Assembly: GCA_002457315.1 (NCBI GenBank)
Contig: NTKI01000002.1
Location: 1 to 64,000, forward strand
Source: Rhodothermaeota bacterium MED-G19
GTDB lineage: Bacteria; Bacteroidota; Bacteroidia; Cytophagales; MED-G16
Reading direction: 5' to 3'
DNA: 64,000 nucleotides
Shown: in pieces, positions 1 through 64,000 of the stretch
Numbering within the stretch: position 1 is the stretch's first letter
Layout of the letters: every line of letters starts with the position of its first letter
The notes under the pieces: generated by a model
What the model saw: the letters and a program-made list of their open reading frames with translations, nothing else
What the model was told of the DNA's origin: nothing
Databases searched by the model: none
Made by a program: the position numbers and the translations under genes

Positions 1-435
1 ACAGAAGTGAAAGGTGTAAGTAGATTTACTATTGTTGTAAGTTCAACGAAAGAAAAAATTATAAAAATTGTTAATCATATAAATAAACTTATTGATGTGT
101 TGGCAGCATTTCTTTATGAGGAAGATGAAATATACTATCAAGAAATAGCTTTGTATAAATTATCTACTAACATGTTTTTAAAAGGCGATCTTGTTGAAAA
201 AATTATTATTAGAAAATATGGAGCAAAAATTTTAAAAATAGAAGAAGACCATATTATTATTCAAAAAACAGGCACAAAAGTAGGAACCCAAAAACTCTAT
301 GATGAACTTAAAAAATTTGGTGAAATTTTAGAATTTGCTAGGTCTGGAAGAGTAGCGCTATCAAAAAAGAAAAGAAAAACAGTAAACTTTATTAAAAAAC
401 TAGAAAAAACTAAATCAAATAAACTAAATATTTAA
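1..435 (+). CDS. ilvN: Acetolactate synthase small (regulatory) subunit, 5'-truncated
   Basis: The reading frame is open to the window edge, so the N-terminus is missing; a GTG at position 7 is only an internal codon. The visible part starts inside the ACT domain (SRFTIVV) and runs through the C-terminal IlvN region (QEIALYKL, then GTKVGTQKLYDELKKFG, then EFARSGRVALSK). The family binds the catalytic IlvB subunit and gives valine feedback control of the first step of isoleucine/valine synthesis. It lies 10 bases upstream of ilvC, the next enzyme of the pathway, in the same orientation, which supports the call. ilvB is expected just outside the left edge. Confidence 0.93.
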   Translation, partial: TEVKGVSRFTIVVSSTKEKIIKIVNHINKLIDVLAAFLYEEDEIYYQEIALYKLSTNMFLKGDLVEKIIIRKYGAKILKIEEDHIIIQKTGTKVGTQKLYDELKKFGEILEFARSGRVALSKKKRKTVNFIKKLEKTKSNKLNI

Positions 436-445
436 ATTAAAAATT

Positions 446-1483
446 ATGGCAAAAATAAATTTTGGAGGTACTATAGAAGAAGTAGTAACACGTGAGGAAT
501 TTCCATTAAATAAAGCTTTAGAGTACTTAAAAGATGAAACAATAGCTATTATAGGGTATGGTGTACAAGGACCAGGCCAGTCATTGAATTTAAAAGATAA
601 TGGTTTCAATGTGATAATAGGTCAAAGAAAAAATTCAAAGTCATGGGATAAAGCTTTGTCTGACGGATGGATAGAAGATGAAAACTTATTTGAAATTGAA
701 GAAGCATGTAAAAGAGGAACAATCATTCAATATCTATTATCAGATGCTGGACAAATTCAAATGTGGCCAACTGTAAAAAAACATTTAACAAAAGGCAAAA
801 CACTTTACTTTTCTCATGGTTTTGGTATTACATACAAAGAACAGACTAATATAATTCCTCCAGATGATGTTGATGTTATTTTAGTTGCTCCTAAAGGATC
901 AGGTACAAGTCTAAGAAGATTATTTGTAGAAGGAAATGGATTAAATTCTAGTTTTGCAATTCATCAGGATTACAGTGGTAATGCTAGAGATAAAGTTATT
1001 TCATTAGGAATAGGTGTTGGATCAGGATATTTGTTTGAAACAACATTTAAAAAGGAAGTTTTTAGTGATTTGACTGGAGAAAGAGGTACACTTATGGGAG
1101 CTATTCAAGGATTATTTGCTGCTCAATATTCAATTTTGAGAAAAAAAGGTCACTCTCCATCGGAAGCATTTAATGAGACAGTAGAGGAAGCAACACAATC
1201 TTTGTATCCGCTTGTAGCTGAAAATGGGATGGATTGGATGTATGCTAATTGTTCTACTACTGCACAAAGGGGTGCTCTAGATTGGTGGAAAAAGTTTAGA
1301 GATGCTGTTTATCCAGTTTTCGAAGAACTTTATGAGTCTGTAGAAAGTGGAGAAGAAGCTAAAATAACTATTGAGGCCAATAAAAAAACTAATTATAGAG
1401 AGGGTTTAGATAAAGAATTATCAGAATTAAAAGAATCTGAGTTGTGGATAACAGGAAATGAAGTAAGAAAACTTAGACCATAA
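446..1483 (+). CDS. ilvC: Ketol-acid reductoisomerase
   Basis: It converts acetolactate or acetohydroxybutyrate to the dihydroxy acids with NAD(P)H and Mg2+, the second common step of valine/isoleucine/leucine synthesis. At 345 residues it is the short form. The N-terminal Rossmann region has IAIIGYGVQGPGQ (about residues 33-45); GVQGPG replaces the more familiar GSQGHA. The C-terminal knotted domain has DLTGERGTLMGAIQG and the acidic motif FNETVEEATQSLYP, which supply metal-binding Asp and Glu residues. It follows ilvN by 10 bases. From memory, the GPGQ variant and the ending VRKLRP are typical of Bacteroidota enzymes. Confidence 0.96.
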   Translation: MAKINFGGTIEEVVTREEFPLNKALEYLKDETIAIIGYGVQGPGQSLNLKDNGFNVIIGQRKNSKSWDKALSDGWIEDENLFEIEEACKRGTIIQYLLSDAGQIQMWPTVKKHLTKGKTLYFSHGFGITYKEQTNIIPPDDVDVILVAPKGSGTSLRRLFVEGNGLNSSFAIHQDYSGNARDKVISLGIGVGSGYLFETTFKKEVFSDLTGERGTLMGAIQGLFAAQYSILRKKGHSPSEAFNETVEEATQSLYPLVAENGMDWMYANCSTTAQRGALDWWKKFRDAVYPVFEELYESVESGEEAKITIEANKKTNYREGLDKELSELKESELWITGNEVRKLRP

Positions 1484-1494
1484 ATCTAATTAAA

Positions 1495-2643
1495 GTGTTA
1501 GATGAAAATCTGAATTTGGAAGATTTTAATTATATACTTCCAAAAAAGAATATAGCCTTATATCCTACAAATAAACGAGAAAACTCAAGATTACTTGTCT
1601 ATAATCCGAAAGAAATAACTGATTCAAATTTTAAAAATATAGACAATTATATTCCTAATAATTCTACTATATTTTTTAATGATACTAGAGTTATTAAAAG
1701 CAGATTTTTATTTAATAAAAATCAAAGATCAATAATTGAAATTTTAGTAATTGATTCTGTAAAATTAAACAATAAGAGTGTTGAGATAAGCGCTTTAGTT
1801 GGCAATAATAAAAAGTGGAAAGAGAAAGAAATTTTAATTTCTAAAAAACATTCTATAGAAATAAAAGCAATAAAAGAAAACAAAAAAATTATAATCTCCT
1901 GGAATAAAAAAAAGAAATGGAGAGAAATTGTGGAAATTTTTGGCACTCTCCCACTCCCCCCTTATATAAAAAGAGATATTGAAGAAAGTGATTTAAATGA
2001 TTATCAGACAGTTTATTCTAAAAAAGAAGGCTCCATAGCTTCCCCAACAGCAGGATTACATTTCACTGAAAAAATAATTAAAAAACTAAAATCAAATAAT
2101 AATATCGATTACTTAACACTTCATGTTGGAATTGGAACTTTCAAACCAATAAATAAAAAAAAGATTATAGATCATAAAATGCATTCAGAAGAAATAATTG
2201 TTTCGAAAAGAAATATTATTAATTTAAAAAAATCAAAAAATATAATTGCCGTAGGAACAACAAGTTTAAGGACATTGGAATCATTATATTATCTTGGAAT
2301 CAAAATTTTAAATAAAAACAAAAATTTAAATATTGAACAATATCCTTATAAAAATCTGAACAAAAATTATAGTAAAAATGAAATATGTAATTTTATTTTA
2401 AATTTTATGGAAACAAGTAATTTAAACTTACTAAAATTCAGATCAAGCATCTTCATTCTACCTGGTTATAATTTTAAATTTTGCAACCAATTAATAACTA
2501 ATTTTCATTATCCTAAATCAACCTTAATTTTATTAATTGCTGCGTTTATTGGTGAAGACTGGAGAAAAGTTTATAAGTTCGCTTCTCAAAATAAATTTAG
2601 ATTTCTAAGTTATGGTGATTCTTCTCTACTCTTTAAAAAATGA
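1495..2643 (+). CDS. queA: S-adenosylmethionine:tRNA ribosyltransferase-isomerase
   Basis: It transfers and isomerises the ribosyl part of SAM to 7-aminomethyl-7-deazaguanine in tRNA, making epoxyqueuosine. Recognisable segments are FNDTRVIKSRF, GTLPLPPYIKRD, YQTVYSKKEGSIASPTAGLH, VGIGTFKPI and, near the C-terminus, ITNFHYPKSTLILLIAAFIG. The start is GTG at 1495, 11 bases after ilvC; no better start is near. The 382 residues exceed the roughly 350 of many homologues; the extra is lysine/asparagine-rich sequence. Its stop overlaps the next start as ATGA. The pathway partner tgt is also in this window (6473-7600). Confidence 0.95.
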   Translation: MLDENLNLEDFNYILPKKNIALYPTNKRENSRLLVYNPKEITDSNFKNIDNYIPNNSTIFFNDTRVIKSRFLFNKNQRSIIEILVIDSVKLNNKSVEISALVGNNKKWKEKEILISKKHSIEIKAIKENKKIIISWNKKKKWREIVEIFGTLPLPPYIKRDIEESDLNDYQTVYSKKEGSIASPTAGLHFTEKIIKKLKSNNNIDYLTLHVGIGTFKPINKKKIIDHKMHSEEIIVSKRNIINLKKSKNIIAVGTTSLRTLESLYYLGIKILNKNKNLNIEQYPYKNLNKNYSKNEICNFILNFMETSNLNLLKFRSSIFILPGYNFKFCNQLITNFHYPKSTLILLIAAFIGEDWRKVYKFASQNKFRFLSYGDSSLLFKK

Positions 2644-3584
2644 TTAAATCTGGAAAAAATATTGATTATGCGGCTAAGGTCTTAAATGATGATGGTATTG
2701 TAGTAATCCCAACTGAAACTGTATATGGTTTAGCGGGTAATGCTCTAAAAAAGAATTCAGTTAATAAAATTTATTCGATTAAGAAAAGGCCAAAACATGA
2801 TCCTTTAATTTGTCACACTGATTCTTTAGCTAAAATTAAAAAATATGTAAATGATATACCTGAAGAGGCATATGCATTAGCAGATAAATTCTGGCCTGGT
2901 CCAATGACAATTATTTTTGAAAAAAAAAATATCATTCCAGATTTAACTACATCTAATTTAAATACGGTTGCGTTTAGAATTCCAAATAAAACAATTACTC
3001 TTAAATTACTAGAAAATTTAAATTATCCATTGGCCGCACCTAGTGCTAATGTTTTCGGTTATATATCACCAACAAAAACAGAACATGTCCATAAAAACTT
3101 TAATAAAGGAATAGATTATCTTTTAGAAGGTGGTAATTGTAAATTAGGTCTAGAGTCAACAATCATTGGATTTAAGGATAATAAAATTATTGTTTATAGA
3201 TTAGGAAGTTTGGTGTTGAATGACTTAAAAAAAATAGGAAAAGTTGAAATTTTAAATAAAAATGATAATTATCCAGGTTCATTTAAAAACCATTATTCAC
3301 CAAGAAAAAAATTATATTTAGGAAATATTAAAAATCTCTGTGAGATTCACAAAGACAAAAAGATTGGCATTTTATGTTATAATAAAAAATACAAAGAAAT
3401 TAAATATGAAAATCAAATCATTTTATCAGATAAGTCATCATTGGAAGAGGCAAGTAAAAATCTTTACTCTGCTCTATATAAACTAGATAATATGAAAAAT
3501 ATTGATATAATAATCTCAAGTTTATTACCTAATAATCATATAGGGAGAACAATTAATGATAGATTAACTAAATCTGCAGAATAG
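2640..3584 (+). CDS. L-threonylcarbamoyladenylate synthase (Sua5/YrdC/YwlC family)
   Basis: It makes threonylcarbamoyl-AMP from threonine, bicarbonate and ATP, the first step of the t6A37 modification of ANN-decoding tRNAs. The YrdC fold shows GIVVIPTETVYGLAGNA (about residues 18-34), SIKKRPKHDPLICH, WPGPMTIIFEK, AAPSANVFGYISPT and LGLESTIIGF. At 314 residues it has the extra C-terminal Sua5 domain (from about residue 220), so it is the long Sua5 form rather than the short TsaC form. It overlaps queA by 4 bases (ATGA). The second-step enzyme, TsaD, is encoded at 49247-50254. Confidence 0.93.
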   Translation: MIKSGKNIDYAAKVLNDDGIVVIPTETVYGLAGNALKKNSVNKIYSIKKRPKHDPLICHTDSLAKIKKYVNDIPEEAYALADKFWPGPMTIIFEKKNIIPDLTTSNLNTVAFRIPNKTITLKLLENLNYPLAAPSANVFGYISPTKTEHVHKNFNKGIDYLLEGGNCKLGLESTIIGFKDNKIIVYRLGSLVLNDLKKIGKVEILNKNDNYPGSFKNHYSPRKKLYLGNIKNLCEIHKDKKIGILCYNKKYKEIKYENQIILSDKSSLEEASKNLYSALYKLDNMKNIDIIISSLLPNNHIGRTINDRLTKSAE

Positions 3585-3585
3585 A

Positions 3586-4782
3586 ATGTTGGAATGTAAG
3601 AGTTTAGTAGATATAAATTTTAAAGATAAAGTCGCAATAGTAAGAGTTGATTTTAATGTACCATTAAAAAATAATCTAAAAATATCAGACACCACAAGAA
3701 TAGATAATGGTGTCAAGTCAATAAAATATGTTTTAAAAAATAAAGGTAAGTGTGTTATAATGTCCCACCTTGGGAGACCCAAAGGTAAAGGATACGAAAA
3801 AAAGTTTTCATTAGAAAATATAATAAGCTATCTCGAAAAAATTTTCAAAATCAAAATACCTCTTATTAGAAATTATTATTCATATGATTTTTCAATAGAA
3901 AAATACTTAGAAAAAAATGACATAATACTTCTAGAAAATTTGAGATTTTATCCAGAAGAAAAATCAAATAATAAAAATTTTGCTAAGACTTTAGCATCAT
4001 TTGCTGATGTTTATATTAATGATGCTTTTGGAACTTGTCACAGATCTCATGCATCTACAAATTCAATTATCAATCATATAAAAGAGTCTTGTGTAGGTTT
4101 ATTAGTTGATAAAGAATTAAAAAATATAAATCAATTATTTTATAATAATAATCCGCCATTTACTGCAATACTAGGAGGATCTAAAGTCTCTGATAAAATT
4201 GGTGTTATAGAAAAATTAATAAAAGTTGTTGATAATATATTAATAGGGGGAGCAATGGCTAATACCTTCATTAGGTATCTAGGAGGAAATATTGGAAATT
4301 CAATATATGAGAAAGATAAATTAGGTATAGCTGGAAAATTATTAAATCAAGCCAAAGAAAAAAAAGTCAATATTTTATTACCTATAGATTTTGTATGCTC
4401 AAACTCAATAAACAAAATAGATAAAACAATAATTTCTAATTCATTTAGTGTTCCTGCGAAGTTATCTGGCTATGATATAGGAGATGAAACAATTAAAAGT
4501 TTTACAAGTATCATTGCTAAATCTAAAACTATTATATGGAATGGACCTCTGGGAGTATTTGAAGTTAATGAATTTTCTGAAGGAACATTTAAAGTAGCTG
4601 ACGCAATATCTAAATCAACAATTAATGGAGCATACTCATTGGTTGGAGGAGGAGATTCAGTTGCTGCAATCAATAAAAATAACAATTATAAAAATATTTC
4701 GTTTATATCAACTGGAGGTGGTGCTCTTCTTGAATATATAGCAAAAGGATCATTACCATCATTGAAATTACTGAAATTATAA
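3586..4782 (+). CDS. pgk: Phosphoglycerate kinase
   Basis: This is the glycolytic/gluconeogenic enzyme converting 1,3-bisphosphoglycerate plus ADP to 3-phosphoglycerate plus ATP. It has full family length (398 residues). Signatures include VRVDFNVPL near residue 20, MSHLGRPKG, LLENLRFYPEE, NDAFGTCHRSHAST, AILGGSKVSDKIGV, IWNGPLGVFE and the C-terminal nucleotide-binding SLVGGGDSVAAI and FISTGGGALLEYIAKGSLP. The start is one base after the preceding stop, so it is probably the last gene of the ilvN-pgk run. A 135-base AT-rich spacer follows. Confidence 0.98.
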   Translation: MLECKSLVDINFKDKVAIVRVDFNVPLKNNLKISDTTRIDNGVKSIKYVLKNKGKCVIMSHLGRPKGKGYEKKFSLENIISYLEKIFKIKIPLIRNYYSYDFSIEKYLEKNDIILLENLRFYPEEKSNNKNFAKTLASFADVYINDAFGTCHRSHASTNSIINHIKESCVGLLVDKELKNINQLFYNNNPPFTAILGGSKVSDKIGVIEKLIKVVDNILIGGAMANTFIRYLGGNIGNSIYEKDKLGIAGKLLNQAKEKKVNILLPIDFVCSNSINKIDKTIISNSFSVPAKLSGYDIGDETIKSFTSIIAKSKTIIWNGPLGVFEVNEFSEGTFKVADAISKSTINGAYSLVGGGDSVAAINKNNNYKNISFISTGGGALLEYIAKGSLPSLKLLKL

Positions 4783-4904
4783 TTTTAAATACAAAAACAA
4801 TAAATTAATTATATTTTTAAGCATGGAATCTTAAGAAAAAATCAATTTTTTTTGATTAAAAGTTAAAAAGTTCATATTTTTTCTTTTTTTATGCCATTAA
4901 TAAA

Positions 4905-4912
4905 TATTTTTG
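4905..4912 (+). promoter_or_regulatory. Bacteroidota-type -7 element (TATTTTTG)
   Basis: The octamer matches TAnnTTTG and ends only 5 bases before the ATG at 4918, so the transcript would be leaderless or nearly so. No clear -33 TTG is visible at the usual distance. The element also lies inside the longer reading frame starting at 4891, which argues for 4918 as the start. Confidence 0.4.
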
Positions 4913-4917
4913 TCGCT

Positions 4918-5397
4918 ATGAAAAAATTATTTCTTTTATTAAGTGTTTCTTTTTTATCATATAATGGCATATCACAAAAGCTTGAGTTTGATTTTATTGC
5001 TTCAAGTTTAAATGAAACAATATTAGATGATTATCAATTTATAAAATCACATTTTTTAGGAAATGAAGTTGCTAGAAAAGTTAAATTGCTTGATTTGACC
5101 TACAAATGGGAAGATCCCCCTACCCCTACAAGAAGTACAACTTTAGTTAAAATAGAGAAACAGCCAATATATTTTGCTATAAGAAAAGTTATTAATCCCA
5201 AATTTTACAAAAATAAAATTAAAACAAAATCCATGTCTAAAGATGAGGCTAAATCTGAAATGATGGAAATTCTTGATATAGCAATAATGCTTAGATACCA
5301 AGAAACTGATGAATTAGAATCTATTTTAAGAGGCATTGAAAATGGCGATCAAGTTTTAGAAGTTTTTAAAAATCAAATAGAACTTATTTACTTTTAA
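4918..5397 (+). CDS. Secreted hypothetical protein
   Basis: I do not recognise the family. The product is 159 residues if started at the ATG at 4918; the frame is open nine codons further upstream, but that start would place charged and polar residues before the signal peptide. From 4918 it begins MKKLFLLLSVSFLSYNGISQ, a typical signal peptide with predicted cleavage after Ser or Gln, and no lipobox cysteine. The mature part is mixed alpha/beta with a lysine-rich middle and an acidic helix-prone C-terminus. It converges on lptG, whose stop is adjacent. Confidence 0.7.
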   Translation: MKKLFLLLSVSFLSYNGISQKLEFDFIASSLNETILDDYQFIKSHFLGNEVARKVKLLDLTYKWEDPPTPTRSTTLVKIEKQPIYFAIRKVINPKFYKNKIKTKSMSKDEAKSEMMEILDIAIMLRYQETDELESILRGIENGDQVLEVFKNQIELIYF

Positions 5398-6471
5398 TTA
5401 TTTAGGAATTACCCTGTAGAGGTAAATTGTAATCATACCAAAAATTATATTTGGTAACCATATAGCTATTAATGGATTAATACTACCATTTTCAGCAAAA
5501 GCCCTTGACATTACAAAAGATATAATAAATGCAAAAGCAAATGCAAAGCCTAATGCTATTAAATATCCAGTGCCCTGTCTAGATTTTTTTGATGCAATAA
5601 TAACACCAAGAATAACAAGTAATATAACCGTGAATGGTTGAGCTATTCTTATATATTTTTCAATCTTATATAGGTCTATGTCATCAGCTCCCCTCAATGT
5701 TTGTAGTTTAATGAATTCGTCAAGTTCACTCATAGTAAATGTTTCACTTAATCTGTAGTTATTATCAAAATCAGATGGTCCTACTAGAAGAGCGGTATCT
5801 AATTCAAAACCATCTTCAATCTTCTCTCCTCTGTCCAGAAGATCTCTTTTTCTCCAACTTTTAAGGCGCCACTTTTTTAAATCATTTTTCCAAATTATTT
5901 GTCTTGCGAATAGCTTACTTTTCAATTTAACGCCATCAAAATTTTCAAGAGTTACATTATATCCGATTTCCATATTATTATCATACCTCTCAAGGTATAG
6001 ATAAGAGTTTTCACTTACTTTAAAATGGACATTCTTATCAGAAAAATAATAAGGACTCTTAATATACATCACCTCAAAAGAGACCCTATCCTTATTTAAA
6101 TGAGGAATTATCCATCCATTCAAAACAAAACTTAAAGATGCTATAATAACAGCACCAACAAAAAATGATCTAATTACTGAAAATAAACTTTTTCCGGTGG
6201 ATAAGATAGCAATTAACTCTGATCTCATAGATAGTTGAGCCGTAACATAAACTGTAGCAATAAAGGCAGTAATAGGTGTTACTAAAGAAGTTATATATGG
6301 TATAAAGCCATAGTAATAACTTATTATATCATTCCATGAAAGTTTATTCTGAATGAATTTATGGTTTTTTTCAGTGAAATCAATTACCACTACTACTAGA
6401 ACCATTATAACTACTACAAAGAGAAAAGTTTTTAAAAATTTCTTTAAAATATATTTATTTAAAATACTCAT
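5398..6471 (-). CDS. LptF/LptG (YjgP/YjgQ) family LPS-export permease
   Basis: The 357 residues have the family layout: a membrane segment near the N-terminus (FLFVVVIMVLVVVVIDFTEKN follows an ILKKFLKTF start), further segments around residues 50-120, a periplasmic beta-jellyroll region (about 130-260) and three C-terminal membrane segments (TVILLVILGVIIASKK; YLIALGFAFAFAFII; IWLPNIIFGMITIYLY). The family forms the inner-membrane part of the ABC machine that extracts LPS for transport to the outer membrane. LptF versus LptG cannot be decided; Bacteroidota often have one or two such genes. It lies one base downstream of tgt on the same strand. Confidence 0.9.
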   Translation of the reverse strand: MSILNKYILKKFLKTFLFVVVIMVLVVVVIDFTEKNHKFIQNKLSWNDIISYYYGFIPYITSLVTPITAFIATVYVTAQLSMRSELIAILSTGKSLFSVIRSFFVGAVIIASLSFVLNGWIIPHLNKDRVSFEVMYIKSPYYFSDKNVHFKVSENSYLYLERYDNNMEIGYNVTLENFDGVKLKSKLFARQIIWKNDLKKWRLKSWRKRDLLDRGEKIEDGFELDTALLVGPSDFDNNYRLSETFTMSELDEFIKLQTLRGADDIDLYKIEKYIRIAQPFTVILLVILGVIIASKKSRQGTGYLIALGFAFAFAFIISFVMSRAFAENGSINPLIAIWLPNIIFGMITIYLYRVIPK

Positions 6472-6472
6472 C

Positions 6473-7600
6473 TTAAAGTCTTTTATTAAGTTTTGGTATC
6501 ATAATATCCTTCCATTCATGAAAGGTATCATCTTTTATATTCTTTCTTGCTTCTTTAACTAACCACAAATAAAAATTTAAGTTATGAAAACTTGCTATCT
6601 GTGAGCCTAAAATTTCTTTATTTATAATAAGATGTCTAAGATAAGCTTTTGAAAAATTGGAACTATAATGATCTAAATTGATATCAATAGGCGAAAAGTC
6701 TTTCTCCCATTTTTTATTCTTAATATTTATTGAGCCTTCTGATGTAAATAACATTCCGTTTCTTCCATTTCTAGTGGGCATAACACAATCAAACATATCT
6801 ACGCCTAATCCGATACATTCTAAAATATTTTCAGGAGTGCCTACCCCCATCAAATATCTTGGCTTTTCTTTAGGTAATATAGAACATACTAAATCAACAT
6901 TTTCATATATAATATCTTTAGGCTCTCCTACAGAGAGACCCCCAATAGCATTTCCAGGTAAATCTTTTTCAGAAATAAATTCAGATGATTGTATTCTTAA
7001 ATCTTTAAAAGTTCCACCTTGGACAATAGGAAAAAGAAACTGTTTATGACCATAATTATAACTGGATTTATTGAATTGTACTATTGATCTTTCTAACCAT
7101 TCATGCGTTAGAGCTAATGATTTTTTTGCATATGAGTAATTGCAAGGATAAGGTAAACATTCATCTAAAACCATACATATATCTGATCCAATTATATTTT
7201 GAGACTTAATAACAGATTCGGGAGTAAATAAATGTTTAGATCCATCTATATGAGATGAAAAGTAAACCCCTTCATTTTTAATTTTTACATTTTTAGATAA
7301 AGAAAAAACCTGATAACCACCTGAATCTGTTAGTATAGGTCTATCCCAGTTAATAAACTTATGAAGACCTTCTGAGGCACTTAAAACATCAAGACCAGGC
7401 CTTAGATATAAATGGTAATTATTTGATAAAATTATTTGAGCTTTTATTTTATTAATCAAATCATCTTGAAAAACTCCTTTAACTGAACCGAGAGTTCCTA
7501 CTGGCATAAATATAGGGGTATCTATTTGGCCTCTACTTGTAAAAATTTTACCAACCCTAGCGTTTGATTTTGATGATCTATGTGTTAATTTGAAGAACAT
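6473..7600 (-). CDS. tgt: tRNA-guanine transglycosylase (queuine/preQ1)
   Basis: It exchanges G34 of GUN-anticodon tRNAs for a queuine precursor. Motifs are TPIFMPVGTLGSVKGV, LSNNYHLYLRPG, LTDSGGYQVFSL (containing the base-binding Asp), FPIVQGG, AIGGLSVGEP, RYLMGVGTPE and DMFDCVMPTRNGRNG (containing the catalytic Asp). The start is set at the ATG at 7600 (MFFKLTHRSS), where homologues begin; the frame continues to a TTG at 7615. The usual CxCxxC zinc ligands near the C-terminus are not seen: the region ends NLDHYSSNFSKAYLRHLIINKE, so the zinc site is altered or lost. It pairs with the downstream lptG-like gene. Confidence 0.95.
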   Translation of the reverse strand: MFFKLTHRSSKSNARVGKIFTSRGQIDTPIFMPVGTLGSVKGVFQDDLINKIKAQIILSNNYHLYLRPGLDVLSASEGLHKFINWDRPILTDSGGYQVFSLSKNVKIKNEGVYFSSHIDGSKHLFTPESVIKSQNIIGSDICMVLDECLPYPCNYSYAKKSLALTHEWLERSIVQFNKSSYNYGHKQFLFPIVQGGTFKDLRIQSSEFISEKDLPGNAIGGLSVGEPKDIIYENVDLVCSILPKEKPRYLMGVGTPENILECIGLGVDMFDCVMPTRNGRNGMLFTSEGSINIKNKKWEKDFSPIDINLDHYSSNFSKAYLRHLIINKEILGSQIASFHNLNFYLWLVKEARKNIKDDTFHEWKDIMIPKLNKRL

Positions 7601-7640
7601 ATTATTGTAAAGCAAATTTTACCCAATATTATACTCATTA

Positions 7641-8249
7641 ATGGATAAAAAAAGAAAATTTTCAAAAAAAGCGTTAAGAGACTTTGAATTAATTGATGCT
7701 GCAATAGCTTACAATGATCAAAATGCTTTTTCAGAATTAATGTCTAACTATAAAAACTCAATATATTTTACAATTTTAAAAATGATCAAAGATCCAGATG
7801 ATGCAGAAGATCTTACAATTGAAGCATTTTCAAAAGCATTTAATAAGCTAGATAAGTTCAAAAAGGACTATACATTCTCGACGTGGTTATTTAGAATAGC
7901 TACGAATAATACAATAGATTTTATCAGAAAAAAAAAATTAAAAACAACAAGCTTAAATAGAACATTTAAAGATGATAGTGGTAAAAATATTGATATTGAT
8001 GTTAAAGATCTTGATAAAACACCAGGTGAAGAAGCAATTCACAAAGAGAAAATTATCTTAGTAAGAAAATTTGTATCAAAACTCCCAAAAAAATATGAAA
8101 ATTTAATCAAGTACAGATATTTTAAAGAACTATCATACAATGAAATTGCAGAAAAAACTAAATCGCCACTAGGTACTATTAAAGCTCAGTTATTTAGAGC
8201 TAGAGAGCTTTTATATGAAATCTTAAAAGACAAAAAGTCTCAAATTTGA
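7641..8249 (+). CDS. ECF-type sigma-70 family RNA polymerase sigma factor
   Basis: The 202-residue protein has sigma region 2 (about residues 25-95: AFSELMSNYKNSIYF, DAEDLTIEAFSKAF, FSTWLFRIATNNTIDFIRKK) and sigma region 4 (about 140-195: KLPKKYENLIKYRYFKELSYNEIA, then GTIKAQLFRAREL, the recognition helix). Group 4 sigma factors direct RNA polymerase to alternative promoters. No anti-sigma gene is adjacent; it is followed by rsmG with a TGATG overlap and diverges from tgt. It may be a constitutively used Bacteroidota ECF factor, but that is inference. Confidence 0.93.
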   Translation: MDKKRKFSKKALRDFELIDAAIAYNDQNAFSELMSNYKNSIYFTILKMIKDPDDAEDLTIEAFSKAFNKLDKFKKDYTFSTWLFRIATNNTIDFIRKKKLKTTSLNRTFKDDSGKNIDIDVKDLDKTPGEEAIHKEKIILVRKFVSKLPKKYENLIKYRYFKELSYNEIAEKTKSPLGTIKAQLFRARELLYEILKDKKSQI

Positions 8250-8866
8250 TGCATAAATACTTTAATCTTATTAGAAAATATCACTCCAATATTTCGGAGA
8301 AAAAACTAAATACTTATAATAAGCTATTTGATATTTACGAAAAGATAAACGTAAAAATTAATTTAATATCAAGAAAAGATTTTGAAAACTTTTATTTACA
8401 CCACATTCTACATTCTCTTTCCATTATCAAATTTGAATTGATACCTAAAAAAAAATTAAAAATAGTTGATTTAGGAACTGGAGGAGGAATTCCTGGAATT
8501 CCATTAGCAATATTTTATGATGACAATAAATTTTTTCTTGTGGACTCTATTAGAAAAAAAATAAAATCAGTTGATAGAATTATAAAAGAATTAGAGTTAG
8601 AAAATGTTAAAACCTATAACGATAGAATTGAAAATTTAGAATTTAATGCAGACATAATAATATGTAGATCTGTTTCTTCAATCAAGAACATTTTAAAATG
8701 GACTAAAAATTCATTGAAGAAAAATGGTAAAATTATTTTGTTAAAAGGAGGTGATGTTGACAAAGAGTTGATAAATATTAATAAAAGATTTACGATTTAT
8801 AACATAGATAGTATATATTCAGACGATTACTTTCAAAATAAAAAAATCATTGAAATCCAAGCATAA
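8249..8866 (+). CDS. rsmG: 16S rRNA (guanine527-N7)-methyltransferase
   Basis: It methylates G527 of 16S rRNA with SAM. The 205 residues show the family pattern: INLISRKDFENFYLHHILHSL (about residues 30-50), the SAM-binding motif VDLGTGGGIPGIPLAI and IICRSVSSIKNILKW, followed by KKNGKIILLKGG. The start is the ATG at 8249, which overlaps the sigma-factor stop as TGATG; a TTG one codon earlier is less likely. dnaE follows after 3 bases, so sigma factor, rsmG, dnaE and trx probably form one operon. Confidence 0.94.
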   Translation: MHKYFNLIRKYHSNISEKKLNTYNKLFDIYEKINVKINLISRKDFENFYLHHILHSLSIIKFELIPKKKLKIVDLGTGGGIPGIPLAIFYDDNKFFLVDSIRKKIKSVDRIIKELELENVKTYNDRIENLEFNADIIICRSVSSIKNILKWTKNSLKKNGKIILLKGGDVDKELININKRFTIYNIDSIYSDDYFQNKKIIEIQA

Positions 8867-8869
8867 ACT

Positions 8870-11800
8870 ATGTTTTTAACATTTGATACAGAGACTACTG
8901 GATTACCAAAAAATTTTAAAGCAGATATCTCAGATAGTGACAACTGGCCTCGTCTAGTTCAATTAGCATGGCAACTTAATAATCAAAAAGGTGAACTATT
9001 ATCAAGTGATTCTATTATAATAAAACCAGATGGATTCACTATTCCATATAATTCCGAAAAGGTTCATGGAATTTCTACTGAAATTGCAATTAAAGAAGGA
9101 ATAGAATTAAATGATGCAATATTAAAATTTGAAAGTGATCTAAAAAAATCAAAATATATAATAGGCCATAATATAAATTTTGATATTAAAATTTTAGGAG
9201 CAGAACATTATAGATTACAATTTAAATCCGAACTAGAGAAAAAAAATAAAATAGATACAGGTTTTATTTCAAAGAAATTCTGTAATCTAAAAGGTGGATT
9301 TGGCGGAGGATTAAAGATGCCAAAACTCATTGAAATGTATGAAATTTTATTTGGTGAAAAATTTTCTGATGCACACGATGCTTCATATGATGTTAATGCA
9401 ACTGCAAAATGTTTTTTTGAATTAGTAAAAAAAGGTGAATTTGAAAATGAAGATTTAATTTCGACCCAGATAACATACGAAGGAGCAAAATTATCAAAAT
9501 CAAATTTTGATAATAAAAGAAAAAGTAAAAATGAGAACTTAAACAAAGAAAAAAAATTAATTTCAGAAGATATAGAATTTGCTCATCTCCATAACCATTC
9601 TCAATATTCTGTTCTTCAAGCAACATCAAGAATTGAGAAGATGATAGAAAAAGCAATTGATTTAAAAATGGACGCTGTAGCTCTTACAGATTTAGGAAAT
9701 ATGTTTGGAGCATTTAAATTCAGCAAATTGGCAAAAAAACATAAAATTAAAAAAATATTAGGGTGTGAGTTTTTTATATCTGAAGAACGAAAAAAAACAA
9801 AATTCACTAGAGATAATAAGGACAAAAGACACCAGCAAATATTGATAGCTAAAAACAAAGAAGGATATAATAATTTATCTTACCTTTCATCAATAGCATA
9901 CACAGAGGGTTTATATGGTCAATATGCAAGAATAGATAAAGATCTAATACATAAATACAGAAAAAATATAATTGCTTTATCTGGAAATTTAAATGGAATT
10001 ATACCACAATTAATTTTAAATAATGGAATAGAAGCAGCTGAAGAAGAATTAAAATGGTGGCTAGATACTTTTGGAGATGATTTTTATTTAGAACTAAATA
10101 GACATGGAATAGATGAGGAAGATCATGTAAACAAAATACTTCTTGAATTTTCAAAAAAATACAATATTAAAACTATAGCCTGTAACGACGTGTTTTATCT
10201 AAACAAAGAAGATTCTACTGCCCATGATATTTTATTATGTATAAAGCAAGGAGAATACAAATCAACACCTATAGGAAGAGGAAGAGGTAAAAGGTTTGGT
10301 TATAGCAATGATCAGTATTATTTCAAATCTAAAGATGAAATGAGAGATCTGTTTAATGATATACCAGAATCATTAATGAATTTATCAAGTCTACTTATAA
10401 AAATAGAAGATTACGACCTTGAAAGGGATGTTGTGCTACCAAATTATAATGTCCCAGAGAAATTTATAGTTGAAAATGATTTGATAAAGAGTCAAGATAA
10501 TTTTTTGAAAAAAATAACATATGATGGAGCTAAAGAGAAGTATGGAAATTTAGATGATAAATTAATTGAGAGATTAGAATTTGAACTCAAAACAATTAAA
10601 AATACTGGGTATCCAGGATATTTTTTAATTGTACAAGACATCACAAATTTTGCTAAAAAAATAGGGGTTTCAGTAGGACCTGGAAGAGGTTCTGCAGCAG
10701 GTTCAGTTGTTGCCTATTGTATAGGAATAACAGATGTTGATCCAATAAAATATAATTTACTTTTTGAAAGATTTTTAAATCCAGATAGAATATCATTACC
10801 AGATATAGATATTGACTTTGATGACGAAGGAAGAGATAAAATAATTAATTATGTCATTGAAAAATATGGATATGAACAAGTTGCCCAAATTATTACTTAT
10901 GGAAGTATGGCAGCAAAATCATCTATTAGAGATGCAGGAAGAGTTTTAGAATTACCACTATCTGAAACGGATAAGATTGCAAAGTTGGTGCCTGAAAGAC
11001 CTGGAATAAGTTTAATTGATGCATTTAAAGAAGTTCCCGAACTTTCAGAAATAAGAAAAAGAAAATCATTAGAATCTGAAGTTTTAAAACAAGCTGAAAT
11101 AATAGAAGGTTCAATTAGAAACATTGGAACTCATGCATGTGGAATAATTATAACTCCTGATAAGCTTACAAATTATATCCCTGTTTCTAAATCTAAAGAT
11201 TCTGATCTATTAATAACTCAGTTTGATAATAGTGTGATAGAATCTGCAGGAATGTTAAAAATGGATTTCTTAGGTTTAAAAACATTATCTATAATAAATA
11301 CAACAATTAGAAATATTTATAAAAAAAGTGGAAAAAAAATTAATCTTGATAAGCTAGAATTAGATGATGAGTTAACATTTAAATTATTCCAAAAAGGTGA
11401 AACTAATGGAACATTCCAATTTGAATCAGATGGAATGCAAAAACATTTAAAATCTTTAAAACCAGACAGATTTGAAGACCTAATAGCCATGAATGCATTA
11501 TATAGACCAGGACCAATGGAATACATCCCAAATTATATAGCAAGAAAACACGGTAAAGAAGAAATTAAATATGATTTACCTGAAATGGAAGAATACCTAT
11601 CTGAAACATATGGCATCACTGTATACCAAGAACAAGTTATGCTATTGTCACAGAAGCTATGTGGTTTTACAAAAGGAGAAGCAGACCAACTCAGAAAAGC
11701 TATGGGGAAAAAAGATGCAAAATTATTAGAACTACTAAAACCTAAATTTTTTGATGGCGGAAAAAAGAACAAAATTGATGAAAAAAAACTTGAAAAAATT

Positions 11801-13084
11801 TGGTCTGACTGGCAATCATTTGCAGCCTATGCATTTAATAAATCCCACTCTACATGTTATTCATTAATTGCATATAAAACTGCTTACTTAAAAGCAAACT
11901 ATAAATCAGAATATATGGCCTCTATTCTTACTCACAATCAAAATAATATTGATAAAATATCATACTTTATGGATGACTGTAAGAAACAAAACATAAAGGT
12001 TTTAGGTCCTAATATAAATAGATCTGACAATAATTTTGTTGTAGGAAAAGAAGGTGAAATTTTATTTGGATTAGGTGCAGTTAAAGGTACAGGAGATGCT
12101 GCTGTAAATTATATTATTGAGGAGAGAGAAAAAAATGGTGACTATGAAAATATATTTGATTTTATATGCAGAACTAGCTCAAGAGCTGTTAATAAGAAAA
12201 CTTATGAATCTCTAGCACTTGCAGGATCATTTGATGATTTAGAGGATATAGATAGGAGAAAATATATTCATTCGAATGAAAATGAATTATCATTTATTGA
12301 AAAAGCAATCTCATATTCAAATAAGCTTCAAAAAGAGAAAGAAACAAAACAAACATTTTTATTTGAAAATTCTGAAGGTAGTAATTTAGTTGCACCAGAA
12401 ATACCAGAAATTGAACCTTTTAGTGAAATTGAAAAACTAAAAATTGAAAAAGAATTATTAGGCATATATGTTTCTGGACATCCTTTGGATAAATATTCCT
12501 TTGAAATTAAAAATTTATGCAATTCTAACTTCAGAGAAATAAAAGATCAAAACAAACTAGATAGGAAAAGTAATCTTTATACAGCTGGAATAGTAACAAG
12601 TGTAGAACATAGAATATCAAAAAATGGAAAACCTTATGGAACAGTAATAATTGAAGATTTTACAGACTCTTATAACTTTATATTTTTTAGTGACGATTAT
12701 GTCAAATATAAAAATTTCTTTGAAGAAGGCTGGTTCTTATTTTTAAAAGGAAAAATGAAAAATAAATGGAATAGAGAAGATGAATTAGAATATAAAATTG
12801 ATGAAATAAACTTACTATCTAAAGTAAGAGAAAAGATGATTAAAGAACTACATATTAAAATAAATATAGATGACTTGAATAATAAATTAATTGAAAATTT
12901 AGATAAAAACTTTAAAAATCTAAAAAATGGAAATTGTCATCTTAAGGTAACTATTTTATCAAATAATAATGGTAAGAATATATCACTTGACATGATCTCA
13001 AGAGATAAAAAATTTGAACTTGAAGATAACCTTTTAAAGGTACTATCATCAAATCCAGAAATAGATTATATTGTTAATAAATAA
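8870..13084 (+). CDS. dnaE: DNA polymerase III alpha subunit with fused proofreading exonuclease domain
   Basis: This is the replicative polymerase, 1404 residues. Residues 1-180 are a DnaQ-type 3'-5' exonuclease: ExoI FDTETTG (D6, E8), ExoII HNINFD (about 100) and ExoIII HDASYDVNATAKCF (about 165). A charged linker leads to the PHP domain (HLHNHSQYSVLQATS, about 240). The palm has SVGPGRGSAAGSVVAY and PDIDIDFDDEGRD (about 643-655), which carries catalytic Asp residues. These are followed by fingers and tau-binding regions (TYGSMAAKSSIRD; ALYRPGPMEYIPNYIARK; FNKSHSTCYSLIAYKTAYLK) and an OB fold (about 1235-1310). From memory, the exonuclease fusion is common in Bacteroidota. It lies 3 bases after rsmG. 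Confidence 0.97.
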   Translation: MFLTFDTETTGLPKNFKADISDSDNWPRLVQLAWQLNNQKGELLSSDSIIIKPDGFTIPYNSEKVHGISTEIAIKEGIELNDAILKFESDLKKSKYIIGHNINFDIKILGAEHYRLQFKSELEKKNKIDTGFISKKFCNLKGGFGGGLKMPKLIEMYEILFGEKFSDAHDASYDVNATAKCFFELVKKGEFENEDLISTQITYEGAKLSKSNFDNKRKSKNENLNKEKKLISEDIEFAHLHNHSQYSVLQATSRIEKMIEKAIDLKMDAVALTDLGNMFGAFKFSKLAKKHKIKKILGCEFFISEERKKTKFTRDNKDKRHQQILIAKNKEGYNNLSYLSSIAYTEGLYGQYARIDKDLIHKYRKNIIALSGNLNGIIPQLILNNGIEAAEEELKWWLDTFGDDFYLELNRHGIDEEDHVNKILLEFSKKYNIKTIACNDVFYLNKEDSTAHDILLCIKQGEYKSTPIGRGRGKRFGYSNDQYYFKSKDEMRDLFNDIPESLMNLSSLLIKIEDYDLERDVVLPNYNVPEKFIVENDLIKSQDNFLKKITYDGAKEKYGNLDDKLIERLEFELKTIKNTGYPGYFLIVQDITNFAKKIGVSVGPGRGSAAGSVVAYCIGITDVDPIKYNLLFERFLNPDRISLPDIDIDFDDEGRDKIINYVIEKYGYEQVAQIITYGSMAAKSSIRDAGRVLELPLSETDKIAKLVPERPGISLIDAFKEVPELSEIRKRKSLESEVLKQAEIIEGSIRNIGTHACGIIITPDKLTNYIPVSKSKDSDLLITQFDNSVIESAGMLKMDFLGLKTLSIINTTIRNIYKKSGKKINLDKLELDDELTFKLFQKGETNGTFQFESDGMQKHLKSLKPDRFEDLIAMNALYRPGPMEYIPNYIARKHGKEEIKYDLPEMEEYLSETYGITVYQEQVMLLSQKLCGFTKGEADQLRKAMGKKDAKLLELLKPKFFDGGKKNKIDEKKLEKIWSDWQSFAAYAFNKSHSTCYSLIAYKTAYLKANYKSEYMASILTHNQNNIDKISYFMDDCKKQNIKVLGPNINRSDNNFVVGKEGEILFGLGAVKGTGDAAVNYIIEEREKNGDYENIFDFICRTSSRAVNKKTYESLALAGSFDDLEDIDRRKYIHSNENELSFIEKAISYSNKLQKEKETKQTFLFENSEGSNLVAPEIPEIEPFSEIEKLKIEKELLGIYVSGHPLDKYSFEIKNLCNSNFREIKDQNKLDRKSNLYTAGIVTSVEHRISKNGKPYGTVIIEDFTDSYNFIFFSDDYVKYKNFFEEGWFLFLKGKMKNKWNREDELEYKIDEINLLSKVREKMIKELHIKINIDDLNNKLIENLDKNFKNLKNGNCHLKVTILSNNNGKNISLDMISRDKKFELEDNLLKVLSSNPEIDYIVNK

Positions 13085-13115
13085 ATAATTTTAATTATTT
13101 TTACAAGAAAAAGAT

Positions 13116-13436
13116 ATGGGTAAAGCTTTAGAAATTACAGATTCAAATTTTAATGATATAGTATCAAAAAACAAAACAGTTCTTGTTGATTTTTGGGCTG
13201 AATGGTGTGGACCATGTAGGATGATAGCCCCTATGATTGAAGAACTTGCTGGAGAGTATGATGGAAAAGCAATTATAGGAAAATTAGATGTTGATAACAA
13301 CCAAGAATCAAGTGTTAAATTTGGTGTTAGAAGTATTCCTACATTGTTAGTTTTTAAAAATGGAGAATTAGTTGATAGACATGTAGGAGCAGTTCCAAAA
13401 GAAACTTTATCTAAATCCATTGATTCTAACTTATAA
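13116..13436 (+). CDS. trxA: Thioredoxin
   Basis: A cytoplasmic disulfide reductase of standard length (106 residues) with no signal peptide. The active site is DFWAEWCGPCRMIAPM (about residues 26-41), and the cis-proline segment is VRSIPTLLVFKNGE. It reduces client proteins such as ribonucleotide reductase using thioredoxin reductase. It follows dnaE by 31 bases in the same orientation and converges with the addB-like gene, whose stop is 2 bases beyond its own. Confidence 0.97.
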   Translation: MGKALEITDSNFNDIVSKNKTVLVDFWAEWCGPCRMIAPMIEELAGEYDGKAIIGKLDVDNNQESSVKFGVRSIPTLLVFKNGELVDRHVGAVPKETLSKSIDSNL

Positions 13437-13437
13437 T

Positions 13438-16281
13438 TTAACTAGTGCATAATTTTTTATAAGCACAAAATTTGCAGTTCTCCTTATTATCAGTTTCAAC
13501 AAAAGGAGTGTTAATATTAAATATATCATTTAGTTTACTTTTTAATAAATCTTCAAACTTTTCTAGATGACTATTTATGTCATCCACTTTTTCATTATTA
13601 ATAAAAATATTAATTGCAAAATTTTGATTATTCATCTCCCTAATATTTATTAATCCTGGTGTAATTGATGAATTATTTTTTAATTTTTCTTTCAAAAGAA
13701 GAGAGTAGTAGAATAATTGAAAAACAGCATCATTTCTTTCATTCTTTTTATCAGAAAAAAGTATTTCAATAGCTTTAATCTTTTTAGTGTCACCTCCTGT
13801 TTTATAATCTATAATCCTATAATTATCATTTTTTTTATCAATACGATCAACTATACCAGATATATTCACTGAAAGATTATTTGATAAATTTATTTTTTTA
13901 ATGTAACCTGAATTTTTATTTCCTTCTAAATCAATGATTTGAAATGGCGAATATTTTTCATCCAAAGAGATTGTATCAGAAATATATTTTTTCATAATTT
14001 CAGTTAAAACAATATTATTACCTTCTAATTTTAATTCGTTTTTTTTCTTTAATCTAAAATGTTTTCTAATTGCTAATTCTAAAGCTCCAGAAATACTACT
14101 TTTAATACTAAAAAAATCATTCTTATTTACAATCCATTTAGGTTGTTGCTTCTTAATATCCATATATAAAAGCTCTAAAGCTTTGTGAGTTATTTTACCA
14201 AAATCAGTTTTCAATATTTCTTTAGTGAGTGTATTTAATTCTCTTATATTAGCAACATATTTATAATAGAATCTTAGTGAACAATCCATATAATCTTTTA
14301 TGCCTGATGGAGATATATAGCCACCTATAAAAAATCTATTAGATAACTTATCAATTATATCTTTATTCTTATATATTACTAATTTAGATTTAGATGATAA
14401 TTCTAAATTTTCTGAAACTGAAATATTTTTTATTTTGATACCTGATTCAGATTGCAGCTGTTTAATAAACCTACTTCTTTCTCCTTTATTTGTGAAGTTT
14501 GAACTTGTATTATGAATTAAAGTTATATCTTTTGATCTTTGAATAACTCTATAAAAAAGATAACTAAAAACTTTATCCATTGAATCTGAAGTATCTAGTT
14601 TAAATGCTTTTCTAATATTAAAAGGTATAAATGAGACACTATACATTCTCTTTGGAAAATCGCCTTCATTCATAGAAAGAATATATACTTCATCAAAATC
14701 TAGATTCCTCGACTCAAGCACACCCATAACCTGAAGGCCAGAAAGTGGTTCTCCTGAAAAAGGAATTCTAATAATTTTAAGAATTTGATTTAATAATTTA
14801 GATTGATTTTCTAATGATTTAAATTCAATATCAATTTTTATTAATTTATCTAAAATCTCAAGAAAAGATTTTATATATTCCATATCTAGTTTTCCTAAAT
14901 CTTTAGAATATTCGAATAAGTAATTACAAACATTTCTTATGTTTTTTATTATAGAGCTTTCAGGATTAAGCAGTGCACTTAAAATATCAGATAACTCAAT
15001 AAGATTCTTATGTTTTATATATAAAACTTTATTGTCTCTTATTTCTAAAATAAACCTATCAAATAATTTAGAATTATATTGATAAATATATGGATGAGAT
15101 AATAATTCTATTACCTCTTCGAAGTAGTTTACTTTATTAAAATCATTATTTGTAGATCTATTATAGACTTTAGTTATTATTTGCACTAGACTATATAATG
15201 GAGTGTCAGACAAAGACAGACCCATTGTTACATTAATATTTTTAATAGAGTCTGGTATAGAATTAAGTACTGGTAATAATAACTTTTCATCTGGAAGTAA
15301 AATAAGAACCTTATCCTGATCAAAGTTTTTTTCTTGAACTTTCTTTGTCAATAAGTTTCCCAAAACTTTACATTGTCCAACCTGAGAACCAATCCCAATA
15401 GATTTGATTGTTTTTTTTACATTGTAAAAATTGTTTGGTATTTCTTTAGGAAATGTTGAATTTAAAATTTTATCATCATAAAAATCTCTAAATGCATCAC
15501 CAGCTTCTTGATTATAATCATTAAAATAATAACTATCAAAGTCCCAAAAAGCCATTGATTTATGTTCTTTTATAAAGTATTTAATTATTTTTTTTTCAGA
15601 ATTAGAAAGAACATTAAATCCAACAAAAAGATATTCTCTATCACCGTTAACTATTCCTGAACTAATACTTTTTAAAAATTCTTTATATACTAATCCTTTA
15701 TATCCTATCTTATTTTTCTTTAAAATCTTTGTAAAATCTTTGTAAACATTTAACAAAATTTTCCATGTTTTTCTGAAACTTTTCTGATTAATACTCATTT
15801 TAGGAAAAAACTTTTTCCAAAATGATTTTATTCTTTCCAGATTTTCGTTTTCTAAAAAATTAAATGACTCATCAATCTCTTTCTGATTTTTAATAACTCT
15901 AAAGACTTTTGATTCATCCTTTAGACTCTGGTCTATATCATCGAAATCTTTAATTAGAATTTGGCCCCAATAATAAAAATCATCAAAAGAAACCCTTGAG
16001 TCTTTGTCTTGTATTTTTTGAATGATTTTATACAAATAATGATTAATAACTATTGAGTCACTTACATCATCAGATATTTTAATATTAGAAAACTCCTGAA
16101 CAAAATCTTCTAAAGTTTTTACAGTAGGGGACCACAATGGTTTATCTAATTTTTTAGAAAGAGCCTTTTGGAAATAAAGACCCGCCCTTCTATTTGGAAA
16201 AATAATAGTAAGATTTCTAAAATCTTTATATTTCTTAAATGTATAATCTACTACTTCTTCTAGAAAAAAACTCTTTTTCAT
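13438..16281 (-). CDS. AddB-like PD-(D/E)XK nuclease / inactivated helicase subunit
   Basis: This is the 947-residue partner of the helicase-nuclease upstream. It starts with LTIIFPNRRAGLYFQKAL, the degenerate helicase-fold start of AddB-type proteins, without a GxxGxGKT loop. Around residues 540-560 it has VMGVLESRNLDFDEVYILSM followed by NEGDFPKR, the helicase-like core. The C-terminal nuclease has RIIDYKTGG (about residue 825). Four cysteines fit an iron-sulfur staple: one in YMDCSLRFYY (about 670) and the terminal CKFCAYKKLC (C-x2-C-x5-C). The family processes double-strand breaks for RecA loading. The start overlaps the AddA-like stop by 1 base (TAATG). Confidence 0.88.
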   Translation of the reverse strand: MKKSFFLEEVVDYTFKKYKDFRNLTIIFPNRRAGLYFQKALSKKLDKPLWSPTVKTLEDFVQEFSNIKISDDVSDSIVINHYLYKIIQKIQDKDSRVSFDDFYYWGQILIKDFDDIDQSLKDESKVFRVIKNQKEIDESFNFLENENLERIKSFWKKFFPKMSINQKSFRKTWKILLNVYKDFTKILKKNKIGYKGLVYKEFLKSISSGIVNGDREYLFVGFNVLSNSEKKIIKYFIKEHKSMAFWDFDSYYFNDYNQEAGDAFRDFYDDKILNSTFPKEIPNNFYNVKKTIKSIGIGSQVGQCKVLGNLLTKKVQEKNFDQDKVLILLPDEKLLLPVLNSIPDSIKNINVTMGLSLSDTPLYSLVQIITKVYNRSTNNDFNKVNYFEEVIELLSHPYIYQYNSKLFDRFILEIRDNKVLYIKHKNLIELSDILSALLNPESSIIKNIRNVCNYLFEYSKDLGKLDMEYIKSFLEILDKLIKIDIEFKSLENQSKLLNQILKIIRIPFSGEPLSGLQVMGVLESRNLDFDEVYILSMNEGDFPKRMYSVSFIPFNIRKAFKLDTSDSMDKVFSYLFYRVIQRSKDITLIHNTSSNFTNKGERSRFIKQLQSESGIKIKNISVSENLELSSKSKLVIYKNKDIIDKLSNRFFIGGYISPSGIKDYMDCSLRFYYKYVANIRELNTLTKEILKTDFGKITHKALELLYMDIKKQQPKWIVNKNDFFSIKSSISGALELAIRKHFRLKKKNELKLEGNNIVLTEIMKKYISDTISLDEKYSPFQIIDLEGNKNSGYIKKINLSNNLSVNISGIVDRIDKKNDNYRIIDYKTGGDTKKIKAIEILFSDKKNERNDAVFQLFYYSLLLKEKLKNNSSITPGLINIREMNNQNFAINIFINNEKVDDINSHLEKFEDLLKSKLNDIFNINTPFVETDNKENCKFCAYKKLCTS

Positions 16282-19200
16282 TAAATCTCAATCGTTTTAT
16301 TTGAGTCAACATAAATTAATAATCCCTTTATTTCTTTCGAATATATTTCTGATAATAAGTCTTTATAATTTTCAACTTGTTTTATATAAGAATCTCTTAT
16401 TTCACCAGTCTTATAATCTATAACATAAACAAGATTATCACTCATCTCAACAACTCTATCTAATCTATACACATCTCCTTTGTCATTTAAAATTTCAACT
16501 TCATTAAATGAGATGTTTTTAGGATTAAAAAATTTTCTAATATTTTCAATTTTGAATAATTTATCAAAAAAGTTTTTAAAAAATTTTCTTTCTTTTTGTT
16601 CAATAATATTTTTGGACTCTGCAATTTCTAAACTTTGATTTATATCATTATAATTATGTATAAAATATAGAATATCGTGAATTTTTTTACCTCTATTAAT
16701 ATTTTCAAAATCAATCCCATTTTCAGATGAGGTTCTAATTATTATTCTATCTTTCCATGAATAAGAAGGATAATTTTTCTGATAAAAAACTTTATCATTT
16801 CGAACAATATTATCACGTTTTATTTTACCAGTAATATAAATTTTATTTCTTATTTTATCTTTTAAGGATGAATAGAGTAAATCTGATACATTTTTAACAT
16901 CATTACTAGACATTTTGTTAGCATTAACAAACAATCCTAATCTTGGTCTAGTAAAGGAAACATACATTAAATTAATATTATCTTCATAAGCTTTAATTCT
17001 TTCATTAATATAGAATTCCTCAAATAAACTTTTAGGATGAGATGATTTGTATTTTAATGGATATGGAAAATCAAATCTTTCATCAAAACTTTTCAAATCG
17101 ACCCATATTAATTTTTCTTTACCTCCTCTACTATCATTATCTAATGGCCAATTTAAAAATGGCATAATAACAAAATTAAACTCTAAGCCTTTTGATTTAT
17201 GAATAGTAATTAGCTGAATAGCATTTTTTTGTGATGATAAATTTAATTTTTTGTTACTATTCTTTTCCCACCAATCTAAAAAAGATGTTATCTCTCTTCC
17301 TTTGGATTGTTTGAACTCTAATATTAAATCCATAAAGGCTTGCAAGAAAGGAATATGACTTTTTATTTTTTTCAATTCAAATATTCTTATTAATTCTTCA
17401 ACCATCTCATAAATTGGAAGTCTAGATATACTAAAGAGATTATTTTTAAATTGGCTAGGTAATAAATTTAATTTTTCTTCATTAGACAGAGAATAATGAT
17501 CATACTTATCTGAATTAAGAATTTTTATATAATAAAAGTGTAATATTTCAGATAATGCTAATCTGTCTCTAAAATTTGAAAAATAATTAAATACACTTAT
17601 TAAAAACCCAACTACTGGTGAAGATTTTATTTCAAGTGCATCTGCTGAAACATGATTAAAATTATATTTAGATACATTAGCAGATTCTTCAATTAATGCT
17701 TCTGCAATTATTTTTGCATCTTTATTGTCTCTAACAATTATTCCAATATCACCTGCACTGTATCCATTATCTTGAATTTTTTTTATTGATTCAATAGTGT
17801 GTTTTTTTGCAGTTTCAATTTTATCTTCTTGATCATCCTCAAAAACTATTTCAACATATCCTGCGTTGAACATCATATCACTTGTATTTTGAATCAATGA
17901 ATTATTATAAACTTTACCAATATGATCACTAATAACTTTTTGACTTATATGTTTATTTAAAGAACTGAATATTTTGTTATTAAATAAGATAATTTTTTCA
18001 CCACTTCTCCAGTTAGTACTTAAATGAGTAATTTGATGTAGACTAGAGTCAATATCAGATAAGACTACATTTTCCATTATATCTGAGTCTGAACCTCTCC
18101 ACCTATATATACTTTGTTTAATATCTCCAACAATAATATTTTCATCACCTGAAGCAAGAGACTCCTCAATAAGCGACTTAAAATTTTTCCACTGGAAATG
18201 ACTTGTATCTTGAAATTCATCTATGAGAAAATTTTTAAATGTATTCCCCACTTTTTCAAAAATAAAAGGGATTTTCTCATCTTTTATAACTTCATATAAA
18301 AGCTCAGAAATATCAGATATCAAAATAACTTCATTCTCATCCCTATAATCTCTAACTTGATTTTGTAGTATTCCTGTAATACCAAAAGCATAAATATTAT
18401 TTCTTAATTCTAGAGCAGTATTGTATTTTAAAAATTCATCGTCAAAAACTTGAATTATCTTATTTAATTGAGAATTAAAATCATTATCAATTAATGATAA
18501 TATTTCTTCTTTCTTGTGATGACTTTTATTTATCCAATTATTATTGTCTTCAAGACAAGACAAAACTCTTTTTCCAGGTGATTTTATAGACCCAGCAGAT
18601 AGATTATTTATATATCCATAGACTCCTTTTTCTTTATATTTAAAATCATCAAAATCATAACCATTATCATGTATCGATTTTAAGAGTGTTTTAGATTGCT
18701 TTATTATTTTAGATTCAAAATCTTTCTTTATAAAATAAATTTCTTTTTTAAGTTCATTTATTTTAGAAGATACATCCTCTCTCGGAAATTGATTTGATAA
18801 TGATTTAAACTCTTCAGAAAAAAGATTTTTAACCATTTTAATAAGCTCATTATTAATTAAAAAATCTTTTCCATTAATAATTTTATTTTTTGAAAATTCA
18901 GTTAACCATTTTGTTGTATAAGAATTTTTTTTAATGTTTCTTAAAAAATTATTAACAACTTCATTTGCAACAAATTCAAGATCCATATCAATATTAAATT
19001 TTCCTCTAAATTTTAAGTCTCGAGTGAAAGATTGAATTATAGAATAAAAAAAAGTATCAATTGTTGTAATTGAAAAATATGAATAATTATGTAAAATTTT
19101 AGATTTTAAATTATTACATCTAGATATTATATCCTCTGGAGAGACATTATAAAATTTTGAAAACTCAATTATTAAATCTTTTTCTTCCCCATTTGCCATT

Positions 19201-19385
19201 CGATGAATCATTTCAAGAATTCTAGATTTCATTTCACCTGCAGCCTTATTTGTAAAAGTTACAGCTAAAATTTTTTTGAAATGATTTTTACTTTTTAATG
19301 CTAATCTTATATAGTTTTTAGATAAAGTATAAGTTTTACCCGATCCAGCTGAAGACTTATAAATGATAAATGGCTTTCTTGTCAC
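16281..19385 (-). CDS. AddA-like UvrD/Rep family helicase-nuclease
   Basis: The 1034-residue protein is the active motor of an AddAB-type break-processing complex. Walker A is SSAGSGKTYTLSKNY (about residues 11-25). Motif Ia is ILAVTFTNKAAGEMKSRI, the Walker B DEFQDTSHFQW lies near residue 390, motif III is VGDIKQSIYRWRGSD, motif V is QLITIHKSKGLEFNFVIMP and motif VI is NLMYVSFTRPRLGL. The C-terminal nuclease domain carries YVIDYKTGEIRDSY (about 995). It cotranscribes with the AddB-like gene through a 1-base overlap. A role in homologous recombination and possibly in degrading foreign DNA follows from the family. Confidence 0.93.
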   Translation of the reverse strand: MTRKPFIIYKSSAGSGKTYTLSKNYIRLALKSKNHFKKILAVTFTNKAAGEMKSRILEMIHRMANGEEKDLIIEFSKFYNVSPEDIISRCNNLKSKILHNYSYFSITTIDTFFYSIIQSFTRDLKFRGKFNIDMDLEFVANEVVNNFLRNIKKNSYTTKWLTEFSKNKIINGKDFLINNELIKMVKNLFSEEFKSLSNQFPREDVSSKINELKKEIYFIKKDFESKIIKQSKTLLKSIHDNGYDFDDFKYKEKGVYGYINNLSAGSIKSPGKRVLSCLEDNNNWINKSHHKKEEILSLIDNDFNSQLNKIIQVFDDEFLKYNTALELRNNIYAFGITGILQNQVRDYRDENEVILISDISELLYEVIKDEKIPFIFEKVGNTFKNFLIDEFQDTSHFQWKNFKSLIEESLASGDENIIVGDIKQSIYRWRGSDSDIMENVVLSDIDSSLHQITHLSTNWRSGEKIILFNNKIFSSLNKHISQKVISDHIGKVYNNSLIQNTSDMMFNAGYVEIVFEDDQEDKIETAKKHTIESIKKIQDNGYSAGDIGIIVRDNKDAKIIAEALIEESANVSKYNFNHVSADALEIKSSPVVGFLISVFNYFSNFRDRLALSEILHFYYIKILNSDKYDHYSLSNEEKLNLLPSQFKNNLFSISRLPIYEMVEELIRIFELKKIKSHIPFLQAFMDLILEFKQSKGREITSFLDWWEKNSNKKLNLSSQKNAIQLITIHKSKGLEFNFVIMPFLNWPLDNDSRGGKEKLIWVDLKSFDERFDFPYPLKYKSSHPKSLFEEFYINERIKAYEDNINLMYVSFTRPRLGLFVNANKMSSNDVKNVSDLLYSSLKDKIRNKIYITGKIKRDNIVRNDKVFYQKNYPSYSWKDRIIIRTSSENGIDFENINRGKKIHDILYFIHNYNDINQSLEIAESKNIIEQKERKFFKNFFDKLFKIENIRKFFNPKNISFNEVEILNDKGDVYRLDRVVEMSDNLVYVIDYKTGEIRDSYIKQVENYKDLLSEIYSKEIKGLLIYVDSNKTIEI

Positions 19386-19456
19386 TAGTAATAATTAAAG
19401 TGACTTAATATATATAATAAAGTAGATATTGGAAATTTTATAAAGAGTAAAATAAG

Positions 19457-19690
19457 CTAATTATAAAATTTTTTGAACTCAGAACTCATATCATCAAACC
19501 TAGATTTAATTGATGTCATAAAATTATTATTAATTTTAGCTTCTAAATCAGAAAAATCTATATATTCTAACTTATCTAATTTATAAGTTTGTTCCATCCC
19601 CGAATATTCAAACTTTATTATATACTTTAAATTAAGTTCAAAATAAGTTATAGTGATATGATTATAACTTGACGTTTTAATTATTCTCAT
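19457..19690 (-). CDS. Small hypothetical protein
   Basis: A 77-residue frame starting at ATG, MRIIKTSSYNHITITYFELN. I recognise no domain. The sequence is compatible with an N-terminal beta-sheet (alternating hydrophobic residues, TITYFELNLKYIIKFEYSG) followed by an amphipathic helix (DLEAKINNNFMTSIKSRFDDM). There is no signal peptide or membrane segment. It sits between the addA-like gene and the membrane-anchored unknown at 19750, separated by 72 and 60 bases. It is kept because its composition is protein-like and it fills an otherwise empty gap. Confidence 0.5.
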   Translation of the reverse strand: MRIIKTSSYNHITITYFELNLKYIIKFEYSGMEQTYKLDKLEYIDFSDLEAKINNNFMTSIKSRFDDMSSEFKKFYN

Positions 19691-19749
19691 TAATTATGAA
19701 ATTCTCAATTTTATACTCTTTACTAAATATTGGTAATGAAATAATATTC

Positions 19750-20451
19750 TTACGAAATTTCATCAATACATAATGACTTTAGTTCCTGATATTTTATTTT
19801 AAGTTCTCCTAATTCTTTAAGATACGCAGAAATATTTTTTTTAGATTCTATAATATTTCCATAGAATTCATCACTCAAGTAGAAATCATTATTATATCTA
19901 AATTTTAAAATTTCAATTTGGTTCACTTCAGAGACATTGGTCTTCCAATTATGTTCTAAAAAAAATTTTTCAGATAAGTTATAATTGAACTTAAGAAAAA
20001 AGTTATCATACTCTTTGGTGTGCACATCATGTCTTCTCAAATCTTCATTATATAATTTAAACAACTTGTTTTTCAATGTCTCTGATTTAATTCTTTTTAT
20101 CAAATCAGAACTTATTAATTGATTAAATATTCCCTCTTGTGGAAAAAAAGATTTGAGTGCTCTGCCTACAGAAGAAACATGATACATTTTTTTATCATTA
20201 GAGAGCTTAATTTCATTATTAAGATTGTCATATAATATCATACAGCTTTCAAAAGAGATATCTTGAAGCTTTATGAAATTATCTATCTGGGAGATATCTT
20301 GATCTATTACTTTAATTAATTGTTCTATAGATTTATTTTTTCTATCATTTTCAATTCTATTCTGCCTTGATTGCTCAAAATACAATGAGATAAGAATACC
20401 TAAAAATATAACAACAAACTCAAACCCATACTTAATTAAGTATTTGTTCAT
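19750..20451 (-). CDS. Membrane-anchored hypothetical protein (DUF6090-like)
   Basis: The 233 residues begin with a short positive N-terminus and one membrane helix, FEFVVIFLGILISLYFEQSRQ (about residues 11-30), followed by a basic/polar region (NRIENDRKNKSIEQL) and a long helical, largely polar domain. This layout (one N-terminal helix ending in an N/EQ-rich patch, then a helical bundle) resembles a common flavobacterial family of unknown function, DUF6090; that assignment is from memory. It starts 1 base from the rhodanese stop, so the two are probably cotranscribed. Confidence 0.65.
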   Translation of the reverse strand: MNKYLIKYGFEFVVIFLGILISLYFEQSRQNRIENDRKNKSIEQLIKVIDQDISQIDNFIKLQDISFESCMILYDNLNNEIKLSNDKKMYHVSSVGRALKSFFPQEGIFNQLISSDLIKRIKSETLKNKLFKLYNEDLRRHDVHTKEYDNFFLKFNYNLSEKFFLEHNWKTNVSEVNQIEILKFRYNNDFYLSDEFYGNIIESKKNISAYLKELGELKIKYQELKSLCIDEIS

Positions 20452-20772
20452 CTAATATGATTTTAATGATGGATCTACTTCATCTCTCCATCGCATTATG
20501 CCTCCATCTAAATTATAAACATTATCAAAGGAAAAACTTTTCTCAAGTAAATTCACAATGTTTGCACTTCTTACTCCTGTTCTACAATAAATAATGATTT
20601 TTTTATTTTTTGAGAGTTTATCAATATTATCAGTTATAGAGTACATATTAATTTTTTCACCACCTATACAACATATATCCTGTTCGTATTCATCCCTTAT
20701 ATCAATTAGCTGACAATTAAAATTATCTGATTCAATAATACTATTTAATTGTTTAGGAGTAATACTCTTCAT
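20452..20772 (-). CDS. Single-domain rhodanese-like protein
   Basis: The 106 residues form one rhodanese domain, without a signal peptide. QLIDIRDEYEQDICCIGGEKINM is the N-terminal substrate-side segment and IIIYCRTGVRSANIVNLLE is the active-site loop with the catalytic cysteine (about residue 66) and the CRxGxRS pattern. DNVYNLDGGIMRWRDEVDP ends the domain. The family carries persulfide sulfur on the cysteine and serves in sulfur transfer or cyanide detoxification; the partner is unknown. It starts immediately after the DUF502 gene on the same strand. Confidence 0.9.
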   Translation of the reverse strand: MKSITPKQLNSIIESDNFNCQLIDIRDEYEQDICCIGGEKINMYSITDNIDKLSKNKKIIIYCRTGVRSANIVNLLEKSFSFDNVYNLDGGIMRWRDEVDPSLKSY

Positions 20773-20773
20773 C

Positions 20774-21322
20774 TCAAGCTTTTATACTACCAGAAATTCC
20801 TCCAGAAACAATATATTTCATGACTTCAGAAGATGAGTTTGTAAGAGGAATAATATTTTTCTTTTCTGTAATGAAAACGTTTCCACTAAAATTATATGAG
20901 TGTGGCAAATAAACTGAAACTTTACCTGGTAATCCAATTTCCTTTAAATCTTTACTAGTGACAAAACCAGGTTTATATAAATTTGATTCTACTTTAACTA
21001 GAACTGGTTTATTAAACTTTTTCTTTTCTCCCATAAAAGATGTCATAAGATCCTTTATTGAAGAATAAACAAGATTTAAAAGAGGGATATCTTTTATTAT
21101 ATTTTCAAACCAATTTATCATTCCTGTATTATATCTTCTTGCAAATGAGCCAACCATAGTTATTAAAAGCACTACTAAAACAAAACTCAATCCAGGGATA
21201 TTCTTAACTATAGGAATCAAACTATCTAGAAAATTATATAAATACCAGACCACATAAATAGCTGCAGCCATAGGGACTAAGAGTAGTAGTCCTCTCAAGA
21301 AATTATTTAATAAGTTTCCCAT
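20774..21322 (-). CDS. DUF502 family membrane protein
   Basis: The 182-residue protein has two N-terminal membrane helices (GLLLLVPMAAAIYVVWYLY at about 11-29 and LSFVLVVLLITMVGSFA at about 45-61). They are followed by a soluble domain with the family segments IPLLNLVYSSIKDLMTSF and GKVSVYLPHSYNFSGNVFI. The function is unknown; DUF502 proteins are widespread and related plant proteins are called LIKE COV. It lies 18 bases downstream of nqrE, in the position where nqrF is usually found, and may be cotranscribed with the nqr genes. Confidence 0.88.
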   Translation of the reverse strand: MGNLLNNFLRGLLLLVPMAAAIYVVWYLYNFLDSLIPIVKNIPGLSFVLVVLLITMVGSFARRYNTGMINWFENIIKDIPLLNLVYSSIKDLMTSFMGEKKKFNKPVLVKVESNLYKPGFVTSKDLKEIGLPGKVSVYLPHSYNFSGNVFITEKKNIIPLTNSSSEVMKYIVSGGISGSIKA

Positions 21323-21340
21323 TAATTAAATTTAAAGAAA

Positions 21341-21955
21341 TTATAGTGTCATTCCAATAAATGTCTTGAATGCTAACCCCATTAGACCAGTTATTAACAT
21401 AGTAATTCCAAGACCTTTTAAACCATTAGGAACATGAGAATATTTTAATTTTTCTCTAATTGCGGCAAGAGCTATTATTGCAAGATAAAACCCAAAACCA
21501 CTTCCAAAACCAAATGCAGTAGCTTCTGATAGATTAAAATCTCTTTGAACCATAAATAACGAACCGCCAAGAATAGAACAATTTACTGCGATAAGTGGTA
21601 AAAATATACCTAGAGATCCGTACAAAACTGGAGAAAACTTTTCAATAATCATCTCTACTAGCTGAACAAAAGATGCAATAACAGCAATAAACATAAGTAG
21701 TTGTAAGAATGTTAAATCTATAGCAGAAAACTTAGGACTTATCCAAGCTAAAGCTCCCTCTTCAAGAATATGTTTTTGAATTAACCAATTAAGTGGTGCA
21801 GTACAAGTTAAAACAAATATCACAGCAAGACCTAATCCATTTGCAGTACTTACTTTTTTTGAAACTGCTAAAAAAGAACACATACCTAGGAAATAGGCAA
21901 AAACCATATTATCCATAAATGCACTTTTAATAATTAAATTAATTAAATCTGTCAT
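21341..21955 (-). CDS. nqrE: Na+-translocating NADH:quinone reductase subunit E
   Basis: An inner-membrane subunit of Na+-NQR, 204 residues with six predicted membrane segments. NqrD and NqrE are inverted-topology homologues that together hold an iron centre at the membrane core. Landmarks are NMVFAYFLGMCSFLAVS (about 15-32, with the conserved Cys), VFVLTCTAPLNWLI, IFLPLIAVNCSILGGSLF (second conserved Cys) and a final GLGITMLITGLMGLAFK segment. It follows nqrD by 3 bases. It is the last nqr gene here; no nqrF follows. Confidence 0.95.
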   Translation of the reverse strand: MTDLINLIIKSAFMDNMVFAYFLGMCSFLAVSKKVSTANGLGLAVIFVLTCTAPLNWLIQKHILEEGALAWISPKFSAIDLTFLQLLMFIAVIASFVQLVEMIIEKFSPVLYGSLGIFLPLIAVNCSILGGSLFMVQRDFNLSEATAFGFGSGFGFYLAIIALAAIREKLKYSHVPNGLKGLGITMLITGLMGLAFKTFIGMTL

Positions 21956-21958
21956 TTT

Positions 21959-22633
21959 TTAATTTTCAATATATCCATTATTAGTTCTTTGAATCCAAAT
22001 TAAGATTCCTAATATAATAAACGCTCCAATTGAGTCTACAAATAAACCATTTGTCGGAAATGAAGTCCATCCAATCATCTCAAAGACTTTAAAGCCAAGA
22101 ACTGAACCAGATCCAAGTAGCTCTCTAAAGAAAGCAACTGTCAGAATAATCCATGCATATCCTACACTACTCCCCAAAGCATCTAATACACTATCATAGG
22201 GTTTATTACCCATAGCATAAGCTTCTAATCTCCCCAAAATAATACAGTTTGTAATAATTAAACCTACAAATGCACCAAGGACTTTATACATCTCATAATT
22301 GAAGGCTTGCAAAAACTCTGAAACTAATGTTACTAAACTAGCTATAATTGCAAGCTGGACAATAATTCTAACTCTTGATGGAATATAATCCCTAACTAAT
22401 GAAGTTAGCAAACTTGAAAAAATCATAACAAAGACTACACTCAAGGACATTACAATGGTTGGCTCAAGTTTTATAGTAACCGCTAGAGCTGAACATATTC
22501 CTAATACTTGAATTGAAACAGGATTATTATCATCTAATGGATCTATAAGTATTTTCTTTCTTCTTTTTGAAAGTAATGACTCACTTTTCTTAGTTATAAT
22601 AACTTCTTTTTCCTTAAGTTCAGTTGTACTCAT
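21959..22633 (-). CDS. nqrD: Na+-translocating NADH:quinone reductase subunit D
   Basis: An integral membrane subunit of Na+-NQR, 224 residues. An N-terminal cytoplasmic stretch rich in Lys and Glu (about residues 1-30) precedes the membrane core. IQVLGICSALAVTIKLEPTI and LIITNCIILGRLEAYAM carry the paired conserved cysteines that coordinate the NqrD/E iron centre. SVGYAWIILTVAFFRELLGSG is a further hallmark. It overlaps nqrC by 4 bases. The N-terminal extension is longer than I would expect and may be a lineage feature. Confidence 0.95.
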   Translation of the reverse strand: MSTTELKEKEVIITKKSESLLSKRRKKILIDPLDDNNPVSIQVLGICSALAVTIKLEPTIVMSLSVVFVMIFSSLLTSLVRDYIPSRVRIIVQLAIIASLVTLVSEFLQAFNYEMYKVLGAFVGLIITNCIILGRLEAYAMGNKPYDSVLDALGSSVGYAWIILTVAFFRELLGSGSVLGFKVFEMIGWTSFPTNGLFVDSIGAFIILGILIWIQRTNNGYIEN

Positions 22634-23376
22634 CTATTTGATAGTAAAATTTGATTTTGATTTTTTTTTATAAATGGTAAGTAACAATCTAAATAATTTT
22701 TTAACATATCATTAAGACCATTTGCGGTTATAGTTGCACCTGACATACCATCCACTTCATGAAAAGTTAAATTAATATTATTTTCTTTTTTTAACATTTT
22801 AATGGAAACTAAATCTCCCAATTCATTAAATATTTTTTTTCCCTTGTACCTGTCTTGTATCTCATCAGAAGAAATTCTAGCTCCTAGACCTGGAGTCTCT
22901 GTCTTGTGATCAAAAGCTACACCAACAACTTGATTTAGATCTTTGTCTAGAGCAATAAAACCAGATATCCAATCCCAAAGACCATTACCAAACATTGGAA
23001 AAATATAAAAATCAGTAGAACTTCCGTTATCACTATACATAAATACTGGATATAACCTATCGTCTTTATCAATCTTATAATTCTTTCTGACATCTACCTC
23101 TTCAGCGACATAGTTCCCTCCATCTTCCTTAAGTAACTCATCTCCATTTATATCAAGTACTTTAGAGGTCATTCTATTGTCATATGTTTCTAAAATTTCT
23201 TCAGGATTTAGAGAAGAAATATCCATGACAGCACCAAGAATTCTCCTCTTAGTATCAATTTCAACTTGAACTTTTTGAATTGGAGCTAACTTCATTCTTG
23301 TGAAAGAAAGTAATGTCCCAAAAAATATGGTCATAATTAGGGTGAATATTATAATATATGTATTAGACTTTTGCAC
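22630..23376 (-). CDS. nqrC: Na+-translocating NADH:quinone reductase subunit C
   Basis: The 248-residue subunit has one N-terminal membrane anchor (YIIIFTLIMTIFFGTLLSFT, about 7-26) and a periplasmic FMN-binding domain. The covalent FMN attachment motif is DGMSGATIT near residue 213, with the threonine as acceptor; attachment needs the flavin transferase ApbE, which is not in this window. TETPGLGARI is the second family signature. It overlaps both neighbours (4 bases with nqrD, 14 with nqrB), typical of a tightly coupled operon. Confidence 0.95.
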   Translation of the reverse strand: MQKSNTYIIIFTLIMTIFFGTLLSFTRMKLAPIQKVQVEIDTKRRILGAVMDISSLNPEEILETYDNRMTSKVLDINGDELLKEDGGNYVAEEVDVRKNYKIDKDDRLYPVFMYSDNGSSTDFYIFPMFGNGLWDWISGFIALDKDLNQVVGVAFDHKTETPGLGARISSDEIQDRYKGKKIFNELGDLVSIKMLKKENNINLTFHEVDGMSGATITANGLNDMLKNYLDCYLPFIKKNQNQILLSNR

Positions 23377-24577
23377 GTTTTAATCTTCTTTTTTTATTTG
23401 CTTCAATAACATAAAAATCAATTAGAGGAGCAAAAACATTCATAAATAATACTGCTAACATAATTCCCTCAGGATATGCTGGATTAAAAATACGAATTAA
23501 AACAGTTAATAATCCAATCATAAATCCATAAATCCATTTTCCAGTTTCTGTTTGAGCAGCAGAGACAGGATCTGTAGCCATAAAAACAGCACCAAATGCA
23601 AGGCCACCCATTACAAAATGATAATGAGGAGGAATTAGCATAAACTCATTTAGTCCAAATAAGTTAAATACCCAACCCATAAAATATGCTCCTGCAAAAA
23701 CACTTACAATAACTTTCCAACTTGCGACACCTGAAAAAATTAAAATAATAGCCCCTATTAAACACATAAGTGCAGATGTTTCTCCTATTGAACCAGGTAT
23801 AGCTCCTAAAAACATATTTTCAAATGAATAGAAATCTGGAATACTAATACCAGCAGAATACCCATCCATTCTATTCAATACACTTTCTGAATTTGTTTTA
23901 CCAACTGTTTCAGCACCTAATGATAAAGGTGTAGCTCCTGAATAACCACTAATAACTTCTTCCTTTGGTTCTCCATAAAACGTCCACACATCACCACTAA
24001 TGTCACTTGGAAAACCAAAATATAAAAACACTCTTGCAGTCAACGCAACATTTAATATATTCATTCCCGTACCACCAAAAACTTCTTTAGCAATTACAAT
24101 TGCAAAAATAGTGGCAATAGCAACTTGCCATAAAGGTATATTTGGAGGCATTATTAAAGGAATAAGCATTCCTGTAACCAAGAATCCTTCATTGATTGGA
24201 TGTCTTCTAATAGTAGAAAATACTACCTCAACTAAACCACCAGCAATATATGAAACTAATACTATTGGCAAAACTTGTTTTGAACCAATTAAAATTTTTT
24301 CCAATAGTGTCGCTTCTAAACCAACTGAGATAAAATGTTGATGTCCAACATTCCAAATTCCAAATAATAAACATGGAATCATAGCTATAACAACAGTCAT
24401 CATCAACCTCTTAAGATCTATAGCGTCTCTAATTTGTGCACCTTTCTTAGGGGTTACTTGATCAGGTACAAACATGAATGTTTCTCCGGCTTCAAATAAG
24501 TAATGTAATTTTTCAAATTTCCCTCCCTTCGCAAATAAAGGTTTTTGACTATCAAGTATTTTCCTTAAAAATTTCAT
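23363..24577 (-). CDS. nqrB: Na+-translocating NADH:quinone reductase subunit B
   Basis: The largest membrane subunit (404 residues, about ten membrane helices), carrying covalent FMN, riboflavin and the Na+ path. The FMN attachment motif is GYSGATPLSL (threonine near residue 212). Other landmarks are PCLLFGIWNVGHQH, RRHPINEGFLVTGMLIPLI and MATDPVSAAQTETGKWIYG, all matching NqrB/RnfD proteins. The long N-terminal soluble section distinguishes NqrB from RnfD. Its start overlaps the nqrA stop by 1 base. Confidence 0.97.
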   Translation of the reverse strand: MKFLRKILDSQKPLFAKGGKFEKLHYLFEAGETFMFVPDQVTPKKGAQIRDAIDLKRLMMTVVIAMIPCLLFGIWNVGHQHFISVGLEATLLEKILIGSKQVLPIVLVSYIAGGLVEVVFSTIRRHPINEGFLVTGMLIPLIMPPNIPLWQVAIATIFAIVIAKEVFGGTGMNILNVALTARVFLYFGFPSDISGDVWTFYGEPKEEVISGYSGATPLSLGAETVGKTNSESVLNRMDGYSAGISIPDFYSFENMFLGAIPGSIGETSALMCLIGAIILIFSGVASWKVIVSVFAGAYFMGWVFNLFGLNEFMLIPPHYHFVMGGLAFGAVFMATDPVSAAQTETGKWIYGFMIGLLTVLIRIFNPAYPEGIMLAVLFMNVFAPLIDFYVIEANKKRRLKRAKV

Positions 24578-25932
24578 TACCCTTCTTTTAACATATTTAA
24601 TCCTTTCCTTAATAATAATTGAAGTTCATTTTTTGAGACATCAACAAATTCACATAGAGCAATGTCCTCTTCCACTAATTCATAAATTCCTAACTCCTCC
24701 ATCTCATCATAATCTTCTGCTAGTATGGACTTAAAAAGATAAGTTGGTAATATATCCATTGGTAAAACTTTCTCAAAAACACCAGATTGTACAAAAGCCC
24801 TTAATTCTCCATTAATATTTGTATCTAGATTATATTTTTTATTTGGTGATAGAAATGAGAATAAGCCAAATGCTCTTTGAAAACTAAGCTTATTAAATAC
24901 TGGCATAATCCAACCAAGAAAAGTATGATCATCCCCTTCAGGAATTATAGTAACCATATTATCATAAAATCCTAAATACCCATGATATCCAATTGAGGTG
25001 CCAGTTAGTACATTACCAGAAATAACTCTTGTCTTTCTTTCTTTGACTTTTGATTTAATTAAATCCATTACTGAGAACCCAGATAAACATCTATAATATT
25101 TAGGATTATCAATGCATGAACCAACAAGAGAAATTATTTTTGATGCATCATAAATTCCTTGATTAAATAATTTACCAATTTGAATAAGTCCAAATGGTGA
25201 GATTGACCACACGATATCATTCTTATTAACCGGATCAATATGATGAATTTGTACACCAACATTTCCTGAAGGATGAGGACCAGAAAAAATATTGTTTTCA
25301 TACTCATCATTATTAAAAATTTTAATTGATTCAGAATTGTGATTCAAGTGAATCTTACCTTCAGTAAGCCTACTTAATACATTTAACCCAGTTTTAATAT
25401 TATCTAGTTCTTCATTATACATAAATTCAAAAGATGGGGCAAGTGGGTTTGTATCAAAAAAAGAAACATGAATAGACTTAGGCTCTACATTAGTCTCTGC
25501 TACTAAACCGAAAGGTCTTTGTATGATATTTGGCCAAACTCCAGATTTAGATAAATGTTTAACTATTTTTTCTCTAGATAAACTTTTAATATCGGAACTA
25601 TTAAATGTTTTATATTTTATGTACTTGTTTTTTTTATCTGGTAAGATCCTAATTTCTTCTAACCTCCTTTTTTCGCCTCTTACTATATCTATAATCTCAC
25701 CACTAACTGGTGAACAATACATAATATCTTCTTGTAATTTGTCAAATAATATTGGGAAACCAGCTTTTACCTCTTCACCAATTTCAACTAATAGTTTTGG
25801 CCTAGTAATACCTATAAAATCAGTGGGCTTAATCGCAAATGAACTTTGATTAAAATCATTACCTATTTCAGTGACAGCTCTACCTTCTAAATTAATATTG
25901 AATCCTCTATTAAGATTGAATTTTAGGGACAT
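24577..25932 (-). CDS. nqrA: Na+-translocating NADH:quinone reductase subunit A
   Basis: The cytoplasmic subunit of Na+-NQR, 451 residues, first gene of the operon. The N-terminus FNLNRGFNINLEGRA and the barrel-sandwich segment PKLLVEIGEEVKAGFPILFD followed by MYCSPVSGEI are characteristic. GPHPSGNVGVQIHHIDPVNK and the C-terminal CEFVDVSKNELQ (near the end) also match the family. NqrA helps form the quinone site. A -7-like TATTTTTG lies 31 bases upstream of the ATG. Confidence 0.96.
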   Translation of the reverse strand: MSLKFNLNRGFNINLEGRAVTEIGNDFNQSSFAIKPTDFIGITRPKLLVEIGEEVKAGFPILFDKLQEDIMYCSPVSGEIIDIVRGEKRRLEEIRILPDKKNKYIKYKTFNSSDIKSLSREKIVKHLSKSGVWPNIIQRPFGLVAETNVEPKSIHVSFFDTNPLAPSFEFMYNEELDNIKTGLNVLSRLTEGKIHLNHNSESIKIFNNDEYENNIFSGPHPSGNVGVQIHHIDPVNKNDIVWSISPFGLIQIGKLFNQGIYDASKIISLVGSCIDNPKYYRCLSGFSVMDLIKSKVKERKTRVISGNVLTGTSIGYHGYLGFYDNMVTIIPEGDDHTFLGWIMPVFNKLSFQRAFGLFSFLSPNKKYNLDTNINGELRAFVQSGVFEKVLPMDILPTYLFKSILAEDYDEMEELGIYELVEEDIALCEFVDVSKNELQLLLRKGLNMLKEG

Positions 25933-25963
25933 TAAGCAATTAAAAATTTTTTTCTTAAAGCGA

Positions 25964-25971
25964 CAAAAATA
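25964..25971 (-). promoter_or_regulatory. Putative nqr operon -7 element (TATTTTTG)
   Basis: On the minus strand the octamer fits TAnnTTTG and sits 31 bases before the nqrA start codon. It is in the 78-base gap between cmk and nqrA. There is no convincing -33 TTG, so confidence is limited. Confidence 0.4.
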
Positions 25972-26010
25972 ATCTTAATAATTCTTTTATTAATCTTTTA
26001 TTTAAAAAAA

Positions 26011-26685
26011 TTATGAAAATTTATTCTTTATTAAATCAATTATTTTTTTTATTTGCTCATCTATTTCTAAGCTGCTAGTATCTATAATTATGGCATCATC
26101 TGCAACTCTTAGTGGGCTATCTTTTCTATTAGAGTCTTTACTATCTCTTTCAGTCAAATTTTTTAAGACATCACTATAAGTTATATCTGGATTATTTTTT
26201 TTCATATCCTCAAATCTTCTTTTAGCTCTTACATCAATATCTGCAGTCATAAATATTTTTATCTCAGCGTCAGGAAAAACAATTGTGGTTATATCTCTTC
26301 CCTCAACTACAATTTTTTTTCCTTTTCCAATTTCCTTTTGAATTGAAACAAGATATTCTCTAATTATTGATATTGAGCTGTACTTACTAACAAAATTTGA
26401 TATTTTTTTTCCTCTAATTTCTTTCTCAACATTTTCATTATTTAAAAATGTATGTTGTTGACCATCCACATAATGAAAGGTAATGTTGATGTCATTTAAT
26501 TTGTCTTTTATTAAATCTGTTTCATTATGAGATATTTCATTTCTCATCAGATACAATGTTATTGCCCTGTACATAGCTCCAGAGTCTAAGTATTTATAAT
26601 TAAAATATTCAGCTACAAACTTTGAAGTAGTACTTTTACCACAACCGGAATGACCGTCTATAGCTATTATTATATCTTCAATCAT
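26011..26685 (-). CDS. cmk: Cytidylate kinase
   Basis: It phosphorylates CMP and dCMP using ATP. The 224 residues have the P-loop IAIDGHSGCGKSTTSKF (about residues 7-23), the CMP-binding YLDSGAMYRAIT and KIVVEGRDITTIVFPDAEIKIF, and the lid region AKRRFEDMK with TERDSKDSNRKDSPLRVADDA, all standard for bacterial Cmk. It overlaps the MORN-repeat gene by 8 bases and is the last gene of the fabH transcript. Confidence 0.96.
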   Translation of the reverse strand: MIEDIIIAIDGHSGCGKSTTSKFVAEYFNYKYLDSGAMYRAITLYLMRNEISHNETDLIKDKLNDINITFHYVDGQQHTFLNNENVEKEIRGKKISNFVSKYSSISIIREYLVSIQKEIGKGKKIVVEGRDITTIVFPDAEIKIFMTADIDVRAKRRFEDMKKNNPDITYSDVLKNLTERDSKDSNRKDSPLRVADDAIIIDTSSLEIDEQIKKIIDLIKNKFS

Positions 26686-28171
26686 ATTTTTCTTTATTTA
26701 TTTCTAAACCTCTTTTACTAAAAGTGTACCAATACCCAACTCTTGTGTTTTTATTATAATTTCCAATTATTGACTCTTTTCCATTTAAATGAAATTCCTT
26801 ATAAACTCCATTCAAATATCCGTCCTTATAATTTGAAATTGAAAATAAAGAACCATTATCATAGTAATCCAATAACTCTCCATTACCATCTTTTAAGCTT
26901 CCTGAGCTCACACTAGATCCGTCAGAAAGATAGTAATCTGTGACATTAATTAATCTACCTAAATTGTAAGTTTCTTCTAACTTCAAAGTACCGTCTCTAT
27001 GAAATCTGCCCCATAATCCATTTTTTAGACCAAAAGAGTAAGAACCTATTTCATCAAGCTGCCCTTCCTCATAATAAAAAATCCATTGATCTATTTCAAA
27101 ACCATTTTTATAAATCCCTTCTGAGGATATATTACCAGTTCTATGGAAAAACTTCCAACTTCCATCCTGAAAATCATTATTAAAATTGCCAATTGAAAAA
27201 ATAGTTCCATCTTCTCGGTAAGTCTCCCACAGACCATCCTTTAAACCATTTTTAAAATTACCTTTTACACTTATTGTGCCATCGGGCAAGAATTCATTGT
27301 ATTCTCCTTCTTGTAAATTATTATTGTAATAATACGACTTTGCTAACTTCCTATTATAATAATATTCATTAAAAAATCCATCTTTTATTCCATTAGAATA
27401 AGACTCTTCTTTTTTAATAATATTAGTATTAGGATAATAATAAGTCCACTTTGAATTAGGCAAATCATCTTTATATCTTTTAAGAAAAGATATATTCCTA
27501 TTTTGACCAAATTCAGTCCAGACACTATCTCTAAATCCTAATTTATAGAAACCTCTTAAGGCAACTCTACCATTATAATAAAACTCTAAATACTCTCCAT
27601 CTATTTTATTTTTTAAATAACTAGCTTTTGAAACAATTGTACCAAAATCATCATAAGAAATTAGATCACCATGTAGTAGACCATCAACATTATAATTAGA
27701 TATTTCTTTTATATTTCCACTTCTAAAAAAATAATTCCACTGTTTATATCTCTTACCATTTAACATCTCACCCTCAGTTTCAATTTCACCATTTAAATAA
27801 AAAGTTTTCCATATTCCAGTTTGAATATTTTTATCAAATTTTCCAAGAACTTTAATTTTACCGTGAGAATAATATTCTACAAACGTCCCATCAAGGTAAC
27901 CTTCTTCAGAATAGGAATAATTTGACATTAATTTTCCATTGTCAAAAAAAACATACCATTTTCCAACTGGTTTTAATCTATTAAACTTCCCTTTTATTCT
28001 AATATTACCTAAACTATCTCTAGAGATATAGGAACCATCTTCATCTTTTTCACCTTTTTTATAAATAGAAATGATTTCAGGATCACTTACAGGAATAAAA
28101 AGCTTTTGAGAATAAGCATTTATATTAATAAAGGAAATAATTAATAATATTTTAATATTAAAATTCACCAT
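26678..28171 (-). CDS. Secreted MORN-type repeat protein (YwqK-like)
   Basis: The start is ATG at 28171, giving a signal peptide (FNIKILLIISFININAYSQ); the frame continues upstream but only into sequence overlapping fabH. The mature part is about 18 tandem units of roughly 22-24 residues. A typical unit is G-x-W-x-x-[FY]-x-x-[DN]-G-x-[IL] followed by a K/E-rich strand; examples are GKWYVFFDNGKL, GIWKTFYLNGEI, GLWETYREDGTI and GLWGRFHRDGTL. Such MORN-variant repeats make long beta solenoids. The function is unknown: family names mention toxin-antitoxin, but nothing here supports that. It overlaps fabH by 7 bases and cmk by 8. Confidence 0.87.
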   Translation of the reverse strand: MVNFNIKILLIISFININAYSQKLFIPVSDPEIISIYKKGEKDEDGSYISRDSLGNIRIKGKFNRLKPVGKWYVFFDNGKLMSNYSYSEEGYLDGTFVEYYSHGKIKVLGKFDKNIQTGIWKTFYLNGEIETEGEMLNGKRYKQWNYFFRSGNIKEISNYNVDGLLHGDLISYDDFGTIVSKASYLKNKIDGEYLEFYYNGRVALRGFYKLGFRDSVWTEFGQNRNISFLKRYKDDLPNSKWTYYYPNTNIIKKEESYSNGIKDGFFNEYYYNRKLAKSYYYNNNLQEGEYNEFLPDGTISVKGNFKNGLKDGLWETYREDGTIFSIGNFNNDFQDGSWKFFHRTGNISSEGIYKNGFEIDQWIFYYEEGQLDEIGSYSFGLKNGLWGRFHRDGTLKLEETYNLGRLINVTDYYLSDGSSVSSGSLKDGNGELLDYYDNGSLFSISNYKDGYLNGVYKEFHLNGKESIIGNYNKNTRVGYWYTFSKRGLEINKEKYD

Positions 28172-29160
28172 CTTATTAACGCAGAAGCCCATGTAAACCC
28201 ACTGCCAAATGCAGCTAAACATAAAATATCTCCTTTTTTTAATCTTTTCTCATCTAAAGCTTCTTTTAAGGCAATTGGAATTGAAGCTGCAGTTGTATTC
28301 CCGTACTTCATTATGTTATTAAATACTTGTGAATTTGATAAGCCTAATCTACTTTGAATGTACTGACTTATCCTCAAATTAGCCTGATGAGGAATCAACA
28401 AGGATATGTCTTTTGAAGAAAGATTTGAATAATTTAATGCCTCATTAATAACTTCTTCAAATCTTAAAACAGCATTTTTAAAAACAAAATTACCATTCAT
28501 TTTTGGTGAATAACCTGTACCGTCTTCGGTTTTATCTTTAATGATTTTATCAATCCAAAATGTAGTAGCTGGTTTGATTAAAGCTAATTCCTCTGCATAT
28601 TTTCCTTCCGAATGAAGATGAGTTGATAAAATACCCGAACTACTTTTACTAGATGATAATACAACCGCACCTGCTCCATCTCCAAAAATTACTGAAACAG
28701 CTCTTCCACGTGATGTTTTATCTAAGCCTCCAGAATGAATTTCACTTCCGACTACTAAAATATTTCTATACATGCCAGACTTTATATATTGATCAGCAAT
28801 TGATAAGCTATAAAGAAAACCAGAACATTGATTTCTGACATCTAAAGCTCCAACTTCATTTATACCTAAATTTCTTTGTAACAATACACCAGATCCAGGA
28901 AAATAATAATCTGGACTTAATGTAGAAAATATTATAAAATCTATATCTGCATTTTTCAAACCTGCATCTTTAATAGCATTTTCAGCTGCATAAGTACCCA
29001 TTAATGATGTAGAAGTTTTGCTGTCATTAACCCATCTTCTTTCTTTTATTCCTGTCCTTTCTTGAATCCATTCATCTGATGTCTCCATTATTTCCTCTAA
29101 ATCCTTATTTTTTACAATATTTTCTGGAACATAATACCCGACCCCTGTAATCTTTGACAT
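28165..29160 (-). CDS. fabH: 3-oxoacyl-[acyl-carrier-protein] synthase III
   Basis: It condenses acetyl-CoA with malonyl-ACP to start fatty-acid synthesis. With ATG at 29160 the protein is 331 residues and the catalytic cysteine (RNQCSGFLYSL) is residue 112; the His (IPHQANLRISQ) and Asn (YGNTTAASIP) of the triad follow. TSDEWIQERTGIKERRW is the classic N-terminal signature. An ATG at 29166 is possible, but the promoter's start point would fall about there. It heads an operon with the MORN-repeat gene and cmk. Confidence 0.96.
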   Translation of the reverse strand: MSKITGVGYYVPENIVKNKDLEEIMETSDEWIQERTGIKERRWVNDSKTSTSLMGTYAAENAIKDAGLKNADIDFIIFSTLSPDYYFPGSGVLLQRNLGINEVGALDVRNQCSGFLYSLSIADQYIKSGMYRNILVVGSEIHSGGLDKTSRGRAVSVIFGDGAGAVVLSSSKSSSGILSTHLHSEGKYAEELALIKPATTFWIDKIIKDKTEDGTGYSPKMNGNFVFKNAVLRFEEVINEALNYSNLSSKDISLLIPHQANLRISQYIQSRLGLSNSQVFNNIMKYGNTTAASIPIALKEALDEKRLKKGDILCLAAFGSGFTWASALIRW

Positions 29161-29169
29161 TATCATAAT

Positions 29170-29198
29170 CAAAACTATATTTTTTTTTATTAATCAAA
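29170..29198 (-). promoter_or_regulatory. fabH operon promoter (TTTG-N17-TAGTTTTG)
   Basis: On the minus strand a TTTG (29195-29198) is followed after 17 bases by TAGTTTTG (29170-29177), fitting the Bacteroidota -33/-7 pattern. It is the most complete promoter I see in the window. The -7 box ends 9 bases before the fabH ATG, so the leader is only a few bases. The -33 lies inside the 3' end of the SRAP-like gene. Confidence 0.6.
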
Positions 29199-29882
29199 AA
29201 GAGAATAATTCCCATATTGGTTTAAACTGTCTTTTGGTTCTATTAAAGATTTATCATCAATATTTTTTTTATCAAAATAAGGTGAAACAATATGATTTGA
29301 AAAATCATTAAATTTTAAATTATTTGTAAATGGTAATATTTTTTTAAGGGTTGATTTTTTATCAAACCAAATATCAAAATATCTCATATCAAAAAACAAT
29401 GGGACACGGGATGTAAAACTCTTCCATTCTAAAGTTGACGGAGAAGTTAAAAAATAAAAATACATAAACTTATTTCCTGAGAAATCTTCAAAAGACTCTC
29501 TTATGCCTACACAATATGTTAACTTATCTTTTATATACTTAAAATAATATGGTCTTTTATCATTAGAATTAATATTTTTCCAAAAATAAAAACCATCACA
29601 AGGAATTAAACATCTATTGATTTTAAATTGATTAGTTAGAATATTACTTTTTTTTACTTTAGAAATATCAACATTTATTAATCTTTTAGCTAAAGTGTTA
29701 TTTCTTGAAAACTCATTATTTGATCCCCAATGATTAAGGGACACGTTCTCTTTATCAACAATTGTAATTATTGGTAGTTTTTTAGTTGGAAAAGCATTGT
29801 AAATAGGCTTAATTATATCCTTACCAATCTTAAAAGAATTTTGAACATATTTAATATTTATAAGAGTATACCTATTTATCAT
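29190..29882 (-). CDS. SRAP-family (YedK/HMCES-like) protein lacking catalytic residues
   Basis: The protein (230 residues from the ATG at 29882) has the SRAP plan: an N-terminus that lines up with MCGRY (here MINRYTL), RCLIPCDGFYFWK (canonical RCLIPADGFYEWK), then a sheet region and a SRVPLFFD segment (canonical HxRMP). Active SRAPs use Cys2 to trap abasic sites in ssDNA, with a Glu in GFYEW and a His before RMP. Here Cys2 is Ile, the Glu is Phe and the His appears to be Thr. A TTG start at 29948 would add residues before the position where Cys2 must be, so it does not rescue activity. It diverges from the E2 acyltransferase gene. Confidence 0.75.
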   Translation of the reverse strand: MINRYTLINIKYVQNSFKIGKDIIKPIYNAFPTKKLPIITIVDKENVSLNHWGSNNEFSRNNTLAKRLINVDISKVKKSNILTNQFKINRCLIPCDGFYFWKNINSNDKRPYYFKYIKDKLTYCVGIRESFEDFSGNKFMYFYFLTSPSTLEWKSFTSRVPLFFDMRYFDIWFDKKSTLKKILPFTNNLKFNDFSNHIVSPYFDKKNIDDKSLIEPKDSLNQYGNYSLFD

Positions 29883-29935
29883 TAGATAAAAATAATAATT
29901 TTCTTTAGTTAAATCCTTTAAATAAATTTTTGGAT

Positions 29936-29943
29936 TAAATTTG
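29936..29943 (+). promoter_or_regulatory. Putative E2 acyltransferase gene -7 element (TAAATTTG)
   Basis: It matches TAnnTTTG and ends 16 bases before the ATG at 29960, giving a leader of about 10 bases. It is two bases from the divergent SRAP-side element at 29946-29953, so the promoters would compete. Confidence 0.45.
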
Positions 29944-29945
29944 AG

Positions 29946-29953
29946 CAAAATTA
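29946..29953 (-). promoter_or_regulatory. Putative SRAP-like gene -7 element (TAATTTTG)
   Basis: The minus-strand octamer matches TAnnTTTG. Transcription starting just below 29946 would exclude the TTG at 29948 and favour the ATG at 29882, with a leader of about 60 bases. No good -33 is visible. Confidence 0.35.
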
Positions 29954-29959
29954 AAATAT

Positions 29960-31243
29960 ATGGCTGAAATAATCAGAATGCCAAAAATGAGTGACACAAT
30001 GGAAGAAGGTGTCATAGCTGGTTGGTTAAAGAAAGTTGGAGAAGAAGTAAAATCTGGAGACATATTAGCTGAAGTTGAGACTGACAAAGCTACAATGGAA
30101 TTAGAATCATATGATGATGGGTTTTTATTGCATATAGGAATTAATGAAGGGGAATCTGTGCCTGTAGATGGAGTAATCGCAATTATTGGAGAAAAAGATG
30201 AAGATGTATCAAGTATTCTTAACGAACTTAAGTCGGATGCAATAGAGCAAACTAAGAAAGAGATAGAAGAACCAGAGTCGACTCCTAGTGAAATAGAAGA
30301 TAAAAATATTCCTATTGAAGAAGTTAAAGAAGAAACTGATCCCGTTAAGGAGATTAAAGAAGATACAATTTCTGAAAATGATATTAGAGTTAAAGCATCT
30401 CCCCTAGCAAAAAAATTAGCAATAGAAAAAGGAATTAATATTTCTAAAGTATCTGGTTCTGGAGACGGTGGAAGAATAACTAAAAAAGATATTGAAAACT
30501 TTAGTCCTGTTTCATTTACAGATACTAAAAGCGAGCTTATTTTACCAAAAATTCACTCTGAAGAATCCTATGAAGAAATTCCTGTCTCTCAAATGAGAAA
30601 GACTATTTCAAAAAGACTTGCAGAGAGTAAATTTTCTGCTCCACATTTTTATCTTACTATGGAAATTGATATGAACAATTGCATAGAGGGACGAAAGAAA
30701 ATTAATGAATCTTCTGAAATAAAAATTTCATTTAATGATATAATACTTAAAGCTTGTGCAGTTGCATTAAGAAAACACCCAATGGTAAATTCTAGCTTTC
30801 TTGGAGATAAAATAAGAATAAACCATCATGTCCATATAGGTGTTGCTGTAGCTGTAGATGAGGGACTACTTGTCCCTGTAATTAGATTTGCTGATAATAA
30901 ATCATTATCTCATATTTCATCTGAGGTAAAATCGTTAGCAGGAAAGGCTAAATCAAAACAACTTCAATCATCAGATTGGGAAGGTAATACTTTTACTATT
31001 TCAAATCTAGGTATGTTTGGAATAGATGAATTCACTGCTATTATTAATCCTAATGATTCTTGTATATTGGCAGTAGGGGGAATAAGAAATACACCAGTTG
31101 TTAAAAACGGAGAAATTGTTCCTGGAAACTTAATGAAAGTAACATTATCTTGTGATCATAGAATTGTTGATGGTGCTACTGGCTCATCATTCCTTAAAAG
31201 CGTTAAAGAATTAATTGAAGACCCTATTAAAATTTTAGTATAA
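29960..31243 (+). CDS. Dihydrolipoamide acyltransferase (E2) of a 2-oxoacid dehydrogenase complex
   Basis: The 427 residues have one lipoyl domain (1-75; lipoyl Lys43 in [13 protein letters not shown]), an acidic linker rich in Glu/Lys/Pro, a peripheral subunit-binding domain (about 134-170, [20 protein letters not shown]) and the catalytic domain (about 195-427) with the active-site DHRIVDGA (His400, Asp404). It passes acyl groups from E1 to CoA. The start [17 protein letters not shown] resembles pyruvate dehydrogenase E2. The E1 partner is not adjacent; a fused E1 is encoded at 53537-55954. Only one lipoyl domain is present, where many pyruvate E2s have two. hslV follows after 2 bases. Confidence 0.93.
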
Positions 31244-31245
31244 CT

Positions 31246-31785
31246 ATGAATAAACTAATTAAATCAACAACAGTATGTGCTGTTTTAAAAGATAATAAAA
31301 TTGCTATTGGAGCAGATGGACAAGCTACCATGGGAAATACAGTAGCCAAAAGCAATGTAAATAAAATACGAGTTTTAAATGAAGGAAAAATTCTTGCAGG
31401 ATTTGCAGGTTCAACAGCAGATGCATTTACACTTATTGAAAGGTTTGAGGAAAAACTTTCAAAATATGGTGGAAACATGAAAAGGTCTGCAATCGAATTA
31501 GCTAAAGACTGGAGAATGGATAGATACTTAAGAAGGCTAGAGGCCATGATGATAGTAGCAGACAAAAACCAAATTCTTGTTATTTCTGGTACTGGGGATG
31601 TTTTAGAACCTGATAATAATATAGCTACAATTGGTTCAGGAAGTATGTATGCTCAATCAGCAGCAATTGCCTTAAAAGAAAATAATCCTAAAATGTCATC
31701 TGAAGAAATTGTTAAAAAAAGCTTAACAATTGCAGCTGATATTTGTATTTATACAAATCATAACATAGTTATAGAAAAACTTTAA
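31246..31785 (+). CDS. hslV: ATP-dependent protease proteolytic subunit HslV
   Basis: The 179-residue proteasome-beta-like threonine protease. It begins [14 protein letters not shown]; alignment places the catalytic N-terminal threonine at residue 8, so a 7-residue propeptide must be removed. [39 protein letters not shown] and [16 protein letters not shown] are diagnostic. It works with the ATPase HslU, which is not in this window. It starts 2 bases after the E2 gene and converges on the lipoprotein at 31799. Confidence 0.96.
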
Positions 31786-31798
31786 TTTTCTTTTATTA

Positions 31799-32851
31799 TT
31801 AATTTTCAATTGTTATGGATCCAACTCCACCTGTTGCTTCCCAAAAATTGTAAAGATGAGACCCATCATCTTCTTTTTTTGAAAACCATTCAGCAGTAGC
31901 ATCTACCCTATTCCACTCATCCTCAGTCAATGGATTATCTGTAAGTACAACAATCAACAACTTAAAATTTTTCTGTGCATTATTATTATTAGGAACTCTT
32001 TTTCCGAGAAAATCTTCCAAAGATCCTGGATTATAAGTTGTTCTAGTAGAAGCAGTAAAATCAAAGGTGTTATTATTTACAGCAAGAGATGTTATATCTG
32101 TAAACATGTCAAAGTCAGTGACAGATGAAAGTGGTAGCATACCCATAAGATATAATTCTAATTCATTATATGGTATGGAATTACCTCCATTAGCATTAGG
32201 TCCAAACGCATCAACAGTATATGAATTTCCACCATGCTCTACTAAAGAACTTTGTTTAAATCCCCCCAATTGTCCTTTTGTACTTCCTCCAGTAAACCCC
32301 CAGTGACTTCCATAAAGGGATGATGTTATGTTTGATCCAGCATTATCTACACTATGAGTTGGGAGAGCAAAATTTGCCCAATTATGTGCTACTTCATGAA
32401 GTGCGGGTCCATATTTTAAATATTCTAACGCAGTTAATTCCATCACAGCTTTTAGTTTACCTGAAGAACCATATTCAGCCGAATTATCATAAATATTTAA
32501 TCCTATGCCTTCGACATCATTAGAAACTCCAATCAAACTACCATAATATGAAGGAGATGATGGTTTATCAAGTTCATTCAAGACTAAAAAAATAAAATCG
32601 TATTTATCTGGAAATTTTTTGTAAATATCTTGAAAGAGGGCATGTCTTTTTTCTGTGTTATAAAAGTCATTATTATTTAACCAACTATTATACTCACTTG
32701 AACTCATAAGTAAAGAGGAAACTCTATTATTCGAATGTAACTCAAACTCATGTAAGGTATCCTCATCTGGATAAGGTAATATTTCATCCTCATCCTTTGA
32801 ACATGAAAATACTATTAATATAATTAATAAATAAAAAATTATTTTTTTCAC
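31799..32851 (-). CDS. Zincin-like lipoprotein (putative metallopeptidase)
   Basis: The 350-residue protein has a lipoprotein signal (FYLLIILIVFSC, lipid Cys about 17), followed by an Asp/Glu-rich tether. About residue 150 is ALHEVAHNWANF, an HExxH zinc-peptidase motif, with a candidate third ligand in YGSHWGFTGG some 30 residues on. The later part includes NELELYLMGMLP and a low-complexity Asn-rich stretch. I do not recognise a named family. It probably faces the periplasm or cell surface. It lies downstream of the DUF1080 gene on the same strand. Confidence 0.65.
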   Translation of the reverse strand: MKKIIFYLLIILIVFSCSKDEDEILPYPDEDTLHEFELHSNNRVSSLLMSSSEYNSWLNNNDFYNTEKRHALFQDIYKKFPDKYDFIFLVLNELDKPSSPSYYGSLIGVSNDVEGIGLNIYDNSAEYGSSGKLKAVMELTALEYLKYGPALHEVAHNWANFALPTHSVDNAGSNITSSLYGSHWGFTGGSTKGQLGGFKQSSLVEHGGNSYTVDAFGPNANGGNSIPYNELELYLMGMLPLSSVTDFDMFTDITSLAVNNNTFDFTASTRTTYNPGSLEDFLGKRVPNNNNAQKNFKLLIVVLTDNPLTEDEWNRVDATAEWFSKKEDDGSHLYNFWEATGGVGSITIEN

Positions 32852-32896
32852 AAATACTACATTTTATTTAGTTACAATTTTAATTCATTTTTTTAA

Positions 32897-33661
32897 TTAT
32901 AATTTTCTAATCCAAATATTTCTAAAACTGACTGGGTTGCTATGGTCTTGTAGCTTAATTGGTAACTTAGGAGGATGAGCTTTATATTCTGGATAACCAA
33001 TAAATTTTACATAGCCTTGAATTTGAGAGTTATTTTGAATTAAAACACCATTATGAAATACAGTAATGTATGCTGGTGATTCAACTCCACCTTTTTCATT
33101 AAAAACTGGAGCTTTAAATATTATATCATATGTCTGCCACTCACCAGGTTTTTTTGAAGCATTAACCAAAGGACTATGTTGTTTATATACACTACCAGCC
33201 TGACCATTAGAATAAGTCCTATTATCATAAGAGTCTAAAACTTGAATCTCATATCCAGTATCCCCATCTTCAGTGTTTTCCATAAAGTAAACTCCACTAT
33301 TACCTCTATTTTGACCATCTCCCTCAATTTTAACTGGAGACATAAATTCTACATGTAGCTGACAACTGCCAAAAACCTCTCTACTCAATATATCTCCTGT
33401 TCCAGGTTTTACAGTAAAATACCCATCTTTAACATCCCATTTTGCAGGGTCTCCATTTTTGTGAACCCATTTATCTAAATTTAATCCATCAAATAAAACA
33501 ATTGCATCTGAAGGAGCATCTCCGAAGGAATTTCCCGGAGTAACAATTTTTGGTTCAGGATCCCAAATTTCGCTTACTTCCCAGGCTGTCATTTTAACAT
33601 CTTGAGAATATATAATTCCAATCGTTAGAAAATATAAAGGTAATAGAATGCTTTTCTTCAT
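32897..33661 (-). CDS. Secreted DUF1080 (3-keto-disaccharide hydrolase-like) protein
   Basis: The 254 residues begin with a signal peptide (LLPLYFLTIGIIYSQ). The lectin/glucanase-like fold shows FDGLNLDKWVHKNG near residue 55, VKDGYFTVKPGTGDILS, a FMSPVKIEGDGQNRGNSGVYF strand pair, YEIQVLDSY and the terminal ISFRN-like PVSFRNIWIRKL. DUF1080 members include enzymes acting on 3-keto-glycosides; the activity here is inferred only from the fold. It sits 7 bases downstream of the large propeller gene at 33669, in one minus-strand run with the zincin-like lipoprotein. Confidence 0.88.
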   Translation of the reverse strand: MKKSILLPLYFLTIGIIYSQDVKMTAWEVSEIWDPEPKIVTPGNSFGDAPSDAIVLFDGLNLDKWVHKNGDPAKWDVKDGYFTVKPGTGDILSREVFGSCQLHVEFMSPVKIEGDGQNRGNSGVYFMENTEDGDTGYEIQVLDSYDNRTYSNGQAGSVYKQHSPLVNASKKPGEWQTYDIIFKAPVFNEKGGVESPAYITVFHNGVLIQNNSQIQGYVKFIGYPEYKAHPPKLPIKLQDHSNPVSFRNIWIRKL

Positions 33662-33668
33662 TTTTTAA

Positions 33669-36476
33669 TTAGTTAATTTCAAACTCAGTAATTGAGTATT
33701 CTTCTAAGTTAGTTACTTTTATTTTATACTTTCCTTTCGATAAATATTTTTCCTCATTTTGATTATACAAATTGTTTTCAATAAAATTTAACCCGTAATC
33801 TAATTTACGTTTTTCATTAAAAATCACTTCATCATTGCTAGTAATAGCTAAATCTATTTCCTGATCAGAATCAGAATAAATAACAAATTGTATAGAGGGT
33901 TCTATAGTTTGACCAGACCAGTTTTTCGAACCCCATCTATTTGAAAATTTTATCTTATCATTCTTGAAAAGATATAAGCTTTTGGATAATATAGTTTCAT
34001 CAATTTTTTGTAAATGAGACATATCAGCTATATAAACAGATCTGCCATGAGTACCAACTACTAAGTCATTATCCCTAGGGTGTATAACTAGGTCATGAAC
34101 AGGCGCACCAGATAATCCTTTTGAAAAGGGGCTAAACGTATTTCCAAAATCTAAAGATGCATATACACCATGATCTGTTCCAACATAAATCAAACTCTCA
34201 TTTTCATTATCCTCAATGATTACATTCACAGGTTCTGTCGGCAGGTTATGACCAATTTTACTCCAATTCAAACCATAATCTTCAGATACATATACCATTG
34301 GAGAGAAATCATCCCACCTATAACCATTTAATGCCAAATAGACTCTACTCTGTTTAAACTTGGAAGGGAAAATTCCGCTAACCCACATATCATTAGGTAA
34401 AGATGAAGAAATGTTATTCCAAGAGACACCTCCATCTTTAGAAACATGAACAAGACCATCATCACTACCAACATAAATCAGTCCAAATTTTAAATCTGAT
34501 TCAATTATAGTAGTTAAGGTTCCATAACTTACATTTCCTTTAATTCCCCCATTAGTTAAATCATTTGATAAAGTTTCAAAATTATCACCTTGATTAAGAG
34601 ATCTATGAAATTTATTTGATCCCATATATAAAATATCTTGATTATGTCTAGACAAATAAATTGGTGTCTCCCAATTCCATCTATATGGTCTCTCTCCAAG
34701 CTTATGGGATGGTGTTATTCTTTTTCTTTCTCCAGTTCTAGTATTAACTCTAGAATAATTACCAAACTGTGAGCCCGTATAAACAGTTTCGTTATCTCTA
34801 AAATCTATTTCTGTTTGCATTCCATCACCACCATAAATTGATTTCCATGGATATTTACCAGAACTATGCCATCTTAAGCTTGAGGTGTAATTTGATGGTC
34901 CCATCCAAACTCCATTATCTTGAAAACCACCGTAAACATTATAAGGTTTTTTCATATCGATATTTATGTCATAAAACTGACCAACCGAAGGACTATTATA
35001 TTTCATCCAATTATCTCCATCATCGTAACTAATATTTACGCCTCCATCATTACCAACAATTAAATGACCTGTTCTATTTGGATTTAACCATAAAGCATGG
35101 AAATCCCCGTGCATATTTTCATAATCAATTGATTCCCAAGTCTTACCATAATCATTTGATTTAACAATTGGGACTCCCATTGTATATACTTTAGCAGGGT
35201 TTTGAGGGTCAACCCTAATCTCTCCAAAATAATATCCATAAGAATAAAATAAATTAAATAAATCATCTTCATTGACTTTCTTCCACGTATTCCCATAATT
35301 TTCTGACATATAAACTTCCGCCCCAATTACAGGAGTATCATAAAGTAAAGTATTTGAATCTTCTAGATATTCTACCAATGAATAAGGTAGTATATCACCA
35401 TTTTTAATCATAGATCTTATTATAGAAACAGAATACTTTGAAGGAAAACGATTATCTCTTAAAAACTTGTTTATCTTCTTATTAGAAATTTTTAAAAAAT
35501 TTTCTACACTTATCTCTCTAAGTTGACCTTTAGTTAAATCATTATTAACATTAACTTCTTCAATTTCTTTTCTATCCTGATTATCTAGAATAGCATATAA
35601 AATATTTGGATTTGACCTAGAGATATCAAGGCCTATTCTACCAGTGCCTTCTGTATCGGGGAAGCCGCTAGATCCACCAGAAATTTCTAACCATGTTGAA
35701 CCACCATCTGTGGATTTATAAATACCTGACCCCAAACCAGCACCATCAAAATTCCAAGCTTTTCTATCTTTTTCCCACATAGAAGCATACAATATATTAG
35801 GATTTGATTCATCAATTATTAAATCAATTGCACCAGTCAGGTCATTTACATACAAAGTTTTTTTCCAAGTTTCTCCTCCATCAATAGATTTATAAACTCC
35901 TCTTTCAATATTTTTTGAATAAAGATGTCCAAGAGCTGCAACCCATAAAACCTTTGAATTATTAGGATGTATTATAATCCTTCCTATGTGATGTGAGTCA
36001 TCAAGTCCAATATGAGTCCAATTTTTTCCATTATCAACTGATTTATATATACCATTTCCAGAATAAGAGGACCTACTTGAATTATTTTCACCAGTACCAA
36101 CATATATTATATTTTCTTTCCAGTCAACTTTAATATCACCAATAGTCATAACCACTTGGTTATCAAATAAAGGTGAAAAAGTATTACCATGATTTCTTGT
36201 CTCCCATAAACCTCCAGAAGCATAAGCAACATAAAAATGTGTTGGATCTTCAGGATTAATATCTAGATCAACAACCCTACCACTCATAACGGTTGGACCT
36301 ACATTCCTAAAACTAATATTTTTAAGAAATGATATATTATTTAATTTACTGTTGTCAGAGTTAAATCTTTCAAGAGCTGATGTTGATTTAGGAAAAATAT
36401 TTTTTTTATTTTTTTTTTGTGCGTAGGAAAAATTAAAAATTAAGAGGAGAATAAATAAATTTAAAAGTTTAATCAT
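33669..36476 (-). CDS. Large secreted Asp-box beta-propeller protein (VPS10/sortilin-like)
   Basis: The 935-residue protein has a signal peptide (LLNLFILLLIFNFSYAQ). There are at least nine Asp-box-like turns (S-x-D-x-G-x-x-W/F), among them SVDNGKNWTHIG, SIDGGETWKKTL, STDGGSTWLEIS, SEDYGLNWSKIG and SLDFGNTFSPFS, arranged as in ten-bladed sortilin/VPS10 or exo-sialidase-like propellers. A C-terminal domain (about 835-935) is beta-rich. No type IX sorting domain is recognisable. The function is unknown; related proteins are annotated as glycosyl hydrolases on weak grounds. It is a diverged paralogue of the protein at 37377. Confidence 0.85.
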   Translation of the reverse strand: MIKLLNLFILLLIFNFSYAQKKNKKNIFPKSTSALERFNSDNSKLNNISFLKNISFRNVGPTVMSGRVVDLDINPEDPTHFYVAYASGGLWETRNHGNTFSPLFDNQVVMTIGDIKVDWKENIIYVGTGENNSSRSSYSGNGIYKSVDNGKNWTHIGLDDSHHIGRIIIHPNNSKVLWVAALGHLYSKNIERGVYKSIDGGETWKKTLYVNDLTGAIDLIIDESNPNILYASMWEKDRKAWNFDGAGLGSGIYKSTDGGSTWLEISGGSSGFPDTEGTGRIGLDISRSNPNILYAILDNQDRKEIEEVNVNNDLTKGQLREISVENFLKISNKKINKFLRDNRFPSKYSVSIIRSMIKNGDILPYSLVEYLEDSNTLLYDTPVIGAEVYMSENYGNTWKKVNEDDLFNLFYSYGYYFGEIRVDPQNPAKVYTMGVPIVKSNDYGKTWESIDYENMHGDFHALWLNPNRTGHLIVGNDGGVNISYDDGDNWMKYNSPSVGQFYDINIDMKKPYNVYGGFQDNGVWMGPSNYTSSLRWHSSGKYPWKSIYGGDGMQTEIDFRDNETVYTGSQFGNYSRVNTRTGERKRITPSHKLGERPYRWNWETPIYLSRHNQDILYMGSNKFHRSLNQGDNFETLSNDLTNGGIKGNVSYGTLTTIIESDLKFGLIYVGSDDGLVHVSKDGGVSWNNISSSLPNDMWVSGIFPSKFKQSRVYLALNGYRWDDFSPMVYVSEDYGLNWSKIGHNLPTEPVNVIIEDNENESLIYVGTDHGVYASLDFGNTFSPFSKGLSGAPVHDLVIHPRDNDLVVGTHGRSVYIADMSHLQKIDETILSKSLYLFKNDKIKFSNRWGSKNWSGQTIEPSIQFVIYSDSDQEIDLAITSNDEVIFNEKRKLDYGLNFIENNLYNQNEEKYLSKGKYKIKVTNLEEYSITEFEIN

Positions 36477-36528
36477 AATTGTAAGGGAATTAGGTTTACA
36501 TTGTTAATAAAAATTAAATATATAAAAA

Positions 36529-37209
36529 TTGCAGCTATTTTACACATCAAGGGCAGACACTACTGTTTTAGAACAAGATGAATTCATCCATTGCACTAAA
36601 GTATTAAGAAATAGAGAAAATGATAAAATTTTATTAACAGATGGAAATGGAAATTTATTTGAATCTAGAATATTAAAAATAAAAAAAAATCATTGTGAAA
36701 TTGAAAGTTTAAAAAAAATAAAAAGTATAGAAAAAAATAAAAAAAATCATCTTGTATTAGCTGCTATTAAAAATCAGAATAGATTAGAGTGGATGGTTGA
36801 GAAATTGACGGAAATAGGTATAGACGAAATTACATTTATTAAAACAACAAACTCTGAAAGATCTAAGATTAATTATAGTAGAATTGATAAAAAAATTATA
36901 TCAGCATTAAAACAATGCAAATCATTATTCAAACCAAAAATTAATAAAATAATCACTCTAAATGAGTTCTTAGGTTATGATTATGAAACTAGTAATAAAT
37001 ATATTGCTGACCTATCTTCAAAAACGAAAATGAAAAAAAACATTAAGGATAAAGTTTCTATAATTATGATAGGACCAGAAGGAGATTTTACAAGAAAAGA
37101 AATAGATATGATATATAAAAAAGGATATAAAAAAATAACATTAGGAAACCAAGTACTTAGATCTGAAACGGCTGCTGTTGTTGGAGGTTTTTTATTAGTA
37201 AATAATTAA
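36529..37209 (+). CDS. rsmE: 16S rRNA (uracil1498-N3)-methyltransferase
   Basis: It methylates U1498 of 16S rRNA. It is 226 residues with a TTG start: translation from 36529 gives MQLFYTS, the expected family start, and no ATG or GTG is well placed. The SPOUT-knot motifs are IMIGPEGDFTRKE, KITLGNQVLRSETAAV and VGGFLLV at the C-terminus. AIKNQNRLEWMVEKLTEIGIDEI is another family segment. It diverges from the propeller gene on the left and runs towards tRNA-Lys, which is on the other strand. Confidence 0.94.
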   Translation: MQLFYTSRADTTVLEQDEFIHCTKVLRNRENDKILLTDGNGNLFESRILKIKKNHCEIESLKKIKSIEKNKKNHLVLAAIKNQNRLEWMVEKLTEIGIDEITFIKTTNSERSKINYSRIDKKIISALKQCKSLFKPKINKIITLNEFLGYDYETSNKYIADLSSKTKMKKNIKDKVSIIMIGPEGDFTRKEIDMIYKKGYKKITLGNQVLRSETAAVVGGFLLVNN

Positions 37210-37213
37210 GAAG

Positions 37214-37286
37214 TGATTGGCCTGGGTCTCGAACCCAGGACCCTCTCCTTAAAAGGGAGATGCTCTACCAACTGAGCTAGCCAATC
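37214..37286 (-). tRNA. tRNA-Lys (anticodon TTT)
   Basis: The minus strand folds into a complete 73-nt cloverleaf. The 7-bp acceptor stem pairs GATTGGC with GCCAATC; the D arm has GCTCAGTTGGTAGAGC; the anticodon loop is CTTTTAA (anticodon TTT); the T arm is CTGGG-TTCGAGA-CCCAG; the discriminator is A. The 3' CCA is not encoded. It lies between rsmE and the second propeller gene and is transcribed towards rsmE. Confidence 0.97.
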
Positions 37287-37376
37287 ATCCAAACAATGGA
37301 ACGCGCAAAACTAGAAAATGTTATTGAAATTACAATAATGAGATTAATATTATTTGAAAATTGTTATATTAAAATA

Positions 37377-39983
37377 ATGAAAAAGATAAATTACCTGGTA
37401 TTAGTTTTAATTTTAATCTCAAATATTTCATTTTCTCAACAGAAAATATCTCCATTGGTAAATTCTTTCAAAGAATATAAGTCACTTAAAAAAGAGACGT
37501 CATATAATATGAGTTGGGTGTCTTTAGGTCCTGTTTTAAATTCTGCAAGAGTAGAATCTGTACAAGTAGATGAGACAAAACCTGGGACCATGTATGTAGC
37601 ATTTGGCTCTGGGAACTTATGGAAAACAACAGATAATGGAATATCATGGAAACCTATTTTCAATGATACCCCTTCTATAGGAATTGGTGACATTGCAATT
37701 GCTCCATCAGATAAAGATATTATCTATGTAGGTACAGGAGAAAGTCTTAAAAAAGGGAGAAATTTTACAATGCCAGGAACTGGTATTTACAAATCTATTG
37801 ATGGAGGGGAAACTTGGAACCATTTAGGACTAAATGACTCTTGGCACATAGGGGAAATATCTATTAACCCATCAAATCCAAATATAGTTTTTGTTAGTGT
37901 AATGGGACACTTTTGGAGTAAAAATAATAATCGAGGAGTTTATAGAACAACTGACGGAGGAAAGTCTTGGAAAAAGGTATTATATGTTGATGAAATGACT
38001 GGGGCAAATGATATCGTAATATCGTATTCAAATCCAAATATTATTTATGCTTCATTATGGGAAAATTATCCCGGAATAAGTGGAAGAAAAAGTGGTATTT
38101 ATAAAAGTATAGACAACGGAGAATCTTGGAATAAAATGGAAAATGGACTCCCGTATGGTGATAAAATGGGGAGAATAGGCCTAGCAGTATCCCATTCAAA
38201 TCCTGATAAAGTTTATGCATTAATTGATAATTTATCTAAAGAGAGAAATCATGCAGCAGAAGTATACTCTACTGATAATGGAGGAATAAACTGGTACAGA
38301 ACTCATGAAAAAGAACTATTAATTTTTCCAGGTATTGGCTGGTACTTTGCTGACATTTATGTTAATCCTTTGGATGATAACGAGATATATTCTCTTGGTG
38401 TTAGAGCTGCTTACAGTAATGATGGAGGGAAAAGTTTTAAAAATTTAAATGGTACTGTTAAAAGAATAAACCCCAGTCAAGCAAAAGGGTTACACCTTGA
38501 TCATTGTGAGTTGTGGATTAACCCAATTAACCCTGAGCATATTGTTTTAGGAAATGATGGTGGGGTATTTGTGAGTTACAATAAAGGTAATTCATGGCTT
38601 CATTATAATAATATTCCTACAGGGGAGTTTTATGATATTGAACTAACAAATGGATCACCTTACTTAATTTATGGTGGAACGCAAGACGACGCTACTGTAT
38701 ATGGACCTCCAAAAGAATGGAAAAATAATAGTGAAGATAAATGGAAATATTTATGGATAGATGCATGGGACGGTGGAGATGGTTGCATAACTCAGGTTGA
38801 TCCATCAGATAATAATACTGTTTACTTTAGTATGCAAAATGGTGCAATAAGAAGAAAAAACTTGAAGAAAGGTCTTTCGGTCTCCATAAAACCAAAATTA
38901 CCTAAAAATATAAACGATACTTTAAAATATAATTTCATAACACCATACTTTATATCAGAACATAACCATAACACTCTTTATCATGCAGGTAATTATGTTT
39001 TTAAGTCAACAGATAAAGGAAATAATTGGGAAGTAATCAGTAATAAACTAACTAAATCAAAAAATTCTCAAAAGTTTGAATCACATTCAGCTGGAGCAAT
39101 TGCTGAGTCTAAATTATCAAAAGGACTAATATATTATGGTACTGATAGAGGAGTATTTTGGTACACAAAAAATGATGGTAGAAAATGGCATGAAAATTCA
39201 GAAAATATATCGAATGGATATATCAGAAGTATATTCCCATCTCAATTTGAAGAATCAAGGGTTTATATGGCAATGACAGGAATAAATTATGATGACTTAA
39301 ATAATTACTTATATGTTTCTGAAAACTATGGAAAAAACTGGAAAAAAATTAAAGGCAACCTGCCAAATGAACCTGCAAATGTTATAATCGAAGATTACAA
39401 ATATGAAAATGTTCTCTATGCTGGACTTTACAGAGGAGTATATATTTCATTAGATAGAGGTAATTCATGGGAGATAATAGGAAATAATTTTCCAATGAGT
39501 AGCGTTTCCGATATAGAGATCCATAAAGAAACTAATGATATGGTAGTTTCTACTCATGGCAGAGGGATATACAAATTGAATTTAGATCCAATTCATAATC
39601 TAATATCTAGTAATAATATTGAAGATAAAGATATGATTCTTAGTACCGGTGAATTCTTATTACCAAAATTTAATGATACTCATAGAGAGCCATTAATGCA
39701 CTCATATGAAAACGTTCCTATTACTTTCTATTTAAATAATTCAAAAGAGTATTCATTAATTATAAAAGAGAAAGATAAAGAGATTTGGAAAATGAATGGA
39801 ATTGGTGAAAAGGGAATAAATCAAATCAGATGGGATTTAATAATAGAAAAAAATAATAGCCAAAAACCATACTATATTCATTTTAATAAATTTATTTCAA
39901 CTGGGGATTATAATTTAATTTTAAAAACTGAAAATTTAATTTTAGAAGAAAAAATTACAATAAATGAATTTAAAAATCTTTAA
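37377..39983 (+). CDS. Large secreted Asp-box beta-propeller protein (second paralogue)
   Basis: It starts at the ATG at 37377, which gives a clean signal peptide (INYLVLVLILISNISFSQQ); the frame is open upstream to 37296 but that part borders tRNA-Lys. The 868 residues repeat the Asp-box pattern seen in the neighbour: TTDNGISWKPIF, SIDGGETWNHLG, TTDGGKSWKKVL, SIDNGESWNKME, SENYGKNWKKIK and SLDRGNSWEIIG. Shared segments such as GTGIYKSIDGGETW and LPNEPANVIIED (LPTEPVNVIIED in the neighbour) show common ancestry. A C-terminal beta domain (about 760-868) follows. It lies outside the cytoplasm; substrate unknown. It overlaps the next gene by 20 bases. Confidence 0.85.
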   Translation: MKKINYLVLVLILISNISFSQQKISPLVNSFKEYKSLKKETSYNMSWVSLGPVLNSARVESVQVDETKPGTMYVAFGSGNLWKTTDNGISWKPIFNDTPSIGIGDIAIAPSDKDIIYVGTGESLKKGRNFTMPGTGIYKSIDGGETWNHLGLNDSWHIGEISINPSNPNIVFVSVMGHFWSKNNNRGVYRTTDGGKSWKKVLYVDEMTGANDIVISYSNPNIIYASLWENYPGISGRKSGIYKSIDNGESWNKMENGLPYGDKMGRIGLAVSHSNPDKVYALIDNLSKERNHAAEVYSTDNGGINWYRTHEKELLIFPGIGWYFADIYVNPLDDNEIYSLGVRAAYSNDGGKSFKNLNGTVKRINPSQAKGLHLDHCELWINPINPEHIVLGNDGGVFVSYNKGNSWLHYNNIPTGEFYDIELTNGSPYLIYGGTQDDATVYGPPKEWKNNSEDKWKYLWIDAWDGGDGCITQVDPSDNNTVYFSMQNGAIRRKNLKKGLSVSIKPKLPKNINDTLKYNFITPYFISEHNHNTLYHAGNYVFKSTDKGNNWEVISNKLTKSKNSQKFESHSAGAIAESKLSKGLIYYGTDRGVFWYTKNDGRKWHENSENISNGYIRSIFPSQFEESRVYMAMTGINYDDLNNYLYVSENYGKNWKKIKGNLPNEPANVIIEDYKYENVLYAGLYRGVYISLDRGNSWEIIGNNFPMSSVSDIEIHKETNDMVVSTHGRGIYKLNLDPIHNLISSNNIEDKDMILSTGEFLLPKFNDTHREPLMHSYENVPITFYLNNSKEYSLIIKEKDKEIWKMNGIGEKGINQIRWDLIIEKNNSQKPYYIHFNKFISTGDYNLILKTENLILEEKITINEFKNL

Positions 39984-40677
39984 TATTTCAATATTTGTCT
40001 TTTTATTTTTTCCAATAATTCTAAAAGGAAAGAATGATCTATTAAATGCTGGTGATTCCCTATTTAAAGAAGAAAAATATTACGATGCAAAAAAATATTA
40101 TGACAGCATATTTTATAATAAAAATATGTTTAGTTATAGCATGCTATTAAAGATGTCTTTTATTGAAGAACGTTTAGGAAACTTTGAGAGAAGCATATAC
40201 TATTTATCATTTTATAAAAAAAGAAAAGAAAATATAGAGGTAAATAACTCATTACAAAACATTATAGATAACAATAAACTAAAAAGTTTTGAAAATTCTG
40301 ATTTTGATTTTTTTGAGGGTAAATTTTTAATTAATAAATATCATATAATTTATTTACTTCTATCTATTTCAATCTTAATATTCACATATAATATTTATAG
40401 AATTTATAAAAGAAAAAAAATCAATTATATAAAGTCTTTCTTCTTGGTAAATATGTTTTTGCTATTTGTACTTAATTTTAAAAATAATCCTTCAGGAATA
40501 ATCTCAAATAACAACACATTTATTATGTATGATCCCTCATCTGGATCAGATGTACATAGTATAATTAATAAAGGTGAAAAAATTGAAATTACAGGTGAGA
40601 CAGATGTCTGGTATGAAATTATAATTGATAATGAAAGAAGATATATAAGGAAAAAGAATTTATTAAAGATTAATTAA
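39964..40677 (+). CDS. TPR plus membrane plus SH3-like protein (BatE-like layout)
   Basis: The 237 residues have an N-terminal signal or anchor (FNISIFVFLFFPIILKG), a TPR-like section (about 25-85: AGDSLFKEEKYYDAKKYYDS; MLLKMSFIEERLGNFERSIYY), a polar linker, two membrane segments (IIYLLLSISILIFTYNIYRI; SFFLVNMFLLFVLNF) and a C-terminal SH3-like domain (about 175-237, with GEKIEITGETDVWYEIIID and RRYIRKKNL). This order resembles BatE proteins of Bacteroidota aerotolerance operons, but no batA-D is nearby, so the name is not assigned. It overlaps the propeller gene by 20 bases, so they are likely cotranscribed. Confidence 0.72.
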   Translation: MNLKIFNISIFVFLFFPIILKGKNDLLNAGDSLFKEEKYYDAKKYYDSIFYNKNMFSYSMLLKMSFIEERLGNFERSIYYLSFYKKRKENIEVNNSLQNIIDNNKLKSFENSDFDFFEGKFLINKYHIIYLLLSISILIFTYNIYRIYKRKKINYIKSFFLVNMFLLFVLNFKNNPSGIISNNNTFIMYDPSSGSDVHSIINKGEKIEITGETDVWYEIIIDNERRYIRKKNLLKIN

Positions 40678-41486
40678 TAATCTTTCAGAAGAGATTCTCT
40701 CTCGTTAAGAATTTCTTTGTATGATAGTCTATCTGATAACTTAGGAAACCAATTTTTTATTAAGTGAGCTAATTTACCTCTGAATGTAAAAATTAAATCT
40801 CTTTTTTTATTTTTATATCCCTCATATATTTTATCAGCTAAATGTTCAGAAGTTATCATGCCTTTTTGATCTCTTGCGGTACTCCCCTCTTTATTACCAT
40901 CGCTTTTTAAAGTATTTTTCCTAAAGTTACTTTCAAAATAACCTGGTGAAGCGACCATTATATTCACATTTTTATTCTTAAGCTCAAGCCTGATTGAATC
41001 AAAAAAACCTTGCAAAGCATGCTTAGAAGATACATAAGCTGATCTAGTTGGTGTTGCAATGAATCCATTTAATGAAGAAATTGCAATTATTGATCCCTCT
41101 GATTTAATAAGATAAGGAATTGAATGTTTTACTGAATAAATGGAACCAAAAAAATTTATCTTAAATAATTTTTCAAAAACTTCCATATTTGCATGTTCAA
41201 AAACAGACCTATAAGAAATCCCAGCATTACAAATTAAAACATCTAACTTACCAAAGGATTTTATTGTAAGCTCAATCATCTTTTTTACATCTTTTTCTAC
41301 AGAAACATCATGAACTATATACTCACATCTAGTCCCTATTGATTTTATATTTAATTGAACTTTTTTAAGTCTTTCTAAGTTTGTTCCACCTATAACAACA
41401 TCAAAACCTTCCTTTGAAAACTTGTAGGCTAGAGCTTCTCCCGCTCCAGATGAACCGCCAGTTATAACTACAACTTTATTTTCCAT
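40674..41486 (-). CDS. Short-chain dehydrogenase/reductase
   Basis: The 270 residues are a classical SDR: VVVITGGSSGAGEALAYKF is the nucleotide loop (about 4-22), LICNAGISYRSVF the NAG motif, IIAISSLNGF the catalytic Ser strand and SAYVSSKHALQGFFDSIR the YxxxK active site (about 150). A C-terminal basic section (about 230-270) may contact a membrane. Substrate cannot be predicted. It converges with the TPR/SH3 gene, overlapping its stop by 4 bases, and diverges from the PLP enzyme. Confidence 0.9.
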   Translation of the reverse strand: MENKVVVITGGSSGAGEALAYKFSKEGFDVVIGGTNLERLKKVQLNIKSIGTRCEYIVHDVSVEKDVKKMIELTIKSFGKLDVLICNAGISYRSVFEHANMEVFEKLFKINFFGSIYSVKHSIPYLIKSEGSIIAISSLNGFIATPTRSAYVSSKHALQGFFDSIRLELKNKNVNIMVASPGYFESNFRKNTLKSDGNKEGSTARDQKGMITSEHLADKIYEGYKNKKRDLIFTFRGKLAHLIKNWFPKLSDRLSYKEILNERESLLKDY

Positions 41487-41544
41487 ATTATAAATATAGT
41501 TTATTAAAATTATTATAATTTCGTAAAAACAACTTAACTAAGTA

Positions 41545-42711
41545 ATGAGTAAAGATATTATAAATCAGCTTGGAGAAAATCGAGAAGAGTATTTTAACGC
41601 AGCTATACCTCCAATTTTCTCAAATTCTAATTTTTTATTTTCTAAGGTAGAAGACATGCGTTCAGCTATGATCAATAAAAACAATATTCCTTTTTACACT
41701 AGAGGTCATAATCCTACTACAAGAATATTTGAGAAAAAAATTGCCGCATTAGAAAAAACAGAAAATGCTATAGCTCTCAGTAGTGGAATGGCTGCAATTT
41801 CATCTGCTATACTTTCTCAAATAAAGAGTGGTGAACATATGATTTCAATTAATCAACCCTATACAGGAACTGACATGTTCATGAAAAATATATTACCAGA
41901 TTATAACATTGATATCTCGTTTATTAATGGAGAAAAAAAGGAAAATTTTGAAAATAAAATCAAAAAGAATACTAAACTTATTTACCTTGAAAGTCCAAAT
42001 TCATGGACTTATGATATGCAAGATTTAGAAAAAATTTCAAAGATTGCTAAGTCAAATAATATCATTACTATAATAGACAATAGTTATGCCTCTCCAATAA
42101 ATTGTAATCCTTCATTGTGGGGAATAGATATAATAATTCATTCAGCAACTAAATATATTGGTGGTCATGCTAATGCGATGGGAGGAGTTATTTGTAGCAC
42201 AAATAAGATAATTAATCAAATTTATAATTCTCAATTTAAACTCATTGGAAGTGTTTTATCTCCATTTCATTCATGGCTTTTTATTAATGGGTTAAGAACG
42301 TTAAAAATTAGGATGAAATATGTAAGTGAGTCTACGCCTAAAGTTGTGAGTTTTCTCGAAAAAGAATCAAAAATTAAAAAAGTACTTTATCCTCACTCTA
42401 AAGATTTTAGTCAAAAAAATCTTGTCAAAAAATATTTAAAGAAACCATGTGGTCAGTTTACTTTAGTTTTAAATACTAAAGATGATAAGGAAATAGAAAG
42501 ATTTTGCGATAATCTATCTCATTTTAGAATGGCTGCCTCATGGGGTGGACATGAATCATTAATTTTTCCTGAAATTGCAAGGTATAATAAGGAAAGCGAA
42601 TACTATTCAAAAACTGAGCTTCTCCCAAAAAATTATATCAGATTCTATATTGGATTAGAAGAGACAGACTTAATAATTGATGATATCAAAAATTCTTTGA
42701 GTAAAATCTAA
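41545..42711 (+). CDS. Cys/Met metabolism PLP-dependent enzyme (cystathionine gamma-synthase/lyase family)
   Basis: The 388 residues fit trans-sulfuration enzymes: [20 protein letters not shown] (about 52-71), [14 protein letters not shown] (PLP phosphate site), [29 protein letters not shown] (the Asp binding the pyridine N) and [18 protein letters not shown] (the Schiff-base Lys). [17 protein letters not shown] near the end is also typical. Which member it is (gamma-synthase, lyase or sulfhydrylase) cannot be read from sequence. It is preceded by a 58-base gap shared with the SDR gene. Confidence 0.9.
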
Positions 42712-45350
42712 AAAACAATTGTCACAGACCCTTTATATTCAGACTTGGAATACTTAATATAATAATAATACACACCTGGAGATCTATTGCTGCCATCCCA
42801 CTCAAAAAACTTATTGCTAGATTTATAAGCTTCAACTCCAGTCCTATCTACAAAAACAATTGACTCAAAATTATCATCACAGCCGTCTAAAGGTAAGTTC
42901 TGTGAAGGAATTGATAAATTAGTTAATGAGAACACATCATTTATCCCATCTCCATTAGGACTGAAGGCATTTGGAGGATTAAATATATCCCAGTTAACTA
43001 TAGGTTTTTCTAATAAAAATTTAATTTGCTTAGTATATTCACTATAATATGGACAGCTATTATCTTGTACCCTAAAAGTTAGATTATATCCTTTAGAAGT
43101 AAAGTCACTATTCAAAAATTCACAAGTTGGATTCCAAGTAAGCTTACTGGTTACCTCACCAACACCAGAAGATTGAGCAAAAACAAAATCACCAGGTAAT
43201 CCTTCAGAAATCAATTCTAATAAAATTAGGTCATTATCCTGATCTATAGCATTAATATCTATCTCAAATGGATTATTAACTGTCATTACATATTCATTTT
43301 CATTTGTAATTAAAGGAGTATTATTCTCGTCAATATTAATTTTAAGAATTAGCTGGATAGTATCCGGGTTTGATTCTTGACAGTAATCAATATCTTCAGT
43401 AATAAAATTAATTTTGTATTCATTTATATCTTTATAAGGGAAATTTACACACTCAAGATCTACATTAAATTGACCTTCAATATGTCCAGTTTGAAAGTTA
43501 TTTACTGAAAAAGTAGAATTTATATCTTCTAAATTAAATCCTATTCCATTTGCTGACATAATTAGAGTATCATTGTCTTGATCATCTGAGAATAGTTTTA
43601 AAGAGAATAAACCTGAAAGATCAGTTTCATATTCAATAATTGAAAAATTAGGTCTTGAATTGACTGAATCAGTTATCTGCATATCTGCTGTCAACTTAGG
43701 TCCAGAGTTCTGTGGTAATTCTACTCTTAAATCATAATATATTGTATCCTGATTAAACTGTTCACATGTATCCAAATCATCTAGAACAATACCAATCATA
43801 AAACTATCTTTATCTGAATAATCAAAATTTCTACAGTCAGTATCAAAACTTAGAGTAGAAGAAATAGAGCCAGCTCCACTCTCAGATACGTTAAAAGAGA
43901 TGCCATAATCTTCAATATTATATTCTGGTTTTAGAGGAACAATAAAATAATCCAAACTTAGAGAATCTAAATCTACATCTTGACCCTCAATTAAAGTTGA
44001 GTATTGTGAATTCCAAGATACAGTAACAACATTAGTATCTTCTTGATTTAAAAAGAAAGGGTCTTTATTAGTTGGAGGCTCTACTATAATTGTAACTCGA
44101 ACTGTATCTCTTTGAGGTAACGGGCATGCATCATCAGCTGCAATTAAATCTATCAGATAAGGTTCGTTCTGAACATATGGGCAATCTGAAACACAAACCT
44201 CTACTTTTAGAGTATCCCCAGAAGAGTTAATAGAACCCTCACTAAATGAAAAAATATCAGATAAATCTGTACTTCCTCCTTTACCAAAATTAACCCCTTC
44301 AGCAGTTAGAGTAACATTTGTTCCTAAATCATCAGTAACAAATAGCTCAAAACATTTTGGTTGTGACGCAACATAAATAATGGTGTCATCTTCCTTATAA
44401 AAATCAAGCTGTCCAGGAATTTTAACTAAAGCTTCAGGAGGATCGGGTGGGTTACATCCATCAACAACCAACATCTGGAAATCTCTGCGAGACTCTCCTA
44501 TCTTAATACCATTCCTATATTCTTCAGCTCTGACTGAGAAAACATATAATCCCACTTCAGACGGAGTCACTGTTATAAACCCTTCGTTTGAAATTGATAA
44601 TGACGGATTTCCAGGAATCATACTAGCTAGATCATAACCAGGAGCAAAATTAACTATAGGATGAGGAGGAGGTGTAGTCGGTGGCAACGCTTGTATATCA
44701 CCATTATTATCTTGTTTATCATCTAGAGGCGCAGCAAGTGAATAAGCAATTGAGTCTCCATCATCATCAGTACCTGCGAAATCTATGTAGAATAACTGAT
44801 TAACGCAAGCATAATCACTAAGAGGAGGAAATAATTTTGGAGAAGAGTTTACAAATGGTTTACCAGTTGCGTCTACTACAGGAGGAAAATATAAAGTATA
44901 GGTCATCCCATTAGTGTCAGGATTAATTAAATTTTTTATGGCTGCGTTTCTACAACACCTTTCCCACACAATTACGTATCCATCTGGATCATTATATATA
45001 TCTGGATCTAAAGTTATTTCATGAGAATATTCTACCTTATCGGTACATAAGAAACCTAAAGCACAGTCAGGATTAGTATAAGGAACATTCTCTGTCTTTG
45101 TAATAACCATAGTACCATTTCTCATAAACTGACCATCTGATTTTCTGAAAATAGTATATATTACCAGGTCATCAGGTCCTGGATTCGATGTCTGAGCACA
45201 ATCGAAATACTGAATTAATTTAACTTGATAAGTAAATGAGTTCTCATCCCCGATGTGAATCATTTCTATTTCACCTCCTACAATATGAGCTGCTACAACA
45301 TATTGAATTGGAATTAAAGAAATAAATAAAATTAAGAAGGTCCTTAACAT
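42708..45350 (-). CDS. Secreted protein with type IX secretion (gliding motility-associated, CHU_C) C-terminal domain
   Basis: The 880 residues begin with a signal peptide ([19 protein letters not shown]) and a conserved N-terminal region ([34 protein letters not shown]). The middle is repetitive and acidic, in beta-sandwich units of about 110-120 residues containing DxDxD-type turns ([24 protein letters not shown]). The C-terminus [28 protein letters not shown] and [10 protein letters not shown] is the type B sorting signal that directs proteins through the type IX system. It is probably a large surface or extracellular protein; ligand unknown. It overlaps the PLP gene stop by 4 bases. Confidence 0.87.
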
Positions 45351-45357
45351 AAATTTG
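45350..45357 (+). promoter_or_regulatory. Putative -7 element (TAAATTTG)
   Basis: It matches TAnnTTTG, with the ATG at 45385 27 bases beyond its last base. It abuts the start codon of the divergent type IX gene. No clear -33 is visible. Confidence 0.35.
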
Positions 45358-45384
45358 TTATAAATATAGTAAGTTTATTGTAGT

Positions 45385-45753
45385 ATGGAGAACAAAAATG
45401 ATGATTTAGATTATAATAAAATAGGGCAAATAACTTCCGACTTTGTTAAAGTTTCAGATCAAGTTAAAATAACATGTAAAAAGATTATAGAAAAAAAATT
45501 TTCAAAGTTTCCTGTAATAATATTAAGCGACACAAATAATGATTTAGGTGCACTTCTCATTGATCAAAATGAAATTTTAAATAATAAATGGAAATATTTT
45601 GCAAGTTATGCTGAAGTATTAATTGAAAAAAAAATTATATCAGATATCTCTATATTTAAAGAAAAATATAAAAATCCTGATGAGTTTTGTTGTTTATTAA
45701 CAAGAATAGATATTAATTCTAAGATAATATTTATACCATATCCAGAAGATTAA
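45385..45753 (+). CDS. Conserved-looking hypothetical cytoplasmic protein
   Basis: The 122 residues contain no signal peptide or membrane helix. QVKITCKKIIEKKFSKFPVIILSD and NNDLGALLIDQNEILNNKWKYFASYAEVLIEKKII suggest an alpha/beta fold; the C-terminus LLTRIDINSKIIFIPYPED ends with a strand and a short acidic tail. I recall similar short proteins in Bacteroidota genomes but cannot name a family. It heads the mscS-msrB-crcB-aldehyde dehydrogenase run, 14 bases before mscS. Confidence 0.7.
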   Translation: MENKNDDLDYNKIGQITSDFVKVSDQVKITCKKIIEKKFSKFPVIILSDTNNDLGALLIDQNEILNNKWKYFASYAEVLIEKKIISDISIFKEKYKNPDEFCCLLTRIDINSKIIFIPYPED

Positions 45754-45767
45754 TTTAAATTTGTTAT

Positions 45768-46586
45768 ATGTCAGATATATTAAGCCCCGATAACTACACT
45801 TTTCTATTAAACATATTAATAGAATATGCCCCAAAAATTATTTTAGGTTTTGTTTTCCTTTTTTTTGGATTAAGAATAATAAGAAGATTGTTAAATATTT
45901 TAGATAATTTTTTAAAATCTAAAAATATAGATGAGTCTTTGAGACCATTCTTTAAATCATTACTATCTATTACTCTTCAAGTTGCGTTAATTATATCCGT
46001 CCTTTCGATGATAGGAGTTGAAATGACTTCTTTTCTAGCTATTCTCGGTGCAGCAGGTCTTGCAATAGGATTAGCTTTAAAAGATACACTTCAGAATTTT
46101 GCAGCAGGAGTAATGATATTATTTTTTAAACCTTTTAGGGTTGGTGACTTTATTGAATACGAAGGAACTAAAGGAACTGTAAAAGAAATTCAAATATTTA
46201 ATTCTGTACTTACTACGGTTGATAATAGAAGGGTAATAATACCAAACGGAATACTTCAAACATCAATTGTAATTAATTACTCTTCTGAAGATATTAGAAG
46301 AATTATATGGACCTTTTCAATAGCATATGGAGATGATTTTAATAAAGCAAAAACAATTTTATTAAAATGGATAGATGAAGATGATAGGATATTAAAAGAT
46401 AAAAAGCCTATGGTTGTAATATCAGAATTAGCTGATAGTTCAGTTAATATAATGGTTAGAGCTTGGGTGAAATCTGAAGACTTCTTGGATGTAAAATTTA
46501 AGTTTAATGAAAAAGTTTATGAAGAGTTTCCTCAAAATGGATTAAGTATACCATTCCCTCAACTCGACGTGAATATCAAAAAATGA
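45768..46586 (+). CDS. Small-conductance mechanosensitive channel (MscS family)
   Basis: The 272 residues have three N-terminal membrane helices. The third has the pore pattern ILGAAGLAIGLALKDTLQNFAAGVMIL (positions about 94-120; alternating small Ala/Gly faces), followed by the conserved KPFRVGDFI and VDNRRVIIPNG of the beta domain and a C-terminal alpha/beta domain. It releases solutes on hypo-osmotic shock. The topology is the minimal MscS form. It overlaps msrB by 4 bases. Confidence 0.95.
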   Translation: MSDILSPDNYTFLLNILIEYAPKIILGFVFLFFGLRIIRRLLNILDNFLKSKNIDESLRPFFKSLLSITLQVALIISVLSMIGVEMTSFLAILGAAGLAIGLALKDTLQNFAAGVMILFFKPFRVGDFIEYEGTKGTVKEIQIFNSVLTTVDNRRVIIPNGILQTSIVINYSSEDIRRIIWTFSIAYGDDFNKAKTILLKWIDEDDRILKDKKPMVVISELADSSVNIMVRAWVKSEDFLDVKFKFNEKVYEEFPQNGLSIPFPQLDVNIKK

Positions 46587-47032
46587 AAAAAATTACATCC
46601 TTAATATTACTTATAATAGTAGTTATATCTAGCTGTAGTTCTCAAGATAAAAATGATAATTACTGGAAAGAAAAATTGACTAAAGAACAATATGAAATAT
46701 TAAGAGAAAAGGGAACAGAAAGAGCTTTTACTGGTAAGTACTGGAACAATAAGCAAGAAGGAGAATACAAATGTGCTGGTTGTGGTCAAAAATTGTTTAC
46801 ATCAGAAAAAAAATATGACTCAGGAACAGGATGGCCTTGTTTTTTTGATGTTGAAGACAAAAAATATGTAAGTTTCGTTGATGATAACAGCTTAGGAATG
46901 CAAAGAATTGAAGTAATATGTTCAAACTGTCAAGGTCATTTAGGACATATTTTTAATGATGGACCTAACCCTACTGGATTAAGATATTGTATTAATTCAG
47001 CTTCATTAGAATTTACAAAAAAAAATAAATGA
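46583..47032 (+). CDS. msrB: Peptide-methionine (R)-S-oxide reductase, lipoprotein form
   Basis: It reduces R-methionine sulfoxide in proteins. The 149 residues begin with a lipoprotein signal (LILLIIVVISSC, lipid Cys18), so the enzyme is exported, unlike cytoplasmic MsrB. The catalytic core has the zinc ligands CAGC (Cys64, Cys67) and CSNC (near 112), GTGWPCFFD and the catalytic Cys136 in RYCINSASLEF. The electron donor must also be periplasmic; none is obvious nearby. It overlaps mscS and crcB by 4 bases each, so the unit is translationally coupled. Confidence 0.95.
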   Translation: MKKITSLILLIIVVISSCSSQDKNDNYWKEKLTKEQYEILREKGTERAFTGKYWNNKQEGEYKCAGCGQKLFTSEKKYDSGTGWPCFFDVEDKKYVSFVDDNSLGMQRIEVICSNCQGHLGHIFNDGPNPTGLRYCINSASLEFTKKNK

Positions 47033-47394
47033 AAGAAATATTTTTTGTTGGTGCTGGAGGGATGTTCGGAGCTATTTTAAGATTTTTAATTGTTAAAATT
47101 CCTTTTATAAATTCAAGTTTTCCATTTAACACATTTATAGTTAATATGATAGGTTGTTTTCTGGTTGGAATATTAATTAAATATTCATCAATCTCTAATA
47201 AAGAATTATCTCATCTTATAAATAATTTTTTAATTATTGGGTTTTGTGGTGGGTTTACTACTTTTTCAGCTTTTTCAGCAGATTCAATAAACTTATTAAA
47301 TGAAAGTAAGTATCTTCTTTTTTTAAGTTATATGATTTCTAGCTCAGTAGTTGGTATCCTATTTTGTTATATTGGCATTAATATTATTAAATGA
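47029..47394 (+). CDS. crcB: Fluoride channel FluC (CrcB)
   Basis: The 121 residues have four membrane helices and the family motifs: FVGAGGMFGAILRFLI (about 5-20), FNTFIVNMIGCFLVGILI (the conserved Asn and Gly) and GFCGGFTTFSAFS (the conserved Phe and Thr-Phe-Ser region of the pore). It exports fluoride as a dual-topology dimer. No fluoride riboswitch is visible, but the gene is embedded in an operon (4-base overlaps on each side), so none would be expected here. Confidence 0.94.
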   Translation: MKEIFFVGAGGMFGAILRFLIVKIPFINSSFPFNTFIVNMIGCFLVGILIKYSSISNKELSHLINNFLIIGFCGGFTTFSAFSADSINLLNESKYLLFLSYMISSSVVGILFCYIGINIIK

Positions 47395-48803
47395 TGGATT
47401 ATAGCAATAATAAAATTATTTCAATTTATGATGAGGTTTGCACCAACCATAAAAATTACAAAAACACACCTGTCAATAAAAGAATTGTAAAACTTAAGGA
47501 GTTAAAAAAAAACATTTTAGAACATAGAAATGAAATAAAAAATGCTCTTTATGATGATTTTGGTAAAAATAGCAGTGAAGTTGATCTTACTGAAATATTT
47601 CCTGTAATATCAGAGATAAATCATTGTATTAACAATATAAAAAAATGGGCAAAAAGAAAATATGTAAAGACTCCAATAACACTTTTAGGATCTAAATCAT
47701 ATATTGAATATGAAGCAAAAGGTGTGATACTCATAATTACTCCTTGGAATTTTCCAATTAATCTAACATTTGTATCACTTATTAGTGCTGTAGCCGCAAA
47801 TAATTCAGTTATTATTAAGCCATCTGAAATAACAAATAAAACATCACTAATAATTAAAAAAATTATAGAATTAACATATAAGCCTAATAATGTATCTGTT
47901 ATTCTTGGAGGAGTAGATACAGCATCAAATTTATTAAAATTAAAATTTGATCACATTCTGTTTATTGGATCCCCTTCAATCGGAAAGGTTGTAATGAAAT
48001 CTGCAGCTAAAAATCTGTCATCAATAACTTTAGAATTAGGTGGTAAATCTCCTACAATAATTGATAGAGATTGTAACTTAAAAAATGCAGCAAAAAAAAT
48101 TACTTGGTCTAAATTTATAAACAATGGTCAAGTCTGTATCTCTCCAGATTATGTACTTATTCATGAAAATCAGAAAAAAAAGTTTATTCAATATGTTATT
48201 AAAAATATAATAAAGCTCTATACTGAAGAATCAATAAAATCTTCTTCATATTGTAGGATTGTAAATAGAAATCATTTTAAAAGAATAAAAGAACTTATAG
48301 ATAATGCTAAATTAAATGGAGGTAATATACTATATGGAGGTAATACAATTGAAGGAAAAAATTTCATAGAACCAACTATAATTGAAAATATAAGTGAAAA
48401 TTCAAAAATTTATAATGAAGAAATTTTTGGGCCAATATTACCAATATTCACCTATAAGAATATCAATGATTCTATATCATTTATTAATAAAAAAGAAAAG
48501 CCTTTAGCTCTATATATTTTTAGTGATAACAAAAAAAATATTAAAAAAATATTAAATGAAACTTCATCAGGAGGAGTCTGTATCAATCACAGTACACTTC
48601 ACTACTCTAACTATAACCTACCCTTTGGAGGCATCGGAAATAGTGGCTTTGGGAAATGTCATGGAAAATATGGATTTAAAGAATTTTCAAATCAAAAAAG
48701 TATTTTAAAACAATTTACATCTTTTAGCCCAACCGATATGTTGGTTCCACCTTATAACAGATTTAAACAAGGACTTATTGATATAATAATTAAATATTTT
48801 TAA
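47391..48803 (+). CDS. Aldehyde dehydrogenase family protein
   Basis: The 470 residues match short class-3/fatty-aldehyde-type ALDHs. VILIITPWNFPINLTFVSLI is the nucleotide-fold start (about 110), IIKPSEITNKTS, DHILFIGSPSIGKVVMKSA and ITLELGGKSP give the Glu region, and NNGQVCISPDYVL has the catalytic Cys (about 248). NEEIFGPILPI and NLPFGGIGNSGFGKCHGKYGF complete the family. It uses NAD(P)+; aldehyde substrate unknown. The start overlaps the crcB stop as ATGA. Confidence 0.93.
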   Translation: MMDYSNNKIISIYDEVCTNHKNYKNTPVNKRIVKLKELKKNILEHRNEIKNALYDDFGKNSSEVDLTEIFPVISEINHCINNIKKWAKRKYVKTPITLLGSKSYIEYEAKGVILIITPWNFPINLTFVSLISAVAANNSVIIKPSEITNKTSLIIKKIIELTYKPNNVSVILGGVDTASNLLKLKFDHILFIGSPSIGKVVMKSAAKNLSSITLELGGKSPTIIDRDCNLKNAAKKITWSKFINNGQVCISPDYVLIHENQKKKFIQYVIKNIIKLYTEESIKSSSYCRIVNRNHFKRIKELIDNAKLNGGNILYGGNTIEGKNFIEPTIIENISENSKIYNEEIFGPILPIFTYKNINDSISFINKKEKPLALYIFSDNKKNIKKILNETSSGGVCINHSTLHYSNYNLPFGGIGNSGFGKCHGKYGFKEFSNQKSILKQFTSFSPTDMLVPPYNRFKQGLIDIIIKYF

Positions 48804-49245
48804 TATTCTCTCTTAAATTTCTTTCGATATCTCTTTTTTTAATATCCTCTCTTTTATCATATGCCTTTTTACCTTTTCCCAATCCTATTTCAAGCTTTAC
48901 ATAACCCCTATTATTAATAAATAATTTTATTGGTATTATTGATAACTTCTTTTCATTAACCTTCTTTTTTATTTGCTTTATTTCACTTTTGTTTAATAGT
49001 AATTTTCTATCCCTATTTGGGTCATGATTATTTATATTACCATATAAGTACTCAGAGATACTCATTCCTTTTAGATAAATCTCTTCGCCAACAATTGAAC
49101 AAAAAGAATTTGAAAAATTAACCATAGACTCTTTTAATGATTTAATTTCTGTTCCTTTTAATACCATTCCAGCAATATATTTATCAGAAATCTGATAATT
49201 AAAATTTGCTTTTTTATTTTTTAAAGAAAAACTTTTAAAATTCAT
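48790..49245 (-). CDS. smpB: SsrA-binding protein
   Basis: It binds tmRNA and brings it to stalled ribosomes. With ATG at 49245 it is 151 residues, beginning MNFKSFSLKNKKANFNYQIS; the frame continues upstream into tsaD but that would add an unneeded extension. YIAGMVLKGTEIKSLKESMVNF, YLYGNINNHDPNRDRKLLLNKSEI and the basic tail KKAYDKREDIKKRDIERNLRE are diagnostic. It converges with the aldehyde dehydrogenase gene (14-base overlap) and follows tsaD by 1 base. tmRNA itself was not seen. Confidence 0.96.
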   Translation of the reverse strand: MNFKSFSLKNKKANFNYQISDKYIAGMVLKGTEIKSLKESMVNFSNSFCSIVGEEIYLKGMSISEYLYGNINNHDPNRDRKLLLNKSEIKQIKKKVNEKKLSIIPIKLFINNRGYVKLEIGLGKGKKAYDKREDIKKRDIERNLRENIKNI

Positions 49246-49246
49246 A

Positions 49247-50254
49247 TTATTCAATTTTATGCTTTGAATATGGCACAACATCAAAATCTGAAAAAATTTT
49301 GTCTTTGTACATGTAATATGCATAATTAGCAATCATTGCAGCATTATCTGTACAATATTCCATTTCTGGTATATGAATTTTTACATTTTTTGACTCTGAC
49401 AAATTAAATATTTTTTTTCTTAGGTATGAATTTGCAGCAACCCCTCCACAAATAGAAATATCTTTAACTTTAAAATCATCTATAACCTTTACCAATTTTA
49501 ACATTAACATACTTATCAACTTAGATTGGATAGAAGCACAAATATCATTTAAATTCTCTTTAATAAAATCAGGATTATTTTTTAATTCTTTATTAATAAA
49601 ATATAAAAATGATGTTTTTATTCCACTAAATGAATAATCATATCCATCTACGTTAGTGTCAGGAAATGAGTAAGCCTTTTTATTTCCATCATATGATAAT
49701 TTATCTATCAATGGTCCACCTGGATAATCAAGACCTAATATCTTGGCACATTTATCAAAAGCTTCACCAACAGCATCATCTCTAGTTTCACCAATAATTT
49801 TCATCTTATCATAAGATTTAATCAATATAATCTGGGTATGGCCACCGCTAACTAAAAGAGAAACAAAAGGATAAGTAATTTTTTTCTTATTTATAGTATG
49901 AGAAAAAGCATGAGCTTTAAGGTGATTAACACCTATAATAGGAATATTTAGAGCATAACCAAAAGATTTTGAAAATGTTGAGCCTACAAGTAATGACCCT
50001 AATAATCCAGGCCCAAGAGTAAAAGCAATTGCATCTAATTTTTTTCTGCTGATTTCAGCTTCTTCTAAAGCTTTTTCTACTATATAGATAATGTTCTTCT
50101 GATGTCCTCTTGAAGCTATTTCAGGAACTACTCCACCAAGCTTAGTATGATCTACCTGAGAAGAAACAATATTTGATTTTATTATACCATCCGATATAAC
50201 AGAAGCAGATGTATCATCACATGATGTTTCAATAGCTAATATTGAGTTTTTCAT
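49247..50254 (-). CDS. tsaD: tRNA N6-adenosine threonylcarbamoyltransferase
   Basis: It transfers the threonylcarbamoyl group to A37 (t6A). The start is ATG at 50254 (335 residues, MKNSILAIETSCDDTSASVI); a TTG 18 bases upstream is less likely. The metal-binding motif is NHLKAHAFSH. LLVSGGHTQIIL, EAFDKCAKILGLDYPGGPLID and SICGGVAANSYLR also mark the Kae1/TsaD fold. Its pathway partner is the Sua5/TsaC gene at 2640-3584. smpB follows after 1 base. Confidence 0.97.
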   Translation of the reverse strand: MKNSILAIETSCDDTSASVISDGIIKSNIVSSQVDHTKLGGVVPEIASRGHQKNIIYIVEKALEEAEISRKKLDAIAFTLGPGLLGSLLVGSTFSKSFGYALNIPIIGVNHLKAHAFSHTINKKKITYPFVSLLVSGGHTQIILIKSYDKMKIIGETRDDAVGEAFDKCAKILGLDYPGGPLIDKLSYDGNKKAYSFPDTNVDGYDYSFSGIKTSFLYFINKELKNNPDFIKENLNDICASIQSKLISMLMLKLVKVIDDFKVKDISICGGVAANSYLRKKIFNLSESKNVKIHIPEMEYCTDNAAMIANYAYYMYKDKIFSDFDVVPYSKHKIE

Positions 50255-50269
50255 TTTTAAATATTTAAA

Positions 50270-50277
50270 CAAAAATA
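50270..50277 (-). promoter_or_regulatory. Putative tsaD -7 element (TATTTTTG)
   Basis: It matches TAnnTTTG on the minus strand and ends 15 bases before the tsaD ATG. It is only 4 bases from the rnpB element, so the two transcription starts are back to back. Confidence 0.42.
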
Positions 50278-50281
50278 TATA

Positions 50282-50289
50282 TACTTTTG
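50282..50289 (+). promoter_or_regulatory. Putative rnpB -7 element (TACTTTTG)
   Basis: It matches TAnnTTTG. Its end is about 3-5 bases from the base-paired start of the RNase P RNA, which is the right distance for a -7 element. Confidence 0.5.
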
Positions 50290-50291
50290 CG

Positions 50292-50645
50292 ATGTAAGTC
50301 GTCTTATCGCTTCATATTTTGAAGAGGAAAGTCCGGACAATATAGAGCATTATACTTCTTAACTAGAAGGTCTCTTTTGAGAACAGATAGTGCAACAGAA
50401 AAAAAACCGCCAATTTGGTAAGGGTGAAAAGGTAAGGTAAGAGCTTACCGGTCAAATAGTGATATTTGATGCTTTGTAAACCTTATAAATTGAAAGATCA
50501 AGCAATTCGAATGTTTTTAACATGTAGTTGCTCGCTACAAATCGAATGGGTAGATCGATTGAACTTAGTAGTGATACTGAGTCTAGATAAATGATAAGAG
50601 TCTGATTATATCAGATACAGAATCCGGCTTATAGACTTACTTTTT
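50292..50645 (+). ncRNA. rnpB: RNase P RNA, class A
   Basis: It processes the 5' ends of tRNA precursors. P1 pairs gtaagtc (50294-50300) with gacttac (50634-50640). Conserved core: GAGGAAAGTCCGGAC near 50322-50337, ACAGAAA and AAACCGCC near 50395-50412, GGTAAGGGTGAAAAGG near 50416, then CTAGATAAATGATAAGAG, and ACAGAATCCGGCTTATAG near 50616-50634. The length is about 350 nt. The protein partner rnpA is not in the window. Confidence 0.95.
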
Positions 50646-50647
50646 TT
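50634..50647 (+). terminator. Possible rnpB end with T tract
   Basis: The 3' half of the P1 stem is directly followed by seven T residues (50641-50647), so the P1 helix plus T run could act as the intrinsic terminator of rnpB. This is a partial match; processing could also form the end. Confidence 0.45.
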
Positions 50648-50768
50648 AAGAAACTTTAATTGAATTTTCAGTTTTAGCTGACTGATTATCTATTGAAGAA
50701 TATGTAGGACAGAGTTTTCTCTCACAAGATGAAAAAAGAATTAATAAGATTACTAGTAACTTTTTCAC
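50646..50768 (-). CDS. Tiny lipoprotein (40 residues), unannotated
   Basis: On the minus strand a GTG at 50768 opens a 40-residue frame starting KKLLVILLILFSSC after the initiator, a compact signal with a clear lipobox and lipid Cys15. The remainder (ERKLCPTYSS, then a polar tail with a second Cys) is short, as in many Bacteroidota lipoproteins. There is no ATG, and an in-frame stop lies just upstream. Its stop overlaps the T tract ending rnpB, so the two genes converge. Function unknown. The opposite strand has a competing 34-codon frame (50729-50833), less typical of a lipoprotein. Confidence 0.6.
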   Translation of the reverse strand: MKKLLVILLILFSSCERKLCPTYSSIDNQSAKTENSIKVS

Positions 50769-50832
50769 TATTATTTATCTTTTGTAAAGATACAAAACTT
50801 TATTCATTTAATAAAAACCACTGTATAGACTA

Positions 50833-52791
50833 ATGTCAAATAAACTTTCTACTGAAAAAAGCAGTTATCTTCAACAACACTCAGAAAACCCAATAGATTG
50901 GTTTCCATGGAGCAAAGAAGCACTAAATAAAGCAAAAAAAGATAAGAAAATAATAATTTTAAGTATAGGTTATTCTAGTTGTCATTGGTGTCACGTCATG
51001 GAAAAAGAAACATTCCAGAATCATTCAATCTCAAAATACATGAATGAAAACTTTATTTCAATAAAAGTAGATAGAGAGGAAAGGCCTGACATAGATAATT
51101 TATATATGGAAGCCTTACAGTATATGGGTATACAAGGTGGATGGCCTTTAAATATTTTTCTTTTACCTAATTTAAAACCATTTTATGGAGGAACTTACTT
51201 TTCTCCTAATCAATGGTATGGGATTATAAATAATATAATAGATGCATATTCTAGAAATAAAAAAGAATTTGAAAAGTCTTCAGAAAAATTCTCAAAAGAT
51301 CTAAAAAAATCTCATAGTGAAAAATACAGTTCGAAAAATGAGTTTTCAATTAAAACTCTTGTGAATGAGATTAAAATTAAATTTGACTATGATGAAGGAG
51401 GTATTGACAGAGCTCAAAAGTTCCCAATGCCATCAATTTGGAACTCACTTCTATTTTATTCATATCATAATAATGATCAAGATCTTTTTAATCATATTTC
51501 ACACACAATAAATAAAATAATTGAAGGAGGGATTTTTGATCAGTTAAAAGGTGGCTTTTATAGGTATTCCACTGACAAAAAATGGATAGTACCTCACTTT
51601 GAAAAAATGTTATATGATAACGGTCAGCTTTTAGAGTTAATATCAAATATTTATTCTATCACAAAAAACGAAAAATATAAAGCTATAATCAAAGACACAA
51701 TTAATTGGATTGAGGATGAAATGACAGACGAATCAGGTGGTTTTTATTCATCTATAGATGCTGACTCTGAGGGAGAAGAAGGAAAATATTATTTATGGGA
51801 ATATGATGAACTAAAGAAAATTTTAAATGAAAAAGAATTTAATCTTGCAAAAAAAATATTTAAAATATCTAAAAAAGGGGACTGGAATGATAAAATTATT
51901 ATAAAAAGAAAATTTTTTGAATCTGAGAAAAATAATCAAATAAATAAATTAAAAAAGAAATTATTAAAAATAAGAGAAGGAAGAATTAAGCCGTTAATAG
52001 ATAAGAAAATAATTCTATCTTGGAATTCAATTATGTTGAAGGGAATTTTATCAAGTTATCAATCAACTGGTGATGAAAAATATCTTTCTTTAGCTATAAA
52101 AAATGCAAATTTTATATCTAATAAATTTTTAAAAAATAAAAATTTAATTAGAGTATATGGAAGTAGAATAAATGCGTTTTTAGAAGATTTCGCCCATACA
52201 ATTAGTGCATTTATTAAGTTATTTGAAACAACCCAAAACATAGAATATTTAGAAAATGCTAGAAAATTAATGGAGGATTCTATAAGGTTATTTTATTGCA
52301 AAAAAAATAAAATGTTTTATTTCAGTGGCACTAATAATGAAAAGTTACTTGCAAAAAAAATTGAAATTTTTGATAATGTTATACCATCATCAAACTCTGT
52401 GATGTTTTATAATCTTCTAATATTAGGGAAAATCTATAATGACAAACTATATATAAACCTTTATAACGAAATGACTAAAAAATTGAAAAATTATTTAAAT
52501 AATTTTGAATTTATGTCTAATTGGATTTATATAAATGAGATTAATCAAAAAATGATAAATGAAATAGAAATAAGAGATATTTCATATAAACATAAAATAA
52601 CCAAAGAAATAAATTCGTGGTACTTTCCTAACAAAATTTTAATGTATAATAATAGACCTAATTCAGATAAGATAAAATATGAAAATTCAAAACTAAATAT
52701 TTACCTGTGTCGTAATAATGTATGTAATGAAGCTATTCATTCTATTAAGAATTTAAAAAACACAATAACATTTAAACCATTTAGTTATTAG
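50833..52791 (+). CDS. DUF255 thioredoxin-domain protein (YyaL/spermatogenesis-associated 20 family)
   Basis: The 652 residues begin with a thioredoxin-like domain: [31 protein letters not shown] (CxxC, about 50-67) and [15 protein letters not shown]. Next come [22 protein letters not shown], a basic linker and a six-hairpin glycosidase-like region (about 180-600) with [33 protein letters not shown] and [25 protein letters not shown]. No signal peptide. The biochemical role is unknown. The ATG at 50833 overlaps the stop of a 34-codon frame. Confidence 0.93.
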
Positions 52792-52794
52792 ATT

Positions 52795-53535
52795 ATGAAA
52801 TATTACTTATTGATACTTGTGTTATTTGCATTTATTTCTTGTGAAAAAGATGAAGGAGTATCAAAAATTCCTTCAATATCATATGAGAACATTGAATTTA
52901 AAAAAAGCATTAATAATATCACTCAGGACTCTCTAATTCTCACAATAAACTTTATAGATGGTGATGGAAATTTAGGATTATCTAATGATGAAAATAACTA
53001 TCCTTACCACCCATATAATGCAATAATTGATCAAGAGTTTAATTGGGTAACGTTTGGATCATCTACTGTAACTCCACCACTTTATGTTTACGAACCAAAT
53101 GGAACTTATTATTCTTTCAGTAACAGCGACAATAGACCTTCATATAATTGCGAGGATTATATAATTGATACAGTTAGCACTACTTCTAAATTAGATACTT
53201 TCTTTATCCAGAAAAATGATTTTAATAAAAATATTTTTATTGAATTCCTGAAAAAAGAAAATAATGATTTTAAAATCATTGACTGGAAAAGAATTTTTGA
53301 TGAAGAATATGGATGTGGAATCGATTTTAATTCTAGATTTCCACCACTAAATATTTCTAATTCCTCACAGCTTCTATCTGGAAAACTTAGGTATGGTATG
53401 GTTTCATACGGATTTGAGATGATTCTTAAAAATGATATTTTTAAGCTAAGAGTTCATATTATAGATAGAGAATTAAATAAAAGTAATATTATTGAAACAC
53501 CAGAAGTGACACTAGAAGAAATACTAGTTGAATAA
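52795..53535 (+). CDS. Hypothetical lipoprotein
   Basis: The 246 residues have a lipoprotein signal peptide (YYLLILVLFAFISC, lipid Cys16) and an acidic tether (EKDEG). The mature part has FIDGDGNLGL (about 60), resembling the divalent-cation loops of surface adhesins, and a proline/tyrosine-rich stretch. I do not recognise a family; it looks like a beta-sandwich surface lipoprotein common in Bacteroidota. It follows the DUF255 gene by 3 bases and converges with the E1 gene, whose stop is 1 base beyond. Confidence 0.7.
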   Translation: MKYYLLILVLFAFISCEKDEGVSKIPSISYENIEFKKSINNITQDSLILTINFIDGDGNLGLSNDENNYPYHPYNAIIDQEFNWVTFGSSTVTPPLYVYEPNGTYYSFSNSDNRPSYNCEDYIIDTVSTTSKLDTFFIQKNDFNKNIFIEFLKKENNDFKIIDWKRIFDEEYGCGIDFNSRFPPLNISNSSQLLSGKLRYGMVSYGFEMILKNDIFKLRVHIIDRELNKSNIIETPEVTLEEILVE

Positions 53536-53536
53536 T

Positions 53537-55954
53537 TTAATCTAAGCTAGGATAAGCTTTTGGATTTAACTCATTAAATAAAGAGTAAATTTTTTCAAAT
53601 ACAGATTCGCAATTTGGTTTTGAAAAATAGTCACCATCTGTACTATATGCTGGCCTATGATCTTTGGAATGTATTGTGAGAGGTTTTGAATCTAGATAAA
53701 AATAAGCATCTTGATTTTCAATAACTGATTGCATCATGTATGCACTTGCTCCACCAGAAACATCTTCATCAGCAAATATCACCTTATTAGTCTTTTTAAT
53801 TGACTCTACAATCAGATTATTTTTATCAAAAGGAAGTAAGGTTCTAACATCAATAACTTCACATGATATACCAATATCATTTAGTTGAGAAGCTGCTTCA
53901 AGAACAATTCTACACATTGACCCATATGTTACTATTGTTATATCTTCTCCTTCTCTAAGAATTTCAGGAACTCCAAACTCAACTCTTACATTTTTTAAAT
54001 TTTCTGGAAGATTTTCCTTTAATCTATATGCGTTCAAAGGTTCGATAACAATACCCGGTTCATCAGAAAGTAATAATGTATTATACATACCAGAAGCTTC
54101 AACAAAATTTCTAGGAACTAGTACATTTATTCCTCTTAAACTATTTATTAGAGTTCCCATCGGAGAACCTGAATGCCAAATTCCTTCTAACCTATGTCCT
54201 CTAGTTCTAATTATAACCGGTGCCTTCTGCCCACCTTTAGTTCTGTATTGTAAAGTTGATAAGTCGTCAGAGAGAGTCTGTAAAGCCCAATAAACATAAT
54301 CTAAATACTGAATTTCAACAATTGGTCTCAAACCCCTCAAAGCAGCTCCAATACCTTGACCTATTATAGATGATTCCCTTATTCCAGTATCTGTTATTCT
54401 TAGCTTACCATATTTTTTTTGTATTCCTGCAAAACCTTGATTTACACCTCCAATTATTCCCACATCTTCTCCAACTGCAAAAACCAGAGGATTATTATCA
54501 AATGTTAAATCAAAAAATTTGTTTATTATCTCTCTTCCGTCAACTAATTTATTTTGTTTTGAGTAAGTTGGCTTTAATTCTTGTATTTTATCAACTGAAT
54601 ATTTTGATTCACTATTTAAATGTGAGCTGTATTCAAAATTATACTTGTTCTGTAATTCATCAATTAGGTTTAATAAGTAGCTTCTAGATATATTATTTTC
54701 ATTTCTTATTATTCTTTGGGCAAACTTTAAGGTTTTAAAAATATCTGATTTTAATGGGTGTAATGTATTTGACAGCTGATCTCTAACATCAATTATTTCC
54801 TTTTTATTTTTAGGGCTATTTTGCGCAACCCTAGTTATAATTACCATTGCATCATTTAAATCATCGTCAATAGATTTTCTATAATTTTTCCAGGAAGTGT
54901 CTCTTGAAACTTTTGTTGAATCTAAAGCATTTTTTTCTATTTCATCTAATTCCTCAGCACTTGATAAATTATTTTCAATTATCCATTCTCTCATCATTTT
55001 TATACAGCAAAAGTCTTTCTCCCACTGAAGCCTTTCTTTTGATTTATATCTTTCGTGTGAACCTGATGTAGTATGTCCTTGTGGTTGAGTTACATCTTTT
55101 ACATGAATTATAGATGGTACATGTTCATTTCTAGCTAGTTTTTCTGCCTTAGAATAAGCGTTTAATAATCCAACATAATCCCATGCTTTTACGGTAAATA
55201 ATTCAAACCCATTTTCTTTATTAGATGACCTTTGAAAACCAGACAAAACTTTTGATAAATCATTTCTAGTTGTATGATATTCTGATGGTACTGATATACC
55301 ATATCCATCATCCCAGATTGACATAATAACAGGTAACTGTAAAACTCCACATGCATTTATTGATTCCCAAAAATGACCTTCAGAAGTACTTGCATCACCT
55401 ATTGTTCCAAATATCACTTCGTTTCCATTTATAGAAAAATTAGGCATATTGGATAAGTTCTTGTTTTCTCTATATAATTTGGAAGCATAACCTAAACCAA
55501 CAATCCTTGGCATCTGTCCAGAAACACATGAAATATCACTAGCTGAGTTTTTCATATCAGTCTGTGTTTTCCAATCTCCATCATCATTAAGCATTCTTGT
55601 AGCAAAATGACAATTCATCTGTCTTCCCGCTGAATGAGGATCAAATTTTGTGTCAGTATGGGAATATAATTGAGCAAAAAATTGAGATGAATTTAACTGA
55701 TCAATTGCCATCATAAATGTTTGGTCTCTATAGTAACCACTCCTAAAGTCACCATTTTTGAAAAATTTTGACATTGCTATTTGAGGAAGTTCCTTGCCAT
55801 CGCCAAATACACCAAATTTAGCTCTTCCCATAAAGACTTCCTTTCTACCTATAAGACTTAGGTTTCTACTTTCATTAATTAAAAAGTAATCTTTTAGAAT
55901 TTCTTTTTTAGAGATTTTTAAAGATTTATTTATTGTAATATTAGAATCTATCAT
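53537..55954 (-). CDS. 2-oxoacid dehydrogenase E1, alpha and beta chains fused
   Basis: The 805 residues join both E1 chains. The alpha part (about 1-400) has the thiamine pyrophosphate site as FGTIGDASTSEGHF, then IWDDGYGIS (about 186-216), where many E1 enzymes have GDG...NNGYAIS. The beta part (about 470-805) has FAVGEDVGIIGGVNQGF, RITDTGIRESSIIGQGIGAA, VIIRTRGH and ITIVTYGSMCRIVLEAA. It catalyses oxidative decarboxylation feeding E2. Branched-chain or pyruvate specificity cannot be decided. The only E2 in the window is at 29960. A TATATTTG -7 element lies 17 bases upstream. Confidence 0.93.
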   Translation of the reverse strand: MIDSNITINKSLKISKKEILKDYFLINESRNLSLIGRKEVFMGRAKFGVFGDGKELPQIAMSKFFKNGDFRSGYYRDQTFMMAIDQLNSSQFFAQLYSHTDTKFDPHSAGRQMNCHFATRMLNDDGDWKTQTDMKNSASDISCVSGQMPRIVGLGYASKLYRENKNLSNMPNFSINGNEVIFGTIGDASTSEGHFWESINACGVLQLPVIMSIWDDGYGISVPSEYHTTRNDLSKVLSGFQRSSNKENGFELFTVKAWDYVGLLNAYSKAEKLARNEHVPSIIHVKDVTQPQGHTTSGSHERYKSKERLQWEKDFCCIKMMREWIIENNLSSAEELDEIEKNALDSTKVSRDTSWKNYRKSIDDDLNDAMVIITRVAQNSPKNKKEIIDVRDQLSNTLHPLKSDIFKTLKFAQRIIRNENNISRSYLLNLIDELQNKYNFEYSSHLNSESKYSVDKIQELKPTYSKQNKLVDGREIINKFFDLTFDNNPLVFAVGEDVGIIGGVNQGFAGIQKKYGKLRITDTGIRESSIIGQGIGAALRGLRPIVEIQYLDYVYWALQTLSDDLSTLQYRTKGGQKAPVIIRTRGHRLEGIWHSGSPMGTLINSLRGINVLVPRNFVEASGMYNTLLLSDEPGIVIEPLNAYRLKENLPENLKNVRVEFGVPEILREGEDITIVTYGSMCRIVLEAASQLNDIGISCEVIDVRTLLPFDKNNLIVESIKKTNKVIFADEDVSGGASAYMMQSVIENQDAYFYLDSKPLTIHSKDHRPAYSTDGDYFSKPNCESVFEKIYSLFNELNPKAYPSLD

Positions 55955-55971
55955 ATATTAAATAACAAGTG

Positions 55972-55979
55972 CAAATATA
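55972..55979 (-). promoter_or_regulatory. Putative E1 gene -7 element (TATATTTG)
   Basis: The minus-strand octamer matches TAnnTTTG and ends 17 bases before the E1 ATG. The rest of 55955-56174 (220 bases) is nearly pure A+T, with no other gene or hairpin that I can support. Confidence 0.45.
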
Positions 55980-56174
55980 TAATAAAAGAGATTAAATAAA
56001 TTTTATATATTTTATTTATATAGTATAATATTATCTATTTAGACAGATAAAAGAATTATATTATTTTAATCTGTGTTTTGCCAAATAATATTTTGAAATA
56101 TATAAAAATTGAAAAATTAAAAAATTAAAAAAATTATTAATTAAATATATTTAAAAATATCATATTTGTGCCAT

Positions 56175-57287
56175 ATGAAAATAGGTGTACCTAAAGAAAT
56201 AAAAAACAATGAATTTAGAGTTTCAATCACTCCTTTAGGTGTTAGAGAATTAATATCTAATGGCCACGAAGTTTTCATTGAAAAAAATGCCGGACTAAAC
56301 TCAAGTTTTACGGACCAAGAATATATAAGTGCTGGTGGAAAAATAGTAAATGACAATAAATCTATCTTTAATATTTCTGATCTAATATTAAAAGTTAAAG
56401 AACCCATAGAAGAAGAATATAGCTTAATAAAGAAAGATCAAATTGTCTTCACTTACTTTCATTTTGCTTCACATGAACCTCTGCTTGATGCTATGATAAA
56501 AAGTAAATCAATTTGTATAGCATATGAAACTGTTGAAGATGAGCAGAGAAACCTACCACTGCTAGTTCCAATGTCAGAAGTAGCTGGAAGAATGGCCACT
56601 CAAGAAGGTGCAAAATATCTTGAGAAACCAATGGGTGGAAGAGGAATTTTATTAGGAGGAGTTACTGGAGTTGAGCCTGCTAATGTCCTCATAATTGGCG
56701 GGGGAATATCAGGCACTGAAGCAGCAAAGATGGCAATTGGACTTGGTGCAAATGTTACTATTTTAGATACTAATGATCAAAGAATTAGAGAGCTTAATGA
56801 ACTTTTTGGAGATAAAGCAAAATACATAAAATCAAATAAAAATGTAATTGAACAAGAAGCTATTGATAGTGATTTAATTATTGGGGCAGTTCTTATTCCT
56901 GGTGCTAAAGCTCCAAAACTTATTTCTAAAAGTTTATTAAAAAAATTAAAACCAGGCTGTGTATTAGTTGATATAGCAATTGATCAAGGTGGGTGCTTTG
57001 AAACCTCAACTCCTACAACTCATGAAAATCCAGTATTTACTATTGATAATGTTCTTCATTATTGTGTCGCAAATATGCCAGGAGCAGTACCTTATACATC
57101 AACTTATGCCTTAACCAACAGAACACTACCCTATCTTATTGAAATAGCTAATAAAGGCTGGGAGAAGGCATCAAAAGAAAATTTAGAAATAAGAACAGGA
57201 GTTAATGTGATTTCAGGAAAAATTGTAAATAAAAATGTTTCTGAAGCATTTAATAGAGAGTATTGTAATATTAACTCTTTGATTTAA
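56175..57287 (+). CDS. ald: Alanine dehydrogenase
   Basis: It interconverts L-alanine and pyruvate with NAD+. From ATG at 56175 (370 residues, MKIGVPKEIKNNEFRVSITP); the frame opens at a TTG 9 bases earlier. Landmarks are the pyruvate-site VKEPIEEEY, YFHFASHEPL, VPMSEVAGRMATQEGAKYLEKP, the NAD-binding IIGGGISGTEAAKMAIGLGANVTI and the C-terminal CVANMPGAVPYTSTYALTN. It converges with the small nuclease-fold gene at 57284 (4-base overlap). Confidence 0.96.
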   Translation: MKIGVPKEIKNNEFRVSITPLGVRELISNGHEVFIEKNAGLNSSFTDQEYISAGGKIVNDNKSIFNISDLILKVKEPIEEEYSLIKKDQIVFTYFHFASHEPLLDAMIKSKSICIAYETVEDEQRNLPLLVPMSEVAGRMATQEGAKYLEKPMGGRGILLGGVTGVEPANVLIIGGGISGTEAAKMAIGLGANVTILDTNDQRIRELNELFGDKAKYIKSNKNVIEQEAIDSDLIIGAVLIPGAKAPKLISKSLLKKLKPGCVLVDIAIDQGGCFETSTPTTHENPVFTIDNVLHYCVANMPGAVPYTSTYALTNRTLPYLIEIANKGWEKASKENLEIRTGVNVISGKIVNKNVSEAFNREYCNINSLI

Positions 57288-57727
57288 TTATATTTTGGTA
57301 TAGAATCTAGAAAAGTAAAAGATTCATCATCCCAGTTGTATTCACAAATCACATGTTTTATCCCATTTGATAACATTAAGTATCTGCTCCTGTAGACTTT
57401 ATTATAAACTGCTGCCTGATTTAAATTTGATTTATTAAGATTTAACTTATAAGATTTACATTCTATAACCATAAAATTATTCATACTTCTATCTAAAACT
57501 ATAATATCTGCCCTTTTATTTAATTTATTATACTTTAGTGAAGATTCAGTCTTAATTAATCCCTTTGGATAATTCAAATCATTTACCAGGTGACTAACTA
57601 AGTTCTGCCTAACCCATTCTTCTGGAGTTAATATTAACTTCTTCTTTCTTAGAAAATCAAAAACATAAGTTTTTGATTTTATAGTTTGAAGTTTAATGTT
57701 TTGATCAGGGATATTTAAATTGATCAT
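57284..57727 (-). CDS. Orphan PD-(D/E)XK nuclease-fold protein (HsdR_N-like)
   Basis: The 147 residues from ATG at 57727 carry the N-terminal type I restriction-type domain: EEWVRQNLVSHLV, YPKGLIKTESSLKY, then KRADIIVLDR and FMVIECKSYKLNL, giving the D...ExK catalytic pattern (Asp near 75, ECK near 90). YLMLSNGIKHVICEYNWDDESF follows. There is no helicase, specificity or methylase gene nearby, so it is not a restriction system. Many Bacteroidota carry this standalone protein; its role is unknown. Confidence 0.8.
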   Translation of the reverse strand: MINLNIPDQNIKLQTIKSKTYVFDFLRKKKLILTPEEWVRQNLVSHLVNDLNYPKGLIKTESSLKYNKLNKRADIIVLDRSMNNFMVIECKSYKLNLNKSNLNQAAVYNKVYRSRYLMLSNGIKHVICEYNWDDESFTFLDSIPKYN

Positions 57728-57733
57728 CAATCA

Positions 57734-59023
57734 TCATTTTTTAATTTTTGTAAAGATTAAGAAAATAAGTCCAATAATAAAAAACCCCATTAGAGCTAAA
57801 ATACTAGTTCTCATACTTCCAGTTAATTGCTCAATATAACCATAAGTAAAAGTTCCAATTACAACTGAAATATTATAAGTGATAGCATAAAAATTAAAAA
57901 AAGAAGCATTATCAGTCCTATTGGATGGAATTAATTTTGAAAAGGTAGATCTTGATAAAGACTGTATACCTCCCATGAGAATTCCGACACCTAATGCTAA
58001 TAAATAAAATTGATTTTCATTTGTAGTATAATAAGCTGAAAAACATATGAATATCCAACAAATATTCATCACAACTAAAGAGAATTTATTACCTTTTAAT
58101 TTAGATATATAAGCAAAAAAGTAAGCACCAAAAATAGCAATTATCTGAATTATTAAAATAGTCATAATTAACTTGGACTGCTCTAACTTTAATTCTTTGT
58201 CACCAAAGTAAGAAGCAACTAGCATAATAGTTTGCACTCCCATGCTATAGAAAAAATATGAAAATAGATATAATTTTAAATCTCTAATATTTTTTATATA
58301 GTTCCATGCCTTTATTAACTCATTGGCTCCAAATAATAAAATCTTTTTTGATAAATCAATTTTATTAGATTTCTCAGGAATAAAATAAAGAGTTAACTGA
58401 GAAAATAATATCCACCATATACCAACTAATAAAAAAGTAAATTGAGTTGCATTTTTGGAATCAGAAAAACCAAAATACTCATAATTTTGAATTAAAACTA
58501 AACATATAATTAGAAGAATAACACTTCCAACATATCCAAAACTATAACCTCTAGCACTTATTTTATCAAAATCTTTTGCCTCAGATATTTCTGGTAAGAA
58601 AGCATTATAAAAAACTAAACTTCCAGTAAATCCAATACTAGCTAAAACAGAACATATAATTCCAAATTCTACATTATGACCTTCAAAAAAATATAATGAC
58701 ATACAAGATAAAGACCCCATATACATAAAAAGTCTTAAGAAAAATTTCTTATTTCCAGAATAATCTGCTATTCCTGATAAGATTGGCTGAAAAAATGTCA
58801 ATAATAAAAAAGAGAATGAAAGAGAGTATGAGTAAAGTACTGAGTTGACTATATTAATACCAAAAAAATTTACAATATCAGACCCAGAATCACTTGTAGT
58901 CACAGAATTATAGAAAATAGGAAATATTGCAGTAGTTATTACTAATGAGTAGACAGAGTTAGCCCAGTCATACATACACCAGGCATTGATTTTTTTATTA
59001 TATGAACTTAAGCTTTGAATCAT
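57734..59023 (-). CDS. MFS transporter, UMF1/Atg22-like
   Basis: The 429 residues have about 12 membrane helices. AWCMYDWANSVYSLVITTAIFP at the start is the hallmark of this family (Asp and Asn in YDWANS). Other parts are FQPILSGIADYSGNKK, GFTGSLVFYNAFLPEI and MGGIQSLSRSTFSKLIPSNR. Substrate unknown. It is preceded on the same strand by exbD, and a 14-bp inverted repeat occupies exactly the exbD-stop to start-codon interval (59023-59058). Confidence 0.9.
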   Translation of the reverse strand: MIQSLSSYNKKINAWCMYDWANSVYSLVITTAIFPIFYNSVTTSDSGSDIVNFFGINIVNSVLYSYSLSFSFLLLTFFQPILSGIADYSGNKKFFLRLFMYMGSLSCMSLYFFEGHNVEFGIICSVLASIGFTGSLVFYNAFLPEISEAKDFDKISARGYSFGYVGSVILLIICLVLIQNYEYFGFSDSKNATQFTFLLVGIWWILFSQLTLYFIPEKSNKIDLSKKILLFGANELIKAWNYIKNIRDLKLYLFSYFFYSMGVQTIMLVASYFGDKELKLEQSKLIMTILIIQIIAIFGAYFFAYISKLKGNKFSLVVMNICWIFICFSAYYTTNENQFYLLALGVGILMGGIQSLSRSTFSKLIPSNRTDNASFFNFYAITYNISVVIGTFTYGYIEQLTGSMRTSILALMGFFIIGLIFLIFTKIKK

Positions 59024-59058
59024 AATTTAAATAAGAAATTAGCCTCTTATTTAAATTA
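59023..59058 (-). promoter_or_regulatory. Perfect 14-bp inverted repeat linking exbD stop to MFS start
   Basis: TAATTTAAATAAGA (59023-59036) is the exact reverse complement of TCTTATTTAAATTA (59045-59058), separated by an 8-base loop. On the minus-strand mRNA it runs from the exbD stop codon to the A of the transporter's ATG. No T tract follows, so it is not a typical terminator; it could mask the start codon or protect the upstream message. Confidence 0.7.
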
Positions 59059-59517
59059 AATATCTATCGACTGGACAGAACTATAAAGAATTTTTCTAGC
59101 ATTAGCATCTCTGAGCTCTTGTTGAACATCAGAAACAATTCCCATCTTTGATTCAACATCAACCTTCAAGGACATGGTTATCTGATCCCTTTCAGCTTCA
59201 TTCAACTTGTCTTTTTCTTGGTTAACAAATTGTACTATTTCATCAACCTCAACAAAAACATCATTAACCTGAATTTTTGGTTCTTTACCAAATAAATTAC
59301 TTTGTTTTGGTTCTCCTATATATATGTAACTAACTAGAGACTTTCTTTCTAGTTTAGATAATTGAGCAGCCTTAGGCAACTTCTGTTTAACTAAAATATC
59401 CGTCTCCCTAAGTACTGTAGTTACCATAAAGAAAAACAATAACATGAATATTATATCAGGTAAAGCAGCAGTAGGAATATCCTGAGAAGTATTTGATTTT
59501 TTTCCAAATTTAGCCAT
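59056..59517 (-). CDS. ExbD/TolR family biopolymer transport protein (second)
   Basis: The 153 residues have one N-terminal membrane helix (IIFMLLFFFMVTTVL) preceded by a basic cytoplasmic segment. The membrane start DIPTAALPDIIFML carries the proton-channel Asp near residue 22. A periplasmic domain follows. It works with ExbB to energise TonB or a related transport motor. It overlaps the first exbD by 1 base. Confidence 0.93.
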   Translation of the reverse strand: MAKFGKKSNTSQDIPTAALPDIIFMLLFFFMVTTVLRETDILVKQKLPKAAQLSKLERKSLVSYIYIGEPKQSNLFGKEPKIQVNDVFVEVDEIVQFVNQEKDKLNEAERDQITMSLKVDVESKMGIVSDVQQELRDANARKILYSSVQSIDI

Positions 59518-60155
59518 TAGTTTACAATTTTATTAGGTTCAGCAATTGAGATAGCACGTGGTATACCCTGTCTAGCAGCCAAGTATTTTTTATCTTGAAT
59601 TGGATCATCTCTATCAAGTTGTAAAAACTCAGAAGCAGATAAGCCTATCCTTTCACCATAAACATCGTTATATGCTGCATTTACTTGATCAAGAACTTGA
59701 ACATATAGTTCATATGAAGTACCCCTATCAGCCTTAAAAGAAACTATTGCTGTCTTTGGATCATCTGAAGAATCTACCTTTCTTCCATTCAAAGAAATAT
59801 AAGATTTCATAGAAGCAGGCAAGCTATTGTATATTTCAACACCCTCTTCTCCTGGACTACCAAAATTTAAAATAAAACTCTTTACCATCTCCCTTAATTC
59901 AAATACATCTGTTAATGGTTCATCCTCCACCAATAACTTATCTTGAGAATTAGCTAAAATCTTAAATATATTTCTAGCATTTTCTGTAACCTCAGGCGGT
60001 GGTTGATTAGGATCAGGTTTTGGAGGTAATAACATTGCAATACCTTTATCATTCGCTATAGTTGTAGTAACCAAGAAAAATATTAATAGAAGAAAAGCAA
60101 TATCAGCCATTGATCCATTAGGAATTTCCGCAGTAGGTCTGTTTTTTCTAGCCAT
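59517..60155 (-). CDS. ExbD/TolR family biopolymer transport protein (first)
   Basis: The 212 residues have a single N-terminal membrane helix with the conserved Asp: IPNGSMADIAFLLLIFFLVTT (about 11-31), followed by a Pro-rich periplasmic stretch (PPKPDPNQPPPEV) and a larger periplasmic domain than the second ExbD. The extra length (about 60 residues) includes GVEIYNSLPASMKSYISLNG. It overlaps the 112-residue membrane gene by 8 bases. Confidence 0.93.
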   Translation of the reverse strand: MARKNRPTAEIPNGSMADIAFLLLIFFLVTTTIANDKGIAMLLPPKPDPNQPPPEVTENARNIFKILANSQDKLLVEDEPLTDVFELREMVKSFILNFGSPGEEGVEIYNSLPASMKSYISLNGRKVDSSDDPKTAIVSFKADRGTSYELYVQVLDQVNAAYNDVYGERIGLSASEFLQLDRDDPIQDKKYLAARQGIPRAISIAEPNKIVN

Positions 60156-60486
60156 TTTTTAAAGATTTGGTAACCTCAGAGTAGATAATTCCGGAAAGAG
60201 CTAAACCAACTAACATATAAACAAGTATCAACATTCCACCAATAAATTTAGAAAGAGAAGCATCTACTCCAAATTCACTGTAACTAGAATAAACTTCACT
60301 ACCAGAAATTAACCAGGCTATTAAAAATAACACAAGAATAGAGCCTAATCCAATTCCGGTACCTACTAATGATTTAGGGTTCTTTGAAGCTATCCACAAT
60401 GGAAAGCCAATTGCTAAAATAGCTCCCACCATTACCATTCCGTAACCGAAATATAAAATAACGTCAACTAGATCTAATAATATCAT
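60148..60486 (-). CDS. Small three-helix membrane protein between exbB and exbD
   Basis: The 112 residues have three membrane helices: VILYFGYGMVMVGAILAIGFPLWIA (about 10-34), GIGLGSILVLFLIAWLISGS (about 44-63) and FIGGMLILVYMLVGLALSGIIYSE (about 81-104). No domain is recognised, but I recall a similar small protein in exb clusters of Bacteroidota. Overlaps with exbB (1 base) and exbD (8 bases) imply a common product stoichiometry, so it may be an accessory subunit of the motor; this is inference. Confidence 0.8.
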   Translation of the reverse strand: MILLDLVDVILYFGYGMVMVGAILAIGFPLWIASKNPKSLVGTGIGLGSILVLFLIAWLISGSEVYSSYSEFGVDASLSKFIGGMLILVYMLVGLALSGIIYSEVTKSLKNG

Positions 60487-61328
60487 TATTTAGAAAGTTT
60501 GTTTTTAACTAGAATATCTACCAATGATATAGATGCATCTTCCATAGTATTAACCAAAGAATCTATTTTAGATACAAGATAATTGTAAAATAATTGTAGA
60601 ATAACAGCAACAATCAAACCACCAACTGTTGTAAGAAGTGCAATCTTAATACCACCCGCAACAAGCGAAGGAGATACATCTCCAGCTTCCGCTATAGCAT
60701 CAAACGCTCCAATCATACCTATTACAGTACCCATGAAACCAAGCATTGGTGCAAGTGAAATAAATAAAGAAATCCATACCATGCCTTTTTCAAGTTTTCC
60801 CATTTCTACTGAACCATACGATATAATTGATTTTTCAACCATATCAATACCTTCAGATGCTCTCATAAGTCCCTGAACAAATATAGAAGCTACAGGGCCT
60901 CTTGTATTTTTACAAATTTCTTTAGCTGATTCAACACCACCCTTATTAGAAAGTGCATCATCAATATCTGATAATAATTTATTTGTATTAGTCGTAGCAA
61001 GATTTAGAGTTATAATTCTTTCAATAGCAACTGCAAGACCTAAAATTAGACATAATAGTACAATACCCATAAATTGCCAGCCTCCTTGTATAAATTGTTC
61101 TTTTATGGCATAATGAAAAGATTGAGACTCTTCTACTACTTCTTCAATCTCCTCTTCTTCAACAAATTGAACAGTATTCATTATTTCAGTTGCAGAGTCA
61201 ACAATAACTGATGATGAAGTATCTTCTTGCATTTCAGTATCAGCTACTTGCTCTTCTTCTTGAGAATAAGTAACATTTGAGAAAGTCAAGAGACTAAATG
61301 TTAATATTAATGTAAATAATTTTTTCAT
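60486..61328 (-). CDS. MotA/TolQ/ExbB proton-channel protein with signal-like extension
   Basis: The start is ATG at 61328 (280 residues). The frame extends further upstream, but that part runs through tRNA-Ser and cannot be coding. It begins with a signal-like helix (LFTLILTFSLLTFSNVTYS), then an acidic stretch of Glu/Val (about 25-60), then the ExbB core: a first membrane helix (FMGIVLLCLILGLAVAIERII), a cytoplasmic loop and the paired helices GMVWISLFISLAPMLGFMGTV and LVAGGIKIALLTTVGGLIVAV. ExbB forms the stator ring for the two ExbDs. The N-terminal extension is unusual compared with E. coli ExbB. Confidence 0.92.
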   Translation of the reverse strand: MKKLFTLILTFSLLTFSNVTYSQEEEQVADTEMQEDTSSSVIVDSATEIMNTVQFVEEEEIEEVVEESQSFHYAIKEQFIQGGWQFMGIVLLCLILGLAVAIERIITLNLATTNTNKLLSDIDDALSNKGGVESAKEICKNTRGPVASIFVQGLMRASEGIDMVEKSIISYGSVEMGKLEKGMVWISLFISLAPMLGFMGTVIGMIGAFDAIAEAGDVSPSLVAGGIKIALLTTVGGLIVAVILQLFYNYLVSKIDSLVNTMEDASISLVDILVKNKLSK

Positions 61329-61361
61329 AGTTAAATGTGTTATTTTTAATATAGAATTTTT

Positions 61362-61369
61362 CAAAAATA
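61362..61369 (-). promoter_or_regulatory. Putative exb operon -7 element (TATTTTTG)
   Basis: It fits TAnnTTTG and lies 33 bases before the exbB ATG, in the 97-base gap after tRNA-Ser. This gives the exb genes their own start independent of the tRNA. The -33 is not clear. Confidence 0.42.
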
Positions 61370-61425
61370 AAGATTTCGTATTAATATAAAAATTATAACA
61401 TAAATTTTTATGATTGAAATTTTTG

Positions 61426-61514
61426 CAGAGAGGAAGGGATTCGAACCCTCGATACGAATTACTTCGTATACACGCTTTCCAAGCGCGCGCCTTCGACCGC
61501 TCGGCCACCTCTCT
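61426..61514 (-). tRNA. tRNA-Ser (anticodon GGA)
   Basis: The minus strand folds into an 89-nt class II tRNA. The acceptor AGAGAGG pairs perfectly with CCTCTCT. The D arm begins GGCCGAG, the anticodon loop is TTGGAAA (anticodon GGA), and a long variable arm includes TACGAAGTAATTCGTA. The T arm has GGTTCGAATCC. The discriminator is G, as expected for serine. CCA is not encoded. Confidence 0.96.
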
Positions 61515-61517
61515 AAA

Positions 61518-62294
61518 TTAAGAAGACAAATCAAATAAATTATTTACATTTTGTGAAGTAACTTTTGCAACTAATTCAATAGGAACAGATAATATTTCTG
61601 ATAATTTTTCCGCAACATATTTAATATTTGAAGGTTCATTTACTTTACCTCTTTTTGGTTCTGGGGAAAGATAAGGACTATCTGTTTCAAGCAAAATTGA
61701 AGACAAATCAATTTTTGATATCACATTTTTTAAATCAGAGTTTTTAAATGTTAATATTCCTCCTACTCCAATTTTAAAACCAAGGTCAATAATTTGATTA
61801 GCTTGTTTTAAATTTCCAGTAAAACAATGGAAAACACCTGTAATATTTTTATTAGAATACCTTTTAATAACATTTATCGATTCATCTATAGAGTTTCTTG
61901 TATGTATGACAATAGGTAATTTTTTATCAATAGCAAACTCACATTGTAATTCAAAAGCTCTTAATTGATTAGTAAAAGTTTTTTCTGACTGATAATAATC
62001 AAGCCCTATTTCTCCAATAGCAATAACTTTAGAATCAAAAAAATCAAAGATTTCGTTTATTTCTTTTTCATAATTACCTTCTACATAACAAGGATGTAAC
62101 CCCAGCATAGAAAAACATCTACCCTCATACTTTAAGGATAATTTTTTCATTGGATTAACTGTTTTTAAATTAATATTAGGCATTAATATCTTCTCAACAT
62201 TATTGTTAATAGAATTATCAATAATTGCACCTAATTGATTCGAAAAATCTTTAAGGTAGATATGAGCATGAGAGTCAATGAAAGATTTATTCAC
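61518..62294 (-). CDS. tatD: TatD family metal-dependent hydrolase (DNase)
   Basis: The 258 residues show the TatD metal ligands in order: FIDSHAHIYL (His-x-His), IAIGEIGLDYYQS (Glu), PIVIHTRNS (His), GVFHCFTGN (His) and LLETDSPYLSPEPKRGKVNEPSN (Asp). It is a cytoplasmic nuclease family with a TIM barrel. It starts on the same strand upstream of tRNA-Ser, ending 3 bases from it, and diverges from ruvC. Confidence 0.94.
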   Translation of the reverse strand: MNKSFIDSHAHIYLKDFSNQLGAIIDNSINNNVEKILMPNINLKTVNPMKKLSLKYEGRCFSMLGLHPCYVEGNYEKEINEIFDFFDSKVIAIGEIGLDYYQSEKTFTNQLRAFELQCEFAIDKKLPIVIHTRNSIDESINVIKRYSNKNITGVFHCFTGNLKQANQIIDLGFKIGVGGILTFKNSDLKNVISKIDLSSILLETDSPYLSPEPKRGKVNEPSNIKYVAEKLSEILSVPIELVAKVTSQNVNNLFDLSS

Positions 62295-62354
62295 TATTTT
62301 TAAATTAATTAATAGTTTTTATGATCGTGAAATTAATAATAATATATTCACATT

Positions 62355-62903
62355 ATGGCTTCGGATAAAATTATTTTAGGACTTGACCCAGGAACTAATA
62401 TTATGGGTTTTGGCGTTATTAGTAATAAAAATCAAAATTTAAAGGTATTACAATATGGAGTAATTAAGATGAGCAAAGAGAAAAGTCATTTAAAAAAATT
62501 GAAAATTATTTTTAATACAGTAAATAATTTAATAAATGAATTTAAACCTCATGACATATCAATAGAATCACCTTTTTATGGTAAAAATGTTCAATCTATG
62601 TTGAAATTAGGAAGAGCACAAGGTGTAGCTATGGTAGCTGGAGAGATAAATAACATAAGTATTACAGAATATGCTCCAAAAAAAATAAAACAAGCTGTTA
62701 CTGGAAACGGTAATGCCTCAAAAGAACAATTAAATAAAATGGTTCAAAAAATATTAAATATTGAAATTAAAGACTCAAAAAAGCTTGATGCTTCTGATGC
62801 TTTAGGAGCTGCCTTATGTCATTTATATCAAAAATCAAATAATCAAACAACAAAAAAATCCTGGAAACAATATATAATTTCTAACCCAGAAAAATTAATT
62901 TAA
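62355..62903 (+). CDS. ruvC: Crossover junction endodeoxyribonuclease RuvC
   Basis: It resolves Holliday junctions as a dimer. The 182 residues show the acidic catalytic residues: IILGLDPGTNIMGFGV (Asp), ISIESPFYGKN (Glu), and KLDASDALGAALCHLY (two Asp). YAPKKIKQAVTGNGNASKEQL is the DNA-binding segment. It converges with the HIT gene (9-base overlap). ruvA and ruvB are not in the window. Confidence 0.96.
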   Translation: MASDKIILGLDPGTNIMGFGVISNKNQNLKVLQYGVIKMSKEKSHLKKLKIIFNTVNNLINEFKPHDISIESPFYGKNVQSMLKLGRAQGVAMVAGEINNISITEYAPKKIKQAVTGNGNASKEQLNKMVQKILNIEIKDSKKLDASDALGAALCHLYQKSNNQTTKKSWKQYIISNPEKLI

Positions 62904-63290
62904 ATTTTTTATAATTTTTTTCTGTAGTTCTAAAAATTGATCTTCTGAAAAGTTTAGTCTTTCATTAGAAAAACTCATTTCTTTTTCATTATTAAATGGT
63001 ATTAAATGTACATGAGCATGAGGAACTTCTAGACCAACAATTGATAGACCAACACGCTCACAACTAACACTCTTTGAAAGAGCGTTAGATACTACTTTTG
63101 AAAAAACCATTATTTTACTTAGGTATATATCATCTAACTCAAAAAAATAATCGGTCTCTACTTTTGGAATAACTAATGAATGACCATGAGTTAAAGGGTT
63201 TATATCAAGAATAGAAATAAAATTTTTATTTTCATGTAAGATATACGCTGGAATTTCTCTATTTATTATTTTTGTGAAAATTGAAGACAT
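62895..63290 (-). CDS. HIT family protein
   Basis: The 131 residues are a complete HIT nucleotide hydrolase/transferase: IFTKIINREIPAYILHENKN, LDINPLTHGHSLVIPK and the histidine triad HAHVHLIPF (about 95-103). Family members hydrolyse AMP-conjugates such as AMP-lysine or dinucleoside polyphosphates; the substrate here is unknown. It follows greA by 2 bases on the same strand, a pair I recall as common in Flavobacteriia. Confidence 0.93.
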   Translation of the reverse strand: MSSIFTKIINREIPAYILHENKNFISILDINPLTHGHSLVIPKVETDYFFELDDIYLSKIMVFSKVVSNALSKSVSCERVGLSIVGLEVPHAHVHLIPFNNEKEMSFSNERLNFSEDQFLELQKKIIKNLN

Positions 63291-63292
63291 TA

Positions 63293-63766
63293 TTATATAG
63301 AGATATCAATTATTTTTAATTTTAACTCTCCAGAAGGCACATCAATACTAACTGTCTGACCTTTTTCCTTGCCTAATAAACCTTTGCCGATAGGTGATTG
63401 AACAGAAATTTTTCCTGATTGAAGATCAGATTCTTCCTCTGATACGATAGTATATTGGAATTCTTTATTAAAAGATAGATTAAGAATTTTAACTTTAGAT
63501 AATATAGATACTTTATCAGTATTTATTTCAGATTCATCAATTACCCTTGCATTACTAATAGATTCCTCTAATTTAGATATCTTCAATTCATGTAGACCCT
63601 GAGCATCTTTTGCTGCATCATACTCGGCATTTTCAGAGAGATCACCTTTATCTCTTGCTTCAGCTATTTGATTTGCTATCTCAGTTCGTCCTTTTGTTTT
63701 TAAATAATGTAATTCATCATTTAATTTTTTAAGACCTGACTCTGTAAAATATTTTACTTTACTCAT
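63293..63766 (-). CDS. greA: Transcription elongation factor GreA
   Basis: It rescues backtracked RNA polymerase by stimulating cleavage of the 3' RNA. The 157 residues have the N-terminal coiled coil (about 1-75), with the tip acidic pair in GDLSENAEYDAAKDAQ, and the C-terminal FKBP-like domain with ISVQSPIGKGLLGKEKGQTV. It is cotranscribed with the HIT gene. A hairpin-plus-T tract lies in its 60-base upstream gap. Confidence 0.96.
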   Translation of the reverse strand: MSKVKYFTESGLKKLNDELHYLKTKGRTEIANQIAEARDKGDLSENAEYDAAKDAQGLHELKISKLEESISNARVIDESEINTDKVSILSKVKILNLSFNKEFQYTIVSEEESDLQSGKISVQSPIGKGLLGKEKGQTVSIDVPSGELKLKIIDISI

Positions 63767-63777
63767 ATGATATAGAT

Positions 63778-63800
63778 AAAAAAAACGGACTATATCCGTT
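63778..63800 (-). terminator. Intrinsic terminator hairpin between mgtE and greA
   Basis: On the minus strand AACGGA-TATAG-TCCGTT (63784-63800) forms a 6-bp stem with a 5-base loop followed by a run of about eight T residues. It is placed to end mgtE transcription, but also lies downstream of a greA -7-like element, so it may sit in the greA leader. Confidence 0.75.
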
Positions 63801-63807
63801 ATGTAAG

Positions 63808-63815
63808 CAAATATA
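63808..63815 (-). promoter_or_regulatory. Putative greA -7 element (TATATTTG)
   Basis: It matches TAnnTTTG on the minus strand, 41 bases before the greA ATG, within the mgtE-greA gap. Transcription from here would start a few bases before the hairpin at 63784-63800. Confidence 0.4.
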
Positions 63816-63826
63816 GTTAATATGAA

Positions 63827-64000
63827 TTAAATTCCTCCCAATAGAAGAGCAACTATGAAGTATATTGCTAAGGCAATCAAATCATTAGTTGTTGTTATAA
63901 ATGGGCCAGATGCCAAAGCAGGATTAAAATTAAGTTTATCTAAAATAATGGGTGTAATTGTCCCTAGTAAAGAAGATAACATAACTATAGAAAATAAAGA
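63827..64000 (-). CDS. mgtE: Magnesium transporter MgtE, C-terminal fragment
   Basis: The frame runs off the right edge; 57 residues remain. They show GTITPIILDKLNFNPALASG, then PFITTTNDLIALAIYFIVA, the last membrane helices and the conserved Asp/Asn-Pro ion-path residues of MgtE, ending in LLLGGI. MgtE is a Mg2+ channel gated by cytoplasmic Mg2+. The N-terminal and CBS domains lie outside the window. It is followed by the intrinsic terminator at 63778. Confidence 0.9.
   Translation of the reverse strand, partial: SLFSIVMLSSLLGTITPIILDKLNFNPALASGPFITTTNDLIALAIYFIVALLLGGI

Follow-up and report, generated by a model that had tools for sequence, protein, structure and literature searches.

The region from position 31,799 to position 40,677 most probably consists of two independent envelope-protein modules that abut by chance at a tRNA gene, a reading to which we assign a probability of roughly 0.7. 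The first module would run divergently from rsmE and comprise PropA, then the gene for a DUF1080 protein and, optionally, the gene for a surface lipoprotein behind it. The second module would comprise tRNA-Lys, PropB and an SH3-like membrane protein. The region is part of the window (the whole stretch of 64,000 nucleotides that was analysed), which comes from a genome of 1.32 Mb that is 87% complete. The features of the region are as follows.

31799..32851, minus strand: zincin-like lipoprotein, probably exposed at the cell surface (350 aa, start codon GTG; Cys17-S-K-D-E; H152-E153-x-x-H156-x-W158, H183, E232)
32897..33661, minus strand: DUF1080 protein of the 3-keto-disaccharide hydrolase family (254 aa; PF06439; PDB 4qhz; N-terminus judged signal-like by eye)
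33669..36476, minus strand: PropA (propeller A; 935 aa), secreted protein with Asp-boxes that probably forms a tandem 7-bladed propeller
36529..37209, plus strand: rsmE, 16S rRNA (uracil1498-N3)-methyltransferase (PF04452, PF20260)
37213..37286, minus strand: tRNA-Lys (TTT)
37377..39983, plus strand: PropB (propeller B; 868 aa when counted from the likely start), secreted protein with Asp-boxes
39964..40677, plus strand: SH3_3-like membrane protein (237 aa; 20-base overlap with PropB)

Genes of the region

The open reading frames, the profile matches (PF06439 for the DUF1080 protein and PF04452/PF20260 for rsmE) and the tRNA-Lys (TTT) confirm the genes that the earlier note had named in this region, as well as its statement that housekeeping RNA genes, rsmE and tRNA-Lys, lie between the two propeller genes. 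Its description of the proteins as secreted or surface-located is supported, with signal peptides judged by eye only. The mechanically called ORF of PropB starts at 37296 and encodes 895 aa, and its alignment with relatives, which begin at the position equivalent to 37377, indicates that the latter is the most likely start. The protein encoded at 39964-40677 had been described as a TPR/SH3 membrane protein overlapping PropB. The overlap is present and the SH3_3 match is weak (23.4 bits, cut-off 27), while the TPR label is unconfirmed, because the TPR families gave no match to this protein in a Pfam profile search. Short intergenic gaps were rejected as evidence for an operon, because gaps of 10 bases or less, overlaps included, make up 29 of the 40 gaps between same-strand genes in the window.

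The sole match in the genome to PF14322, the SusD family for which it was searched, is located on contig C25, outside the window. The earlier statement that SusC/D is absent from the locus thus holds for its SusD part, which rests on PF14322. A polysaccharide utilisation locus was rejected, because a PF14322 match is absent near the locus. Elsewhere in the window, the region 21341-25932 contains genes for a Na+-translocating NADH:quinone reductase (NqrA domains, an Rnf-Nqr subunit and an FMN-binding subunit; three proteins were scanned), and the region 26678-28222 encodes a 514-aa protein built of MORN_2 repeats.

Gene order within the genus, the family and the order

The gene order was compared in 15 genomes of the family, which represent three genera. 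Among the 12 genomes of the genus to which the window belongs, PropB is detected in 11, the DUF1080 gene in 10, and PropA and the lipoprotein gene in six each. In all six genomes that contain PropA, it is transcribed away from rsmE, and PropB lies on the other side of rsmE. The site is intact but without PropA in four genomes (G001, G006, G008 and G010), where the DUF1080 gene abuts rsmE, and the lipoprotein gene is missing from an intact site in G003, G004, G008 and G011. The contig of G005 stops at PropB and its tRNA, and PropB, the DUF1080 gene and the lipoprotein gene were all not found in G009, which is 54% complete. Absence counted by genome is soft as compared with absence from an intact site, because most of the family genomes are incomplete. 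The conserved gene order within the genus runs on into the housekeeping flanks, which are co-linear as well, and it is therefore not specific to the block.

Several irregularities were observed in the relatives. In G003, PropB is complete on C34 and is found again on C60, where the contig end cuts it, which may represent a strain mixture or a second copy. Ambiguous bases, seen as X residues, occur in the contigs L061, L065 and L069. In L069, moreover, a separate hslV ORF was not seen beside a lengthened ORF that matches pdhC.

The two halves of the block are found apart in the other two genera. In the second genus (G012 and G013), rsmE, PropA and the DUF1080 gene form one intact group, and tRNA-Lys, PropB and the SH3 gene form another. 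The lipoprotein gene of these two genomes sits on another contig. In G012, it is located behind the genes for a gamma-glutamyltransferase and a penicillin amidase, and its neighbours in G013 equal those of G012 in length. In the third genus (G014), tRNA-Lys, PropB and the SH3 gene are intact and PropA is present only as a fragment at a contig edge, while the DUF1080 and lipoprotein genes were not found. The number of ORFs that separate rsmE from tRNA-Lys is six in G012, four in G013 and two in G014. These extra ORFs suggest that the rsmE/tRNA-Lys junction, which corresponds to positions 37209-37213 of the window, is an insertion-prone spot at the tRNA.

Within each half, the gene order is retained more strictly. 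The tRNA-Lys gene precedes PropB in all 13 family loci that were run through ARAGORN (L071 was left out), as compared with neither of two loci from another family analysed with the same program. The SH3 gene follows PropB in all 14 family loci with a continuing contig, the window included, and rsmE stays with PropA/DUF1080 within the family. The PropA and DUF1080 genes are adjacent and co-directional in all eight family genomes that show both, which belong to two genera, and the spacing between them is 7-10 bases in seven of these eight. The earlier note had held that free separation of the genes as unrelated neighbours would speak against its proposal. The genes largely do separate in this way, with the PropA-DUF1080 pair, adjacent within the family, as the exception.

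That proposal was a single extracellular scavenging or surface-processing locus. In a scavenging locus as we considered it, glycopeptides or glycosides would be captured or processed by the propellers, the DUF1080 protein and the metallopeptidase would finish the task, and the housekeeping genes would lie between them by accident. A single locus is consistent with the exported appearance of all of these proteins, with the retention of the block in most of one genus, and with the surroundings of the paralogous propeller genes in the genome, several of which lie beside or near genes for degradative enzymes: a sulfatase and a GH109-like oxidoreductase for the paralog on C11, an amidohydrolase and an S9 peptidase for that on C12, a PIG-L deacetylase for that on C7, and a penicillin amidase two genes away from that on C3. 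Against it, the sister genera have the two halves apart, intact sites may lack PropA or the lipoprotein gene singly, the association is absent outside the family, and the synteny within the genus, which reaches the housekeeping flanks, is unspecific. A single locus is thus not supported, and we consider it unlikely. As a locus, the block is ordinary, consisting of neighbours that share an envelope destination, and it provides an example of a genus-conserved block that could be mistaken for a pathway.

The order sample comprised 241 genomes, 226 of them outside the family, which were searched at E-value thresholds of 1e-150 for PropA, 1e-50 for the DUF1080 protein, 1e-130 for PropB and 1e-8 for the lipoprotein, with three candidates scored per genome in the PropA and PropB searches. 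Outside the family, relatives of PropA are present in 77 of the 226 genomes (about a third), and DUF1080 proteins of the window type are present in 99. Both are found together in 35 genomes as compared with 33.7 expected (OR 1.1, P=0.78). Six of these 35 genomes have both genes on the same contig, where the nearest pair is 614 kb apart, and 29 have them on different contigs. In these 29, the extent of the contigs limits the distance over which closeness of the two genes can be ruled out. A propeller gene was found in none of 20 fetched DUF1080 loci from outside the family, and none of the DUF1080, rsmE, SH3, hslV and lipoprotein genes was found in 20 fetched PropA loci from outside the family. 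PropB is present at more than 50% identity in three of the 226 genomes, in other surroundings in all three, and at 37-41% identity in nine further genomes among the 226. The lipoprotein is present in only one of them, as part of a 969-aa protein. In a wider contig scan, a DUF1080 gene adjoins five of 38 lipoprotein loci, and these five are the same genus site again and not independent cases, since their contigs agree in length with contigs of the genus.

These results also bear on the possibility that PropA and the DUF1080 gene form a two-gene operon, in which PropA presents or trims a glycan, the DUF1080 protein cleaves its 3-keto form, and the rest of the block is a bystander. The invariable adjacency of the two genes in two genera argues for this possibility, and the pair may be a real operon within the family. 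However, the DUF1080 gene persists beside rsmE in the four genomes whose intact site is without PropA, and outside the family the two genes are unlinked and co-occur at the level of chance. We therefore regard this explanation of the region as possible but doubtful, and prefer that of two independent modules abutting at the tRNA gene.

Propellers and the DUF1080 protein

PropA and PropB contain nine and 11 Asp-box motifs respectively, as compared with means of 0.1 and 0.05 for the shuffled sequences, and share 37% identity, in agreement with the earlier description of two divergent Asp-box propellers. Both resemble Vps10/sortilin in that they give repeated partial matches to PF15902 (104.8 bits for PropA and 119.8 bits for PropB, cut-off 33). 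They also match NCBIfam NF045728 (F510_1955 'glycosylhydrolase') with 121.6 and 126.3 bits, which are under the cut-off of 175. Unlike Vps10 receptors, PropA and PropB do not have the 10CC cysteine module, because PropA contains no cysteine and the PropB ORF contains only three.

The PropA model is of moderate quality (pLDDT 69.4, pTM 0.55). When it was used for a Foldseek search, the best 22 matches were GH74 enzymes or xyloglucanases (E 3.1e-24 to 3.0e-20), while sortilin first appeared at rank 39. This ranking suggests that PropA is folded into two 7-bladed propellers rather than one propeller of ten blades, as far as a model of this quality allows. The likeness to the tandem 7-bladed propellers of GH74 (6p2l, 6p2m and 2cn2) covers the predicted fold of approximately residues 41-821 and the Asp-box repeats. 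The PropA model differs from them in a helical insert around residues 316-378 and in beta strands that follow residue 860.

The possibility that the propellers are GH74-type glycoside hydrolases, similar to xyloglucanases, is favoured by this ranking and by the VIA comparison of the PropA model with 6p2l (Z 29.4 over 593 residues, rmsd 9.3). However, single WD40 propellers reach a VIA Z of 29.3 against the same model, so that the fold of PropA says little about its function, and the sequence identity between PropA and GH74 proteins is only 12-16% in the Foldseek rows. In a weak local profile alignment (i-E 0.005), A86 of PropA aligns with a residue position occupied by Asp in 2cn2 and by Ala in 2cn3. 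We take this residue of 2cn2 to be catalytic Asp70 of the N-terminal propeller. According to the same weak alignment (i-E 0.005), this position is Ala in all 28 PropA members and Gly in all 17 PropB members, so that Asp is replaced by Ala or Gly in 45 of the 45 members examined, and the paralogs of this genome carry Ala, Thr, Val, Gly or Glu there. Asp is thus found in none of 54 propellers at this weakly aligned position (i-E 0.005), these being the 45 PropA and PropB members and nine paralogs of this genome, with the contig-cut paralog left out. GH74 activity was rejected on account of the absence of the aligned Asp, and this alternative is very improbable.

Other polar residues are highly conserved. 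D458, D477 and R812 (PropA numbering) are kept in all 54 propellers, H456 and Q519 in 53, and D520 in 52. These six residues were selected from a larger set of conserved alignment columns and represent a candidate binding or catalytic site. We infer that PropA and PropB would be periplasmic tandem-propeller proteins, which may bind oligomeric substrates or cleave them by a non-GH74 mechanism. Export of the propellers by the T9SS was rejected, because the T9SS models (NCBIfam, E<=0.01) were unmatched in PropA, PropB and seven of 10 paralogs. As a rough positive control for these models, the window protein encoded at 42708-45350 gave only a sub-threshold match to TIGR04131 (21 bits, cut-off 35).

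Matches to PF15902 were obtained for 12 ORFs of the 1.3-Mb genome, including the two propellers of the window and one ORF cut by a contig end, on contigs C3, C7, C9, C11, C12, C20 and C24. The region points to abundant Asp-box propellers, which match profiles named after glycosidases and yet lack the aligned GH74 Asp. Loose first-look counts, which are unconfirmed, give 26-52 propeller candidates per Mb in the 15 family genomes, as compared with at most 20.7 per Mb, also an unconfirmed first-look count, among 18 other genomes that were picked by eye as the densest. On L075 (3638-9833), the neighbours of a 1089-aa paralog are a sulfatase and an oxidoreductase containing GFO_IDH_MocA and GH109 C-terminal domains, the latter a type of enzyme that uses 3-oxidation chemistry. 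On L077 (5605-11906), MR_MLE (enolase-superfamily) and DUF1611 proteins precede a 1380-aa paralog on its strand.

The DUF1080 protein resembles the 3-keto-disaccharide hydrolases of PF06439, which it matches well above the curated cut-off (155.3 bits, cut-off 26.8), and it aligns with PDB 4qhz over 228 residues (E=2.3e-66). It differs from them in that the window locus has no adjoining 3-dehydrogenase gene, and in its propeller neighbour, which among the sampled genomes is confined to this family. The genome contains three further DUF1080 genes, each separated by two genes from the gene for an enzyme of interest: a GMC oxidoreductase and Gluconate_2-dh3 pair on C5, a sulfatase on C7 and a GH29 alpha-L-fucosidase on C21. 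The pair on C5 is presumably LacA/LacC-like. Several DUF1080 loci of the order have neighbours that appear Gfo/Idh-like or sugar-isomerase-like by sequence inspection. The DUF1080 orthologs of L063, L064, L066, L068 and L069 are 295-297 aa long and have a different N-terminal extension with two cysteines, while that of the window protein is short. The copies in L117 and L118 are also long, with 303 aa.

According to one report, BT2157 is a 3-ketotrehalose hydrolase, a periplasmic 3'-ketolactose hydrolase of the DUF1080 family is proposed for Caulobacter, and one PF06439 member is an endo-xanthanase/lichenase (PMC9007349). The 3-keto chemistry of the window protein is not certain, because some members of PF06439 act on polysaccharides. 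Nevertheless, glycoside processing is likelier than the earlier note allowed, because the DUF1080 family is the 3-keto-disaccharide hydrolase family of Pfam. The note had regarded a glycan-uptake reading as unsupported without SusC/D. Glycan processing may nevertheless occur, since a carbohydrate-enzyme family is represented at the locus and the GMC/Gluconate_2-dh3 pair, the sulfatase and the fucosidase are encoded near the other DUF1080 genes. The DUF1080 protein would act in the periplasm on 3-keto-glycosides, the products of a glycoside 3-dehydrogenase whose gene would lie elsewhere in the genome.

A candidate metallopeptidase family

The lipoprotein is the most interesting member of the block. 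Its earlier description as a zincin-like lipoprotein is supported by a lipobox-like Cys17, for which Pfam LPAM_1 gives only 16.3 bits (cut-off 20), and by an HExxH motif (HEVAH). The optimum for surface export in Capnocytophaga is reported to be C-X-K-(D/E)2-X (PMC5080379), and the C-S-K-D-E sequence of the window lipoprotein fits this optimum. The exact signal is present in two of the six lipoproteins of the genus (the window and L061/L157), and the other four deviate from it and fit loosely. A T9SS tail is present on seven of 34 alignment members. These features suggest that the lipoprotein would be flipped to the cell surface, where it may act as a metallopeptidase.

H152, E153, H156, W158, H183 and E232 are invariant in all 39 sequences. 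The scan for lipoproteins used two patterns, one around HExxH and one around H183. HExxHxW is nevertheless present in 13 sequences that match the H183 pattern alone, H183 is present in 14 that match the HExxH pattern alone, and a relative from a whole-genome search carries HEFMHNW, HWGFTGG and ELYLMG. The way in which the scan was made therefore does not account for the conservation pattern. The model of the lipoprotein is confident (pLDDT 92.4, pTM 0.88) and resembles HExxH zincins in that the motif is located on a predicted helix (residues 150-158) after beta strands. It differs from these zincins in two additional conserved residues, H183 and E232, which are located far downstream of HExxH, and in that a Pfam peptidase family is not matched above cut-off.

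The fold and profile searches gave only weak rows. Foldseek of the model against the PDB gave no match at E<=0.001, the best Z of the VIA search was 3.5, which is at noise level, and the fold search against a viral library gave noise-level rows, among them an SprT-like phage protein (E 0.9) that would be a zincin. The lack of a fold match does not by itself establish that the fold is new. The lipoprotein profile gave one weak match among PDB sequences (2ou3, E 0.012), NCBIfam only Riean_0653 at residues 1-42 (19.2 bits, cut-off 57), and Pfam no family above cut-off for the domain in the 34 members, one of which matched Reprolysin_3 with E 0.056.

The lipoprotein thus represents a candidate new metallopeptidase family. 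A broader proposal, which we advance tentatively and at somewhat less than even odds, is that the lipoprotein founds an unnamed secreted metallopeptidase family with a fold outside the PDB and a metal site made of HExxHxW together with H183 and/or E232, and that PropA represents an ortholog group with a conserved polar, non-GH74 site in its second half and would be an unrecognised enzyme or receptor. The region also points to a widespread family of HExxH lipoproteins, for which a Pfam entry or structural relative was not found in the searches made here. Members of this family are present in Bacteroidota and, according to record titles, in metagenome-assembled genomes of Neomarinimicrobiota, Fibrobacteres, Ignavibacteriae, Gemmatimonadetes and Phycisphaerae.
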